From contig JAWPHD010000002.1 of assembly GCA_037043455.1 (NCBI GenBank), positions 992,001-1,056,000 on the forward strand: a DNA stretch of 64,000 bases. Direction: 5' to 3'. Below are positions 1 to 64,000 of this stretch, piece by piece. The position numbers and the translations under genes are program-made. Source of the stretch: Cyrtodaria siliqua (taxonomy: Eukaryota > Mollusca > Bivalvia > Adapedonta > Hiatellidae). The notes beneath the pieces are model-generated. The model was not told the DNA's origin. It saw only the letters and a list, made by a program, of their open reading frames with translations, and searched no databases. Each line of letters opens with the position of its first letter. Positions within the stretch are counted from its first letter, which is position 1.

Positions 1-682
1 TATACCACGGGTTGGAATTTCCCTCAACCAGATACCCATGATTGATTCTTTTTCATGTGTATCATTTACAGTCTGAGCACTGACGTTGCCAACTACTAAC
101 GTTTTGCATGTTCAGTGCTTTTCTTCTATATTTTGGGAACATAACCCATACCCTCAAAATTGGGAATTTTAGTGCGGTTTTTCATAAAATTGGGGAACAA
201 AACAGCCAAACATTTATTTCATAATTGTATCTGTACAACAAGATCAACAGAGGCATTTAAAAGCATTTATATTCAATACTTGCTACTTTTCAGTGTTTTC
301 TTTCTTTTTCTTCTTTCAATTAGGAATTTCTTCTCTAAATTGGGGGAAAAAAAGATATGTTTTGTCATTGGGAATATGACCCAATAACGGCTATAAACAC
401 AGCCAAAAAAAAGCCCTGATGTTTACTTACACAATGACAGTTATCAGCGCGCGACTTTTATCTTCCCCCATGTGTAAGATCTAGGTTTTCCATCACCCGT
501 GTAAAACTTTGATAACCTTATCCAGTATGCAAGAAAAATGACTGTAGTAATCACTTCCAAGACCTTACTTAGTGTTCCTTTTTGGCTGTTTTGGGGGAAA
601 ATTCAGCTCCTTTCAATGCCATCAAGTATGTTTTTTTTTCCACAGTTGGAAAGAAAAAAATCCTATTTGAAAAAAAAAAGAA
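1..682. other. A/T-rich non-coding stretch, nothing recognised
   Basis: No convincing gene, exon or element end was found. The stretch has T- and A-rich runs and a recurring TTGGGGGAAA-like motif near 338 and 590. Open frames here are short and have no family resemblance. It is best read as part of the very long first intron of the minus-strand GSK3B gene. Confidence 0.5.
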
Positions 683-935
683 ACAAGAAATATCACTGTG
701 ACAAATGCCCACAAAGTGGTTTGTGATATGTAATAATGTATTTTTATGCACACAGATCAAAATGTGACATCATAAGTTTGAACCATGTTTATAAATATTT
801 ATGGGCATAATGAAAAAATGGAAAGTAACCGATGACGAAGTCATACACCGAACACAACCAATATGACTTCATTCAAATACAGGGTCATAAGGCATCTTCT
901 GACCTGTAAGTGTGACCTTTACCTTAAAGCTACAG

Positions 936-2665
936 CAGGGGTCTGGAAATATTTTGAAAATCCACTTGCCCAGGGCAAGTAGATTTTCAAAATCCACTTG
1001 CCCTGCCCAAAATGTCACTTGCCCTGATTTCAAAAGTCACTTGCCCCACAATTAAGCTACGTCGAGACCGCACGCTAAGTTAAATCCTTTTCTCTCACTG
1101 TTTTTTTTGTCATATTTTTTTACATAATTTTATTGTAAAATTAATGACTTAAATTATGAAGGATCAGAGCTACAGGTTGTTACCATTATGCACATATCAG
1201 TGTTTTACTCCACCGGTGGGAGAGGGGGAGTGGGGTGTCAGTGGGGATACCCCGAGGATATAACATCGCTGATGAACCTGGTACCAAATTGGTAGACTCT
1301 AATGCCTATGGAATAAGATGTACAAGATGCTTGTTCCTAGTGCAGTAATTACAAAAGGGCAGGCAGATAACAAACAAAAAAAGATACATTAGGTCGTACA
1401 AAACTTTTTTCTACTTTTACTTTTGTTATAGACTACACCAGATAAAAAGAATGATGCATTAGGTCAAACAGAACTTTTTTCCTACTTTCACTTTCGTTAT
1501 ATAATTCATGTAGATAATTCTTAAGTGTTTGAAATTATTAGCACGGTTTATGCCTAAATCTGACTGATACTGTAGTTGTTTTTCTGCTAATATCTTTTGA
1601 GATGCCAAATAATTATCGAAATTAGCCAAGGTCGAAGCACATCTTGGATACAATGGCAAACTTGACATGCTTGATCAAAACAAAAACACGCCATTCCGTC
1701 ATTGATCTCGGATTCATTCAAAACAAACATGGCATTTTGAAATAAAAACAGATGCACACCTATTCATTACGACATGCGTCGATAGTCTCTTTGCCCATCA
1801 AACAACGCCGTCAAATTGCCACAATCGTTTAATTGCCCTACTTGTTTACAAATTGGTTTGATTGAATCGCCATTGTTTCACTTCACCACGTGGTAGTGAA
1901 CGGGAGTTGTTTCATTGGCTGATAAAAATACATCGGTTATTTGATTGGATAATATGGATACAGTACTAGGTCAAGTGTTGCGTTCATGATTTTTAATTAC
2001 TGAACAGAATATTACCTACGACACACCGACCGACATACAAAGCGACAACACCATCTCAATAACTGATTTACACACTGATGTGTATTTCACACTAATCTGG
2101 CGCGTGACTTACTTCCTGCATAGAGGGGCTCGTTATGGGGGTATATTTCACACGGTATACGCATTCTAAAAACCGCTTGTCTTCAACTGAAGATTGCACC
2201 CCAAGCGTTCCTCGGCCAATCAAATTTTGATAAACTGTCAAGTGGGAGGGATTAAACAATAAAGAACAACACGGGTCAGCTTTAACAGGTCAGTTTTATG
2301 ACACTGATCAGTAATTGCTCGCGGCGAAAGCGACGGGTGGTTAATTACTACGAAATTATCAGCAAACTTCACAGTCCAGGCAAATTTTCCCTTGATTTTT
2401 ATCTAATAATGAAACGTCCATCGGGCAAGTGACGGACAACCAGATTTACGAAGGTCACCTGCCCGCACCCAAAACCCACTTGCCCGGGGCGTCGGGCAAC
2501 CATATTTCCGGAGCCCTGCAGTCCAGGCAAATTTTCCCTTGATTTTTATCTAATAATGAAACGTCCATCGGGCAAGTGACGGACAACCAGATTTACGAAG
2601 GTCACCTGCCCGCACCCAAAACCCACTTGCCCGGGGCGTCGGGCAACCATATTTCCGGAGCCCTG
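936..2665. mobile_element. hAT-like non-autonomous DNA transposon, 5-bp target duplication TACAG
   Basis: The ends are inverted copies: CAGGGGTCTGGAAATAT at the left and, read in reverse complement, CAGGGCTCCGGAAATAT at the right. TACAG flanks both sides (931-935 and 2666-2670), and the joined flanks match intact paralogous repeat units, so the boundaries are well supported. Just inside each end are repeated CCACTTGCCC and GGGCAAGTG motifs. No transposase frame is present. CAGGG termini and a 5-bp duplication fit the minority of hAT-like elements with 5-bp duplications; the superfamily call is inference. An inverted relative of the left end lies at about 9440-9553. Confidence 0.8.
2372..2665 (+). 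repeat. 147-bp direct tandem duplication at a transposon end
   Basis: 2372-2518 and 2519-2665 are two head-to-tail, almost identical copies. Each begins CAGTCCAGGCAAATTTTCCC and ends in the terminal CCGGAGCCCTG. The duplication includes the element's right terminus, so the element has two potential right ends. It probably arose after or during insertion. Confidence 0.9.
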
Positions 2666-3010
2666 TACAGACCTGGGTTTTGTGCAAGACACAGTCATCA
2701 TCTTGTGCTGGTGAACTTTTCTGCCAGGTTATATAAAAATCCCTCAACGGATGACTAAGTTACGACACGACTTACATGACTTCAAATACAGAGACATATG
2801 AATTCTTCTGACCTCTAAGTGTGACCTTGATCTTGAAGCTACTGACCTGGATTTTGCTCGCGACAGTCTTGTTGTGGTGAACACTTCTGCCAAGTTATTT
2901 GAAAATCCCTCAATCAATGTCAGAATTATTTAAGGGACATATAAAAATGTTTTTGACCTTTGACCTCTAAGTGTGACCTTTACCATAAAGCTATGGACCT
3001 AGGACACTTT

Positions 3011-4569
3011 TAAGATTCAGACCATACATCCTTTGTAAAAATGTCACACATTCAATTGCCTAGCCCCGACCAAAACCATCCATGTGAAGACGGGTTGTCA
3101 ATGACTGTAATTACCAGCTTAAGGTGCAAAGCAAAAACAAAAGGAAATGTTATAATAAAAAAAAAACGGCAACACAATGTCATGTCAAATTAACATGAAA
3201 ATGCCCTTGGGCCAGACACACTGACAGCTCTAATTATGAACAGCAATATTTGTGTGTTCAGACATGTTCAATACAAAGTACAATACATGCAAGTGCTAGA
3301 CTCCAGACACATGAAAGATATCTGAATGGGTGCAACTCTTTCTGATTAACATCACCAACATTTGGTGTATCTTCTGCATGGTTTCTTTCCCCCAGAAAAT
3401 TGTGAAGGCATGTAGTTTTGATATTAAATTTCATGAACTGGACTTGAAATTTACTCCTTGTTAAACTGAAATTCTACTCGTCAGGGGCCACTTCCCGTCA
3501 CTTTTGTAAACATAAACTAATTATTCAGACAAATCTATGTATCCTGACAATTTTTACTCTATTTTCTATTAGGTTACCTCTTCCTGGAAATTTGATACCA
3601 AAGAATTTTGTTTTATATAAATTATCAAAGTGGCACGTGACCTTTTTATAAATAAGACTAAAACTGAGAAATCATTTTGTTTACAAGCCCAGTTTCCGTC
3701 ATGTATTTTATCGAGTGATAGATTCAACTAGGTCAAATACAGTAAACTTTTATGAATTAGAAACTTGTATGCAAGTCTATTCAACAATTTCATTGTAAAA
3801 ATGGTATGTTTGCATTGTTCCATCAGTCACCTCGATCGTTATAACAATGCGCCTGGTAACGTCAATGTAAAATGTTCAACGACGCGTTTACACTGTAAAA
3901 ATGGGTTACTCTGTGTAAATCGAACAGATACAGGTTGTACGACTTGCTTCTCTTTGGTTAACTATATAATCACGGTAGAGTGATAAAAATATGACGTCAT
4001 TACAATGTTGTTGTTTTTTTAATAGTTTATTATGCTGCAGTATGCGCCCGCATACGCCATATTAGGAAGTAAACACATTTTTCGGAGAAATCCCTTTCTT
4101 TTTGTACCGCTTATTTACTGTTTCCAATCTTTAGTTATAAACGTCTGACAATAAGTGACATCGTGTAAGTAATTTGCAGTGTAAAAACGTTTTTTAAATG
4201 AGAATGGCGAACTGGGCTTGGACGGAAACTGGCCTCTAATGAGTACAGTGGAAAATAATAAACTTAAGCCTAGTTCTGGAGCAAATTGTAATTGATAAAT
4301 TCTTTTAAATAGCCTCAGATGGCTGTAATATTGACAAATAATGTTGTTTGGCCTTCCGTAGTCAGGAAGGCATGTTGCATGTGACATGCCTTATGGCCCT
4401 GGGGGAAACACTTGGCCATTTTATTTCTGGGAAACAGATCAAAATGCAAAAAAAAGTCAATGTTGGAAGCCCTGTGTTGTCAACTTGACTCAGTTCTGAG
4501 TTTAGATAATTCCTGACCTGCAATGATCATACTCATCAGATTCAAAATGAACTAGAGCTGTCGCCTGTT
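3011..4569. other. Non-coding stretch, no feature recognised
   Basis: I see no exon, RNA gene or clear element boundary. A TGACGTCA palindrome (CRE-like) occurs near 3992. Similar words AGTTTCCGTC (about 3693) and GACGGAAACTGG (about 4222) face each other and could be remnants of an inverted-repeat element, but I cannot define its ends. The open frames here have no recognisable content. Confidence 0.4.
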
Positions 4570-4945
4570 ACAGGGCTTTTTTTTCTAAGAATTGCAAAGA
4601 CTCTCTAGCATAGTCATTTTGTGAAAAACAAGCGCATCAAGAATTGCAGGGCAATCCATAGTCCCCCACTGGCCCAGACAAACATTTTCCAGACATTTTC
4701 TATGATGGAGGTCAAAGGTCAAGGTCACAATGATCTTATTTTGGTACGCGACACATCGCTATCCTAAGATGTATTCACATACCAAGTTTGGTATCTCTAA
4801 GTGTTAACACATAGTATTTAAAATACAGTCCGGACAAGCATTTTCTATGACAGAGGTCAGTGCCCTTATTTTGGTACGCGACACACCGCTATTCCAAGAT
4901 GTATCCACATCCCGAGTTTGGTATCTCTAAGTCTTATAGTATTGA

Positions 4946-7039
4946 ACAAGAGGGCCATGATGGCCCTATATCGCTCACCTAAGTTAATTTGAACCAATAC
5001 AAGAGGGCCAGGGCCAAGATGGCCCTAAAGCGATCACCTGAGTACTGGCACATTATCGAACTTCTTCGAAATCTTATGTCATATACAATCTGTGCAAGTT
5101 TGGTTAAGGTTGTTCAAGAAATGTGGGCCCTGTTGTGTATAACAACATTGAAATAGACAGTTTAAGACACTGACAAAGTTTGGTAAAGATCAAATATAAA
5201 ATGAAGGTGCTAGAGAGTAACACCTTGGGCAGAGCCCAAAGTGACCCCAGGGCTACATGTAATATATGAGAGCTGTGTGCTTTGTGGTTTTAGAGAAGAT
5301 TTTTTTAAGTTTTTCCTCATACAAGTCTATGTAAAACGTGACCACTGGGGCGGGGCCAAATGTGAACCCAGGGTCACCTTTTGAACAAACTTGGTAAAGG
5401 ACCATAAGAGTATAGTAAATGCAAAATATTAAACCTCTGGCTCTTGTAGTTCCATAGAAGAAGACTTTAATGTGTTTCCTATATAAGTCTATGTAAAACT
5501 GTGACCCACGGAGTTTGTGTCAAATTTTACCCCAGGGTCATCAATTGAACAAACTTGGTAGAGGACCATAATCTAATAGTGAATGCAAAATATTAAACCT
5601 CTGGCTCTTGCAGTTTCAGAGAAGATTGTTTTTTCCTATATATATAAGTTTATATAAAACTGTGAGACCCGGGGCGAGGCCAAGTTTGACCCCAGGGTCA
5701 CCATTTGAACAAACTTGGTAGAGGACCATAAGCTTATAGCAAATGCAAAATATTAAACCTCTGGCTCTTGCAGTTCCAGAGAAGAAGATTTTTTTCAGTT
5801 TTTCCCTATTCAAGCCTATGTAAAACTGTGAACCCCTGGGTGGGGACAAATGTGACCCCAGGGTCTCATTTGAACAAAATTGGTAGAGGACTATGAGCTT
5901 ATAGCAAAAGCAAAATATTAAACACTTGGCTCTTGCAGTTTCAGAGAAGAAGATTTTTTAAGTTTTTCCCTATACATATCTATGTAAAACTGTGACCCCA
6001 GCGGCGGGGAAAAATTTGACCCCAGGGTCACCATTTGAACAAACTTGGTAGAGGACCATAAGCTTATAGCAATTGCAAAATATTAAACCTCTGGCTCTTG
6101 CAGTTTCAGAGAAGAAGATTTGTTTATGTTTTTCCCAATACAAATCTATGTAAAACTGTGACTCCCGTGGCGGGGTCAAATGTAACCCCAGGGTCACCAT
6201 TTGAACAAACTTGGGAGAGGACCATAAGCTTATAGCAAATGCAAAATATTAAACCTCTGGCTCTTGCAGTTTCAGAGAAGAAGATTTTTTAAGTTTTTCC
6301 CTATACATGTCTATGTAAAACATGTGACCCTTGGGGCGGGGCCAAATGTGACCCCAGGGTCACCATTTGAACAAACTTTGTAAAGGACCATAAGCTTATA
6401 GTAAATGCAATATATCAAACCTCTGGCTCTTGCAGTTTCCGAGAAGAAGATATTTAAAAATAAATCCTATATAAGTCTATGTAAAACTGTGAACCCCAGG
6501 GCGTGGACAAATTTGACCCCAGGGTCACCATTTGAACAAACTTAGTAGAGGACCATAAGCTGATGCTACATGTAATGCATGAGACCTCTGTGCCTTGTGG
6601 TTTCAGAGAAGAAGATTTTTTTAAAGTTTTTTCCTATATGTCTATATGAAAAACATGCAAAATCTCAATATACAAACTTTGGAACCCCGGGGCATAGCCA
6701 TTTTTAACCCCGGGGACTTCATTTGAACAAAATTGATAGTCTAGACATTGGCGATCATTTTAAAAGAAAAACTGTTGAAATCTGTCCAGCGGTTCTTGAG
6801 AAGAAGATTTTTTAAGGTTTCAACCATATATGGTAATGGCGGCCATCTTGGATGTCGCGCTGACCTAATTTTAACAAATCTTAAAGGCATTCATCTAAGG
6901 ATCATCCATGTGAAGTTTGGTCAAAATTGGCCATGCAGTTTCTGAGGAGAAGTCGTTTGAAGCAAAAGTTAACGACGACGGACGACGGACGACGAGTGAT
7001 CCCAATAGCTCACCTTTGAGCCTTCGGCTCAGGTGAGCT
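4946..7039 (+). mobile_element. ACAAGAGGGCC-type interspersed element with terminal stem
   Basis: The element starts ACAAGAGGGCCATGATGGCC at 4946, with a second partial start at 4999. It ends near 7039 with a strong hairpin (AGCTCACC, a GAGCCTTCGGCTC core, GGTGAGCT) followed by A's. The GCTCACCT near the left end pairs with AGGTGAGC at the right end. Host copies without it read AGTATTG plus six A's plus CGG, whereas the flanks here carry two plus six A's, so insertion added two A's. The middle is a 165-bp tandem array. No coding capacity was seen. The superfamily is unknown to me; the 3-prime hairpin is reminiscent of Helitrons, but the A-rich footprint is not. Confidence 0.75.
5230..6660 (+). 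repeat. 165-bp tandem array inside the ACAAGAGGGCC element
   Basis: About eight units carry ATTTGAACAAACTTGGTAGA near 5383, 5552, 5707, 5865, 6033, 6201, 6366 and 6532. Each also contains GACCATAAGCTTATAGC, CCTCTGGCTCTTGCAG, AGAGAAGAAGATTTTTT and TCTATGTAAAACTGTGACCC. Units diverge by scattered substitutions and small indels. It is part of the mobile element, not an independent satellite. Confidence 0.85.
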
Positions 7040-7508
7040 AAAAAACGGTCCGGACAAGCATTTTCTATGAGAGGTCACAGGTCAAGGTCACAATGACCTT
7101 ATTTTGGTACGCGACACACCGCTATCCCAAGATGTATTCACATATCAAGTTTGGTACCTCTTAAGTTTTATAGTATTGAAAATACAGTCCGGACAAGCAT
7201 TTTCGATGACAAAGGTCACAGGTCAAGGTTACCCTATTTTGGTATGCAGCACACCGTTTGGTATCTCTTAAGTGTTATAGTATTGAAAAAACGGTCTGGA
7301 CAAGCATTTTCTATGACAGAGGTCACAGGTCAAGGTCACAGTGACCTTATTTTGGTACGTGACACACCACTATCCCAAGATGTATCCACATACCAAGTTT
7401 GGAAATATGGCCCGGACAAGCATTTCGGAAGGACAGGGTGCTGTACCTATAGTCCCACCCGGGACCAATGGCGGACTAAAAATGGTGATATCTGTCCGAT
7501 TGGTAAAA

Positions 7509-8110
7509 ACAAGAAATGTCAAAGTAAGTGACAAATGCCCCCAAAGTGACCTTTGACCTCTAAGTCATTGAACTTTGAGCCAGAGACCTGGATTTTGTGG
7601 TAGCCACATCGTCTTATTGTGATGAGCACTTGTGCCAAGTAATTTGAAAATCTGTCCAGGAATGCCCGAGTTATTGACCGTACACGCTTTGACCTTTGTG
7701 TGTAAATTTGACCTTGGAGCCACAGATCTGGATTTTGTGTGCGACACACCATGTTATTGTGGTGAGCACTTGTGCCAAGTTATTTAAAAATCTGTCAAGG
7801 AATGCCAGAGTTATTGACCGGACACAATTTGACCTCTAAGTGTGACCTTGACCTTAAGAGCCACGGACCTGGGTTTTGTGCGCGACACATTGTCTTGTTG
7901 TAGTGAGCATTTGTGAAAAGTTATTTGAAAACATGTCCATGAATGTTATTAACCGGACACGAAAGCAGTTTATTTTGAACTTTAACCTCTAAGTGTGACC
8001 TTGAAGCCACGGACCTGGATTTTGTGCGCGACATGTTGTCTTGTTGTGCCAAGTTATTTGAAAATATGTCCATTATTGTCAGAGTTATTGACCGGACACG
8101 ATTGTACACA
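7509..8110 (+). repeat. Second ACAAGAAAT-type repeat with about four degenerate units
   Basis: It begins ACAAGAAATGTC followed by TGACAAATGCCC, as at 683, then repeats TGACCTCTAAGTGTGACC, GGACCTGGATTTTGTG, CGCGACAC and GCCAAGTTATTTGAAAAT at about 150-bp spacing. It ends near 8110, just before a fragment (GGTGTTTTACGTCATTTTC, 8133) that recurs near 20828 and 36520. Confidence 0.7.
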
Positions 8111-9439
8111 CGAACGATTTGTTTTGTTTGTATGGTGTTTTACGTCATTTTCAACACATGTAAGGTTATATATGACAGTTTTACTTACTTTTCATTAATG
8201 TATGCCGATTTAAAAACTTTCCTGGACGGATGAATTGAAACTGTTTGCAAAATGTAATTCAATGTATAAAACCTTAGGGTGGGGTATGACACGCAAAGGC
8301 AATTTTTTTATATAATGATTTCATCAAATATTTTCTTTTATAAACATATCTATGATTATAAATATCCTTCTTTTAATACTTTAGATACCTAGATTTAGAT
8401 CCCTCACCCCCTCCAGCCCAAACACCACGCGGAATCATTGACTCGACTGAGTATGAATGCCATGCCCAAACACTGGAACTTCCTAAATTTTTCCCATAAC
8501 TTCCAAATTTGATATGCAGGAAGTTTAAACTTCCTAAATTTGAACCTTAGTGGAAGCCCTACACTAAACAGAAAAGTCTTAATTTGCAAATTTAATGTGT
8601 CAAAGACAGACCCACGTGACGTCATGTTTTTGTTTAGATAATCTAGCCGAAGATTTATTCGTAACGAAAGTACATTTTCAATTACTCGAATCACTTGATA
8701 ATCAATGTGATTTTAAAAGGTATTTGGTGTATATCATTGATATAGCCTGTAATTAAACTTATATGGAAGTGCATACTACACAAATAAGTTGCATAACTTA
8801 GCGATATGTGCATGTCATGGGTTTTCGCGATTTCAAAACAATCACAGAACCTTTTTCTCAAGTTCTGAATGTTACTGCTACTACTTCTTAAACAATTCTT
8901 GGAAAATCCCTATTCAGGCCTCTTGCTTTAATATAATTACCTTTAGTTCAAATACAAAGGCGTAGGAACGTTACCATGGTTACAGATAGTGGGGGGCCCC
9001 AAGTGAATATTTTTAATATCGTTGTATTGTTTCTTTGCTTGTCACACATTTATTAAATGAACACATTAGCTTCTTTTTTTTCTGTCAACAGGTTAATTGC
9101 ACAAACTGTGACATTAAAAGTTCCATACACTATATGCCAAGCAGTTTTTTTGGATGGTCATCAAAAATAATGGGGTGGTGTGTGTGGTGACTGGTGGGGT
9201 GGGGGAATACAATGAGTTTGTATAGTCACATTCATCATTTTATGATTTAAGTAACACAAATATGTAATAGACACAAAGAAGTAAATGCAACCAGTTGATT
9301 TTTTTATATGAATAAATACAATGCATTAACTAATACACTAAAATACATTCTCCCTTTCTAATCCAATTAAGTATAATGGTCCAAAATATGTGGCGGTCCG
9401 TCCCGTTTAACACGAATAATGGTGCAGCGCCAATTTTCA
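8111..9439. other. Non-coding stretch with small repeat fragments
   Basis: 8133-8180 belongs to a dispersed repeat also present near 20828 and 36520 (GTTTTACGTCATT and AAGGTTATATA words). Around 8475-8550 there is a short internal repeat of ACTTCCTAAATTT. A G-rich patch lies near 8990 and 9170-9205. No exon was recognised; the stretch is intronic to GSK3B. Confidence 0.4.
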
Positions 9440-9553
9440 CGGCAATTAGGTGTTTTTAAATGTGGGACAAGTGACATTATGGGCAGAACAAGTGACTTTT
9501 GAAAATCCACGTGCCCTGGGCAAGTGGATTTTCAAAATATTTTCAGAACCCTG
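9440..9553 (-). mobile_element. Right terminus of a CAGGG/CCACTTGCCC hAT-like element
   Basis: In reverse complement it reads CAGGGTTCTGAAAATATTTT followed by ATCCACTTGCCCAGGGCA, closely matching the left end of the element at 936. I did not find its partner terminus to the left, so it is probably truncated. The 9556-13096 element is inserted directly beside it, with CCTGAT duplicated. Confidence 0.6.
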
Positions 9554-10132
9554 ATCGGGGTTCTCAATAGACGCATACACACGCGCGCATGGAATTTCAA
9601 TTTGACCCATTTCTAACGCATCTAATTTACGACCTGTGCGTTTTTATGACGCGCGTGTATTTGCTTTTAAGCATCAATCCAATACCTATTTTCGATAGTC
9701 CAAACAACAACAATGAGCACGCGCAGCATAAACAGTGATTGACACCTTGCCTGACGACCTTGATCGCCTCTCGACCAATCAAATTCGCTGCTGTCGCAGC
9801 TTGTGTGCCAGAGGCGGAAATAACCCGTCTGTAGATGGTGTCACTGTGTAATCTAATCGCTGCTATTGTGTCGATAATTTAATGATTATCTTTGAAGTTT
9901 ATGATGCTTTGCGCGGCTGGAGACTATTATGACTTGATTGGATTAACTGTTTAATTGATTGCTACCGGCTTCTGATTGATTACCGGTTAATTAGACTGAA
10001 CTGCGATAAAACAGAAGCTAGCGGTCAAACGTGTGAACAGGTAAAATCGCCAAAAATAAAATTGACACTGTTTGTGTTTTTGTTTGTTTACTTGTGTTGT
10101 TGTTCGTAATTTTTTTTATACGCACGTTTTAA

Positions 10133-10644
10133 AGGGACACTGTCCTAAGTAAGCAGATATTGAGCATATCCAAATAACTGGTTGACTTTTATTCAGTGAA
10201 ATGTATACATGAAAACATGAGGATAGACCCTAAGAAGTATGTAGGAATACATTCGTGAGTTTGAAAAAAACCCAACTTTTAATTATTATATGTAAATAAA
10301 GTGGGACCCACAATATTTACCTTTTCTGCGATCACGTGACTTCCATTAGCGCATTAGGTTTTGTCCACAGTATGTATTGCGACATATGTATAGCCCGCTT
10401 AGCTCAGACGGGAGCGTTGTCGACCACTTTACGCTCACGCACACTATTATTACGGCGAGTGTAATTTTAGTTTGGGCTGCGAGTTCAAACGCACAAAGCG
10501 GATTTACTTTTTTTTGTACCGCGATTGAATTCCGTTAAACAATCTTGCTTTTAGTAAGTAAATATTCAATAATGTTTAGTGTGTAATGTTTGAGAACATA
10601 ATTATTGTGTGTTTTATATGCTAAAAGTTACGGACAGTGTCCCT
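10133..10644. mobile_element. TTAA-flanked MITE, TIR AGGGACACTGTCC
   Basis: AGGGACACTGTCC at the left and GGACAGTGTCCCT at the right are perfect inverted repeats flanked by TTAA (10129-10132 and 10645-10648). The paralogous element B has a single TTAA here (ACGTTTTAAAGAA near 18290), a clean empty site. TTAA target choice fits Kolobok or piggyBac-type transposition. Relatives start near 36782 and at 38407. Confidence 0.88.
10393..10506 (+). tRNA. tRNA-like pseudogene or SINE-head sequence inside the TTAA MITE
   Basis: GCCCGCTTAGCTCAGACGGG resembles a tRNA 5-prime half with a D stem GCTC/GAGC and an A-box. About 70 nt later GCTGCGAGTTCAAACGC looks like a T arm and B-box, and AAAGCGG could close the acceptor stem. 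The spacing is longer than in a canonical tRNA, so a functional tRNA is unlikely. It could be a tRNA-derived sequence carried as cargo. Confidence that it derives from a tRNA is moderate. Confidence 0.45.
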
Positions 10645-10827
10645 TTAAAGAAAAAAGAAATATAATTTTAATGAGGATAATTTATAAATCGGCGAAATGA
10701 ACATAAAAATAGCGTTTTTTAACCAGGGCTATCATTCAGTCAAAACTTACTGGACATTACGCAATGTGATATTTTGTGATTACGGACTTTTTTTGTGCTC
10801 TCTAGTAACGGACTTTATTAATTCATG

Positions 10828-12605
10828 CAGTGCTCAAAAAATAGGATAGCCTGACGCCCGGGGCTCCTTGAAATCCATTCCGGGCCTGTCTCATTTTGCA
10901 GACGAGGAGCCTGTCGGGCCTGTATAAAAAAAAAATCCCCCAAAAAATCAGTTTTACTGGATCTCAAGCTCAAGTTCCTCAAGACAAAATACTCCAATGT
11001 GTATTGTGAACTGTGAAAACACTTGCAATAAAGTAATTAAACAAGAAGTTCGAATATTTTGCCTGGCTTCGTGTCGGCAGTTTGTCACAACTTTGAGGTC
11101 GACAATTGTTGACATAAAACTCATTATTCTGCTATTAGGGTTGTGTTTTCTTTCCTTTGTGGTAAGAAATACCGTTTTTGTCATTAAAAACACACTAATG
11201 CATGAAAAAAAAACGTTATTGATGGTATTTCGATTGAATGTTTGTGAAATGTTCGGGCCGTAAAAGTGCGGTGTCATAGTAGTTCGGATGGTACATAATT
11301 TCGGATAATTTTTTTTTTTTTTTTACATAATCAAATAAAAACTGTCCTTTACAAATACATGTTGGTGGAAAGAAAAATATATATACTGTATATGTATAAA
11401 TACAGATATAAAGTATATTTATATTCATTATTTTAAGGTGTAAGGAGTTCCTGGAATCCTACTTTTAAATGAATTCTAGTCTAGGCTCCTAATTCTTTAC
11501 TTTGAGAAAGTGGTGACAAAAAGAAACAAGAGGCCAATGACCTTGAAGCTCTACTGATTGATTGATTTTGATTTCAGGAAGTAGTCGCTACAGACTTGTT
11601 TTTTGAAAAATTATTTTTAGCCGTGGCGGCCATCTTGAATTTCCGGCCGACCTGACATTTTGCTAGGATCAATTAGACATCAAGAGCAACATTCCTGTGA
11701 AGTTTCATGAAAATCCGTCAAGTAGTTTCAGAGGAGTAGTTGCTACTAGTTTTCATTATATAACTCTATGTAAACAAAGATGGCCGCTGGCAGCCATGTT
11801 CAACGTCGAATCAAAACGATTTTCGACAAGGACCAACATCATGTCATGCTGATCATTTTAGAAAAAGTCCCATATCAATATCACTTATAGTTTTCATGAA
11901 GAAGTCGCTACAAACTTGTTTTTAAAAACCTATTTTTAGATCTGGCGGCCATCTTGGATTTCACATCAACATGAATTTTTGCTAGGATCAACTAGACTTC
12001 ATGGGCAACATTTCTTTAAAGTTTCATGAAAATCCATTCAGTAGTTTCAGAGGAGAAGTCGCTACAAAAAAAAGTTTACGGACAGACAGATGGACGACGC
12101 ACCACGGCATAAGCTCTGCTGATCTCTGATCAGTAGAGCTAAAAATATAGCCAGAGGAGGCTCTGATAGTCTCATAAAACATGATTAAAAATTTGGCTCC
12201 AAGTTTAGCTCCAGTTTCACCAAGTCGGCTCTGATTATTATCGTTTGGCAAAAATGCTAGTACTCTCCTTTGCATTGGTTATAAATTACTATGTAATATT
12301 CTATTCTAACATATTTTAAACAAAATGGTAAATAAGTCCGCTGACCAGGGAGCATAAAGTGGTAGCAAAAAGAAAAATATAGTCAGAGGAGGTTCTGAGC
12401 TTGATTAATATATACGTAACAAATGTGTGCTATAAAAGTGAATAAAGACACATTTCCATTTAAGAAAAAAATATTGGACCTTTCCATTTTAAATCAGGGC
12501 CTGTCCATTTCAAATCAGGGCCTGTCCTTTCAAATCGGGGCCTGTCCATTTTCAGAAGCAACAAGCCCTGGGCCTGTCTCTTAAAATAATTTTCTTTGAG
12601 CACTG
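10828..12605. mobile_element. Element C (TIR CAGTGCTCAAA), 5-bp target duplication TCATG
   Basis: The ends are CAGTGCTCAAAAAATAGG and, in reverse complement, CAGTGCTCAAAGAAAATT. TCATG flanks both sides (10823-10827 and 12606-12610). Element B shows the uninterrupted site TTAATTCATGTATG near 18474. Terminal CAGTG and a 5-bp duplication again suggest a hAT-like family. It carries an ACAAGAGG element at 11526-12140. Near the right end a short GGCCTGTCCATTTCAAAT motif is repeated three to four times. Confidence 0.85.
11526..12140 (+). mobile_element. ACAAGAGG-type element with AGCTCTACTGAT terminal stem
   Basis: It begins ACAAGAGGCCAATGACCTTG, then AGCTCTACTGAT, and ends with AGCTCTGCTGATCTCTGATC plus AGTAGAGCT and A's, so the two ends can pair. 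An inverted copy of the host at about 14640-14680 lacks it (GGTGACAAAAAG plus six A's plus TATAG), whereas here the flanks contribute three plus five A's. Insertion therefore added two A's, as for the ACAAGAGGGCC element. Internal half-units share GTAGTCGCTACAAACTTG and AAGATGGCCGC words. Confidence 0.85.
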
Positions 12606-13199
12606 TCATGTATGATAAATTCACAAATAAATGGCACTAAGAAGTATATTTTCGTCTATTATATAATAGTATATTAAATGAAAGAGTGTTACTGTGTACT
12701 GTACTGTAATATTATAGAGTGTACTGTATTATACTACAGAATTAGTTTTTGAAATAGATGAAATTAAGTGCAAACAGAGATTGTGTTATAATAACACCAA
12801 TAACTTATAATATTAACAAATGTGGACCCCAATTTATAAAACATCCTTACATAACTTTGAATCTTTGACACAATGACACATTATTGTAAAATGGAATAGT
12901 AGTTTTTTAAGTTCAAATGTATATATATTCTTGCACACCTTTCTTTGCAATACAATATTTACACAATTCACTACGATTAAAGTTATCAAAGGATGTTTTA
13001 TAAAACGGTGTTTCGATTTATATTTGACTCTTGCTATTTCAATTTTGACCCTTGAGATTTTTGACTCTTCACTTTTAAAGTCTATTGAGAACCCTGCCTG
13101 ATGTATTTTTAATACAAATTAACAAACACAACTAGATCCAATAAATTGGGCATTGCCTTTTTTGGAGTCTGGCTTGAATGGGGTGTAATTGGCCTTTTA

Positions 13200-16100
13200 A
13201 CAAGAGGTCAATGACCTTGAAGCTCTACTGATTGATTTTGATTTCAGGAAGTAGTCGCTACAGACTTGTTTTTTGAAAATCTATTTTTAACCGTGGTGGC
13301 CATCTTGAATTTCCAGCCGACCTGAAATTTTGCTTGGATCCATTAGACATTAAGAGCAACATTCCTGTGAAGTTTCATGAAAATCCGTCAAGTAGTTTCA
13401 GAGGAGTAGTCGCTACAAGTTTTCATTATATAACTCTATGTAAACAAAGATGGCCGCTGGCAGCCATGTTTAACGTCAAATCAAAACGATTTTCGACAAG
13501 GACCAACATCATGTCATACTGATCATTTTAGAAAAAGTCCCATATCAATATCTCTTATTGTTTTGAAGAAGTAGTCGCTACAAACTTATTTATTTTAAAT
13601 CTATTTTTAGCTGTGGCATCCATCTTGTATTTCCGGCCGACCTGAAATTTTTCTAGGATCAACTAGACATCAAGACGACATTCCTGTAAAGTTTCATGAC
13701 AATCCGCCAAGTAGATTGAGCAGTGCTCAAGAAATAGGATAGCCCGACGCCCGGGGCTCCTCGAAATCCATTCCGGGCCTATCTCATTTTGCAGACGAGG
13801 AGCCCGTCGGGCCTGTCTAAAAACAAAACAAAAAACCCCCACAAAAAAACAGTTTTACTGGATCTCAAGCTCAAGTTCCTCAAGACAAAATACTCCCATG
13901 TGTATTGTGAACTGTGAAAACACTTGCAATAAAGTAATTAAACTGTGTTATACACACATTGAAACAATAAGAAGTTCGAATATTTTGCCTGGATTCGTGT
14001 CGGCAGTGTGTCACAACTTTGAGGTCGACAATTGTTGACATAAAACTCATTATTCTGCTATTAGGGTTGTGTTTTCTTTACTTTACGATAAGAAATACCT
14101 TTTTTGTCATTAAAAACACACTAATGCATGAAAAAAAAATCGTTATTGATGGTATTTCGATTGAATGTTTGTGAAATGTTCGGGCCGTAAAAGTGCAGTG
14201 CTCAAAGAAAATTATTTTAAGAGACAGGCCCAGGGCTTGTTGCTTCTGAAAATGGACAGGCCCCGATTTGAAATGGACAGGCCCTGATTTGAAATGGACA
14301 GGCCCTGATTTAAAATGGAAAGGTCCAATATTTTTTTCTTATTGGAAATGTGTCTTTATTCACTTTTATAGCACACATTAATTTTGTTACGTATGTATTA
14401 ATCAAGCTCAGAACCTCCTCTGACTATATTTTTCTTTTTGCTACCACTTTATGCTCCCTGGTCAGCGGACTTATTTACCATTTCGTTTAAAATATGTTAG
14501 AATAGAATATTACATAGTAATTTATAACCAATGCAAAGGAGAGTACTAGCACTTTTGCCAAACGATAATAATCAGAGCCGACTTGGTGAAACTGGAGGTA
14601 AACTTGGAGCCAAATTTTTAATCAGGTTTTATGAGACTATCAGAGCCTCCTCTGGCTATATTTTTTCTTTTTGTCACCACTTTCTCCAAGTAAAGAATTA
14701 GGAGCATAAACTAGAATTCATTTAAAAGTAGGCTTCCAGGAACTCCTTACACCTTAAATAATGAATAGAAATATACTTTATACCTGTATTTATACATATA
14801 CAGTATATTTTTCTTTCCATCAACATGTATTTGTAAAGGACAGTTTTTCTTATTTGATTATTTTAACTGTGGCAGCCATCTTGAATTTCTGGCCGATCTG
14901 AAATTTTGCTAGGATCAATTGGACATTATGAGCAACATTCCTGTAAAGTTTCATGAAAATCCGCCAAGTAGTTTCAGAGGATTAGTCGCTACAAGTTTTT
15001 ACTATATAACTCTATGTAAACAAAGATGGCCGCTGGCAGCCACGTTTAACGTCGAATCAAAACGATTTTTGATAAGGACCAACATCATGTCATGCTGATC
15101 ATTTTAGAAAAAGTCCCATATCAATATTACTTATAGTTTTCAAGAAGTCGTCGCTACAAACTTGTATTTTGAAAATTTATTTTTAGCCGTGGCGGCCATC
15201 TTGAATTTCCGGCCGACCTGAAATTTTGCTAGGATCATTTAGACATCAAGAGCAACATTCCTGTGAAGTTTCATGAAAATCCGTCAAGTAGTTTCAGAGG
15301 AGTAGTCGCTACAAGTTTTCATTAGTAGTCGCTGCAAACTTGTATTTAAAAAATCTATTTTTAGCTTTGGCGGCCATCTTGGATTTCACATCAACATGAA
15401 TTTTTGCTAGGATCAACTAGACTTCATGGGCAACATTTCTGTAAAGTTTTATGAATATCCATCCAGTAGTTTCAGAGGAGTAGTCGCTACAAATAAAAGT
15501 TAACGGACAGACGGACGGACAGACGGACGACGGACGCCGCACCACGGCATAAGCTCTGCTGATCTCTGATCAGTAGAGCTAAAAATCTAGTCAGAGGAGG
15601 TTCTGTGCTTGATTAATACATACGTAACAAATGTGTGCTATAAAAGTGAATAAAGACACATTTCCAATAAGAAAAATATATTGGACCTTTCCATTTTAAA
15701 TCAGGGCCTGTCCATTTCAAATCAGGGCCTGTCCATTTCAAATTGGGGCCTGTCCATTTTCAGAAGCAACAAGCCCTGGGCCTGTCTCTTAAAATAATTT
15801 TCTTTGAGCACTGCAGAGGAGTAGTCGCTACAAGTTTTTACTATATAACTCTATGTAAACAAAGATGGCCGCTGGCAGCCATGTTTAACGTTGAATCAAA
15901 ACGATTTTTGACAAGGATCAACATCATGTCATGCTGATCATTTTAGAAAAAGTCACATATCAATATCACTTATAGTTTTCAAGAAGTAGTCGCTACAAAC
16001 TTGTATTTTAAAACTCTATTTTTAGCTTTGGTGGCCATCTTGGATTTCACATCAACATGAATTTTTGCTAGGATCAACTAGACTTGATGGGCAACCTTTC

Positions 16101-16220
16101 TGTAAAGTTTCATGAATATCCATCCAGTAGTTTCAGAGGAGTTGTCGCTACAAATAAAAGTTTACCGACAGACGGACGGACGCCGCACCACGGCATAAGC
16201 TCTGCTGATCTCGTCGAGCT
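13200..16220 (+). mobile_element. ACAAGAGG-type element interrupted by a rearranged element C copy
   Basis: It starts ACAAGAGGTCAATGACC at 13200 and ends at the AGCTCTGCTGATCTCGTCGAGCT terminal stem at 16220. Units of about 300 bp with GGCGGCCATCTTG, AAGTTTCATGAAAATCCG, TAGTCGCTACAA and AACATCATGTCATGCTGATC recur. The part 13721-15813 is a CAGTGCTCAA element inserted within a unit; that insert itself contains another partial ACAAGAGG copy (about 14856-15581). Confidence 0.75.
13721..15813. mobile_element. Element C copy 2, internally rearranged with an inverted right half
   Basis: It begins CAGTGCTCAAGAAATAGG and ends TTTCTTTGAGCACTG. The left part (13721-14195) is colinear with element C. 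At 14196 it switches to the reverse complement of C's right half (to about 14855), passes through a partial ACAAGAGG element, and finishes with a direct copy of C's right end (15582-15813). I could not read a matching target duplication: TTGAG is on the left and CAGAG on the right. Confidence 0.7.
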
Positions 16221-16382
16221 AAAAATCATTGTTAGGTAAAAAAAAGGCTCTGTTTCTGGTCCTTTCCCCAAAAAAATAAGGGCAGGTAGGAATTATTATC
16301 TTTTTTTTTTTAGAATTAATCCTTACTATACTGAATTCAAATCAGGAACATCAAAAGCATGTTTTCTTGAATATATTACATA

Positions 16383-17360
16383 CAGTTGCTGCCACGCGGA
16401 TTAAGTCTAATCCCACTCATCGCGGCGATTTTATCTCACCGCGGACACTCTGATTTTGTCCCCGCGATCCGCGGACAGCCCGCTCATCGCGGGGATAATA
16501 TATTTTTTCCACCGCGACACAATCACCGCGATTCGCGGTGATCTGTTTTGATTCGCACACCGCTTTAACCGGTGTGAAATCGCAGGCCATCGCCGCGATT
16601 TATCTTCAGTATCAATGTACAATTGTGCAGTCAATTTAATGCATTATTATTCAATAACTATTAAAAACCCGAAGCAGAAGACAATTTTATTTTTGTTTTC
16701 GGAAAATTCAAATGCCCGGATAATGTATACTGGGTCACGATAGTTATATGGCGGTTCCTATTACCGACTTCGCGGTGACTGAACATAAAATTCAAATCTT
16801 ATACTGGATATTAGAATTATATTTTTTTAATTAATCGTTATTTTAACATATTTTGCTATTCTGCTGTTGGTTATTAATTCATCGATGGGTTCTTTAGTCA
16901 GAAATAATCCGAAAAATTGTAAAGAATTCCGGGTCATAAACCCGTTATTAGTGCCGCCTTGTTAATAGGTACACACATCGCAAAGGATTGTGGGTAGCCA
17001 ATTTATGTCCGGTGAAGAGAAATGTGACTTTTGGAAAACAAAAACGAAAAACACACGTTATTAAATGCATTAAAAGTTTGAAATACCTATTGCTTCCAAA
17101 ATTGTTCATTGTATTTATCATTTTTATTACATTTTTCATTGATCCGTGCTCTAATTTCCCCCGCGAATCTATCATGGAGAATCGCGGTGATTTCTTTCTT
17201 TCGAGACTGGATATTGCAATCGCGACGATTTTTAGTCGCGGGGAATCCCCGCGATATTTCGGGTGACAATCTGCGGTAAGATCGCGGAGATTTGTGACTT
17301 TGATTGAAAAACGGCTGCGGGGATGCTGCGAAAAAGTCGTAATCCGCGTGGCAGCAACTG
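16383..17360. mobile_element. Tc1/mariner-like MITE with 21-bp perfect TIRs and TA duplication
   Basis: The first 21 bp (starting CAGTTGCTGCCACGCGGAT) are repeated perfectly in reverse complement at 17340-17360, with TA on both flanks (16381-16382 and 17361-17362). Both subterminal parts are crowded with CGCGG/CCGCG and GCGGTGA/TCACCGC palindromic words, much more GC-rich than the neighbourhood. The middle is A/T-rich. No transposase frame is credible. TIR start and TA target fit the Tc1/mariner group. Confidence 0.88.
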
Positions 17361-18995
17361 TAATGAGTGTTCCACAACATGCCTTAAAAACCTTTTTTTT
17401 TGTCCCCTTAAAAGTAGGCTCGGTCGGAGACCAGAAACAAACATTTTTGTTTTGTCCTTATATTCATTACTATGCATTTTTGTCGCAGTGCTCAACTTTA
17501 TAGTGCTAGCACACTGGAATACCATGCCATAGACACGTGACATGATACCCAAAACAGTCACATTATACGGATACCGGGCCAACAAGTCCTAGCACCAAGT
17601 AAATCACATTTTACTAACATCACCGAAATATAATTTGCTGCAGCAGCAGAAACTGCAAAACTGTTCAGATTTACAGGAACACTTATCAGATTTGGGTTAA
17701 AGGCTTTTAACTTGCGGAGCTACTCGTACCATTTTTATAGTCTTTTGTATGACCCAGGGTTCTCAATAGACGCGTACACACGCGTTTTGACGCATGGAAT
17801 TTCAATTTGACCCATTTCTGACGCATCTAATTTACGACCTGTGCGTTTTTATGACGCGCGTGTATTTGCTTCAAAGCATCAATCCAATACCTATTTACAT
17901 CACAGCTGCATAAACAGTGATTGACACCTTGCCTGACGACCTTGATCGCCTCTCGACCAATCAAATTCGCTGCTGTCGCATCTTGAGTGCCAGAGGGGGA
18001 AATAACTGTCTGTAAATGGTGTCACTGTGTAATCTAATCGCTGCTATTGTGTTGATAATTTAATGATTATCTTTGAAGTTTATGATGCTTTGCGCGGGTG
18101 AAGACTATTATGACTTGATTGGATTAACTGTTTAATTGATTGCTACCGGCTTCTGATTGATTAGGGGGTTAATTAAATTGAATTGCGATAAAACAGAAGC
18201 TAGCGGTCAAACGTGTGAACAGTTAAAAACGGCAAAAATAAAATTGACTTTATTTGTGTTGTTGTTCGTTAATTTTGTTTTACGCACGTTTTAAAGAATA
18301 AAGAAAAATAGTTTTAATGAGGATTATTTAAATATTTATAAATCGGCGAAATGTACATAAAAAGAGCGTTTTTTAACCTGGGTTGGCATTCATCAAAACT
18401 TACCGGACATTACGCATTCTGATATTTTGCGATTACGGACATTGTTTGTGCTATCGAGTAACGGACTTTATTAATTCATGTATGTTAAATTCACAAATAA
18501 ATGGCGCAAAGAAGTATATTTTCGTCTATTATATAATATTATAGTGTACTATACTACAGCATTATTTTTTGAAATTAATAAAATGAGAATAGATTTCTTG
18601 AGAATTAAACATACATTAATGATACACTGTCCTTTGTTTTCTTGTTTAATGTTCCAAATATACATACATACAATTGGTGCAAACAGAGATTGTGTTATAA
18701 TAACACCAATAACTTATAATATTAACAAATGTGGACCCCAATTTATAAAACATCCTTACATAACTTTGGAATCTTTGACATAATGACACATTATTGTAAA
18801 ATGGAATAGTAGTTTTTTAAGTTCAAATGTATATATATATTCTTGCACACCTTTCTTTCTAATACATTATTTACAGAATTCACTACAATTAAAGTTATTA
18901 AAGGATGTTTTATAAAACGGCGTTTCGATTTGTTCGATTTATATTTGACTCTTGCTTTTTCAATTTTGACCCTTGAGATTTTTGAGTAAAGGGTC

Positions 18996-20678
18996 CAGGG
19001 TTCTCCACAGGCCATTTAAGCATAGCGGAGCCGCTGCGCTTGACTTCCAAAATCTTACATCCCGCGGTGCCTAAACTGCGCCGCTATGCTTAAAAACCAG
19101 AGCGCGGTGCTTTGATCTGAAGGCAAACACCGCCTTTACAAATCCTTATGCGCACCGTACACAAATTCATAAACTCGCGTCAAACAATACACACAAGTAA
19201 CACGTGACTGATCTATGCAGTATGCAGAACGTGCGATAACACGCTGTGTGATTAGTGGATTGTTGACAACAAATTGCAATTATCACGAGTTGATTGGATT
19301 ATGTCGGGTTGTTGTGGATTAATCAGTAATTGGGAGATAATTGGGATGGGAGAATGTAACTTAAAGCAGTTGAACTGGAAAGTTTGTTAATATTGGCAGT
19401 TTGTGTATCGGCTCACGTGTATTGTTCAAGACGGAAATGAAAGATGTGATGTGCAAGAGTTTGTTTGTTTTGCGCAAGTAAGTATAATTGTTTTGATTGT
19501 CATTTGATTTAAGTTTGTGCGTTAATAAATAAAATAAATAGCAATTTTGGGATAATATCTGGTCATTTGAAAAAAGAAAAGAAGAAATGAAGGTAGTTTA
19601 TTTATCTGTTTACTTCAAAGCTTGTCAATATTTTGAAAACAAAAATACTAGAAATTACTTACAAAATAAAACAAAAATAATTCAGTTATTACTATTATTA
19701 AGCGTGTTGGTCTATTATATATTTATAATATATTAAATTATTTATATATATTTCTTCAGACCTTGGCCCGCCACTTTAACCAGGATGAAGATTAAATGAT
19801 GATCGAGTGGAGACAAGTGAGGGAGGTTACAAAGAATGACAGAGAGCTACAGGAGTCTCACCCAACTTGTACAATATTGCAGCTGTTGGTCTGCTTCTTC
19901 CAACATCAACAGCAGATTGAATTAAGACAGCACAGGTCAACTCTGTGTAACAGAGTTCTCAATGCACTGCTGGCAGTAACAATGCAGGGCCCACCTCCAT
20001 CAGTTTGAATATGACAGGGCAGTGGAAGAATGGCACATGGCCAGACCAAGAAGGTCAAGCATCTGAAAAGGAACTGCTAGCTAATATGTACCAGTCAAGA
20101 CATTGAATGGGCTAACTTGTGTTGGATTTATTTGAGTGCTAAGGTTATATTTTTTAAGTATTATCAAATGTGCTGTTTTATTTCCAAGGATGAATATTGT
20201 GTAGTTGATGGTATTATATGTGTGCATGATGTGTTGATGTATATGTTGTATTATTGTGTATAAACTTATAATAAATCTTTGTATGTTTTCTTCTTCATCG
20301 TGTATTAAAACATGGATTATTTATTATTGTTTATTGTATGTATTTCAGATGCTGCATGTTGTGTTGATGTGTGTTGTATTATTTTGTATGTATTATTGTG
20401 TATGAACTTATTTTAGTTAATATTTGTATGAGTTTGTTTTTTTAAATAAAAGTCTTAAAACATGGATTATTTATTATATTGTTTATTATCATAAATATAT
20501 AATTAGATATGGCTTCCTACCATCACTTATATCACACAAAAGAGTGCCTCACCGTCAATACAGGCAGTTACTAAAAGCCAAAAAAATCGAACACAGGAGG
20601 GGGTTTCCCCCTCCCGTACCCTCCCCCAGCACGCGCTAAATGCCACTATGCTTGAAAATAATCCTATGGAGAACCCTG
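18996..20678 (+). mobile_element. Nested hAT-like element (TIR CAGGGTTCTCCA), 5-bp duplication GGGTC
   Basis: The left end is CAGGGTTCTCCACAGG and the right end in reverse complement is CAGGGTTCTCCATAGG; both are followed by AAGCATAG words. GGGTC flanks both sides (18991-18995 and 20679-20683). It is inserted near the right end of element B. It contains a decayed hAT transposase C-terminus at 19796-20066, which ties this CAGGG-terminated, 5-bp-duplication group to the hAT superfamily. Confidence 0.85.
19796..20066 (+). pseudogene. hAT transposase C-terminal dimerisation segment, frameshifted remnant
   Basis: A 70-codon frame ends LLAVTMQGPPPSV. One base off, the reading continues FEYDRAVEEWHMARPR to a TGA at 20064. 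The pattern (basic or polar helix, LL-x-V-x-M-x-GPP, then D-x-A-x-x-x-W) resembles the C-terminal dimerisation region of hAT transposases, where a GPP or GPS turn is followed by an F/Y-D...A...LW motif. The rest of the transposase (BED finger, RNase H-like core) is absent. Stops and the frameshift mean it is not functional. Assignment is by motif memory only. Confidence 0.6.
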
Positions 20679-20726
20679 GGGTCATATGACTCTTCACTTT
20701 TAAAGTCTATTGAGAACCCTGTGACC

Positions 20727-21433
20727 TGGTAAAGGACTGAACACACTGCCTTGGTAGCAGTATTTTTTAATGATGGTGCTCATGTTTGGTACAGCTGTGT
20801 AAGTTTTGATTTCGTTTGAATTGGATGGTGTTTTACGTCATTCGCAAATGAAAGGTTATATAAGACAGTCAAATTTTTAGTGGTGGAGGCAAACCACCAA
20901 TATTTCTTTACACCTCCCGCCATCCATAAGAAGCGACACTTCCGGGAAAAAGCCTGGTGAAATGATCCCGAATCCCGCACCTCTGGGACGATAGCGAGGC
21001 AAGTATAATAACAACTTAGCCACCTTATAAATACAAATTTATAGGAGTACCTGAATCAAATTGTTTGTGGAGCGTGTTTAACAATGTAACAAATTTAAAC
21101 ACAGGATACTGATGTGCACATGGTTTAAATTCCGAGGTTACTGAACATATCTAACCTCAGTCATCAATGTGATACTTGCCAAAAAAAAAAGAGCTTAAAT
21201 TAAAACTTCATGGACACATAAATTATGCTAATGAGCTGAGCAAGATTTTCTGGTTTGGATGTTAGGTTTACATTAATACTGATCCTGAAAAGCAATGAAG
21301 ATTGTGTTCCGACGTTGCTTTATTGAGGGCAATTTCTTATTTTACAACTTTTCAATCAGCATCTTCTTGCCAAACATGGTATCTATGCTGACTGACCCAG
21401 TTTACTGTAACAAGTCATACTTTTCCCACTTAC
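20727..21433. other. GSK3B intron 1, 5-prime end, with one dispersed repeat fragment
   Basis: 20828-20965 (GGTGTTTTACGTCATTCG, GGTTATATAAGACAG, a GTGGAGGCAAACCACC hairpin, ATAAGAAGCGACACTTCC) recurs near 36520-36645 and in part at 8133. From about 21000 to the exon I see nothing else that I can identify. Confidence 0.5.
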
Positions 21434-21518
21434 TTATGGTTTTCATTCCGCCAAATGGAGCTGAGCCAGCTGCTTTTCCACCTTCAGCGAATGATGTTGT
21501 TCTTGGTCGCCCACTCAT
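21434..21518 (-). CDS. GSK3B: GSK3B (glycogen synthase kinase-3 beta), first coding exon
   Basis: The minus-strand ATG at 21518 opens MSGRPRTTSFAEGGK and continues to PFGGMKTI. The first twelve residues are the well-known GSK3-beta amino terminus, and residue S9 is the conserved inhibitory phosphorylation site within RTTSFAE. The exon is 28 codons plus one base and ends at a consensus donor (A|GTAAGT) where GSK3B first exons usually end. GSK3B is a Ser/Thr kinase of Wnt, insulin and glycogen signalling, acting in cytoplasm and nucleus. The kinase-domain exons are not in this window, so intron 1 exceeds 21 kb if the gene is intact. The gene is divergent to SNAPC2. Confidence 0.93.
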
Positions 21519-23020
21519 GGTTTGAACAGATTCAAGAGGGGGCGAATTTGATCATGAAGTATGGTTTCTTTCGTCATTTACATTGAGTAATGGCGGTCGA
21601 TATATACGAAGAATGGTTTCCGTCCAAAACTACGCCACAGAACGAGCATGAAAAAACAAAATATCCTGCATATGTCCTTACTCCGTGTAGATTCTACTAA
21701 TTGTTTTAATACAACTGATTATTTAACAATCAATTTATCGAAACAGAAAGACAATCGTTTTTGTCTGTCTTTCGTAAATGGATTCTGACACAGACGACTA
21801 ATATTCATTTCATCCCAAAATCGTTTCCAATGGCTGTTCCATTTGGTACAATGATGTCGACGGAAATTAACGAATCTATTTAGTAATTTCCGTTATCCAA
21901 TAGGTTTGCAGAATTAATTACGGTGACAAGTTCGTACATTTCCGGAAAGAGCAGGTGCTCAAAGTTTGATGACGTCATGGTTTTTAGTGCGGAAAATGTA
22001 CATCATGGTAGGCAAACGCTTGGGTGAATTTGTTGTCTAAAGATTTTTGTTGAATCCAGGTTGAATCTGCATCAGTGCATGGTACGTTAACAGAGTCATC
22101 GTTAACAAATAAATGTATTGTTTGTTTATCTCGAGTCAAATATTGGAAAAAAATGGATATTAAGATATGCATCTGGCCTCTACTTTTTATCTGTAACGTT
22201 ATTTTAAAACATAATTTGCATGAACATTGAGTAATCTCCCTTGAATTGATACTAAAGTTATACGAGTTAGACCCTCTCCCCCTCCTCCCGCCACACCTTC
22301 GGCCTGAGACAAAACGGTATCAGGCGTATGTCTTAATTGCAGATATCGATCTAGGCTGATTAGGTCGATTAAAGCACCCAATAGCGTCGATTAGCCAAAT
22401 TTATTGGCGTGTTTTTTTCAGGAATCTAATGCTTCCCGTTTTTTCCCCCACATACAGAGCTCCAGATAAGGTGCGTATTTGCGTTATTCATAATTTCGCA
22501 TTGCCAAAATGTTGAGATTTAACCTTATTTTCACTAGGTGATTAAAAGTGTGTTACTCGGTTTTTATCGTTAGCAAAATAAAAAATCTTTGGCAGAGTAA
22601 AAAGATGATAACTTTTAAGATTCGATTTGGAAATATACATATTTTGAATCAATCTGCATAAATGCGTATTTAATATGCTGGGTTTCAAAATAATCACACT
22701 GTAAATACCTTAATTTTAACAGTAAACTTGGTTGAACATCTAGGATAAAGACCGAGTTTAGATAAAGACCGAGTTTATCACCTACCAGAATTTAGAGTGT
22801 GTCAAATTTCTGCTCACTGATTGGTCAGTTTATTTTGATTATGCTTTGTCAAATATATGAATTACGCATTAAAATTTTAAAAAAAATGCGTTAGAAATTA
22901 ACTGCGTACAAATACGCATTAGAAATTGGCGAAATGCATAAAGAACCAAATCGCTTCTGTACTTACATGTACCTCCCTTTACAGAAAAGCGTTATCATGG
23001 TCAGCAGATGTTAAACAAAA
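21519..23020. other. GSK3B upstream region (5-prime UTR/promoter side)
   Basis: This stretch lies between the divergent GSK3B and SNAPC2-like genes. A perfect CRE-like TGACGTCA is at 21970-21977, about 450 bp upstream of the GSK3B ATG. I could not define a transcription start or a 5-prime UTR exon. CCAGATAAGGTGCGTATT (about 22463) and ACAAATACGCATTAGAAATT (about 22908) are facing words that may be ends of an eroded inverted-repeat element. Confidence 0.45.
21970..21977. promoter_or_regulatory. CRE-like palindrome TGACGTCA upstream of GSK3B
   Basis: This is a perfect 8-bp CREB/ATF consensus about 450 bp upstream of the GSK3B start codon on its promoter side. Such an 8-mer also occurs by chance (others lie at about 3992, 28571 and 43160), so a function is only suggested by position. 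Confidence 0.3.
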
Positions 23021-24533
23021 TAGTTAATATGCGCAACAAAATTGGCAGTTATAATAGTTTATATGCCTTGGCAGTTCATCTTTAAAGGCAAAATAAAATT
23101 AGGCATTTTTTTATTATTTTTTTTTGGCGAAGTTACGTTTAAGATGGCGATGAGCTTTGATGAATGGGAAAATGTGGTATTTAATTTCTCATGTTAGTTA
23201 TTATGAGGTTGAGTTCAAAAAATTATTATCGAACGGTATACTTCTTCAAGAAGTTATAATGCAGTAGTAGTCGATGCCAATGCTTAGTGCTGAGAAGCAA
23301 GTAAACATATGCACATCAATATTACTGTTTTAGAAACAAACTTACGACAGGTGGCCTGGAACTCTGGGCATTTACCGACCAGTCTGTGGTACTTGTCAAA
23401 CAATTCAACAATCGATTCTTTATGGAGAGTGTTGACATTTTCGAAACTGTACAGCCAAAACAGCTGTCAAAACTGCACCGCGAAATTGAAAATTGCACCG
23501 TGTTCGCGTGAACATTTTTATTTTTTTTTCCAATTTTTTTTCAATAAAATAAAATGGAGTCGGGGGTGTTTTCAGAGGGTTGGTCGGGTTACAGTTAACT
23601 CAGTATAATTTTATTTGAAATGACATCTTCTAGTAAAAAGCATCCAAAGCTTAAGTTATTACACTTCTACATCTACATTTCGCATATCAATGCCAACTAT
23701 ATCGGTTTTTGTAAACTGTTCTGTTTTGGAAACAGTTTCAATTAATAATTTGGATCTTAAAGGTTAATCCGAGCCTTCTCTGACATTGAAAGTTTTTTTT
23801 TTTTTTGTGGCTTTTTAGGGTCAGAGGAACTCCTATGGTGAAAAACAAGGGATTACTAAAAACACACAGTAATGCACTTGTAACGATGTTTGTGGCTTTT
23901 TTTACGATAATTTAGCTTAACAGATTGATCAATTAATGTTTATTATACCAAGCTGCAATGATAAAACTGCACCTTTGTCGATTGTAGTGACACAATAAAA
24001 CATTTATGTTTTGAAGTACACTTTTTGTCTCGCCTTTTCGAAGAAAAAAAGAGACATAGGTGTTGCTTTTCCGGCTGCGAAGGCTAGGGCGAATACGTCC
24101 ACGTTCAAGTTTTGCGTTTAGGTCATTTTCTCAAACTCTGTGTGTTAGACCTTTCAAACTTTGCTTATAGTTTTATTTTTAGTGGTACATTGCAATGGGA
24201 TAAAGGAAATGTGGAAGTGACCTTGACCGCCAAGCAAAGGTCAGATAACTTAATAATTTTTCCATTAAACTTTTGCATTTAGGTCACTTTTTCACAAATT
24301 GTATGCACTAGAGCTTTCAAAATTTGCTTATAGTTGTATCTTGGTGGTACATTGCAACGTGACAAAGCAAATGTGGAAATGACTTTGACCCTCCAATCAA
24401 AGGGCAGATAACAATTTTTGCCTTCAACTTTTGCGTTGAGGTCAATTTCTCGCAAACTGTATGCACTACACCTTTCAAACTTTGCCTATAGTTGACCTTG
24501 GGTGGCACATCACAACGTGACAAAGCAAATGTG
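23021..24533. repeat. Segmental duplication partner of 44387-45875
   Basis: From TAGTTAATATGCGCAAC to GCAAATGTGG this 1.5 kb matches 44387-45875 nearly base for base, with a few small deletions such as CTATAGTTGACCTTGG missing from the other copy. It contains a Harbinger-like MITE derivative (23087-23617) and the left part of a TGTCTCGCC-type repeat. The other copy is lodged inside a tandem ACAAGAGG array, so this is the likelier source locus. Confidence 0.85.
23087..23617. mobile_element. Degenerate Harbinger-like element, shortened relative of 34718-35774
   Basis: GGCAAAATAAAATTA at the left and TATAATTTTATTTG at the right match the TIRs of the better-preserved element at 34718, but about 40 bp inside the left TIR is deleted and the terminal bases have changed. 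It retains GATGGCGATGAGCTTTGATG (23142) and a damaged version of the minus-strand exon-like sequence (TLHKESIVELFD region), lacking its intact start. Confidence 0.65.
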
Positions 24534-24800
24534 GATGTGACATTGACCCTCCAAGCAAAGGGCAGATAACCTTATAATTTTTACCCTCAACTTTTGCGTT
24601 TAGATAACTTTTTCAAAACTGTATGCACTAGACCTTTCAAACTTTGCTTATATAGTTGTATCTCGAGTGGTAAATTGCAATGTGACAAAGCAAATGTGGA
24701 TGTGATCTTGACCCTCCAAGTAAGGGGTAGATAACTTAATATGTTTTACCTTCAACATTATCATTTAGGTCACTTCCTCACAAACTTTATGCATTAGACC
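24005..24800 (+). repeat. TGTCTCGCC hairpin repeat with tandem 160-bp units
   Basis: It opens with a hairpin (TGTCTCGCCTTTTCGAAG, then AAAGAGACA) and continues with about five units of 160 bp. Each unit contains GACCTTTCAAACTTTGC, GGTACATTGCAACGTGAC, AAAGCAAATGTGG and CTTTTGCGTTTAGGTCA. A truncated second copy is within 45379-45875. No coding capacity. Confidence 0.75.
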
Positions 24801-25861
24801 TTTAGGTACATGTTTATATATACCTTACATATCTTGAGAATCCAAACACAATATAAACGTCTTTAACCAGCCGGGCCAAACCCCAAAACTGGAGCATCGA
24901 ATTATCAGTTACCAACTCATAATTCATTTTACGCATATTCAGTCCCAGGTATTCTAAGAACACATTAATAAAACCTACACTTTTAATCGGCACATAAAAA
25001 TTATACCTTATTACATGACCTGAACACATGGACAGAGTTTTGATAAACGGTTTTGTAGTGTAATTTTGTCATTATTTGGCGGGATAGCTACTTTTAACCC
25101 ATTTTCATAAAACTTTAACCTGCAACCTGACCTAGCTCATAACTTAGCAAAATATTGCCATACGTTGAAAAGCATTTCACCTATATTCATGAACTTCACA
25201 CTTATCTTCATCTTACTCCAAGGAATGTTGTTACACATGTCCAATAACTAACATTACCTAGCTCATATCTTGGCAAAAATTTGGCCTATGGTCATGAAAC
25301 TTATACAGTTCTTTCTTATCAATTATTCAATGTCATTGACATGTCAAAAAGCTGAATTTCATTATGGCAGGGTTATGAACCTTTTCATAATACTTTAACC
25401 TGAAACTAACCTTCATGTGTTGCTTGTATCTTGGCAAAGTATTGATCTATGGTCATGAAACTTTATACAGTTCTTTCTTATCAATTATTCAATGCAAAGT
25501 TTTGTCCTTTTTCATAAATTTTAACAATTAAAAAAAACACTGCTTTATAATTTATAAAGGATTATGCCCAATGTCTTCAAACTTTATTAGATTGTCCATG
25601 CTGAAATTAGCACATAGCAGGCGATACAGTGGAACACCCTTCTAGTTATATGTATAGGAATATCTTTTAAAACATCCAGCCATCCACAGTGACTAGAGCA
25701 GTACAATTAGTTTTAGTTTTAATTAATCCACTAAATGATGGCATTTGGATAACATTAGGATTTGTTAGTGTGTTTATAAAATGAGTTATGTTTTCCAGAA
25801 CTATTAACCGTTTGGAGAAAAGACGTACACATCGCATAGTGCTTCACACAGCAAGGTGACC
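24801..25861. other. SNAPC2 upstream region, no gene recognised
   Basis: A degenerate internal repeat (CATGAAACTTTATACAGTTC and TTCTTATCAATTATTCAATG at about 25295 and 25455) is present. The last 60 bp before the SNAPC2 start contain TTTTCCAG at about 25793, a possible 3-prime splice site for a 5-prime UTR exon. No TATA box or transcription start can be assigned. Confidence 0.4.
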
Positions 25862-25929
25862 ATGTCGATTCTTCTAAATGAAAAATGGAGTATTCGAGAG
25901 AAGCAGAAGCTGGAACAGCTCCTCAGATG
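25862..25929 (+). CDS. SNAPC2: SNAPC2-like exon 1 (start codon, SANT-like helix 1)
   Basis: The ATG sits in GTGACCATGTCG with A at -3, and the exon runs 22 codons plus two bases to the donor ATG|GTAACT. It encodes MSILLNEKWSIREK and then QKLEQLL; W9 and the following charged helix match the start of the Myb/SANT-like domain of SNAPC2 (pattern W-S-x-R-E-K-x-x-L-x-x-L-L). I chose this ATG because it is the first in frame and gives the expected short N-terminal tail. The GSK3B start codon is 4.3 kb upstream in the opposite direction. Confidence 0.9.
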
Positions 25930-26336
25930 GTAACTAACTGGGCTTCTGTAGTTAACCTTTTTAATATGTCTATGGTTGTTATTGTTTCCATCAAAACAAG
26001 AATTTTAATGTATTGTGGTGCCTTATTCAACATGTCATCATTCAATATTTCAGTGTGTTAGCCAATAGCCAGCCTTCTTTTGCTGTGCCATTTTTTGAAA
26101 AAATCACAGCCAATATTTGTTATTTTTATTAACAACACTTTCCACCTCTTACTCTTAATATTATTCTACTTTGTACATTTATAAAAGAAAGATGTCCTAA
26201 ACTGTATCTTTTTTACCTTTATCTATAAAAAAATAAATCCTCAGAGACACCCACTTGGCGTGGATCGGCTCTAGCACACCCTGTTTGCATATTTGCATAC
26301 CCAAGACTTGAATTTCTGCCTAAGACACTGAAATAT

Positions 26337-26610
26337 TTGTATTGCCAAGAGGGTGAGTGTTCAAGCCTCACTGGTGCCACAGAGTTAGGTTGGTGTTTTC
26401 TTTGGAGAGACTCTTTCCCTTGGCCTCAACCTTTAGATGGGGATGAAACCAGGCAGTGCCGTGACTACAATCTGAGCAGGTTAAAGGAAATTAGGAAGCT
26501 ATTGTTATATATTCACAGGCTCCTATGTATCCTTACCCTCTCTCTGGGGCTTCTCTAAATAACGTATAATGTGTTAAATAAATGAAGATCTTCAAAATTC
26601 AGTACATTTT
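26337..26610 (+). mobile_element. SINE-like element in intron 1 (family 2)
   Basis: GTGAGTGTTCAAGCCTCAC near 26353 looks like a tRNA T arm/B-box. The 3-prime part (CTCCTATGTATCCTTACC, CTCTCTGGGG, AACGTATAATGTGTT) recurs at about 37200-37300 and 59630-59700. An A/T-rich tail follows. No flanking duplication was identified. Confidence 0.55.
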
Positions 26611-26669
26611 TGATCTTTTGTATCCAAAAAAATCACCAAAAAATCTAAATTTAATAAAAAATTGATTGT

Positions 26670-26747
26670 ATAGCACCTGGTCGCTACTATTAGAGAAAAT
26701 AATACGGTTATAGCACCTGGTCGCTACTATTAGGGAAAATAATACGG
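26670..26747 (+). repeat. 39-bp direct repeat, two copies, before exon 2
   Basis: ATAGCACCTGGTCGCTACTA through AATACGGT occurs twice head to tail (26670-26708 and 26709-26747) with one substitution. The second copy ends about 30 nt before the exon 2 acceptor. Confidence 0.9.
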
Positions 26748-26776
26748 TATGTCTTATTTTGTTTTATTTATTTCAG

Positions 26777-26837
26777 TTACCCCTTAGATGCATACCAACA
26801 TATAGCAGACAAAATGAAAACCAAAGGCCCAGATCAG
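26777..26837 (+). CDS. SNAPC2: SNAPC2-like exon 2 (SANT-like helix 2)
   Basis: The acceptor TTTATTTCAG is pyrimidine-rich. The exon completes a Cys codon and encodes YPLDAYQHIADKMKTKGPDQ, ending in phase 0 at GATCAG|GTATTC. The order short loop, H/A-rich helix, K-x-K-G-P-D-Q corresponds to the second and start of the third helix of a SANT-type fold, as in SNAPC2 (residues 23-43 of this protein). Confidence 0.88.
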
Positions 26838-26975
26838 GTATTCGTTACTGTTAAACAGCATTTAAGTTTACTGTCCTAGTTCTCGATACCTTGATTCACA
26901 AGACGGTTTTTAGTTAAGACTATAATATTACTTTCTCATAGTAGAAATTCTGAAAAGGATATTTCTTGAAATTAA

Positions 26976-27180
26976 ATTGAATTGGATTTTATAGTTGCAC
27001 CAACAGCTAAGGTCGTATGTGACTTTCCAGATTTCATAGGTTCTCCTCCAGGAAATTTTCTTGCATGAGTAAAACTGACGTTTCGCAAGCCAGCTGTATA
27101 GCTTCCTCACATAAAGATTCTTGGTCCCGTGAGGGCTTGATTTCAAGTCAAAGACTAACCACTTGGCCAACAGAAGCCCC
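26976..27180 (-). mobile_element. tRNA-headed SINE (family 1), eroded copy
   Basis: Read on the minus strand it ends with GTGCAACTATAAAATCC followed by AATTCAATTC. It matches the well-preserved copies at 36848-37109 and 38054-38321 (CTTTATGTGAGGAAGCTAT, GGCTTGCGAAACGTC, CTTAGCTGTTGGTGC). The tRNA-like head is damaged. Confidence 0.75.
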
Positions 27181-27643
27181 ATACACTTCTTGAAAAAAGA
27201 AAGTGACACATTGAAATCTAGAAGTATTTATTAAGCATTACAATTAGCATCGAGGTAATCAAGTATTATTTCGACCTTCTTGCATACATATATGTAATTA
27301 ATTAAATAAAGGGTAATACAATTTGGAGTTTTTGCATTGTCTTCGTTATTATTTCAAAGGTTTAAATATATAATTGTTCAACATTTTTGTAATCAACTAT
27401 ATTAAAGTAATATGCAAAAAAACTATTTAAATAATTGTTTATAACGATCTGCAAATAATCAGATTTTTGAAATGACAATTATTCTGAATATTTCATAATT
27501 CAGTGTCCTTGATAGACACAATAGGGTATAGGGTCTAAATAACATGTACAGTGTTAATAAGCCATTTAACAACTTTCAAATTGAAGAGTTTTCGGACCAG
27601 CTGTAATTTGAATTGATCACACTATTACATGATGTCTTTGTAG
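27181..27643. other. Remainder of SNAPC2 intron 2, A/T-rich
   Basis: Unremarkable A/T-rich intron sequence; no motif or element boundary was recognised. Confidence 0.4.
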
Positions 27644-27725
27644 ATCCAGGAATATGTGGAGAAACTGAAATATTCAGTGAAATGCTCGCTACAAGCGGAA
27701 AAGAAATCCAATAGAAAGGATACTG
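27644..27725 (+). CDS. SNAPC2: SNAPC2-like exon 3 (end of SANT-like domain)
   Basis: The acceptor TGTCTTTGTAG leads into IQEYVEKLKYSVKCSLQAEK and a basic tail KKSNRKDT, ending in phase 1 at ACTG|GTACGT. The I-x-x-Y-V-E-K-L-K pattern parallels I-x-x-F-L-x-x-L-K in SNAPC2, the third helix of the SANT-like fold (residues 44-70). An ACAAGAGG-type element starts only 12 nt into the downstream intron but leaves the donor hexamer intact. Confidence 0.88.
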
Positions 27726-27737
27726 GTACGTGTTTTT

Positions 27738-28261
27738 AGCTCGACTCAGCAGAGATCAGCAGAGCTAATGCCATGGTGTGGCGTCCGTCTGTCCGTCCGT
27801 GTGTCTGTCCGTAAACTTTTATTTGTAGCGACTACTCCTCTGAAACTACTGGATGGATATTCATGAAACTTTACAGAAATGTTGCCCATGAAGTCTAGTT
27901 GATCCTAACAAAAATTCATGTTGATGTGAAATCCAAGATGGCCACCAAAGCTAAAAATAGATTTTTTAAATACAAGTTTGCAGCGACTACTTCTTGAAAG
28001 CTATAAGTGATATTGATATGGGACTTTTTCTGAAATGATCAGCATGACAAGATGTTGATCCTTGTCAAAAAATATTTTGATTCAACATTAAACATGGCTG
28101 CCAGTGGCCATCTTTGTTTACCTAGAGTTATATGGTAAAAACTTCAACTTCTAGCGACTACTCCTCTGAAACTACTTGACAGATTTTTATGAAACTTCAC
28201 AGGAATGCTGATCTAGCTATCAAAATCTATCAGTAGAGCTCCAAGGTCATTGACCTCTTGT
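27738..28261 (-). mobile_element. ACAAGAGG-type element just downstream of the exon 3 donor
   Basis: In reverse complement it begins ACAAGAGGTCAATGACCTTG and ends in the AGCTCTGCTGATCTCTGCTG, AGTCGAGCT terminal stem. GACGGACGGACGCCAC-type runs precede the stem. It is about half the length of other copies (one and a half internal units). Confidence 0.85.
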
Positions 28262-28570
28262 TTCTGTTTTTTCTGGAATATTTTAAACCTACATGCTCAT
28301 CGAGATTATGTTGGTGTCGAATGTCCGTCGTCGCAATAAACTTGTACATGGGAATCACTTTGTATGTTGCCAAGACTTAGTGTCCGTTGTCGCAAAAACT
28401 TAAAGGGTCCTCCAAATTGAAAAATAAAGTGATTTTAAATGAAAGCTTATTATAAAAGAATGTCAATGTCATCGTCCGTTTTCTCAAAACCCGTTGATAA
28501 ATGCAAGTTTTACAGGTATGAAGTTTACCTGTACACAAAAAAAAAAGGTGCGCGATCGATCTTCGGAAAA

Positions 28571-28596
28571 TGACGTCATAAGGGACGACCAATCAC
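28571..28596. promoter_or_regulatory. CRE-like site and CCAAT box inside the THAP transposon
   Basis: TGACGTCA at 28571-28578 and CCAATCA at about 28589 lie 130-160 bp upstream of the THAP frame's ATG. They would suit an internal promoter of the original transposon. Function today is unlikely. Confidence 0.3.
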
Positions 28597-28727
28597 ATCT
28601 TCCGTACAAACTACCTAATTTACATAATCAATTATGGCGCGTATCTATGTGTAAACAAACCGTTACTCTTGTTGGATGTCCATTTTTCTCATATAGCCTA
28701 AGTGTTTTAAACCCTGGAATATTATTG

Positions 28728-28905
28728 ATGTGTTCATTAAGCTTTTGTAGAAAAAGTAAACAGGAAGGAAGTGTAAGTCTACACACATTTCCATGTTGCC
28801 GTCACCAAACTAAATGGATTGAACTTGTTTTGCAAAACGGTGTGAAATGGAATTTTTCAGAGCACTCTCGCGTATGTTCGGACCATTTTACTGAGAAAGA
28901 TTTTT
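28728..28905 (+). pseudogene. THAP zinc-finger N-terminus of a Kolobok-like transposase, split by a LINE
   Basis: ATG at 28728 opens MCSLSFCRKSK. The C2-CH zinc ligands are visible: C2, C7 (C-x4-C), then C50 and H53 in RVCSDHF, 42 residues later, within the THAP range. FP at 21-22, W30 and the HF-T-x-x-D-F end are also THAP hallmarks. At KDF the frame runs into 25 T's of the LINE. The other side resumes FDDMHL at 30534 and meets a stop. The protein would have bound transposon ends. An in-frame leader upstream (from 28494) is open but shows no domain. Confidence 0.82.
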
Positions 28906-30521
28906 TTTTTTTTTTTTTTTTTTTTCAGTTTCAGCAATTATAGCCCATTTATTCAGAAAGTAATTCTCATTTTACAGCAGAAGTATATAAATAATAATAA
29001 TCAAATAAACAATAAATAATTAACATATACAATATCACTTTCACTCATCACTTTCATTCTACAGGTACATTTGATATATTTTTGGCTAATAAAAGCATTC
29101 GACTGAAAAAGTGTTTTGGACTTGACTGTGTGCATTCTCAATTGTTAATTATTTTCGATACATACTATTCTATTGTTTATAATTAAAATCCAGTCAACTG
29201 GTAGGGCCTAGATTGGTCAATATTCAGCATTTTTTAATATGTGATAGAGAGCTGTACCAAGTCATGGATTTGGATTGTTCAGAAGGTTGTTCAGAGATAC
29301 ATACACAGGCTGCTTGGAAAAGGAGTGATGTATGAATTAGAACTTGTTAGAGCGACTCAGAAATTCAAGTTTTGATACCGAGTATATTATTATATTTATG
29401 CCATCTTCTTTCAAAAGACGACAATTTATTATTTTTAGTAGCAATATATTTAATAGCTTTAAAAGCACACTTCAGTCTGTTACTAAGAGCAATAACTGAT
29501 AAAGGAGAATTTAGCTTTTTTGCTGAAAATATATAATATTTAATCTCTAAAATAATAAATAGCTCCTCTGGTGTAAGCTTTTCACCAATATTAAATATAA
29601 ATAGTTCTTCTATAAAAGATATGTTTATGTCATGCCTTCGAAGCCATGACTGTACCTTTTGTAAAAAAGATTTAGTTATAGGGCACGTCCAAAGTAAATG
29701 AGTTATTGTTTCCTCCTGATCGCAGGTTGAGCATATTGGACTAGGGATGGCTTTTATATTATATAAGTATTTTTTTGTTGGTAATATTCTATGATTAATT
29801 CTAGTTTGAAACCATTGAAGATTGGAACTATAATTATATTTGAAAGGTGACATGAATATATCTTTCCAAGTTTCTTCTGAGATATTATAAACTTGTTCCC
29901 ATTTAGCAATTGCAGTTGGTTTTTCGTGATTATTATTAAGTATGTTATAAAAGTCCTTACAGCCTTTTTTTGCCTTAAGGTAAATATGAATATATGTTGG
30001 AAGTAAAGGGTTCTGTAGTTTTTTACTTCCTATATTTATTTTATTTTTTATTGCAAAAGATTTAATGGCTTTGATTATTCCATTGAATTCTACAAAGTTC
30101 GTTTTAATGTTATATTTATTTTTAAATTCTGTTTCTGTTAAGAGTTCACCTTCGTTAGAAACAATGTCATTTATAAAGTACACCCCCTTATCATTCCACA
30201 TTTTTTTGTTAATTGGTAATCCTCCTATTTTTATATCTTTGTTATGAAATATAGGTATTTGAAGAAGTTCTTCTATAGATTTAATTTTATTTAACTCCAA
30301 TAACGAGTTATGAGATGACAAGACATCAATCCAAAAGGTGTTGCTTATTTTTGTAATAATGTGTTCGGTAAAAGAACTTCCGTAGTTTATTAAGTTTTCT
30401 AAGCTTATGTCTTTATCTATTATTTTAGTCCAGTTTCCATCATTACAAAGTAATCTTCGAATCCATGTTGCTTTCAATGATTTAATAAAAGCTTTAGTAT
30501 TGATCATTTTCAGACCTCCTT
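28905..30521 (-). mobile_element. 5-prime-truncated Tx1/L1-type LINE with poly(A) and 14-bp duplication
   Basis: On the minus strand the insert ends in a poly(A) tail (25 T's at 28901-28925). CTGAGAAAGATTTT flanks both sides (28891-28904 and 30522-30535), overlapping the T run. A long frame covers the C-terminal part of ORF2 only. Between the ORF2 stop and the tail is about 440 bp of 3-prime UTR. Target-primed reverse transcription with 5-prime truncation explains this structure. It is inserted in the THAP frame of the TTAA transposon. Confidence 0.9.
29365..30521 (-). CDS. LINE ORF2 C-terminal fragment (Tx1/L1-type), truncated
   Basis: This is an open frame of about 385 codons with GGLKM-x-x-x-x-x-F near its start. 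The GGL motif and K-x-TWIRRLL-x-x-x-x-x-W lie in the region after the reverse transcriptase of L1-like ORF2 proteins. Later come W-x-x-R-I-NHRILPT and a CCHC box with the pattern C-x2-C-x7-H-x4-C (CSTC ... THLLWTC), typical of L1/Tx1 C-termini. Endonuclease and reverse-transcriptase domains are missing. Absence of stops over almost 1.2 kb means the insertion is young. The annotated frame can be extended to 30543 only because the flanking target supplies an ATG. Confidence 0.85.
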
Positions 30522-30535
30522 CTGAGAAAGATTTT

Positions 30536-31945
30536 GATGACATGCACTTATGAAACGAAAAAGAGATTACATTAACTCTATCAGTTCAGACGTGGATAAC
30601 ATAATTATTTTTTTTGGTGTCCGGAAATATAACTTTCCAAAATTAATTCATATTTGCCAATGTACGAATATTTTTAGAGGGAACGGTAAATTAACATTCT
30701 ACGGTAAATATTTTTAACTGTGATGTTCGGGGCAATCTCACCTTCGTTGTTTACGGTAATTACGAAAATCCATCCATTAATGATCACTTATTGGTAATTA
30801 TGCGGCTATTTTATAAACAGTCTAAAATTACGGTACTCAACTTGGGCAAACTGTAAAACCTGTGAAATCAGTAAACCGAGACACACTTTACACGCGGTTA
30901 CAGTTATTTATTCCTTTGAATTTTGCGGTGAGTGAGCGGTACACTGTTTGATCTGTGGAACTGTCACGTTCTAGCCACAAGTGTAGTTATATGCTGGCTA
31001 ATGCGGACTGTGTAATAGTATACTGGGCTATATGCGATTCAATCCACAACAGTGAACTAATAAAAAATGTGTAAACAATGAACTAATGAACAATTATGAC
31101 ATCTAGTTTATTATATTAAATTATTATATTTTGTTTGAAATGTAGCAATGAACTTTATTGAATAATGAGACAATGTAATTTTAAAACATGTTGATTATTT
31201 TATTACAAAATAAAAACATAGAAGGTATTGCAGAAAATAAATTAAAATTATAAAATAGTCGTGTTCTTTATCCATTTAATTGCACCATCATGTTATTCCT
31301 CAAATTGAAGCTAAAAAACAAAGCATGCCATGCTTATAGTATGAAATAAAAAAATAGTTCATGTGTCTGTACAAACAGACAACAAATCGCACAGCACTTT
31401 ACCTGTGTGAGCGAGACCGTATTTTTTTGCTAGTAATGCCAGATAATGGAATGGCCCACTAGCTACGACAGCGACAACACAAAACAACCCGTAACACCTA
31501 CATTGGAAAGGTTTTACCTGGTTTAGACAATTGTTTCAACACGCGCCTGACCGATTACACAAAATTATAGCATGGGTCAGTAATAATGTAATTGTTTCAA
31601 AATGACTCGTTAATAACAGTAAAAAATCACGATCAAAAACTTTTTATTTAATTGCATCAAACAAGTTACAATTAAATTCATTGAAGTATATTCTGCTGCC
31701 TCTGTTGGTAATTATCGAGATGCAATCAGCAATTAGAAGTCGTTGATCGTAATTTTAACCTGTCATTTTCGGCGAATAATTCATCTTTTCCCGATGTCCG
31801 AATTTATAAAAGCATCAAAACTATTGAAATAAGATTGATTTCTTAATATGTCCGAGCACTAGTTTTATTATTTTCTTCAATTAATTAGGTGTCCGGAATT
31901 AATGAGTGTCCGGACTCATTGAGTAAATACAGTAGGTATCAAAAC
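30536..31945. other. A/T-rich interior of the THAP transposon, possibly a further nested element
   Basis: Between the THAP frame's resumption (30536) and its tail (31955) lie 1.4 kb without a credible frame. GTGTCCGGA occurs near 30619 and twice at 31893-31915, so an additional inverted-repeat element may be nested here. I could not confirm ends or a target duplication. Confidence 0.35.
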
Positions 31946-31951
31946 TTAAAA

Positions 31952-32057
31952 CCAATGCTGAAACCTGGCGCAATTCACCGATTCTCAGATTTGCAGACCC
32001 ACAGACGGAGACACAGTCACAGGATGAAGACATTGAAAAATCTAATATCATGAGTTT
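31952..32057 (+). pseudogene. Separated THAP tail fragment (LKPGAI motif)
   Basis: One frame reads PMLKPGAIHRFSDLQTHRRR up to a TGA at about 32055. L-K-P-x-A-V/I-P-x-x-F is the conserved motif that closes THAP domains, so this is probably the continuation of the THAP frame at 28728 displaced by insertions or an intron. The Pro of the motif is replaced by His. Confidence 0.5.
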
Positions 32058-32422
32058 ATTTGTATTATTCGTTTATTGTTTTCATTTATACTTCATACGC
32101 TCAGAATCAAAGTGGATGGGGTACACAAAATGTTGATTGTCCACTTCGCTCGCATTGTTTACTTGGTTTGTGTCCGCCATTTTGGTTTCTAACGAACCAT
32201 AGGTAATGCGTGACGTCAACGGGGTTTTTCCATTCGGCTGTTTCCGTGAAACCTCAGTTACGTTTCCGTGACAGGTGTGTATTGGGGCAAATGTGCCGTA
32301 TGGATTCGTGATTTACCGATGAACGAATAGGTTTACGATTTTGACCGAAGTATTTTTAGAAACTGCTAATCATTATCTTTGTAATACAAAGGAAAGTTAT
32401 TTCAATTTGGAGGACCCTTTAA

Positions 32423-33068
32423 CATTGGCTATAACTTTTTCATTTCTTTATATTTGGTTTAATATCAAACTTGTGGTATCTACACACATCATGCCAAATG
32501 GCGAGACCGATACCAGTACATATAGATCACAGACAAGATCATACTCTGGGTTATTAATAGTTTTTAGTTGCTTTAATACAATACCATATAAACAAAAAAA
32601 TATCGGTTACTACGTGAAAATAAATAACCTATTACGAGGCATTAAGTAAACAAGTGGCACAGCTATAAGCTGATTGTTTTCTGAGAATTTGTCTCCGTAA
32701 ATTATATAGCAAATTAGAAAAGTATTTTCTTATGTACATCCGTATCGTAGCTACCTATTAGGCCAAAAGGCTCGGGCCTGCACATAATTTTCACATGCAT
32801 GGTTGAAACATATAACAATGAAATAATAGTGTTTGAATTTTGAAGTGTGGTTTTGTTTAAATTTATGTCTAAATATACGCCAAAATGCACCAGAGACGTC
32901 CTACATTTTTAGAATTTTCTGGAATCCCACTAGAAATAGTCGGGCTTAGGTCTAGCTACGCCCTTGTACATGTACCTTCCAGTATGTTATAGAAGTATAT
33001 AATACATTTTATACCTGTTTTTGTAATATACATTTTATATCTGTTTTGGTCAAACTGAAATGCTTTAT
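32423..33068. other. SNAPC2 intron 3, no feature recognised
   Basis: I see no element boundary, RNA gene or exon. The first part after the TTAA is A/T-rich. Confidence 0.4.
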
Positions 33069-34025
33069 AGCTCAACTGATCAAAGATCAGCAGAGCTTAT
33101 GCCATGGTGCGTCTTACGCCTGTCCGTCCCATCAGTAAACTTTTTTTTGTGGTGACTAACCCTTTGAAACTACTTAACAGATGTTCATGAAACTTCACAG
33201 GAATGTTGCTCTTGATGTCTAAGTGATCCTTGCAAAACTTCAGTTTGGCCGGAAATTCAAGATGGCCGCCACAGCTAAAAATATATTTTAAAAATACGAT
33301 TTTGTGGCGAGTACTTCTCAAAAATCGTAAGTTATATTGATTTGGAACCTTTACCAAAATGACTGGCACAACATGTAGTTGGTCCTAACCAAAGTTCATT
33401 TTGATTGGAAGTCAAACATGGCCGCCAGTGGAGTTACATAGAGTTATATATGAAAACCTTGTGGCAACTACTTCTCAAAAACCATAAGTGTTATTGAATT
33501 GGAACATTTACCAAAATGACTGGTGCGATATGTCTTGATCCTAACCAAGATTCATTTCAATTCGATGTCAGACATGGCCGTATTTTTGTTTATATACAAG
33601 TTATATAGGAAAAAGTTGTGGCGACTACTCCTGAAACTATTTGATGGAATTTCCTTAAGATGGCCGCCACTGCTAGAAATAGATTTCAAAAATGCGACTT
33701 GGTGGCGAAATGACTGTTGCGACATACTTGATCCAAACCAAGATTCATTTCGATTCAATGTCAAACATGGCCACCGGCCATTTTTGTTTGCATAGAGTTA
33801 TATAGGAAAATTTATGGCGACTACTTTTGATGGATGGAATTTCATGCAACTTGACGGGATTGTTACTCTTGATGTCTAGTTGAGCCTAGCAAAAATCAGG
33901 TCGGTAGGAAATTAAAGATGGCCGCTACTGCTAAAAATAGATTTAAAAAAATTGACTTTGGCGACTACTTCTTAAAAAACGTAAGTAATATTGAATTGGA
34001 ACCTTTACCAAAATGACTGGCATGA
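33069..34025 (-). mobile_element. ACAAGAGG-type element, diverged copy
   Basis: The terminal stem AGCTCAACTGATCAAAGATC / AGCAGAGCT at 33069 is followed by about three units containing AAGATGGCCGCCA, TTTGTGGCGACTACTTCTC and AAACATGGCCGCCAG. It is more diverged than the copies at 41533 and 43246, and the ACAAGAGG end is missing. Confidence 0.7.
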
Positions 34026-34329
34026 TATCTTGCAGACTGATCAGGCTTTACACTGTCTGGGAGCTCAACAGTCATTTGTACTATAAATGAACTGGTCCAA
34101 ATTCAAAGAAAGGACAGTCCTTTCTACATTCATAGAAGGGTATGGATTAAGTCTCCTTTGTATTTTTGGCTCTCAGGAAAAGACTGAAAACAAATTGTAG
34201 GATTTTGATTTTGATTTTCCAAATATAACCACTGAGACAAGAGCAAATCTACTTGTACTGGTGAGATAGTAACCTAATTTTCAGGAGATATTCATGACCT
34301 GTGACCTGGTCACACACCTGCTATATTTA
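34026..34329. other. Short unassigned stretch in intron 3
   Basis: Contains GACTGATCAGGCTTTACAC and AAAGAAAGGACAGTCC-type words without a recognisable structure. Nothing further can be supported. Confidence 0.3.
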
Positions 34330-34986
34330 TGAATACCAATCATTCCATTATAAAAGGGTCATTTGGAGAAATTTCTGTTGAGCAGCAAATAGAATATACT
34401 AAGGTTGGTGTTGTAAGGGATTTAATTGATATAGTTTTTGTCTCACCTTTTGGAAAAACGCGAGACTTAGGCGCCACTTATGTTGGCGGGTTCGACGGCG
34501 TCAACATATTGTATTATAACTTTTTTGTCCTTGGGAGTAGAATGTTCAAATTCCATGTATAACCTCCTGGCCATTGTCCGTCTTAATGCCAATAACTTCC
34601 ACCCCTCCAACTGACCCTGGGTCTGAAAATTTCAATGCAAATATTAACGGTACATGTATTTAAGTGACCTTGACTCCGACCCAGGGTCAGTTGGAGGGCT
34701 GGAAGTTATTGGCATTAGGCCAAATAAAATTATACCTGTGTTTACTGTAACATTGCTGAAAAAAATAGGGTAGGTAGGTAGGCATTTTATTTTATTTTAT
34801 TTTTTGGCGATGAGCTTTGATGAATGGGAAAATGTGGTATTTTAAAAACTACAATAACAATATGAAATTGTGTATGTTTTATTGTTTCCCAAAAGGCCTG
34901 GTAACAACTGGCTCTTTTCCCAAACTCTGCAATTATTACAAAGGGGTAAAACAGTTTTAAATGTTTTCCTCAAGTCCGAAAGAGGG

Positions 34987-35205
34987 TCAGCTCCAACAGC
35001 AATGAGTACATGAGTCGGCTGGGATCAGTCCAGCTCCATACAGTGTGATCTCCAGTGGGGCCTGACACGTTATGAGTGACTTGACTTCCATGCTTTTCCT
35101 GAATACAGGTATATGACCGTCAGGAAGGATGGGGGACCCACAGGTGTAGTCAAATTCTGCGGTTGACATACATGTAACCAAGAGCAGTTCTTGCCTCCCA
35201 GACAG
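34987..35205 (-). CDS. Exon-like segment 2 inside the Harbinger element, unknown protein
   Basis: On the minus strand an acceptor TTTTTTCAG|CTG leads into 72 codons (LSGRQELLLVTCMS ... then AEFDYTCGSPILPDGH ... ending SCTHCCWS) and a TGA at 34987. The composition is protein-like, with six Cys. I do not recognise a domain. Its open frame is phase 0, whereas exon-like segment 1 ends in phase 1, so they do not join directly unless another donor or acceptor is used; an acceptor 10 nt further in gives a different open frame of about 40 codons. It may be a captured, no longer functional piece. Confidence 0.4.
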   Translation of the reverse strand: MSGRQELLLVTCMSTAEFDYTCGSPILPDGHIPVFRKSMEVKSLITCQAPLEITLYGAGLIPADSCTHCCWS

Positions 35206-35500
35206 CTGAAAAAATATTCAAAGTTATAATGTCAAATGTTAATTGACCATTTGAATAGTTTTGTAAAAGTGTTGACTTACATGTATATTACTTCTCTAAC
35301 ATCAGAAAGTAATAAATATTTATACATTTCTGATGTTAGTTATTATATGAGCCTATATTGAGGTTGAGTTCAGAAAATTATTATGGAACGGCATACTTCT
35401 TCAAGAAGTTATAATGCAGTAGTAGTCGATGCCAATGCTTAGTGCTGAGAAGCAAGCAAACATATGCACATTAATATTACTGTTTTAGAAACAAACTTAC

Positions 35501-35663
35501 GACAGGCGGCCTGGAACTCTGGGCATTTACCGACCTGTTTGTGGTACTCGTCAAACAATTCAACAATCGATTCTTTATGGAGAGTGCACGCCATAACATA
35601 AGCGCTTCCATGTGCTGACATTTTTGAAACCTGTACAGCCAAAACAGCACTGGGAGACGCCAT
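35501..35663 (-). CDS. Exon-like segment 1 inside the Harbinger element, unknown protein
   Basis: ATG at 35663 opens MASPSAVLAVQVSKMSAHG, then SAYVMACTLHKESIVELFDE and YHKQVGKCPEFQAAC, and stops at a consensus donor TGTC|GTAAGT (54 codons plus one base). It looks like a first coding exon. Two damaged copies occur in the shortened relatives at 23087-23617 and 44427-44968, with deletions at the start, so this copy is the best preserved. There is a faint likeness to small twin-cysteine mitochondrial proteins (SAY...C, C-x-EFQA-x-C) but not enough to name one. It could be captured cargo of the transposon or part of an active small gene. Confidence 0.45.
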
Positions 35664-36499
35664 TTTGACTGTTTTATACCAAATTTTTTTTCTTCAATAA
35701 AATAAAAAGGAGTCGGGGGTGTTTTCAGAGGGTCGGTCGGGTTACAGTAAACTCAGGTATAATTTTATTTGGCCTTAGGAAAGACAATGACCAGGAGGTT
35801 ATATATAAAATTTGAACATTCTACTCCCAAGGACAAGAAAGTTACAATGCAATATGTTAGCATTAAGATTTTGGTTAAGATTTTGGTTAAGGCTGTGGTT
35901 GTGGTTAAGGTGTGCGTTAAAGTTCTTATAACTTTGTAGTCCTTCGGAGTAGAGCGTTCAAATTTCATATATAACATCACAGGTTATTGATCTTCTTATT
36001 ACAGTACGTATCGTCCTCCAACTGACCCTGTGTTAAGGTCAGTTAACTGACCCTGTGTTAAGGTCAGTTGCCTCTTAAATACATGTACCGTCACCCGAAA
36101 AAAAGTGCGTTAAATTCTTATAACTTTTTTGTTCTTTGGAGCAGTGTTCAAATTTCATATATAATCTGCTTGTCATTGTCCTTAATACCAATTACTTCCA
36201 GCTCTCCAACTGACCATGGGTCGGAGTCAAGGTCACTTAAATACATGTACCATCACCAAAAAAAATGTGTTAAAGTGCGTTAAATTATTATATTGGAGCA
36301 GAGTGTTCAAATTTCATATATATCCACCTTGTCATTGTCCTTAATGCCAATAACTTCCAGCTCTCCAACTGACTATGGGTTGGAGTCCATGGGTTCAGCC
36401 TCATACAGACACAGAGTCAAGGACAGTGGTCTCTTAAATACATGTACTATCTCCAAATTTCACAATACATATACATGATCTCCAAATTAGTAAACCCCC

Positions 36500-36847
36500 C
36501 CCCACCCCCCCATATGGTGGTTTACATCATTTTCAACACGTAAGGTTATATATGATGTTCGATTTTTTGTGGTGGAGGCAGACCACCCACTCTTCCTGGG
36601 TAGAACAAGTACTGTACACCTGCCATCCCTAAGAATCGACACTTCCTCACTTAATTGCAGAAAAAAATAATTAATGATCCAGTGACAATAAAGACAGTTT
36701 TATATTTAAAGGTTTAGTACTTAAAATGTTTCATGTTGACAAACATTACAAAACAACCAAGTTTGCTAAAATAATTCTATTTAAAGGGACACTGATACTT
36801 TGAGCTTATAAAACAAACACAAAATAATTATGTTCTTATACATGCGG
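36500..36847. other. Intron 3 filler: C-rich patch and dispersed repeat fragment
   Basis: A C-run (about 36493-36515) is followed by a fragment (GTAAGGTTATATATGATG, GTGGTGGAGGCAGACCACC) shared with 20828-20965. TTTAAAGGGACACTGATAC at 36780 looks like one end of the TTAA MITE family; its other end was not found. TTCTTATACATGCGG at 36833-36847 is the SINE target duplication. Confidence 0.5.
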
Positions 36848-37109
36848 GCAGGGCGTCCGTGGCCGAGTGGTTAGAGTCTCTGACTTGCAATCACTTGCTC
36901 CTCACCGCTGTAGGTTCGATCCCTCAGGGGCCTAGGAATCTTTATGTGAGGAAGCTATCCAGCTGGCTTGCGGAATGTCGGTGGTTCTACCCAGGTGCCC
37001 GCCCGTGCACGAAAATTGCCCGGAGGGGTCTTTCCTCCACCAGTGGAAGCTGGAAAGTCGCCGTATGACCTTAGCTGTTGGTGCGACTATAAAATTCAAT
37101 TCAATTCAA
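36848..37109 (+). mobile_element. tRNA-headed SINE (family 1) with 15-bp target duplication
   Basis: The head GGCGTCCGTGGCCGAGTGG, then GTTAGAGTCTCTGACTTGC and GTAGGTTCGATCCCTCAGG, is a Leu/Ser-type tRNA-like sequence with A- and B-boxes. The body contains CTTTATGTGAGGAAGCTAT and CTTAGCTGTTGGTGCGAC, and the 3-prime end is repeated ATTCA. TTCTTATACATGCGG is duplicated exactly on both sides (36833-36847 and 37110-37124). It is a young, well-preserved insertion; other copies are at 26976 and 38054. Confidence 0.95.
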
Positions 37110-37124
37110 TTCTTATACATGCGG

Positions 37125-37310
37125 TCCCATGTATTGGAGTCTATCCTCCAAGAACATTAAAGAACCTTAGGAATCTATTTGATAGTAAGAGTAGGGCAGG
37201 TTCCTGGATTCCTATGTATCCTTCCCCTCTCTCTCTGGGGTGGCTGTAAAGAACCTATAATGTGTTGATGAGCCATTAAAGAACATCTAAATTGATTCAG
37301 TTGAAAAAAA
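37125..37310 (+). mobile_element. SINE family 2, 3-prime part
   Basis: CCTATGTATCCTTCCCCTC, CTCTCTGGGGTGGCTGTAAA and AACCTATAATGTGTTGATG match the 3-prime part of the element at 26337 and the fragment at 59625. The 5-prime part is not tRNA-like here. Confidence 0.55.
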
Positions 37311-37734
37311 AATTGCATAGAAAATAAATACATGATGCAGTTGTAATGTTTAATGTATTGACATGCCAAATTTTGAGTTTACAAATGCTTTAAAAATGCT
37401 AAATATGATTTAGAAATTTGTGATTAAACCTCTTTAATAGATTAATGATTTGAAAAAAGGCCATGTTGGAGTTTTTTTATACTGAAACCTGGTCTTTTAT
37501 TGCATCACAAGCAGATACCAGCATTAATTTGTGATGACATGTTCATGATAAAATAGGACAGCCCCGTGTGGTACCCGGGGGCCCCCGTTTGGTCACGGGA
37601 CAAAGAATAGGGCCACTGCAGATCCCTTTGGAGGGTTAGGCAGAGGGGAAGAATCCCCCCTAATTCATGTTCATTTTATCATTTTTTGTTCATGTTCATT
37701 AAAGGTCTTCATCATGATCCCTGCATTGTTTCAG

Positions 37735-37841
37735 GTGCTATCTCGCTCGCATCAAAAGAGCAGTGGCAGAAAAACAATAAACGTGGCTCCATCGTAAATG
37801 GAGTTTCTACGATAGAATTTGCAGCAACTCTGCAGATCAGG
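37735..37841 (+). CDS. SNAPC2: SNAPC2-like exon 4
   Basis: Acceptor CATTGTTTCAG; the exon completes a Gly codon and encodes AISLASKEQWQKNNKRGSIV then NGVSTIEFAATLQIR, ending in phase 0 at ATCAGG|GTGAGA. I-E-F-A-A-T-L-Q-I-R joined to exon 5 H-W-Y-D-I lines up with the I-E-V-W-T-D-L segment of SNAPC2. This phase-0 end joins exon 5 directly; a tempting exon near 39366 would bring a stop. Confidence 0.87.
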
Positions 37842-38038
37842 GTGAGAAGGTTCTAGGCCCATTTTCCATATTTTATCTCGATGTACATGGAAGATTAGCC
37901 TGGCATGTTCATGCCTGTTAGGCGCCATATAACCTTTTCATGTGTTGGTGTGCCTTAAAACCCAATTCAATAGTTTAAAATGTCAATTTGTGAGAGCAAA
38001 AAACAACAGCCTCTGTGTAACATGATACTTCCCAATTT

Positions 38039-38390
38039 AGAACATGTTTAGCTTGAATTGAATTGGATTTTATAGTCGCACCAACAGCTAAGGTCATATG
38101 GCGACTTTCCAGCTTCCATTGGTGGAAGAAGACCCCAGGTGCCCCTCCGGGCAATTTTCGTGCACGGGCGGGCACCTGGGTAGAACCACCGACGTTCCGC
38201 AAGCCAGCTGGATAGCTTCCTCACATAAAGATTCCAAGGCCCCTGAGGGATCGAACCTACAGCGGTGAGGGGCAAGTGATTTCAAGTCAGAGACGTAAAC
38301 CACTCGGCCACGGGCGCCCCTTAAAAACATCTACTGTTATAATTCAATTATAACAGTAGATGTTTTTTCAAGCTAAACATGTTCAATATG
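38039..38390. repeat. Palindromic element split by a SINE
   Basis: GAACATGTTTAGCTTGAA at 38039 pairs with TTCAAGCTAAACATGTTC at about 38368. The inner arms AACATCTACTGTTATAATT / AATTATAACAGTAGATGTT (38327-38367) pair around a tiny loop. Removing the SINE (38054-38321) restores an almost perfect hairpin of about 80 bp. Confidence 0.75.
38054..38321 (-). mobile_element. tRNA-headed SINE (family 1), minus-strand copy
   Basis: It is the reverse complement of the 36848 element: the head GGGGCGCCCGTGGCCGAGTG is at the right, and the tail TATAAAATCCAATTCAATT is at the left. It is inserted in one arm of a palindrome. Full length and high similarity to the 36848 copy indicate recent amplification. 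Confidence 0.93.
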
Positions 38391-38406
38391 AAATTAATTT
38401 TTTTAA

Positions 38407-40466
38407 AGGGACACTGTCTATAAGTAAAGCCTATATCTAGCATCATGAAGTAACAAGCCGATATGGAATGGTAATGTCTGTCCATTCATCAATATTTGCA
38501 TTTACCTCCTTTTATGGAAAACTATGAAAGCTACCCTTTTGAATGCAGACAAAGATATTTGATGTTGCATAAACCCTCGATTTTATCAAGATGAAGGTCA
38601 TTTGAAACATGTTTGGTGGACACGTCACTTTAGGCGAGACACCATGTTGCGCGCAACTCTTGTATATTTAAAAGCTGTGGTAGCATTATGACATTTGTAT
38701 AAGCTAGAAAAGGATATATTCTTTCGATTAGGATAAAATTGAATGAGATTACAATATTGCATAGGTAATGTTGCATAATAAATTATGTTATTTATGAATA
38801 TATAGGAATGTTGCTCTTGAGTTTAGTTGGTCCTAAGTAAAAATCAGGTTGGCCTAAAATTCAAGATTTTAAATAAAATTTTGTGGCGACTACTACTATA
38901 AAACCATAAATGGTATCACTATAATACCTTTACCAAAATTGCTTTCATAAAACTTTACAGGAATGTTGGTATTGATGTCCAGTTAGTCCCAAGTAAAAAT
39001 CAGGTTGGCTGCCACAGCCTAAACACAAGTTTGTGGCATGACATGTAGTTGACCAGTCCTAAACAAAATTAATTTTGATTCTATGTCAAACATCGCCGCC
39101 AGCGACCATCTTTTTTTACATAGAGTGATATAGGAAAAACGTGTTGCAACTACTCTGATTTCCATTAAACTTCACGGTTCCCATGGCTGATCTAGCTATC
39201 AAAATCTATCAGTAGAGCTTCAAGGTCATTGACCTCTCTTTATGGATTTGAGCCCGTTTGCGTATATATGAATTAAAGATTGAGTACATGGTGCTGTTAT
39301 TTTGTTAGTACCAGTTACACATATTCAACATGTTATAGTGAACAATTTTATGCTTGCATATTTCAGGTACAGTATACAGAGCCCCTCTAGAGGTATGTGT
39401 CGTTTTTAGCTTGTCTTTTTTTACCAAAAAATTATGATGTACATGTCTTAATTATCACCACTGGATTGTCGTTGGCATTGTCGCATCTGTGTCCCCTGTT
39501 TAAAGTTTTGTTCTTTTATGCCCCCACCATTGTACTTTTATGCCCCCACCACAGAATGTTGAAAGGTCATATTGCGTTAGCAGGGCAGTAAAATTTGTTT
39601 CTGAGTTACTCGGCCTTCGTAACATTTGAATGTTCAAATTGATAATTTTTTGAAGAATTTATCTGAATTTCTACTCGTCCTGCATCAATGAGTACTCGTC
39701 ATGGATCATACGAGTGGAATTTACGTGTCCTGGTTAGCCATGTCCGTCCCGACAGGTTTTTGTGTCTAACTCCTCCCACAGTTTTCAACCAATTGTTTCA
39801 GAACTTTACTGGATGCTTACATACGATGTAAAGATGTGCAAATCGATTTGGCTTCAAAATCGACCATGTATTACCAGAGTTAGGTCCCTTTTTTGTCAAA
39901 TTTTGCGTTAAAATATTGTGTGTGTCTAAATTCTCCCACAGTTTTCAACAGATTATTTCAAAACTTTACAGGATGCTTATGATGTGTCTATCTATAAGGC
40001 GTCAAAATCCACCTTGTATTACCGGATTTCTGGCCTTTTTTCGTCAAATTGTATGTTTTTCGCTGATTGTTTTTAATGAGGGGCATCTCAGGGTTTCCAG
40101 AAGAAATTTGGGAAGGCATGTTATTTTGTGAAAGTACATGGAGCGTGTGTGGGAGGGAGTGTACCCCCTCCGAAAAGGTTCGATTTTTTCTTATATTAGG
40201 GGTGGTGTATATCAACGGAGAGCCATTTTAATGGACATTTAGTGTTACTTTAATACAACAAAAACAGAACTGTTTCACAACAAAACTTCTAAATAAATAG
40301 TCAAATTCACTATTTGTTTATTTTTTCAAACACTTTGTGCTTGCCACAAACAGCTGGTCATAAATGTCAGAATTATTTGGGTCTATCCTCATGTTTTTCA
40401 CTTTTCATTTCGCTGTTATTTGGTTATGCTCAATAATCTGCTTTAATACTTACAGACAGTGTCACT
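38407..40466. mobile_element. TTAA-flanked element (TIR AGGGACACTGTC), 2.06 kb
   Basis: The left AGGGACACTGTCTATAAGTA and right TACTTACAGACAGTGTCACT are inverted repeats, with TTAA on both sides (38403-38406 and 40467-40470). It is of the same family as the MITE at 10133. A fragment of an ACAAGAGG-type element (about 38808-39237, minus) is nested inside. No transposase frame was recognised. A cryptic exon-like segment at 39371 lies within this element. Confidence 0.75.
38808..39237 (-). mobile_element. ACAAGAGG-type element fragment
   Basis: Contains GGAATGTTGCTCTTGA, AATCAGGTTGG, TTTTGTGGCGACTACTAC and, at its end, CAGTAGAGCTTCAAGGTC / ATTGACCTCTCTTTA, the reverse complement of the ACAAGAGGTCAATGACC start. 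Diverged and incomplete. Confidence 0.65.
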
Positions 40467-40470
40467 TTAA

Positions 40471-41532
40471 AGTTTGTTGTTATATTTTCGTACTTTAAAA
40501 AACATAACAATATTGAGAGTTTAAAAAAAAAAAAACTTTTTTTTTTACCACTCCATCAAATATTGGGCGCGATTTTTCAAAAACGGCCGTGCAACGACGG
40601 CTGCACGGATGGCTGTCTAATAACATCCCCTCTGAAAAATAACCGGTAGTATGAATCAAATTGAGTACAATGTACAATAGCACGAATCTAATTGAGGACG
40701 AAGTACGAATTGTCGTTCTTGAATTCATTCTATTTTTAGAAGCAAGTCTGCTTGCTTATCAACGAGTATTCGAGAGAAAAAATGTGTTTTGTTAACTTGA
40801 AAAGCACCCCATCTTGATTAAAAATGTTTGAGACCCCATCTTGATTGATTTATTTCAGATACCCCCTATTCCCCACAACTCAATTGTTTTTGTGTGAGAT
40901 TTACCCACCCACCTTTAGATGCGATATTCCGGAATTAGGTTCGATTTTTGCGGACAAGTATTTTCTATAAATTGCCGTCCGCTACCCCCTTGTATGTTTT
41001 AATGGAACATACCTTACATATAAATTCTTGCAGAATGAAACAATCATGTTTGTTTCTCGGTCATAAACATTCATTTTCGCCAATTGTTCTACTCAACTCA
41101 ACACAATGTCCCTCATCAATAAAGCACCGTGTCCTAATTATTAAACATATGCCACTCAACACTAACAAGTGTATACACGGGTCACGGGTCAGGTCACAGG
41201 TGGTAATCAGCAGTCTGCTATCGCGAACATGATTGGCTGATAGCTTATTTAGTGGGAGCGACAATAAACCTGTCAATCAGATTCAGGCACGTGCAGGACT
41301 GCAATTGTTTCAAGTGGCATAATATTTAAGGGATGTCGCGGAGATCAAAGGATGTCGGAAATTCTACGCAAGGCATTAAAGGGAATGTAGCGACACAGTC
41401 AAACAAGCTCTGTTATTGAGAGTTCTGAAAAACTTGGAAAAAGGTGAAAGAATTATCAAAATCGGATGATAAACAAAAAAGATATGACCATTTAAAGGTT
41501 GTTCTAAAACGAATATGGGAGCCGCCATTTTT
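40471..41532. other. SNAPC2 intron 4, no feature recognised
   Basis: A/T-rich sequence with an A-run and T-run pair near 40525-40550. No exon, RNA gene or element boundary could be supported. Confidence 0.35.
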
Positions 41533-43150
41533 AGCTCTACTGATCAGAGATCAGCAGAGCTTATGCCGTGGTGCGGAGTCCGTCGTCCGTCCGTCCGTCT
41601 GTCCGTCTGTCCGTCTGTCCGTCTGTCCGTCTGTCTGTCCGTAAACTTTTATTTGTAGCGACTTCACAGCTGAAACTACTGGATGGATATTCATGAAACT
41701 TTACAGAAATGTTGCCCATAAAGTCTAGTTGATCCTAGCAAAAATTCATGTTGATGTGAAATCCAAGATGGCCGCCAAAGCTAAAAATAGAGTTTTAAAA
41801 TACAAGTTTGTAGCGACTTCTTCTTGAAAACTATAAGTGATATTGATATGGGACTTTTTCTAAAATAATCAGTATGACATGATGTTGATCCTAGTCAAAA
41901 ATCGTTTTGATTCAACGTTAAACATGGCTGCCAGTGGCCATCTTTGTTTACATAGAGTTATATAGTAAAAACTTGTAGCGACTTCACAGCTGAAACTACT
42001 GGATGGATATTCATGAAACTTTACAGAAATGTTGCCCATAAAGTCTAGTTGATCCTAGCAAAAATTCATGTTGATGTGAAATCCAAGATGGCCGCCAAAG
42101 CTAAAAATAGAGTTTAAAATACAAGTTTGTAGCGACTTCTTCTTGAAAACTATAAGTGATATTGATATGGGACTTTTTCTAAAATGATCAGCATGACATG
42201 ATGTTGATCCTAGTCAAAAATCGTTTTGATTCAACGTTAAACATGGCTGCCAGCGGCCATCTTTGTTTACATAGAGTTATATAGTAAAAACTTGTAGCGA
42301 CTTCACAGCTGAAACTACTGGATGGATATTCATGAAACTTTACAGAAATGTTGCCCGTAAAGTCTAGTTGATCCTAGCAAAAATTCATGTTGATGTGAAA
42401 TCCAAGATGGCCGCCAAAGCTAAAAATAGAGTTTTAAAATACAAGTTTGTAGCGACTTCTTCTTGAAAACTATAAGTGATATTGATATGGGACTTTTTCT
42501 AAAATGATCAGCATGACATGATGTTGATCCTAGTCAAAAATCGTTTTGATTCAACGTTAAACATGGCTGCCAGTGGCCATCTTTGTTTACATAGAGTTAT
42601 ATAGTAAAAACTTGTAGCAACTACTTCTCTGAAACTACTCGGCAGATTGTCATGAAACTTTACAGGAATGTTGCTCTTGATGTCTGATTGATCCTAGAAA
42701 AATTTCAGGTCGGCCGGAAATTCAAGATGGCCGTCACAGCTAAAAATAGATTTTTAAAAAATAAGTTTGTAGCGACTTCTTCTTGAAAACTGTAAGTGAT
42801 ATTGATATGGTACTTTTTCTAAAATGATCAGCATTACATGATGTTGATCCTAGTCAAAAATCGTTTTGATTCAACATTAAACATGGCTGCCAGCGGCCAT
42901 CTTTGTTTACATAGAGTTATATAATGAAAACTTGTAGCGACTACTCCTCTGAAACTACTTGACGGATTTTCATGAAACTTCACAGGAATGTTGCTCTTGA
43001 TGTCTAATTGATCCTAGCAAAATTTCAGGTCGGCCGGAAATTCAAGATGGCCACCAAGGCTAAAAATGGATTTTCAAAAAACCAGTTTGTAGCGACTACT
43101 TCCTGAAATCAAAATCAATCAGTAGAGCTTCAAGGTCATTGACCTCTTGT
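41533..43150 (-). mobile_element. ACAAGAGG-type element with three near-identical 319-bp tandem units
   Basis: The terminal stem AGCTCTACTGATCAGAGATC / AGCAGAGCT is at 41533, and the opposite end GAGCTTCAAGGTCATTGACC followed by TCTTGT is at 43150. The units starting GTAGCGACTTCACAGCTG at 41655, 41975 and 42293 are almost identical to each other, whereas the next two are more diverged. Unit amplification is therefore recent and local. It includes a (TCCG/TCTG)n run at 41580-41640. Confidence 0.9.
41580..41640 (+). repeat. TCCG/TCTG tetranucleotide microsatellite
   Basis: Runs of GTCCGTC and GTCTGTC units, the standard subterminal stretch of ACAAGAGG-type elements but expanded here relative to the short versions at 43291 and 27781. 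Confidence 0.9.
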
Positions 43151-44386
43151 TAAAACTATGACGTCATAGTTCCATATTACTATATATGGAATATTGATAA
43201 ATATCATTTAAAATGAAGAAAATCACTGCAAATGAACGGGTTTTTAGCTCGACTGATCAGAGATCAGCAGAGCTTATGCCGTGGTGCGGCGTCCGTTGTC
43301 CGTCCGTCTGTCCGTAAACTTTTATTTGTAGCAACAACTTCTCTGAAACTGCTGGATGGATATTCATGAAACTTTACAGAAATGTTGCCCATAAAGTCTA
43401 GTTGATCCTAGCAAAAATTCATGTTGATGTGAAATCCAAGATGGCCGCCAAAGCTAAAAATAGAGTTTTAAAATACAAGTTTGTAGCGACTACTTCTTGA
43501 AAACTACAAGTGATATTGATATGGGACTTTTTCTAAAATGATCAGCATGACATGATGTTGATCCTTGTCAAAAATCGTTTTGATTCAATGTTAAACATGG
43601 CTGCCAGCGGCCATCTTTGTTTACATAGAGTTATATAGTAAAAACTTGTAGCGACTACTCCTCTGAAACTACTTGGCGGATTGTCATGAAACTTTACAGG
43701 AATGTTGCTCTTGATGTCTAATTGATCCTTGCAAAATTTCAGATCTGCCAGAAATTCAAGATGGCTGCCAAATCTAAAAATAGGTTTTTAAAATACAAGT
43801 TTGTAGCGACTACTTCTTGAAGACTCTAAGTGATATTGATATGGGACTTTTTGTAAAATGATCAGCATGACATGATGTTGGTCCTTGTCGAAAAACGTTT
43901 TGATTCGACGTTAAACATGGCTACCAGCGGCCATCTTTGTTTACCTAGAGTTATATAATGAAAACTTGTAGCGACTACTCCTCTGAAACTACTTGACGGA
44001 TTATCATGAAACTTCACAGGAATGTTGCTCAATGTCTAATTAATCCTAGCAAAATTTCAGGTTGGCCGGAAATTCAAGGTGGCCGCCCTGGCTAAAAAAA
44101 TTCAAAATACAAGTTTGTAGCGACTACTTCTTGAAAACTATAAGTGATATTGATATAGGACTTTTTCTAAAATGATCAGCATGACATGATGTTGGTCCTT
44201 GTCAAAAATCGTTTTGATTCGACGTTAAACATGGCTGCCAGATGCCATCTTTGTTTACATAGAGTTATATAGTAAAAACTTGTAGCAACTACTCCTCTGA
44301 AACTACTTGGCGGATTTTCATGAAACTTCACAGGAATTTTGCTCTTAATGTCTTATTGATCCTAGCAAAATTTCAGGTAGTTATGA

Positions 44387-45875
44387 TAGTTAATATGCGC
44401 AACAAAATTGGCAGTTCATCTTTAAAGGCAAAATAAAATTAGGCATTTTATTTATTTTTATTATTTTTTGGCGAAGTTACGTTTAAGATGGCGATGAGCT
44501 TTGATGAATGGGAAAATGTGGTATTTAATTTTTCATGTTAGTTATTATGAGGTTGAGTTCAGAAAATTATTATCGAACGGCATACTTCTTCAAGAAGTTA
44601 TAATGCAGTAGTAGTCGATGCCAATGCTTAGTGCTGAGAAGCAAGTAAACATATGCACATCAATATTACTATTTTAGAAACAAACTTACGACAGGTGGCC
44701 TGGAACTCTGGGCATTTACCGACCTGTCTGTGGTACTTGTCAAACAATTCAACAATCGATTCTTTATGGAGAGTGCGCTTCCATATGTGCTGACATTTTC
44801 GAAACTGTACAGCCAAAACAGCTGTCAAAACTGCACCGCGAAATTGAAAATTGAACCGTGTTCGTGTGAACATTTTTTTATTTTTTTTTTTCAATAAAAT
44901 AAAATGGAGTCGGGGGTGTTTTCAGAGGGTTGGTCGGGTTACAGTAAACTCAGGTATAATTTTATTTGAAATGACATCTTCTAGTAAAAAGCATCGAAAT
45001 GGATCAACTTAAGTTATTACACTTCTACATCTACATTTTGCATATCAATGCCAACGATATCGGTTTTTGTAAACTGTTCTGTTTTGGAAACAGTTTCAAT
45101 TAATAATTTGGATCTTAAAGGTTAATCCGAGCCTTCTCTGACACTGAAAGTTTTTGTTTTTTTGTGGCTTTTTAGGGTCAGAGGAACTCCTATGGTGAAA
45201 AACGAGGGATTACTAAAAATACACAGTAATGCACTTGTAACGATGTTTGTGGCTTTTTTTACGATAATTTAGCTTAACAGATTGATCAATTAATGTTTAT
45301 TATACCAAGCTGCAATGATAAAACTGCACCTTTGTCGATTGTAGTGACACAATAAAACATTTATGTTTTGAAGTACACTTTTTGTCTCGCCTTTTCGAAG
45401 AAAAAAAGAGACATAGGTGTTGCTTTTCCGGCTGCGAAGGCTAGGGCGAATGCGTCCACGTTCAAGTTTTGCGTTTAGGTCATTTTCTCAAACTCTATGT
45501 GTTAGACCTTTCAAACTTTGCTTATAGTTTTATTTTTAGTGGTACATTGCAATGGGATAAAGGAAATGTGGAAGTGACCTTGACCGTCCAAGCAAAGGTC
45601 AGATAACTTAATAATTTTTACATTAAACTTTTGCATTTAGGTCACTTTTTCACAAACTGTATGCACTAGAGCTTTCAAAATTTGCTTATAGTTGTATCTT
45701 GGTGGTAGATTGCAACGTGACAAAGCAAATGTGGAAATGACCTTGACCCTCCAATCAAAGGGCAGATAACAATTTTTGCCTTCAACTTTTGCGTTGAGGT
45801 CAATTTCTCGCAAACTGTATGCACTACACCTTTCAAACTTTGGTGGCACATCACAACGTGACAAAGCAAATGTGG
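44387..45875. repeat. Segmental duplicate of 23021-24533 lodged inside an ACAAGAGG array
   Basis: It is nearly identical to 23021-24533. The left junction is in AAAATTTCAGGTAGTTATG. The right junction, GCAAATGTGG|CCACCAAAG, fuses directly into the array. There are no visible transposon ends or target duplication at the junctions. It contains the shortened Harbinger derivative at 44427-44968 with a damaged copy of the exon-like cargo. Confidence 0.85.
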
Positions 45876-46270
45876 CCACCAAAGCTAAAAATAGATTTTT
45901 AAAATACAAGTTTGCAGCGACTTCTTCTTGAAAACTATAAGTGATATTGATATGGGACTTTTTCTAAAATGATCAGCATGACATGATGTTGGTCCTTGTC
46001 AAAAATCGTTTTGATTCGATGTTAAAAATGGCTGTCAGCGGCCATCTTTGTTTACATAAGAGTTATATAATGAAAACTTGTAGCGACTACTCCTCTGAAA
46101 CTACTTGACGGATTTTCATGAAACTTCACAGGAATGTTTCTCTTGGTGTCTAATTGATCCTAGCAAAATTTCAGGTCGGCCGAAAATTCAAGATGGCCGC
46201 AACGGCTAAAAATAATTTTTCGAAAAACAAGTCTGTAGCGACTACTTCCTGAAATCAAAATCAACCAGTA

Positions 46271-46922
46271 GGGGGGCACTCCTCAGTTTCGCATGAATGT
46301 CCATGGTGTACATCAGAAAGAAATCAACTAAGCATCTTTTAGGTCCATTGATGGTCTTTATAATAATTATGAAGCACATGTTTGATGTTTTTTTCAGTTT
46401 TGATTACTTCTAACTTTATTTTGGTGTATTGGAATATGCATTCTTTGGGTTTTTTGGAGGCTATAAATAGAAAAATGTGAACCAATCAAAAACTTCCTAA
46501 AAGTAGTTAAAATGGCTGATTTTCACTGACGAGGAGATAAGCGTGGAATAACTTTTTAAAATGCCGGACTAGGTATGTAAAATTTAGCATTTCCTGATAT
46601 GCAAGAGCATTATGAGTGCAGACATGACCCTGATATGTGTAGGAAATTTTTTTTTTTTATTTATTGACATTTGAAATATTGCTAAAATTGCATTTTTAGC
46701 ATGTTTTAAGGGGTGGGGTAATCTTAAAGAAATGGGACTAAAGTTGTACAGAAAATGCTTTTTGATACTTTTATTTGGTATGGAAACATGGGTAATTTTA
46801 TTGTCTTCTAAGAAATGTATGACACAATGATGATGTGATTTATTTTTGCTCAAGGATTCAGGCTAAGAGCTTGTCAAGTGTTTGATGATTGAGAAATGTA
46901 CATTAAACTGTGGAGTGCCCCC
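46271..46922. mobile_element. TA-flanked MITE, TIR GGGGGCACTCC(T/A)CAGTTT
   Basis: The left GGGGGGCACTCCTCAGTTT and right AAACTGTGGAGTGCCCCC are inverted repeats. The disrupted host motif CAGTA|GAGCTTC is recovered if the element and one TA (or TAG) are removed. 652 bp, no coding frame. Consistent with a Tc1/mariner-type non-autonomous element. Confidence 0.85.
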
Positions 46923-46950
46923 TAGAGCTTCAAGGTCATTGGCCTCTTGT

Positions 46951-48270
46951 TAATTTTAATTTTTTTAATTTTTATATATTTCTACTGGCCAAGTTCGAAA
47001 ACCAGCCAGATCGGACCAGTAATGGCAGAGTTATGGCTCTTGATTTAGTTAAAAATGCTATATTTTGCCTCTTTAAGGCGATAGTCATTCGCTTCATTGA
47101 TGTTATAAGAGCCATATTAGCCAGTAGAGCGTCCACAGGCCCTCTTGGGCCTCTTGTATTTATTTTTCAAGTTTATGGCTCCTTTTCTCGGAATTACTTC
47201 AGATAATATATTGAAACTTCACACGTCTTCATAATCATTAGATAACATCATAGAGTCAGGTTCTATATTATATATACACAATTTAGGCCCCTTTTATACT
47301 TAGAGAATTTGGTTCAAGTATTGTATGTAAGCCTGTTTTTCAGAAACTTCACATAACGAATTGAAACTTCACACTTGTCTTCGGCGTTATGACAACATAT
47401 GTCATGTCTGTCGATGAGTTGTTAAGCAACATTCAATACCTCCATAAGCAGAACATAAATAGATCGAAAATGTCATTCCAAATTAGGTTATTTTTTGCAT
47501 ATAAATTTTGTATAAATACTCTTCAATTGTCTTTAAAGTTCTCCTGTCATGTTTTGTTTCATGAACATGTTTATGTTTATTTAAATCAAAATCGATACAC
47601 AACAATAAATATTTACAATTGAAACATTGCAATATATGTGAAAAGCGAGAATAAGATTTTATTTGATGACGTAGAAAACTTTAAAACAAGTAAATTAATC
47701 CACAGGTAAATGTATTTATCATGTATCTGGCAATCGTTCTGCAGCTATACAATTCAGATTAACCTCATTTCCCCGTGCAGTCACGCAGTGGTAAAAGAAG
47801 TATCTACGTCATGCAAATAATACTTATTTTTACATACAACATAGTAGCGGTTTTCAATATGTGTTCTCCCCGAGACTATCAAGAAATGTTCGTATGATGT
47901 TTAAGACTTAAATTTGTTAATTGATAAAACTACAGAAAGGCTGGCCATTCATCTTTAATAATATATTATAAATAAACAGTAACATATTATTATTAAACAG
48001 TAACATATGTTTACTTCTTGTCTAAATAAACTTTTTATAGTATTCTTTTTCAAAAAAACTTTCTCCAACTTTTTATTGTTGCTTTAATTTACAAGCTTTT
48101 AATTCTCTGTACAATTGATGTATGTTTTATATTGTCTCATATCTTTATACTGATACATGTAATACAATATAAGTTTTTCCATGTAAAATTAACAAGAATT
48201 TGTTGCCAAAACACTGGAAAATGTTTTGTGTAAAAATAATGTTTTGAATAGATGATATTTAATTTTACAG
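46951..48270. other. End of SNAPC2 intron 4
   Basis: 46960-47155 looks like a reverse fragment of a third ACAAGAGG-headed family (in reverse complement ACAAGAGGCCCAAGAGGGCC, TGTGGACGCTCTACTGGC). The remainder is A/T-rich, without recognisable features, up to the exon 5 acceptor TTTAATTTTACAG. Confidence 0.5.
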
Positions 48271-48339
48271 CATTGGTACGATATATCCAGAGATCTGGTT
48301 GAAGGAGAAAGTTTTGACTGTTCTGCTCACCTGTCTAAG
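48271..48339 (+). CDS. SNAPC2: SNAPC2-like exon 5, source of the first donor minisatellite
   Basis: The exon is 23 codons in phase 0: HWYDISRDLVEGESFDCS then AHLSK, ending CTAAG|GTATGT. W-Y-D-I aligns with the W-T-D-L block of SNAPC2. The last 28 nt of the exon and the first 20 or so of the intron are the unit of the array that follows. Reading through the donor stays open for four further 42-nt units and stops at 48529, so alternative donors at 48381, 48423, 48465 and 48507 would add 14, 28, 42 or 56 residues (VCVVWSHCFAHLSK-type repeats) without a frame change. The first donor gives the family-like protein. Confidence 0.85.
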
Positions 48340-49746
48340 GTATGTGTTGTGAGTAGTCATTGTTTTGCTCACCTGTCTAAGGTATATGTTGTGTGGAGTC
48401 ATTGTTTTGCTCACCTGTCTAAGGTATGGTTTGTGTGGAGTCATTGTTTTGCTCACCTGTCTAAGGTATGTGTTGTGTGGAGTCATTGTTTTGCTCACCT
48501 TTCTAAGGTATGTGTTGTGAGGAATCAGTGACTGTTCTCACCTGTCTGAGGTATGTGTAGTGTGACGTTTATTACTGTTCTTCTCACCTGTCTGAGGTAT
48601 GTGTTGTGTGGAGTCATTGTTTTGCTCACCTGTCTGAGTAAGTATGTGTTGTGAGGAATCAGTGACTGTACTGCTCACCTGTCTGAGGTATGTATAGTGT
48701 GCAGTCAGTGACTGTTCTGCTCACCTGTCTAAGGTATGTGTATTGAGGAATCAGTGACTGTTCTGCTCACCTGTCTAAGGTATGTGTAGTGTGGAGTCTG
48801 ACTGTTCTGCTCACTGTTGTGCTCACCTGTCTAAGGTATGTGTAGTGTGGAATCCGTGACTGTTCTGCTCACCTGTCTAAGGTAAGTGTTGTGTGGAGTC
48901 AGTGACTGTTCACCTCCCCTGTCTAAGGTATGTGTTGTGTGGAGTCAGTGACTGCTCTGCTCACCTAAGGTATGTGTTATGTGGAATCAGTGACTGTTCT
49001 GCTCACCTGTCTAAGGTATGTTTAGTGTGGAGTCGGTGACTGTTCTGCACACCTGTGTAACATCTGTGTTGTGAGGAATCAGTGACTGTTCTGCTTATCT
49101 GTCTGAGGTATATGTTGTGTGGAGTCGGTGTCTGTTCTGCTCTCCTGTCTAAGGTGTGTTGTGTGGAGTCAGTGACTGGTATGCTCCCCTGTCTGAGATA
49201 TGTTTTGTGGAGTCAGTGACAGTTCTGCTCATGTGTAGTGTGGAATCAGTTACTATTTCTCACCTGTCTAATGTATGTGTAGTGTGGAATCAGTGACTGT
49301 TCTGCTCACCTGTTTGAAGTATGTGTCGTGTGAAATCAGCTCACCTGTCTGAGGTATGTGTAGTGTGGAATCAGTGATTGTTCTGCTCACCTGTCTAAGG
49401 TATGTGTAGTGTGGAATCAGTGACTGTTCTGCTCACCTGTCTAAGGTATGTGTAGTGTGAAATCAGCTCACCTGTCTGAGGTATGTGTAGTGTGGAATAA
49501 GTGACTGTTCTGCTTACCTGTCTGAGGTATGTGTTGTGTGGAGTCAGTGACTGTGCTGCTCACCTGTCTAAGGTATGTGTAGTGTGGAATCAGTGACTGT
49601 TCTGCTCACCTGTTTGAGGTATGTGTAGTGTGAAATCAGCTTACCTGTCTGAGGTATGTTTAGTGTGGAATCAGTGACTGTTCTGCTCACCTGTCTAAGG
49701 TATGTGTAGTGTGGAATCAGTGACTGTTCTGCTCACCTGTCTAAGG

Positions 49747-50324
49747 CTTAACCACAGGTATTCGGGGAGTAGCTTAGACTTACACTTGAATTTTTCAGAA
49801 AGAAAAAAACAACATTTAAGTACTAATCAAACATTAAAAACATTTTTTTTTTTTAAATTTGTGTTTTAAATGTTTGATTAGTATTTAAATGATGTTGTTT
49901 TGTTTTTCTGAAAAATTCAAGTATAAGTCTAAGCTACTCCCGAATACCTGTGGACAAGGCCACAGAGCTGAAAACTGTTTAATCTTAGGTAGGTCCAGGT
50001 TTATTGGCTATAAATACAGTAAAACCCAGCTAATGCAACCGCTTACAATATACACATTTAGTGTTTTTTTTTACAGGTGATTGCTTAATGCAGCACTATA
50101 GTTTGCAGACAGCTATTAGAGGAGCTTTCTACAATACTATCATGCCGCATTAAGCTGCCACCTATCTTCTTGTAGGGGTCGCTTTAGAGGGGTTTTACTG
50201 TAGCAGTAAGCAGGAATTTTAGTCAAACGCATAATTATGCTATAAATATTGAGGCCCTAAATTTAGCGAAAATGTCCCTAAAAAGGCCCTAAATTTAGGT
50301 TTGAAAGGTCTGTATGAACCATGG
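49747..50324. mobile_element. Insert in the donor minisatellite: long hairpin plus MITE
   Basis: 49750-49962 is an imperfect palindrome (CCACAGGTATTCGGGGAGTA pairs with TACTCCCGAATACCTGTGG; the loop is the T/A run near 49845). 50017-50200 is a separate TA-flanked MITE. The array resumes at 50325 mid-unit (TGTGTGGAGTCAGTG). Confidence 0.75.
50017..50200. mobile_element. Short Tc1/mariner-type MITE, TIR CAGTAAAACC
   Basis: CAGTAAAACCCAGCTAATGC at the left and CGCTTTAGAGGGGTTTTACTG at the right are inverted, with TA on both flanks (50015-50016 and 50201-50202). 184 bp, non-coding. Confidence 0.8.
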
Positions 50325-53300
50325 CATTGTGTGGAGTCAGTGACTGTTCTGCTCACCTGTCTAAGGTATGTGTTGTGTGGAGTCAGTGTTCTACTCACCT
50401 GTCTGAGGTATGTGTAGTGTGGAATCAGTGACTGTTCTGCTCCCTTGTCTAAGGTATGTGTTATGTGGAGTCGGTGACTGTTCTGCTCACCTGTCTAAGG
50501 TATGTGTTGTGTGGAATCAGTGACTGTTCTGCTCACCTGTCTAAGGTAAGTGTTGTGTGGAGTCAGTGACTGTTCTTCTCACCTGTCTGAGGTATGTGTA
50601 GTGTGGAATCAGTGACTGTTCTGCTCCCCTGTCTACGGTATATGTTGTGTGGAATCAGTGACCGTTCTGCTCCCCTGTCTAAGGTATGTGTATTGTGGAA
50701 TCAGTGACTGTTCTGCTCACCTGTCTGAGGTATATGTAGTGTGGAATCAGTGACTGTTCTGCTCACCTGTCTGAGGTATGTGTAGTGTGGAGTCAGTGAC
50801 TGTTCTGCTCCCCTGTCTAAGGTATGTGTTGTGTGGAGTGAGTGACTGTTCTATTCACCTGTCTGAGGTATGTGTTGTGTGGAGTCTTGACGGTTCTGCT
50901 GGCTTTTGTCTGAGGTATGTGTAGTATGGAATCAGTGACTATTCTGCTCCCCTGTCTGATGTATGTGTTGTGTGGAGTCAGTGACTGTTCTGCTCACCTG
51001 TCGAGAGGTATGTGTTGTGTGGAGTCAGTGTTCTACTCACCTGTCTGAGGTATGTGTAGTGTGGAATCAGTGACTGTTCTGCTCCCTTGTCTAAGGTATG
51101 TGTTGTTTGGAGTCAGTGACTGTTCTGCTAACCTGTCTAAGGTATGTGTTGTGTGGAGTCAGTGACTGTTCTGCTCACCTGTCTAAGGTATGTGTTGTGT
51201 GAAATCAGTGACTGTTCTGCTCACCTGTCTGAGGTATGTGTAGTGTGGAATCAGTGACTGTTCTGCTCACCTGTCTGAGGTAAGTGTTGTGTGGAGTCAG
51301 TGACTGTTCTGCTCACCTGTCTGAGGTATGTGTAGTGTGGAATCAGTGACTGTTCTGCTTACCTGTCTGAGGTATGTGTAATGTGGAATCAGTGACTGTT
51401 CTGCTCACCTGTCTGAGGTATGTGTAGTGTGGAGTCAGTGACTGTTCTGCTCCCCTGTCTAAGGTATGTGTTGTGAGGAGTCAGTAAGTGTTCTGCTCAC
51501 CTGTCTGAGGTATGTGTTGTGTGGAGTCATTGAAGCTTCTGTTGCCCTGTCTGAGGTATGTGTAGTATGGAATCAGTGACTGTTCTGCTCCCCTGTCTGA
51601 GGTATATGTTGTGTGGAGTCATTGACGCGTCTGTTGCCCTGTCTGAGGTATGTGTAGTATGGAATCAGTGACTGTTCTGCTCCCCTGTCTAAGGTATGTG
51701 TTGTGTGGAGTCATTGACTGTTCTGCTCACCTGTCTAACATATGTGTTGTGTGGAGTCAGTGTTCTACTCACCTGTCTGAGGTATGTGTAGTGTGGAATC
51801 AGTGACTGTTCTGCTTCCTTGTCTAAGGTATATGTTGTGTGGAGTCATTGACGCTTCTGTTGCCCTATCTGAGGTATGTGTAGTATGGAATCAGTGACTG
51901 TTCTGCTCCCCTGTCTAAGGTATGTGTTGTGTGGAGTCAGTGACTGTTCTAATCACCTGTCTAAGGTAAGTGTTGTGTGGAGTCAGTGACTGTTCTTCTT
52001 ACCTGTCTGAGGTATGTGTAGTGTGGAATCAGTGACTGTTCTGCTCCCCTGTCTAAGGTATATGTTGTGTGGAATCAGTGACTGTTCTGCTCCCCTGTCT
52101 AAGGTATGTGTTGTGTGGAATCAGTGACTGTTCTGCTCCCCTGTCTAAGGTATGTGTAGTGTGGAATCAGTGACTGTTCTGCTCACCTGTCTGAGGTATA
52201 TGTAGTGTGGAATCAGTGACTGTTCTGCTCACCTGTCTGAGGTATGTGTAGTGTGGAGTCGGTGACTGTTCTGCTCCCCTGTCTGAGGTATGTGTAGTGT
52301 GGAGTCGGTGTCTGTTCTGCTCCCCTGTCTAAGGTATGTGTTGTGTGGAGTGAGTGACTGTTCTATTCACCTGTCTGAGGTATGTGTTGTGTGGAGGCAT
52401 TGACCATTCTGCTGCCCTGTCTGAGGTATGTGTAGTATGGAATCAGTGACTGTTCTGCTCCCCTGTCTAAGGTATGTGTTGTGTGGAGTCAGTGACTGTT
52501 CTGCTCACCTGTCGTGAGGTATGTGTTGTGTGGAGTCAGTGTTCTACTCATCTGTCTGAGGTATGTGTAGTGTGGAATCAGTGACTGTTCTGCTCCCTTG
52601 TCTAAGGTATGTGTTGTGTGGAGTCAGTGACTGTTCTGCTCACCTGTCTAAGGTATGTGTTGTGTGGAATCAGTGACTGTTCTGCTCACCTTTCTAAGGT
52701 AAGTGCTGTGTGGAGTCAGTGACTGTTCTGCTCACCTGTCTGAGGTATGTGTAGTGTGGAATCAGTGACTGTTCTGCTCACCTGTCTAAGGTAAGTGTTG
52801 AGTGGAGTCAGTGACTGTTCTGCTCACCTGTCTGACGTATGTGTAGTGTGGAATCAGTGACTGTTCTGCTTACCTGTCTGAGGTATGTGTAATGTGGAAT
52901 CAGTGACTGTTCTGCTCACCTGTCTGAGGTATGTGTAGTGTGGAGTCAGTGACTGTTCTGCTCCCCTGTCTAAGGTATGTGTTGTGAGGAGTCAGTGAGT
53001 GTTCTGCTCACCTGTCTGAGGTATGTGTTGTGTGGAGTCATTGAAGCTTCTGTTGCCCTGTCTGAGGTATGTGTAGTATGGAATCAGTGACTGTTCTGCT
53101 CCCCTGTCTGAGGTATATGTTGTGTGGAGTCATTGACACTTCTGTTGCCCTGTCTGAGGTATGTGTAGTATGGAATCAGTGACTGTTCTGCTCCCCTGTC
53201 TAAGGTATGTGTTGTGTGGAGTCATTGACTGTTCTGCTCACCTGTCTAACATATGTGTTGTGTGGAGTCAGTGTTCTACTCACCTGTCTGAGGTATGTGT

Positions 53301-56300
53301 AGTGTGGAATCATTGACTGTTCTGCTTCCTTGTCTAAGGTATGTGTTGTGTGGAGTCAGTGACTGTTCTAATCACCTGTCTAAGGTAAGTGTTGTGTGGA
53401 GTCAGTGACTGTTCTTCTTACCTGTCTGAGGTATGTGTAGTGTGGAATCAGTGACTGTTCTGCTCCCCTGTCTAAGGTATATGTTGTGTGGAATCATTGA
53501 CTGTTCTGCTCCCCTGTCTAAGGTATGTGTTGTGTGGAATCAGTGACTGTTCTGCTCCCCTGTCTAAGGTATGTGTAGTGTGGAATCAGTGACTGTTCTG
53601 CTCACCTGTCTGAGGTATATGTAGTGTAAAATCAGTGACTGTTCTGCTCACCTGTCTGAGGTATGTGTAGTGTGAAGTCGGTGACTGTTCTGCTCTCCAG
53701 TCTGAGGTATGTGTAGTGTGGAGTCGGTGTCTGTTCTGCTCCCCTGTCTAAGGTATGTGTTGTGTGGAGTCAGTGACTGTTCTGTTCACCTGTATGAGGT
53801 ATGTGTAGTGTGGAATCAGTGACTGTTCTGCTCACCTGTCTGAGATATGTGTTGTGTGGAACCAGTGGCTGTTCTGCTCACCTGTCTAAGGTATGTGTAG
53901 TGTGAAATCAGTGACTGTTCTGCTCACCTGTCTGAGGTATGTGTTGTATGGAGTCAGTGACTGTTCTGCTCACCTGTATGAGGTATGTGTAGTGTGGAAT
54001 CAGTGACTGTTCTGCTCACCTGTCTAAGGTAAGTGTTGTGTGAAATCAGTGACTGTTCTGTTCACCTGTCTGAGATTTGTGTTGTGTGGAATCTGTGACT
54101 GTTCTGCTCACCTGTCTGAGGCATGTGCTGTGTGGAGTCCGTGACTGTTCTGCTCCCCTGTCTAAGGTATGTGTTGTGTGGAGTCAGTGACTGTTCTGCT
54201 CACCTGTCGTGAGGTATGTGTTGTGTGGAGTCAGTGTTCTACTCATCTGTCTGAGGTATGTGTAATGTGGAATCAGTGACTGTTCTGCTCCCTTGTCTAA
54301 GGTATGTGTTGTGTGGAGTCAGTGACTGTTTTGCTCACCTGTCTAAGGTATGTGTTGTGTGGAATCAGTGACTGTTCTGCTCACCTTTCTAAGGTAAGTG
54401 CTGTGTGGAGTCAGCGACTGTTCTGCTCACCTGTCTGAGGTATGTGTAGTGTGGAATCAGTGAGTGTTCTGCTCACCTGTCTAAGGTAAGTGTTGTGTGG
54501 AGTCATTGACTGTTCTGCTCACCTGTCTGAGGTATGTGTAGTGTGGAATCAGTGACCGTTCTGCTCACCTGTCTAAGGTAAGTGTTGTGTGGAGGCAGTG
54601 ACTGTTCTGCTCACCTGTCTAAGGTTTGTGTTGTGCGGAGTCTGTGACTGTTCTGCTCCCCTGTCTGAGGTATGTGTTGTGTGGAATCAATGACTTCTGC
54701 TCCCCTGTCTGAGGTATGTGTAGTGCGGAATCAATGACTGTCCTGCTCACCTGTCTAAGGTAAGTGTTGTGTGGAGTCAGTGACTGTTCTGCTCACCTGT
54801 CTGAGGTAAGTGTAGTGTGGAGTCAGTGACTGTTCTGTTCACCTGTATGAGGTATGTGTAGTGTGGAATCAGTGACTGTTCTGCTCACCTGTCTGAGATA
54901 TGTGTTGTGTGGAACCAGTGGCTGTTCTGCTCACATGTCTAAGGTATGTGTAGTGTGAAATCAGTGACTGTTCTGCTCACCTGTCTGAGGTATGTGTTGT
55001 ATGGAGTCAGTGACTGTTCTGCTCACCTGTATGAGGTATGTGTAGTGTGGAATCAGTGACTGTTCTGCTCACCTGTCTAAGGTAAGTGTTGTGTGAAATC
55101 AGTGACTGTTCTGTTCACCTGTCTGAGATTTGTGTTGTGTGGAATCAGTGACTGTTCTGCTCACCTGTCTGAGGCATGTGCTGTGTGGAGTCGGTGACTG
55201 TTCTGCTCACCTGTCTGAGGTAAGTGTAGTGTGGAGTCAGTGAATGTTCTGTTCACCTGTATGATGTATGTGTTGTATGGAATCAGTGACTGTTCTGCTC
55301 ACCTGTCTAAGGTATGTGTGGTGTGGAATCAGTGACTGTTCTGCTCACCTGTCTGAGGTATGTGTTGTATGGAGTCAGTGACTGTTCTGCTCACCTGTAT
55401 GAGGTATTTGTAGTGTGGAATCAGTGACTGTTCTGCTCACCTGTCTGAGATATGTGTTGTGTGGAATCAGTGACTGTTCTGCTCACCTGTCTAAGGTATG
55501 TGTTGTGTGGAGCTAGTGACTGTTCTGCTCACCTGTCTGAGGTATGTGTTGTATAGAGTCAGTGACTGTTCTGCTCACCTGTCTTAGGTAAGTGTTCTGT
55601 GGAGGCAGTGACTGTTCTGCTCACCTGTCTAATGTATGTTGTGTGGAGTCAGTGACTGTTCTGCTTGCCTGTCTATGTATGTTTAGTGTGGAGTTAGTAA
55701 CTGTTCTGCTCACCTGTCTGAGGTATGTGTTGTATAGAGTCAGTGACTGTTCTGCTTACCTGTCTGAGGTGTGTGTTGTGTGAAGTCAGTGACTGTTCTG
55801 CTACCCTGTCTGAGGTATGTGTTGTGAGGAATCAGTGACTGTACTGCTCACCTGTCTAAGGTAAGTGTTGTGTGGAGGCAGTGACTGTTCTGCTCACCTG
55901 TCTAATGTATGTTGTGTGCAGTCAGTGACTGTTCTGCTTTCCTGTCTAAGGTATGTTTAGTGTGGAGTTAGTAACTGTTCTGCTCACCTGTCTAAGGTAT
56001 GTGTAGTGTGGAGTCAGTGACTGTTCTGCTCACCTGTCTAAGGTATGTGTTGTGAGGAATCAGTGACTGTTCTGCTCACCTGTCTGAGGTATGTGTAGTG
56101 TGGTGTCAGTGACTGTTCTACTCACCTATCTAAGGTATGTTTAGTGTGGAGTTAGTAACTGTTCTGCTCACCTGTCTAAGGTATGTTTAGTGTGGAGTTA
56201 GTAACTGTTCTGCTCACCTGTCTAAGGTATGTGTAGTGTGGAGTCCGTGACTGTTCTGCTCACCTGTCTGAGGTATGTGTATTGTGGTGTCAGTGACTGT

Positions 56301-56570
56301 TCTACTCACCTATCTAAGGTATGTTTAGTGTGGAGTTAGTAACTGTTCTGCTCACCTGTCTAAGGTATGTTTAGTGTGGAGTTAGTAACTGTTCTGCTCA
56401 CCTGTCTAAGGTATGTGTAGTGTGGAGTCAGTGACTGTTCTGCTCACCTGTCTGAGGTGTGTGTTGTATGGTGAGTGACTATTCTGCTCACCTGTCTAAG
56501 GTAAGTGTTGTGTGGAGTCAGCGACTATTCTGCTCACCTGTCTAAGGTATGTGTTGTGTTGAATCAGTGA

Positions 56571-57747
56571 TTCAACACAACTGTTGTTGATGATGCTTTT
56601 GATAAAATCCGGCAGTGCTTTATCCGTGTTCAGCAGAAAAAACCAAAGAATTGATGTAATGTTTGTCAAGATTTTTGTTTTTACCATGTTTTGATATTTT
56701 AGTGGGTGTTTTATCTAGCAAAGTTTGAATTTATATATTCGATGATCTGGAAGCTCCTAGATGTTTTTGACTTTGCAAAACAGTAGACTGCTATAGTATC
56801 ACTCTATTCTGTTTCGTGTGTGTTTTTACTGGTAGATTTTATGGATTATACAATTATATTACATATTTGTCTGTGATTTGTATAGGAAATACTGGGAATA
56901 GAAAAGCTATATCTACTTGTTTGCTCTACTGGGAAATATCTCCCAGTGGGAGATATTTCCCCCAAATGACGTTCCGATTGTTTTACAGACGTCGTCGTCA
57001 AATTCCGCCACTAGGAAATAACGATTACGGAAATTAACGAAGAGTTCCGGTTCCACTTGTTTTGTTTGTATGGCGTAACATCTTGGATGACGCAACGTCA
57101 TCTTGGCGTTCTCGTGCAAACTGGTGTAAAAAGGCGTGAATCATTCGAAATATTAATAAAATATCATTTTAAAGTATGTAATATATAGTTTAATAACCAC
57201 TGTTTTTGAGATACTGAAAATATCTACCTCGATAGAGAAATGGCCCCAATACAAGAACTCGTGCTCCGCACTCGTTCTTATATCGGGGCCATTTCTCTAC
57301 CTCGGTATTTCCCGTATCTCAAAAACACTGGATATTAAACTCTATATACAGTTGTGGTAACAGCCAGTTTGTTTTCCGGAATGTTTAAAGTTGAACTTGT
57401 TTACATTTGCATATGCTTGAAACTTAAAAGTTTTGAGTGAAAAGAAAATTGCTTTTGTATCTGGTACCAATGTCTGGAATTGGAGTAATATGCAATTTGA
57501 ATTGAGTGTAATATGCATGGTGCTTATCTGGGGCACTGTACATGACTAAGTGTATATTGTTTTTTAGGATTATATTTTTTCTTCAAATTGACTTATTGCC
57601 CATTATTGCATGTGCACAGTTTGTGTCTCAAGTTCTTAAAAGTTGCTACCGGTATTCAATTTGTACGCTGTATCTGAAGTTTATGAAATAACTATTAAAA
57701 CACCATTTTACATAAATCTGAGTGTCTTGTATGCATATGTGTTTCAG
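56571..57747. other. Intron 5 after the array, with two palindromes
   Basis: GGGAAATATCTCCCAGTGGG and the following AGATATTTCCC (56930-56962) form a perfect short hairpin. A much larger one is at 57177-57352. Apart from these the sequence is unremarkable, ending at the exon 6 acceptor TGTGTTTCAG. Confidence 0.6.
57177..57352. repeat. Palindrome with arms of about 80 bp
   Basis: GTTTTTGAGATACTGAAAAT, ACCTCGATAGAGAAATGGCC and AAGAACTCGTGCTCCGCA pair with GCACTCGTTCTTATATCGGG, GGCCATTTCTCTACCTCGG and CCCGTATCTCAAAAAC. The outer arms extend to AGTTTAATAACCACTG / GGATATTAAACT. Such a structure would form a strong RNA hairpin in the intron. It is probably a foldback-type element. Confidence 0.85.
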
Positions 57748-57895
57748 GTGATGTCGGTAATTAGTAACTTAGAAGAGTTTCCAACAAAGAAAATTAAGGG
57801 CCATTCACCTCCAAACTACAAAGTCATATACCGGTACTTGTCACAAATACTGCAGGGAGACAGAAGGGATGACATTGATCAACTTCCACCTCTAG
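57748..57895 (+). CDS. SNAPC2: SNAPC2-like exon 6 (family core), source of the second donor minisatellite
   Basis: 49 codons plus one base. It encodes VMSVISNLEEFPTKKIK, GHSPPNYKVIYRYLSQIL and QGDRRDDIDQLPPL, ending CCTCTAG|GTTGGT in phase 1. I-Y-R-Y-L-S is the counterpart of I-Y-K-Y-L-S in SNAPC2 and, with exon 7, identifies the family. The donor GTTGGT is weak compared with the other exons. The last 19 nt of the exon (GATCAACTTCCACCTCTAG) are echoed in each unit of the array downstream. Confidence 0.92.
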
Positions 57896-59560
57896 GTTGG
57901 TTCTCTCTCATATATACATGTAGATCAACAAACCACTAGGTTGGTCCTCCCTCATAATTATATACATTACATGTAGATCAGCAAACCACTACATTGGTCC
58001 TCTCTCATATATACATTACATGTAGATCAGCAAACCACTAGGTTGGTCCTCTCTCATATATACGTTACATGTAGATCAGCAAACCACTACGTTGGTCCTC
58101 TCTCATATATACATTACATGTAGATCAACAAACCACTAGGTTGGTCCTCCCTCATATATACATGTAGATCAACCAACCAATAGGTTGGTCCGCTCTCATA
58201 TATATATGTAGATCAACAAATCACTAGGTTGGTCCTCTCTCATATATACATTACATGTAGATCAAAAAACCACTAGGTTGGTTCTCCCTCATATATACAT
58301 TACATGTAGATCCAGGGGTGTAAAATACCACTCGACTGCTCGCCATGGCGACCAGAATGTCACGGAGGTCGAGTCAAAAATCCTAAATACTAGACCGATC
58401 GGTGGATTAGTTTTATTGTGGTGAAGAAAAAAAGATCAATCTTTTCAGTTTCAAAACAAGCGCGTGTTGGTAACTAGGTCAACAGACTGTATTATCGTAA
58501 TGTTAACATCGAAAGTTTACTGAATACACTTCACGTAAATCAATCTGGCAGGTGCGCATGAAATTTTACTCGGATATTTATGTTTACATCATATATGAGT
58601 CGGCGTGTGAAATATTTATGTCTACACCATAGATAACCACTAGGTTGGTCCTCTCTCGTATATACATTACATGTAGATAACCACTAGGTTGGTCCTCTCT
58701 CGTATATACATTACATGTAGATAACCACTAGGTTGGTCCTCTCTCGTCTATACATTACATGTAGATAACCACTAGGTTGGTCCTCTCTTGTATACATTAC
58801 ATGTAGATAACCACTAGGTTGGTCCTCTCTCGTCTATACATTACATGTAGATAACCACTAGGTTGGTCCTCTCTTGTATTCATTACATGTAGATAACCAC
58901 TAGGTTGGTTCTCTCTTGTATATACATTACATGTAGATAACCACTAGGTTGGTCCTCTCTCGTATACATTACATGTAGATAACCACTAGGTTGGTCCTCT
59001 CTCGTATACATTACATGTAGATAACCACTAGGTTGGTCCTCTCTCGTATATACATTACATGTAGATAACCACTAGGTTGTTCCTCTCTCGTATATACATT
59101 ACATGTAGGTAACCACTAGGTTGGTCCTCTCTCGTATATACATTACATGTAGATAACCACTAGGTTGGTCCTCTCTCGTATATACATTACATGTAGATAA
59201 CCACTAGGTTGTTCCTCTCTCGTATATACATTACATGTAGATAACCACTAGGTTGGTTCTCTCTCGTATACATTACAAGTAGATAACCACTAGGTTGGTC
59301 CTCTCTCGTATATACATTACATGTAGATAACCACTAGGTTGGTTCTCTCTCATATATACATTACTTGTAGGTCAACAAACCACTAGGTTGGTCGTCTCTC
59401 GTATATACATTACCTGTAGATAACAAACCACTAGGTTGGTTCTCTCTCATATATACATTACTTGTAGGTCAACAAACCACTAGGTTGGTTCTTTCTCGTA
59501 TATACATTACCTGTAGATAACAAACCACTAGGTTGGTTCTTTCTCGTATATACATTACGA
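57896..59560 (+). repeat. Minisatellite copied from the exon 6 splice donor (about 30 units)
   Basis: Each unit has GATCAACAAACCACTAG or GATAACCACTAG followed by GTTGGTCCTCTCTC, TATATACATTACATGTA. This mirrors the exon 6 end GATCAACTTCCACCTCTAG and the intron start GTTGGTTCTCTCTC. The first nine junctions are spaced about 45-60 bp apart (CATATATAC type), the later ones about 43-44 bp (CGTATATAC type). An insert lies at 58312-58629. Confidence 0.93.
58312..58629. mobile_element. 318-bp insert in the second minisatellite, TAGAT duplicated
   Basis: TAGAT occurs on both sides (58307-58311 and 58630-58634). The ends CCAGGGGTGTAAAATACC and TCTACACCA share only a short inverted GGTGTA. A 5-bp duplication again suggests a hAT-like non-autonomous element, though weakly. 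Confidence 0.55.
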
Positions 59561-59619
59561 TGGTGAAATACCAAATGAAATGAGGGTTAAAGTCATGTTA
59601 ACACATCATGTTAGGTTAT

Positions 59620-59700
59620 ACTGAGGCTACATTTCCCCTCTGGGTCAGCTCTAAATAACCTATAATTTGTTTATGAGCCATTAGACAACATTCAGTTGCA
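59620..59700 (+). mobile_element. SINE family 2 tail fragment before exon 7
   Basis: TTTCCCCTCTGGGTCAGC, AACCTATAATTTGTTTATG and AGCCATTAGACAACATTC match the 3-prime parts at 26520 and 37200. It ends about 40 nt before the exon 7 acceptor. Confidence 0.6.
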
Positions 59701-59741
59701 TTCCTTGCAGCCCAAATAACATTGTGGTGGTCATTTTTCAG

Positions 59742-59906
59742 AGAGTGCCATAGTCCTGGACCTTCTCCACAGTCTGATGGATGTCCTCTCTCTGTCCGAC
59801 ACAACGGTGCAGCGTAACGTCATGTGCTGGAAACATCGGCTGATTGACGAGAGGGATAAAAACAAACATCCGTATCCGGACAACCTCAGAAGAGCTGCTG
59901 AAAATG
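59742..59906 (+). CDS. SNAPC2: SNAPC2-like exon 7 (ESAIVLDLLHSL core)
   Basis: Acceptor CATTTTTCAG. The exon completes Glu and continues SAIVLDLLHSLMDVLSLSD, then TTVQRNVMCWKHRLIDERDK and NKHPYPDNLRRAAEN, ending in phase 1 at AATG|GTAGGC. E-S-A-I-V-L-D-L-L-x-S-L is almost identical to the central SNAPC2 motif E-S-A-V-V-L-D-L-L-M-S-L and is the strongest evidence for the gene's identity. No donor repeat follows this exon. Confidence 0.95.
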
Positions 59907-60583
59907 GTAGGCAGTTATATTACAGACCTCAAGAATAAATTATAGGATCTGGTGAACTCTACACACATTGCTGTCCAGTCTATATAACACCAATATCAGC
60001 TTTCATAAAGTTTTTACTTTTAAATGTTGTTTCTTAGTTGACCACCCATAACATGTCCATCAAACATGTTCTTGGTGTAAATTTGGTATTAAATTTAAGA
60101 CTGCGACTTAATATATGTAAAAAAACTACTATCTGTCTTCTTTATTTTAACATTGTCGACAGTTTCCCTTTTTCCAATTCAAGTCAAATTTCCCCCTTTT
60201 AAAGGGCCCTGAACCCCTTCACCCAAAAGTAAAAAAAACAACTGCATAGTAAAAGTTCAGTGAAGATTTGTAGTCAGGAGTGATGCTGAACTATTTGATG
60301 ACCATTCTTGTAAAGTTTATGTTAATAAGATTAAGGTAAGATTATTTACACACAGAAACCCAATAAGCATATACAGTCCAACCATTAAGAGACCAGTGTT
60401 GCTCTTCCTTGAGTGGTCTCTTAATACAGGTTTGACTATGTGCTGTATAGCCCTGTTTAAACGACCCCGTTTAGGGAGAGGTATTTTTTTAAACTAGAAC
60501 TCAGGTAAGGCTACTGGCAAGTGTATTTTTTCTTGACCTCATAATATGTAATAAGAAAATATATATATATATATATATATAAA
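59907..60583. other. Intron 7, first part
   Basis: Unremarkable except for an (AT)n microsatellite at about 60559-60580. GACCAGTGTTGC and GAGTGGTCTCTTAATAC words near 60390-60425 resemble one end of a MITE, but no partner end was seen. Confidence 0.4.
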
Positions 60584-61640
60584 ACAAGATGGCCCTGAAT
60601 CGATCACCTGAGGATCTTTGCAATGATGAACAAATTGTCCTCTCGCAAATGCTGATCAAAGATGTTTTTAAGTATTTCCTTACGTAAAAACATGCAAAAT
60701 CTCTACATACAAACTTTGGGCCCAGGGGTTGCAGCCATCTTTGACCACAGGGACTTCAAATGAGCAAACTTGATAGACCAGGGTTTAGCGATCATTAATA
60801 ATAATAAAGAACAAGAGGGCCTGTGGATGCTCTACAAGCTAAAATGGTTCTTATATCATGGGGTTTCATCATTAAATTCCTTTCAATACCTTTTTACAAA
60901 TGCAAAACACAACAACACCCTCAATTGAAATTTATTCTCACAACTCCATGCTAACAATTTAAAAGAAGATTTTTTAAGTTTTCCTATGCAAACTTTTTAT
61001 ATACAAACTTTAGAAAAATTAACAAAAGAAAAAACGCATCTAAACAGGAAAAATTAATAAAAAAATGAAGAATTAAAAAAAAAGAAAAAAGTTTACCTCC
61101 AGTGGGATTTGAACCCACTGACCTAGCTTCCCAGTGTACAAGAAATAATTCAAAGATTTTTCTATGGCGGCCATCTTGGATATCACGTTTAACTTATTTT
61201 ATTTAACACATTTGGAAAACATTCATATAAGGATCATCCATGTGAAGTTTGGTCAAAATTGACCAAGCTATTTCTGAGAAGACGGTTGTTTGAAACTTCA
61301 TCACAATGTTACTTGGGAGGGCCCCTCTCAGATTTGTGTTTTTCATGGCCGGCAGTCATCCAAGATTGCAGCCATGGCTAAAACTAGGTCAAATTTAAGC
61401 AATTTTCAAACGCCATCTCCGACGAAACCACTTATTTCATTCTGGTGAAATACCATTAACATGTTCCTTGGGTTGGCCTCTATCAAGTTTGTGTTTTTCG
61501 TTATCGTCGAATAATCAAAATGGCCGCCACGGCGACTCAACAAAGTTTACATAGAGTTATATAGGAAAACGTTAAAAATGACATCTTCATGTTAGCGTGG
61601 GGTTATTAGAAGGTATATTTATACTATTTAAACCTACCTT
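60584..61640 (+). mobile_element. ACAAGATGG/ACAAGAGGG-type element fragments
   Basis: Two starts are present: ACAAGATGGCCCTGAATCG at 60584, resembling the 4999 start, and ACAAGAGGGCCTGTGGATGC at 60811, a third head type. Internal words shared with 6840-6960 include GGCGGCCATCTTGGAT and GGATCATCCATGTGAAGTTT. Later parts (AAAATGGCCGCCACGGCGAC, AACATAGAGTTATATAGG) resemble the ACAAGAGG family. No intact terminal stem was found, so these are truncated or chimeric copies. Confidence 0.6.
61096..61136 (-). tRNA. tRNA 3-prime-half-like fragment (T arm) within a repeat
   Basis: On the minus strand, AGGTCAGTGGGTTCAAATCC followed by CACTGGAGG forms a canonical T arm and B-box. No matching 5-prime half (D arm) was found at tRNA distance, so this is a tRNA-derived pseudogene piece rather than a tRNA gene. 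Confidence 0.4.
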
Positions 61641-61680
61641 GTAGAGCTGGAATCAATTATTCTTTTATTATCTGTTTAAG

Positions 61681-61791
61681 ATTTTACTGAGTTCATCCAG
61701 CTGGAAGAAGAAAAGGAGGATTCCAAACTTAACTTGGAGTTGGAGAGACATAGAATTGCCACTGAAAAACCTCCTTCACCAACGGAGGAAG
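61681..61791 (+). CDS. SNAPC2: SNAPC2-like exon 8, source of the third donor minisatellite
   Basis: Acceptor ATTATCTGTTTAAG. The exon completes Asp and encodes FTEFIQLEEEKEDSKLNLEL then ERHRIATEKPPSPTEE, an acidic, probably helical stretch, ending in phase 1 at GAAG|GTAAGG, a strong donor. Reading through would hit TAA after five codons. The 41-bp array that follows contains the same junction in every unit. Confidence 0.87.
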
Positions 61792-63150
61792 GTAAGGGTA
61801 AATAATTAGTCCCCTACTGCTACCCTGGAAAGGTAAGGGTAAATAATTCATTCCCTTACTGCTACCCTGGGAAGGTAAGGGTAAATAATCCGTTCCCTTA
61901 CTGCTACCCTGGGAAGGTAAGGGTAAATAATTAGTCCCCTACTGCTACCATGGGAAGGTAAGGGTAAATAATCAGTCCCCTACTGCTACCATGGGAAGTT
62001 AAGGATATAAAATAATTAGTCCCCTACTACTACCCTGGGAAGGTAAGGGTAAATAATCAGTCCCCTACTGCTACCCTGGGAAGTTACAGATATAAAATAA
62101 TTAGTCCCCTACTGCTACCCTGGGAAGGTAAGGGTAAATAATCAGTCCCCTACTGCTACCCTGGGAAGGTAAGGATATAAAATAATCAGTCCCCTACTGC
62201 TACCCTGGGAAGGTAAGGATATAAAATAATTAGTCGCCTACTGCTACCCTGGAAAGGTAAGGGTAAATAATTAGTCCCCTACTGCTACCCTGGGAAGGTA
62301 AGGGTAAATAATTAGTCCCCTACTGCTACCCTGGAAAGGTAAGGGTAAATAATCAGTCCCCTACTGCTACCATGGAAAGGTAAGGGTAAATAATTAGTCC
62401 CCTATTGCTACCCTGGGAAGGTAAGGGTAAATAATTAGTCCCCTGCTGCTACCCTGGAAAGGTAAGGGTAAATAATCAGTCCCCTACTGCTACCCTGGGA
62501 AGGTAAGGATATAAAATAATTAGTCCCCTGCTGCTACCCTGGAAAGGTAAGGGTAAATAATTAGTCGCCTACTGCTACCCTGGGAAGGTAAGGGTAAATA
62601 ATCAGTCCCCTACTGCTACCCTGGGAAGGTAAGGATATAAAATAATTAGTCCCCTGCTGCTACCCTGGAAAGGTAAGGGTAAATAATTAGTCGCCTACTG
62701 CTACCCTGGGAAGGTAAGGGTAAATAATCAGTCCCCTACTGCTACCCTGGGAAGGTAAGGATATAAAATAATTAGTCCCCTGCTGCTACCCTGGAAAGGT
62801 AAGGGTAAATAATTAGTCGCCTACTGCTACCCTGGGAAGGTAAGGGTAAATAATTAGTCGCCTACTGCTACCCTGGGAAGGTAAGGGTAAATAATCAGTC
62901 CCCTGCTGCTACCCTGGAAAGGTAAGGGTAAATAATCAGTCCCCTGCTGCTACCCTGGGAAGGTAAGGGTATATAATCAGTCCCCTGCTGCTACCCTGGA
63001 AAGGTAAGGGTAAATAATCAGTCCCCTGCTGCTACCCTGGGAAGGTAAGGGTAAATAATCAGTCCCCTGCTGCTACCCTGGAAAGGTAAGGGTAAATAAT
63101 CAGTCCCCTGCTGCTACCCTAGGAAGGTAAGGGTATATAATTAATCCCCT
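61792..63150 (+). repeat. Minisatellite copied from the exon 8 splice donor (about 33 units of 41 bp)
   Basis: The unit is GGTAAGGGTAAATAATCAGT then CCCCTACTGCTACCCTGGRAA. It spans AAG|GTAAGG, identical to the exon 8 donor, with a pyrimidine-rich lead CCCCTACTGCTACCCTGG comparable with the exon end CCTCCTTCACCAACGGAGG. Two unit variants alternate: GTAAGGGTAAATAAT and GTAAGGATATAAAATAAT. Three-unit blocks recur, for example around 62450-62800. Confidence 0.95.
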
Positions 63151-63800
63151 ACTGCTTAACCCCTATCAATCTATCTGCAAAACCTGGGTTCTGAAATTGA
63201 CTTAATGCCTCGAGATCTGTAAATTTTTGACATTTGCCATATGTAATAGGGTATTAAGGCCCTTTTGCATGAGTGCTTGTTTCCTGCTCGGATCCAAGAT
63301 GGCTACCTGGTGGCCATTTTCTTTTTCCGTCTTTCAGAAATGGATCAGATGGATCATTTGATTGTGGATTACCACCCTGAGATATGTTCATGAGATTTAA
63401 TTGTGGATTACCACCCTGAGATATGTTCTTGACATTTATATAGATACTGGATCTGATATGTTTTAAACAGAATTATCCGTCTTTTTTCCAGCTCACCTGT
63501 GCCAAACGCTCGAATGAGCTATTAGTCGATTAACAATTGCTTTAAACAATCTCTTCTCAGAAACAGCTTGATATATTTTGACCAGACTTCACATGGATAC
63601 TCCTTAGGTCCGCCAAAGTGGTCACAGTTTTACATAGGAAAACCTTTAAAAGGTCTATTTTGCATGTAGCATATTAAAGCTTACGGTCTTCTACCTGGGT
63701 TTTGCCACGTGCCCCTTCCCACTTTGGAGAGAAAAGACCCTGGTTTGATAAAACAGTGATCATGCCACAATTAATTTCTGTTGTCTCTTTATAAATACAG
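63151..63800. other. End of intron 8
   Basis: A short direct repeat (GATTGTGGATTACCACCC, GAGATATGTTC at about 63360 and 63402) is present. AAGATGGCTACCTGGTGGCC and CTCTTCTCAGAAACAGCTTG are words of the ACAAGAGGG-type repeats. No exon was recognised before the acceptor ATAAATACAG at 63800. Confidence 0.45.
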
Positions 63801-64000
63801 TTGAAGAACCAGTGATCAGCAAGTCTACCTATGTATCTCAGCCATATTCATCAGGCACGGCACCTCAGCCGTATAATTATTTGTCACCCACAGCACCTCG
63901 GCCATCTTCATCAGGAACACAAACTGTCAGGCGTCACAAACCAGGTCGGAGGAAGAAAGACGAGAAACCCGAGACCCCTACCACGGAAATAGTCATGGTC
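63801..64000 (+). CDS. SNAPC2: SNAPC2-like exon 9 (partial, runs off the window)
   Basis: The exon completes Val and remains open for 66 codons to the window end. It is rich in Pro, Ser and Thr (VSQPYSSGTAPQPYN, LSPTAPRPSSSGTQT) and then basic (RRHKPGRRKKDEK, a plausible nuclear localisation signal). The C-terminal half of SNAPC2 is also Pro/Ser-rich and poorly conserved, so similarity fades here. The stop codon and 3-prime UTR lie outside the window. Confidence 0.85.

Follow-up and report, generated by a model that had tools for sequence, protein, structure and literature searches.

Minisatellite arrays straddle the exon-intron junction at three of the six located donors of a SNAPC2-like gene in the window, the whole 64,000-nucleotide stretch of Cyrtodaria siliqua DNA that was analysed, and start 25, 8 and 5 bases 5' of the donor, respectively. 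With a probability of about 0.7, we regard these arrays as 'mirages', that is, short tandem duplications that crossed pre-existing junctions by chance in a genome whose introns are widely struck by such events, and whose predicted harmlessness follows from the continued availability of the exon-adjacent donor. Mirages were found at roughly a tenth of the sampled donors, at several stages, and, for the SNAPC2-like gene, in two haplotypes.

Arrays at three donors of a SNAPC2-like gene

SNAPC2 is part of the complex that drives snRNA genes. The gene in the window was assigned to this family by a match to Pfam PF11035 (31.4 bits against a gathering score of 25.5) over residues 71-132 of the stitched protein, a region that crosses the joint of exons 57748-57895 and 59742-59906, and its exon ends are consistent with the reading frame. 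Human SNAPC2 presumably aligns without gaps over the end of exon 48271-48339, while a Pfam search with the piece around this exon alone gave no match. A protein search (442 candidates) returned no homologue at E 0.001, the PDB gave none, and an Rfam search of 46000-64000 was likewise empty. Because no second or third exon could be located, the numbering of the arrayed exons as 5, 6 and 8 in an earlier note on this DNA is not established.

Table 1. Exons, arrays and interruptions of the SNAPC2-like locus, in window positions; a slash marks the exon-intron junction
Feature	Positions	Strand	Basis
SNAPC2-like exon (HWYDISRDLVEGESFDCSAHLSK)	48271..48339	+	frame, AG/GT sites
Array 1, donor-proximal part, ~46-bp unit TGACTGTTCTGCTCACCTGTCTAAG/GTATGTG...	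48315..49746	+	TRF, wrap-around alignment, donor spacing
Insertion interrupting array 1, with foldback element (arms ~49747-49842, ~49862-49958)	49747..50326	.	
Array 1, distal part, 46-bp unit, 136 copies	50327..56570	+	TRF
SNAPC2-like exon, donor CTAG/GTTGGT	57748..57895	+	3' end resembles array 2 unit
Array 2, proximal part, 49-bp unit ...GATCAACAAACCACTAG/GTTGGTCC...	57888..58312	+	TRF, wrap-around alignment
317-bp insertion interrupting array 2	58313..58629	.	TRF
Array 2, distal part, 44-bp unit	58630..59558	+	TRF, wrap-around alignment
SNAPC2-like exon without array at its donor (gtaggc)	59742..59906	+	TRF, frame
SNAPC2-like exon, donor GGAAG/GTAAGG	61681..61791	+	frame, splice sites
Array 3, 41-bp unit GTAAGGGTAAATAATTAGTCCCCTACTGCTACCCTGGGAAG	61787..63156	+	TRF, wrap-around alignment
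Next SNAPC2-like exon, start only, running past the window end	63801..64000	+	

That tandem arrays begin at three donors of one gene, as the note had proposed, was confirmed by TRF, by which the arrays were detected: they start at 48315, 57888 and 61787, with the donors at 48340, 57896 and 61792, and are the window's only arrays with a period of 20-110 and at least four copies. Array 1 and array 2 both contain a single interruption (Table 1). Wrap-around alignment gave 169 units of 46 bp in array 1, 30 of 44-49 bp in array 2 and 33 of 41 bp in array 3. Of the 232 units, 217 retain the donor GT (157/169, 29/30 and 31/33, respectively, among units that cover at least 60% of the columns), a tally that bears out the claim of more than 200 donor copies.

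The further claim that each unit contains the exon end stands for array 1, in which the final 25 bases of exon 48271-48339 form the exonic portion of the unit and are repeated exactly, and for array 2, in which about 14 of ~19 exon bases match, with gaps, in an alignment made by eye; for array 3 it nearly fails, the five bases GGAAG being all that unit and exon share. The first copy of array 1 overlaps the exon, the initial four intronic units are 42 nt each, and most of its genome matches begin at query base 45, which corresponds to 48315. Its distal part is more uniform (86% matches and 1% indels, compared with 77% and 9% for 48315-49231 in TRF), and divergence is greatest in the exon-proximal quarter for arrays 1 and 2, but not for array 3.

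A second haplotype and the local origin of the units

Contig C10431 is collinear with the window's contig (C2) at the SNAPC2-like locus, most flanking blocks being 94-98% identical, and we read it as the second haplotype. All three arrays differ in length between the contigs: array 1 spans 1432+6244 bp on C2 compared with 3623 bp on C10431, where, unlike on C2, it is uninterrupted; array 2 spans 425+929 compared with 429+1643 bp and is split on C10431 at the corresponding position, by an insertion of 316 bp (C10431:53839-54154); and array 3 spans 1370 compared with 1581 bp. Exon-proximal units can be paired nearly one to one between the haplotypes, and the differences in copy number sit further in. 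An assembly artefact, to which the generally poor assembly of long tandem arrays would lend itself, is scarcely probable, as all three arrays are present on two contigs with diverged, non-identical units and short two-copy cases exist as well.

The unit sequences of the three arrays are mutually unrelated, and among the matches listed, unit copies lie only at this locus on C2 or on C10431 (94/94, 28/28 and 25/25 for arrays 1, 2 and 3), in genome searches that scored the best candidates only (3, 4 and 2, respectively) and skipped very common words. With these matches restricted to the locus and its second haplotype, and with arrays that differ in length, a local origin and instability of the arrays follow, and the suggestion of three independent expansions, rather than one spreading repeat, is upheld. 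Insertion of a mobile repeat or an introner at the junctions, for which the repeat-rich window (27% in TRF rows) and the foldback element within array 1 might speak, is highly improbable, given that the units of arrays 1 and 2 hold this gene's own exon sequence and that, among the matches listed, the units occur nowhere else in the genome, in contrast to introner elements with their many unrelated loci.

Junction arrays in other genes and the intron background

A junction array of the same structure was found in the neighbouring GPHR-like gene, and the sampled donors came from myosin genes. From 79 myosin-head rows, 44 exons were taken and 35 left out, in favour mostly of better-scoring rows and of one member of each apparent allelic pair; these gave 43 donors, as L090, in which no donor was seen, was omitted, and the donors of L070, L083, L091 and L094 were placed by eye. 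The 43 donors include paralogues and are not fully independent: L076 and L078 look allelic, and L067/L068 and L088/L093 are close copies. Five of them (L059, L064, L068, L079 and L087) are followed by further copies of their junction, in forms that range from a two-copy duplication to arrays of at least six copies, such as L087 with two copies (1 mismatch in 58) and L068 with 2.3 copies (3 mismatches in 29). L064 was counted in four of six settings and lost in two (short span, thresholds 19 and 20), which gives 4/43. Acceptors are affected as well, as a 54-bp array spans the acceptor of L073, the one repeated among 23 acceptors by script, in which the script's best AG lay just inside the unit.

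Two further arrays with donor-like units lie on C2 but do not count here as junction-spanning. One, at ~1119709-1124100, begins ~190 bp past the donor of a UCH-domain gene; the other lies at 209206-211900, and no exon was recognised by eye in the stretch that precedes it.

In the myosin stretches, 4-5 of 43 donors are repeated (95% interval 2.6-22% for 4/43 and 3.9-25% for 5/43), compared with 9-13% of intron positions, or 6.5-9.4% in stretches without a donor match. Exon interiors gave 0 of 301 positions at 40-70 bases upstream and 8 of 609 at 24-70 bases, which reaches nearer the junction. The special anchoring of arrays at donors that the note had suggested is thus unsupported; there is no sign of donor targeting in this small sample, and a modest donor excess is still compatible with the wide interval.

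It is nevertheless conceivable that donors are hot spots, perhaps in a subset of genes alone, where a feature of the 5' splice site provokes tandem duplication, for instance through R-loops or through pausing where introns begin. Arrays occur at 3/6 located SNAPC2-like donors as against 5/43 in the myosins (Fisher p 0.047, a comparison biased by the choice of the gene for its arrays), and the matches cluster by gene, the five in myosins falling on three of 21 contigs (two on C2769, two on C183 and one on C5244; permutation p 0.035). Genome-wide, spaced triplets of AGGTAAG exceed those of the reversed word 2.4-fold (20,162 vs 8,329), a count of copies rather than arrays that a few large arrays can dominate. 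However, the corresponding excess for AGGTATG is merely 1.1-fold (24,176 vs 21,763, again of copies), an acceptor-spanning array is present too, and the donor rate is near the intron background, so that we consider such a trigger rather unlikely. Because affected donors cluster, in the SNAPC2-like gene and on the three myosin contigs, a plain uniform rate across genes is not the whole story, and susceptibility seems to be higher in some genes.

Proposed origin and predicted splicing

The chance origin of the mirages may be pictured in four steps. A segment of ~29-80 bp over the exon end and intron start would be duplicated in place, a step of which apparent intermediates are seen in the two-copy myosin case. 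All added copies would lie 3' of the first donor, so that they would become intron if that donor is used and thereby escape selection; duplications within exons would be purged, and array edges would stop at coding sequence because of this removal. Slippage or unequal exchange would then alter copy number, chiefly at a distance from the exon-proximal edge, in keeping with the length change seen between the haplotypes. Finally, the exon-proximal donor would be preferred, even though later copies are equally strong or stronger. No donor-specific trigger would be required, and the persistence of copies that cross a donor is presumably owed to an exon-proximal donor that is still functional.

It is predicted that the exon-proximal first donor alone is used in splicing, because later donors add stops: in arrays 2 and 3 their use meets stop codons at once, and in array 1 the frame stays open for four copies in the window and three in the other haplotype before stops are met. 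Downstream GT sites that pair with U1 as well as the real donor or better number 131, 29 and 30 in arrays 1, 2 and 3. Together with the conservation of GT in most units, this abundance might suggest that the arrays are retained for a function, as dense U1 docking that tunes splicing or protects long introns, perhaps in a SNAPC2 feedback loop. In each of the six array/haplotype sets, minor variants are indeed rarer in the donor columns than elsewhere in the unit, yet not significantly (p 0.06-0.46), for which reason selection on the donor copies was set aside; the donor window ranked third lowest in entropy among 46, 49 and 41 windows, in a ranking made while columns consisting mostly of gaps were still part of the array 2 unit. 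As GPHR-like and myosin genes carry the same structure, retention for function is very unlikely.

Relation to known systems

A minisatellite made of donor sites is also known from human 6-16 (IFI6/G1P3), which Turri et al. reportedly described in 1995 as giving multiple splice donors, from a unit said to be ~12 nt; the units of the mollusc are longer and more numerous, and in 6-16 the alternative donors are, going by the title, in the transcript.

The idea that such arrays are not a described class has to be withdrawn, since mirages, although rarely reported, have been described in amphioxus, gene by gene in the texts searched, in the globins BflGb6 and BflGb9, Adh3 and TnC, with PGBD5 repeats likened to them (PMC3087553, PMC3902484). 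Regular splicing is reported there, as is somatic length instability for Adh3. The mollusc arrays share with the amphioxus mirages the minisatellite-like tandem duplication of the exon-intron boundary with AG/GT kept in many units, copy numbers that vary between haplotypes, and the involvement of both donor and acceptor boundaries in the genome. Edge units of the amphioxus mirages escape homogenisation, and the diverged exon-proximal quarters of arrays 1 and 2, though not that of array 3, may reflect the same. The mollusc arrays differ in their host and in their kilobase size, with as many as 169 units within a single intron and three arrays in one gene.

Tandem duplication that carries splice signals is likewise the basis of intron gain from AGGT segments (Rogers model), as presented for ATP2A1, for fission yeast genes that carry an AGGT repeat of 24 bp and for potato RdRp (PMC4974935); here, unlike there, existing introns are enlarged and no new intron is shown. 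Among mollusc examples, a 27-bp intronic minisatellite is reported in abalone TSSK1, with no junction described in the portion of the article available (PMC6905558), and the accessible text on earthworm metallothionein (PMC12783039) and chicken MUC2 (PMC3549977) describes no such junction arrays.

Significance

One caution from these findings is that, where a genome is rich in repeats, arrays anchored at donors have to be compared with the intron background before any mechanism specific to donors is put forward. A broader proposition, which we hold tentatively and at somewhat below even odds, is that minisatellites at splice junctions are a permanent trait of this mollusc across its genome, with about one donor in ten being or becoming a mirage, from two-copy to 169-unit stages. 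If this is true, the genome would actively generate longer introns and, via the in-frame 42-nt units of array 1, novel alternative exon ends, and the spliceosome would have to choose by position among up to ~150 near-identical donors. The mollusc mirages offer material in which the birth, tolerance and amplification of splice-site duplications, and their possible feed into intron gain, can be measured, and a pre-mRNA with ~150 near-identical consecutive donors in nearly equal local exon and intron context provides a natural test of spliceosome choice.

Arrays at three splice donors

The plus strand of the window carries a SNAPC2-like gene, the exon boundaries of which were corrected by hand; joined together, the exons score 31.4 bits against Pfam PF11035 (cut-off 25.5). 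Exons two and three could not be located, so the exon numbers used in an earlier note are not established. That note's observation, that tandem arrays built from their own splice sites begin at three donors of this gene, was largely right, and the window holds no other array with a period of 20–110 and at least four copies. By wrap-around alignment, arrays 1, 2 and 3 comprise 169, 30 and 33 units, of which 157, 29 and 31 retain an intact donor GT, which bears out the count of over 200 donor copies. The last 25 exon bases are repeated exactly in the array 1 unit, and the array 2 unit repeats the last ~19 with gaps, ~14 of them matching in a by-eye alignment; array 3, however, repeats only GGAAG of the exon and is therefore a junction-starting array that hardly includes exon.

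Features of the window (bases 992001-1056000 of contig C2, JAWPHD010000002.1), or of C2 itself where so marked
Feature	Position	Strand	Remark
SNAPC2-like exon, coding part	25862-25929	+	
SNAPC2-like exon	39367-39392	+	
SNAPC2-like exon	48271-48339	+	
SNAPC2-like exon	57748-57895	+	
SNAPC2-like exon	59742-59906	+	
SNAPC2-like exon	61681-61791	+	
SNAPC2-like exon	from 63801 onward	+	
Array 1	48315-49746 and 50327-56570	+	46 bp; begins at donor
Array 2	57888-58312 and 58630-59558	+	44-49 bp; begins at donor
Array 3	61787-63156	+	41 bp; begins at donor
First four intronic units, array 1	48340-48507		42 nt, in frame, open, VCVVWSHCFAHLSK type
Foldback (inverted-repeat) element	49747-49958		inside array 1
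Perfect 14-bp palindrome	56553-56581		distal end of array 1
Arrays of 140-330 bp units	5294-6645, 41653-44378 and others		probably transposon-derived satellites
Open frame, 406 codons	29365-30585	-	zf-RVT, 27.1 bits (Pfam cut-off 27.5); likely LINE remnant
Open frame with THAP domain	28443-28943	+	28.4 bits
Large array of 53-bp units (L053, L054)	C2 ~1119709-1124100	sense	GGTAAGT-rich; intron of UCH-domain gene
21-bp array (L020)	C2:1074835-1075397	-	GPHR-like gene; adjoins acceptor; unit without AG

Local origin and divergence between haplotypes

The 2.88 Gb assembly was queried with the junction and first units of each array, and the 94, 28 and 25 matches obtained for arrays 1, 2 and 3 all lie at the window locus or on a second contig, C10431; as only the best candidates were scored and very common words were skipped, uncommon, remote relatives of the units may have been overlooked. 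C10431 aligns collinearly with the window and its flanking sequence, most blocks being 94–98% identical, and holds the same gene; it is read as the putative second haplotype. Array 1 measures 7676 bp in the window versus 3623 bp on C10431, where it is uninterrupted, so that the foldback element looks like a recent insertion; array 2 measures 425+929 versus 429+1643, and array 3 1370 versus 1581. Near the exon, the units of the two haplotypes can be matched almost one for one, and differences in number lie further in; the most diverged quarter is the exon-proximal one in arrays 1 and 2, not in array 3. These differences are ordinary minisatellite turnover. Open in-frame 42-nt units number three in the other haplotype's array 1, and the distal palindrome appears as if a fold-back copy had ended the array.

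Junction arrays in other genes

Junction arrays are not special to the SNAPC2-like gene. The next gene downstream, a GPHR-like gene on the minus strand (Pfam PF12430, 49.5 bits), carries an array across one of its donors, with a unit that repeats the gene's own exon end. For comparison, myosin-head exons of the same genome, a sample not picked for arrays (79 rows, 44 retrieved, 43 with a usable donor), show junction repetition at five donors: L059 (80-bp unit; best PDB match myosin VIIa), L079 (55-bp unit including 41 exon bases), L087 (two copies only of a 58-bp unit, one mismatch), L068 (2.3 copies of 29 bp) and L064 (degenerate, with longer units). At L087, the exon end aligns without gaps to myosin Va up to the donor (19/22 residues identical). 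A conserved muscle-myosin exon of this genome finds its best PDB matches in 3i5f and the 1dfk/1b7t group, which are squid and scallop myosins, so that the organism is likely a mollusc. Two of these arrays lie on contig C183 (L079 and L087; L096 is on this contig too) and two on C2769 (L059 and L064), and each pair looks like a single gene; multi-mirage genes, mirages being minisatellite-like tandem duplications of exon-intron boundaries, are therefore not unique to SNAPC2.

One of 23 acceptors is spanned by an array (L073, on C1291), with 54-bp (18-codon) units, the last of which are open in the exon's frame. Within the myosin sample, minisatellites are frequent near intron starts, and arrays begin ~10–65 bp inside the introns at L065, L074, L086, L089 and L096. 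The 53-bp array in the UCH-domain gene starts ~190 bp after its donor and is not visibly junction-derived.

Origin of the arrays and choice of donor

The special anchoring to donors that had been proposed is not supported. When the 24 bases centred on each donor, and on intron and exon positions of the same stretches, were sought downstream under six settings, recurrence was found at 4–5 of 43 donors versus 9.3–13.2% of intron positions (6.5–9.4% in stretches without a donor match), and at 0/301 exon positions 40–70 bases upstream; a first run gave 8/609 for exon positions 24–70 bases upstream and 0/860 for shuffled stretches. Thus, repetition at donors is much as it is in intron, and exons are protected. 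For a sample of 43 donors, the 95% interval of the donor rate is ~3–25%, so a two-fold donor excess stays compatible with the sample. That donors are hot spots for tandem duplication is nevertheless unlikely; the confinement of the five myosin cases to 3 of 21 contigs (permutation p 0.035) counts toward it and slightly weakens the passive-duplication reading, while genome-wide donor-word counts point both ways. This clustering, together with arrays at 3/6 located SNAPC2 donors (Fisher p 0.047 against the myosin sample, for a gene chosen for its arrays), hints that susceptibility differs from gene to gene.

We favour, with a probability of roughly 0.7, the reading that the junction arrays are mirages derived from short tandem duplications that crossed existing junctions. 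Such duplications would arise throughout introns; where one covers a donor, the exon-proximal copy would stay intact and the remaining copies would fall in the intron, and the duplication would, we predict, be tolerated provided that splicing uses the first donor. In arrays 1, 2 and 3, 131, 29 and 30 downstream GT sites equal or exceed the true donor in their pairing with the U1 sequence; 85, 5 and 0 of these sites exceed it. Use of later donors would lead to immediate stops in arrays 2 and 3, and in array 1 to stops once the in-frame units have been passed, of which there are four in the window and three in the other haplotype. Since later donors are no weaker and would bring stops, position rather than sequence would have to decide, as we predict for donor choice here.

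The arrays had been thought an undescribed class, which was wrong, as mirages have been described from amphioxus genes; those reports state that regular splicing is undisturbed and that mirages differ between haplotypes (PMC3087553, PMC3902484), as the SNAPC2-like arrays do in length. No report of mirages in molluscs was found in the open-access texts searched, which is weak evidence of absence. A human interferon-induced gene is also said to carry a minisatellite of splice donors. The interest that remains lies in the scale of the arrays, in what is likely a new phylum for mirages, and in how common the structure seems to be in this genome.
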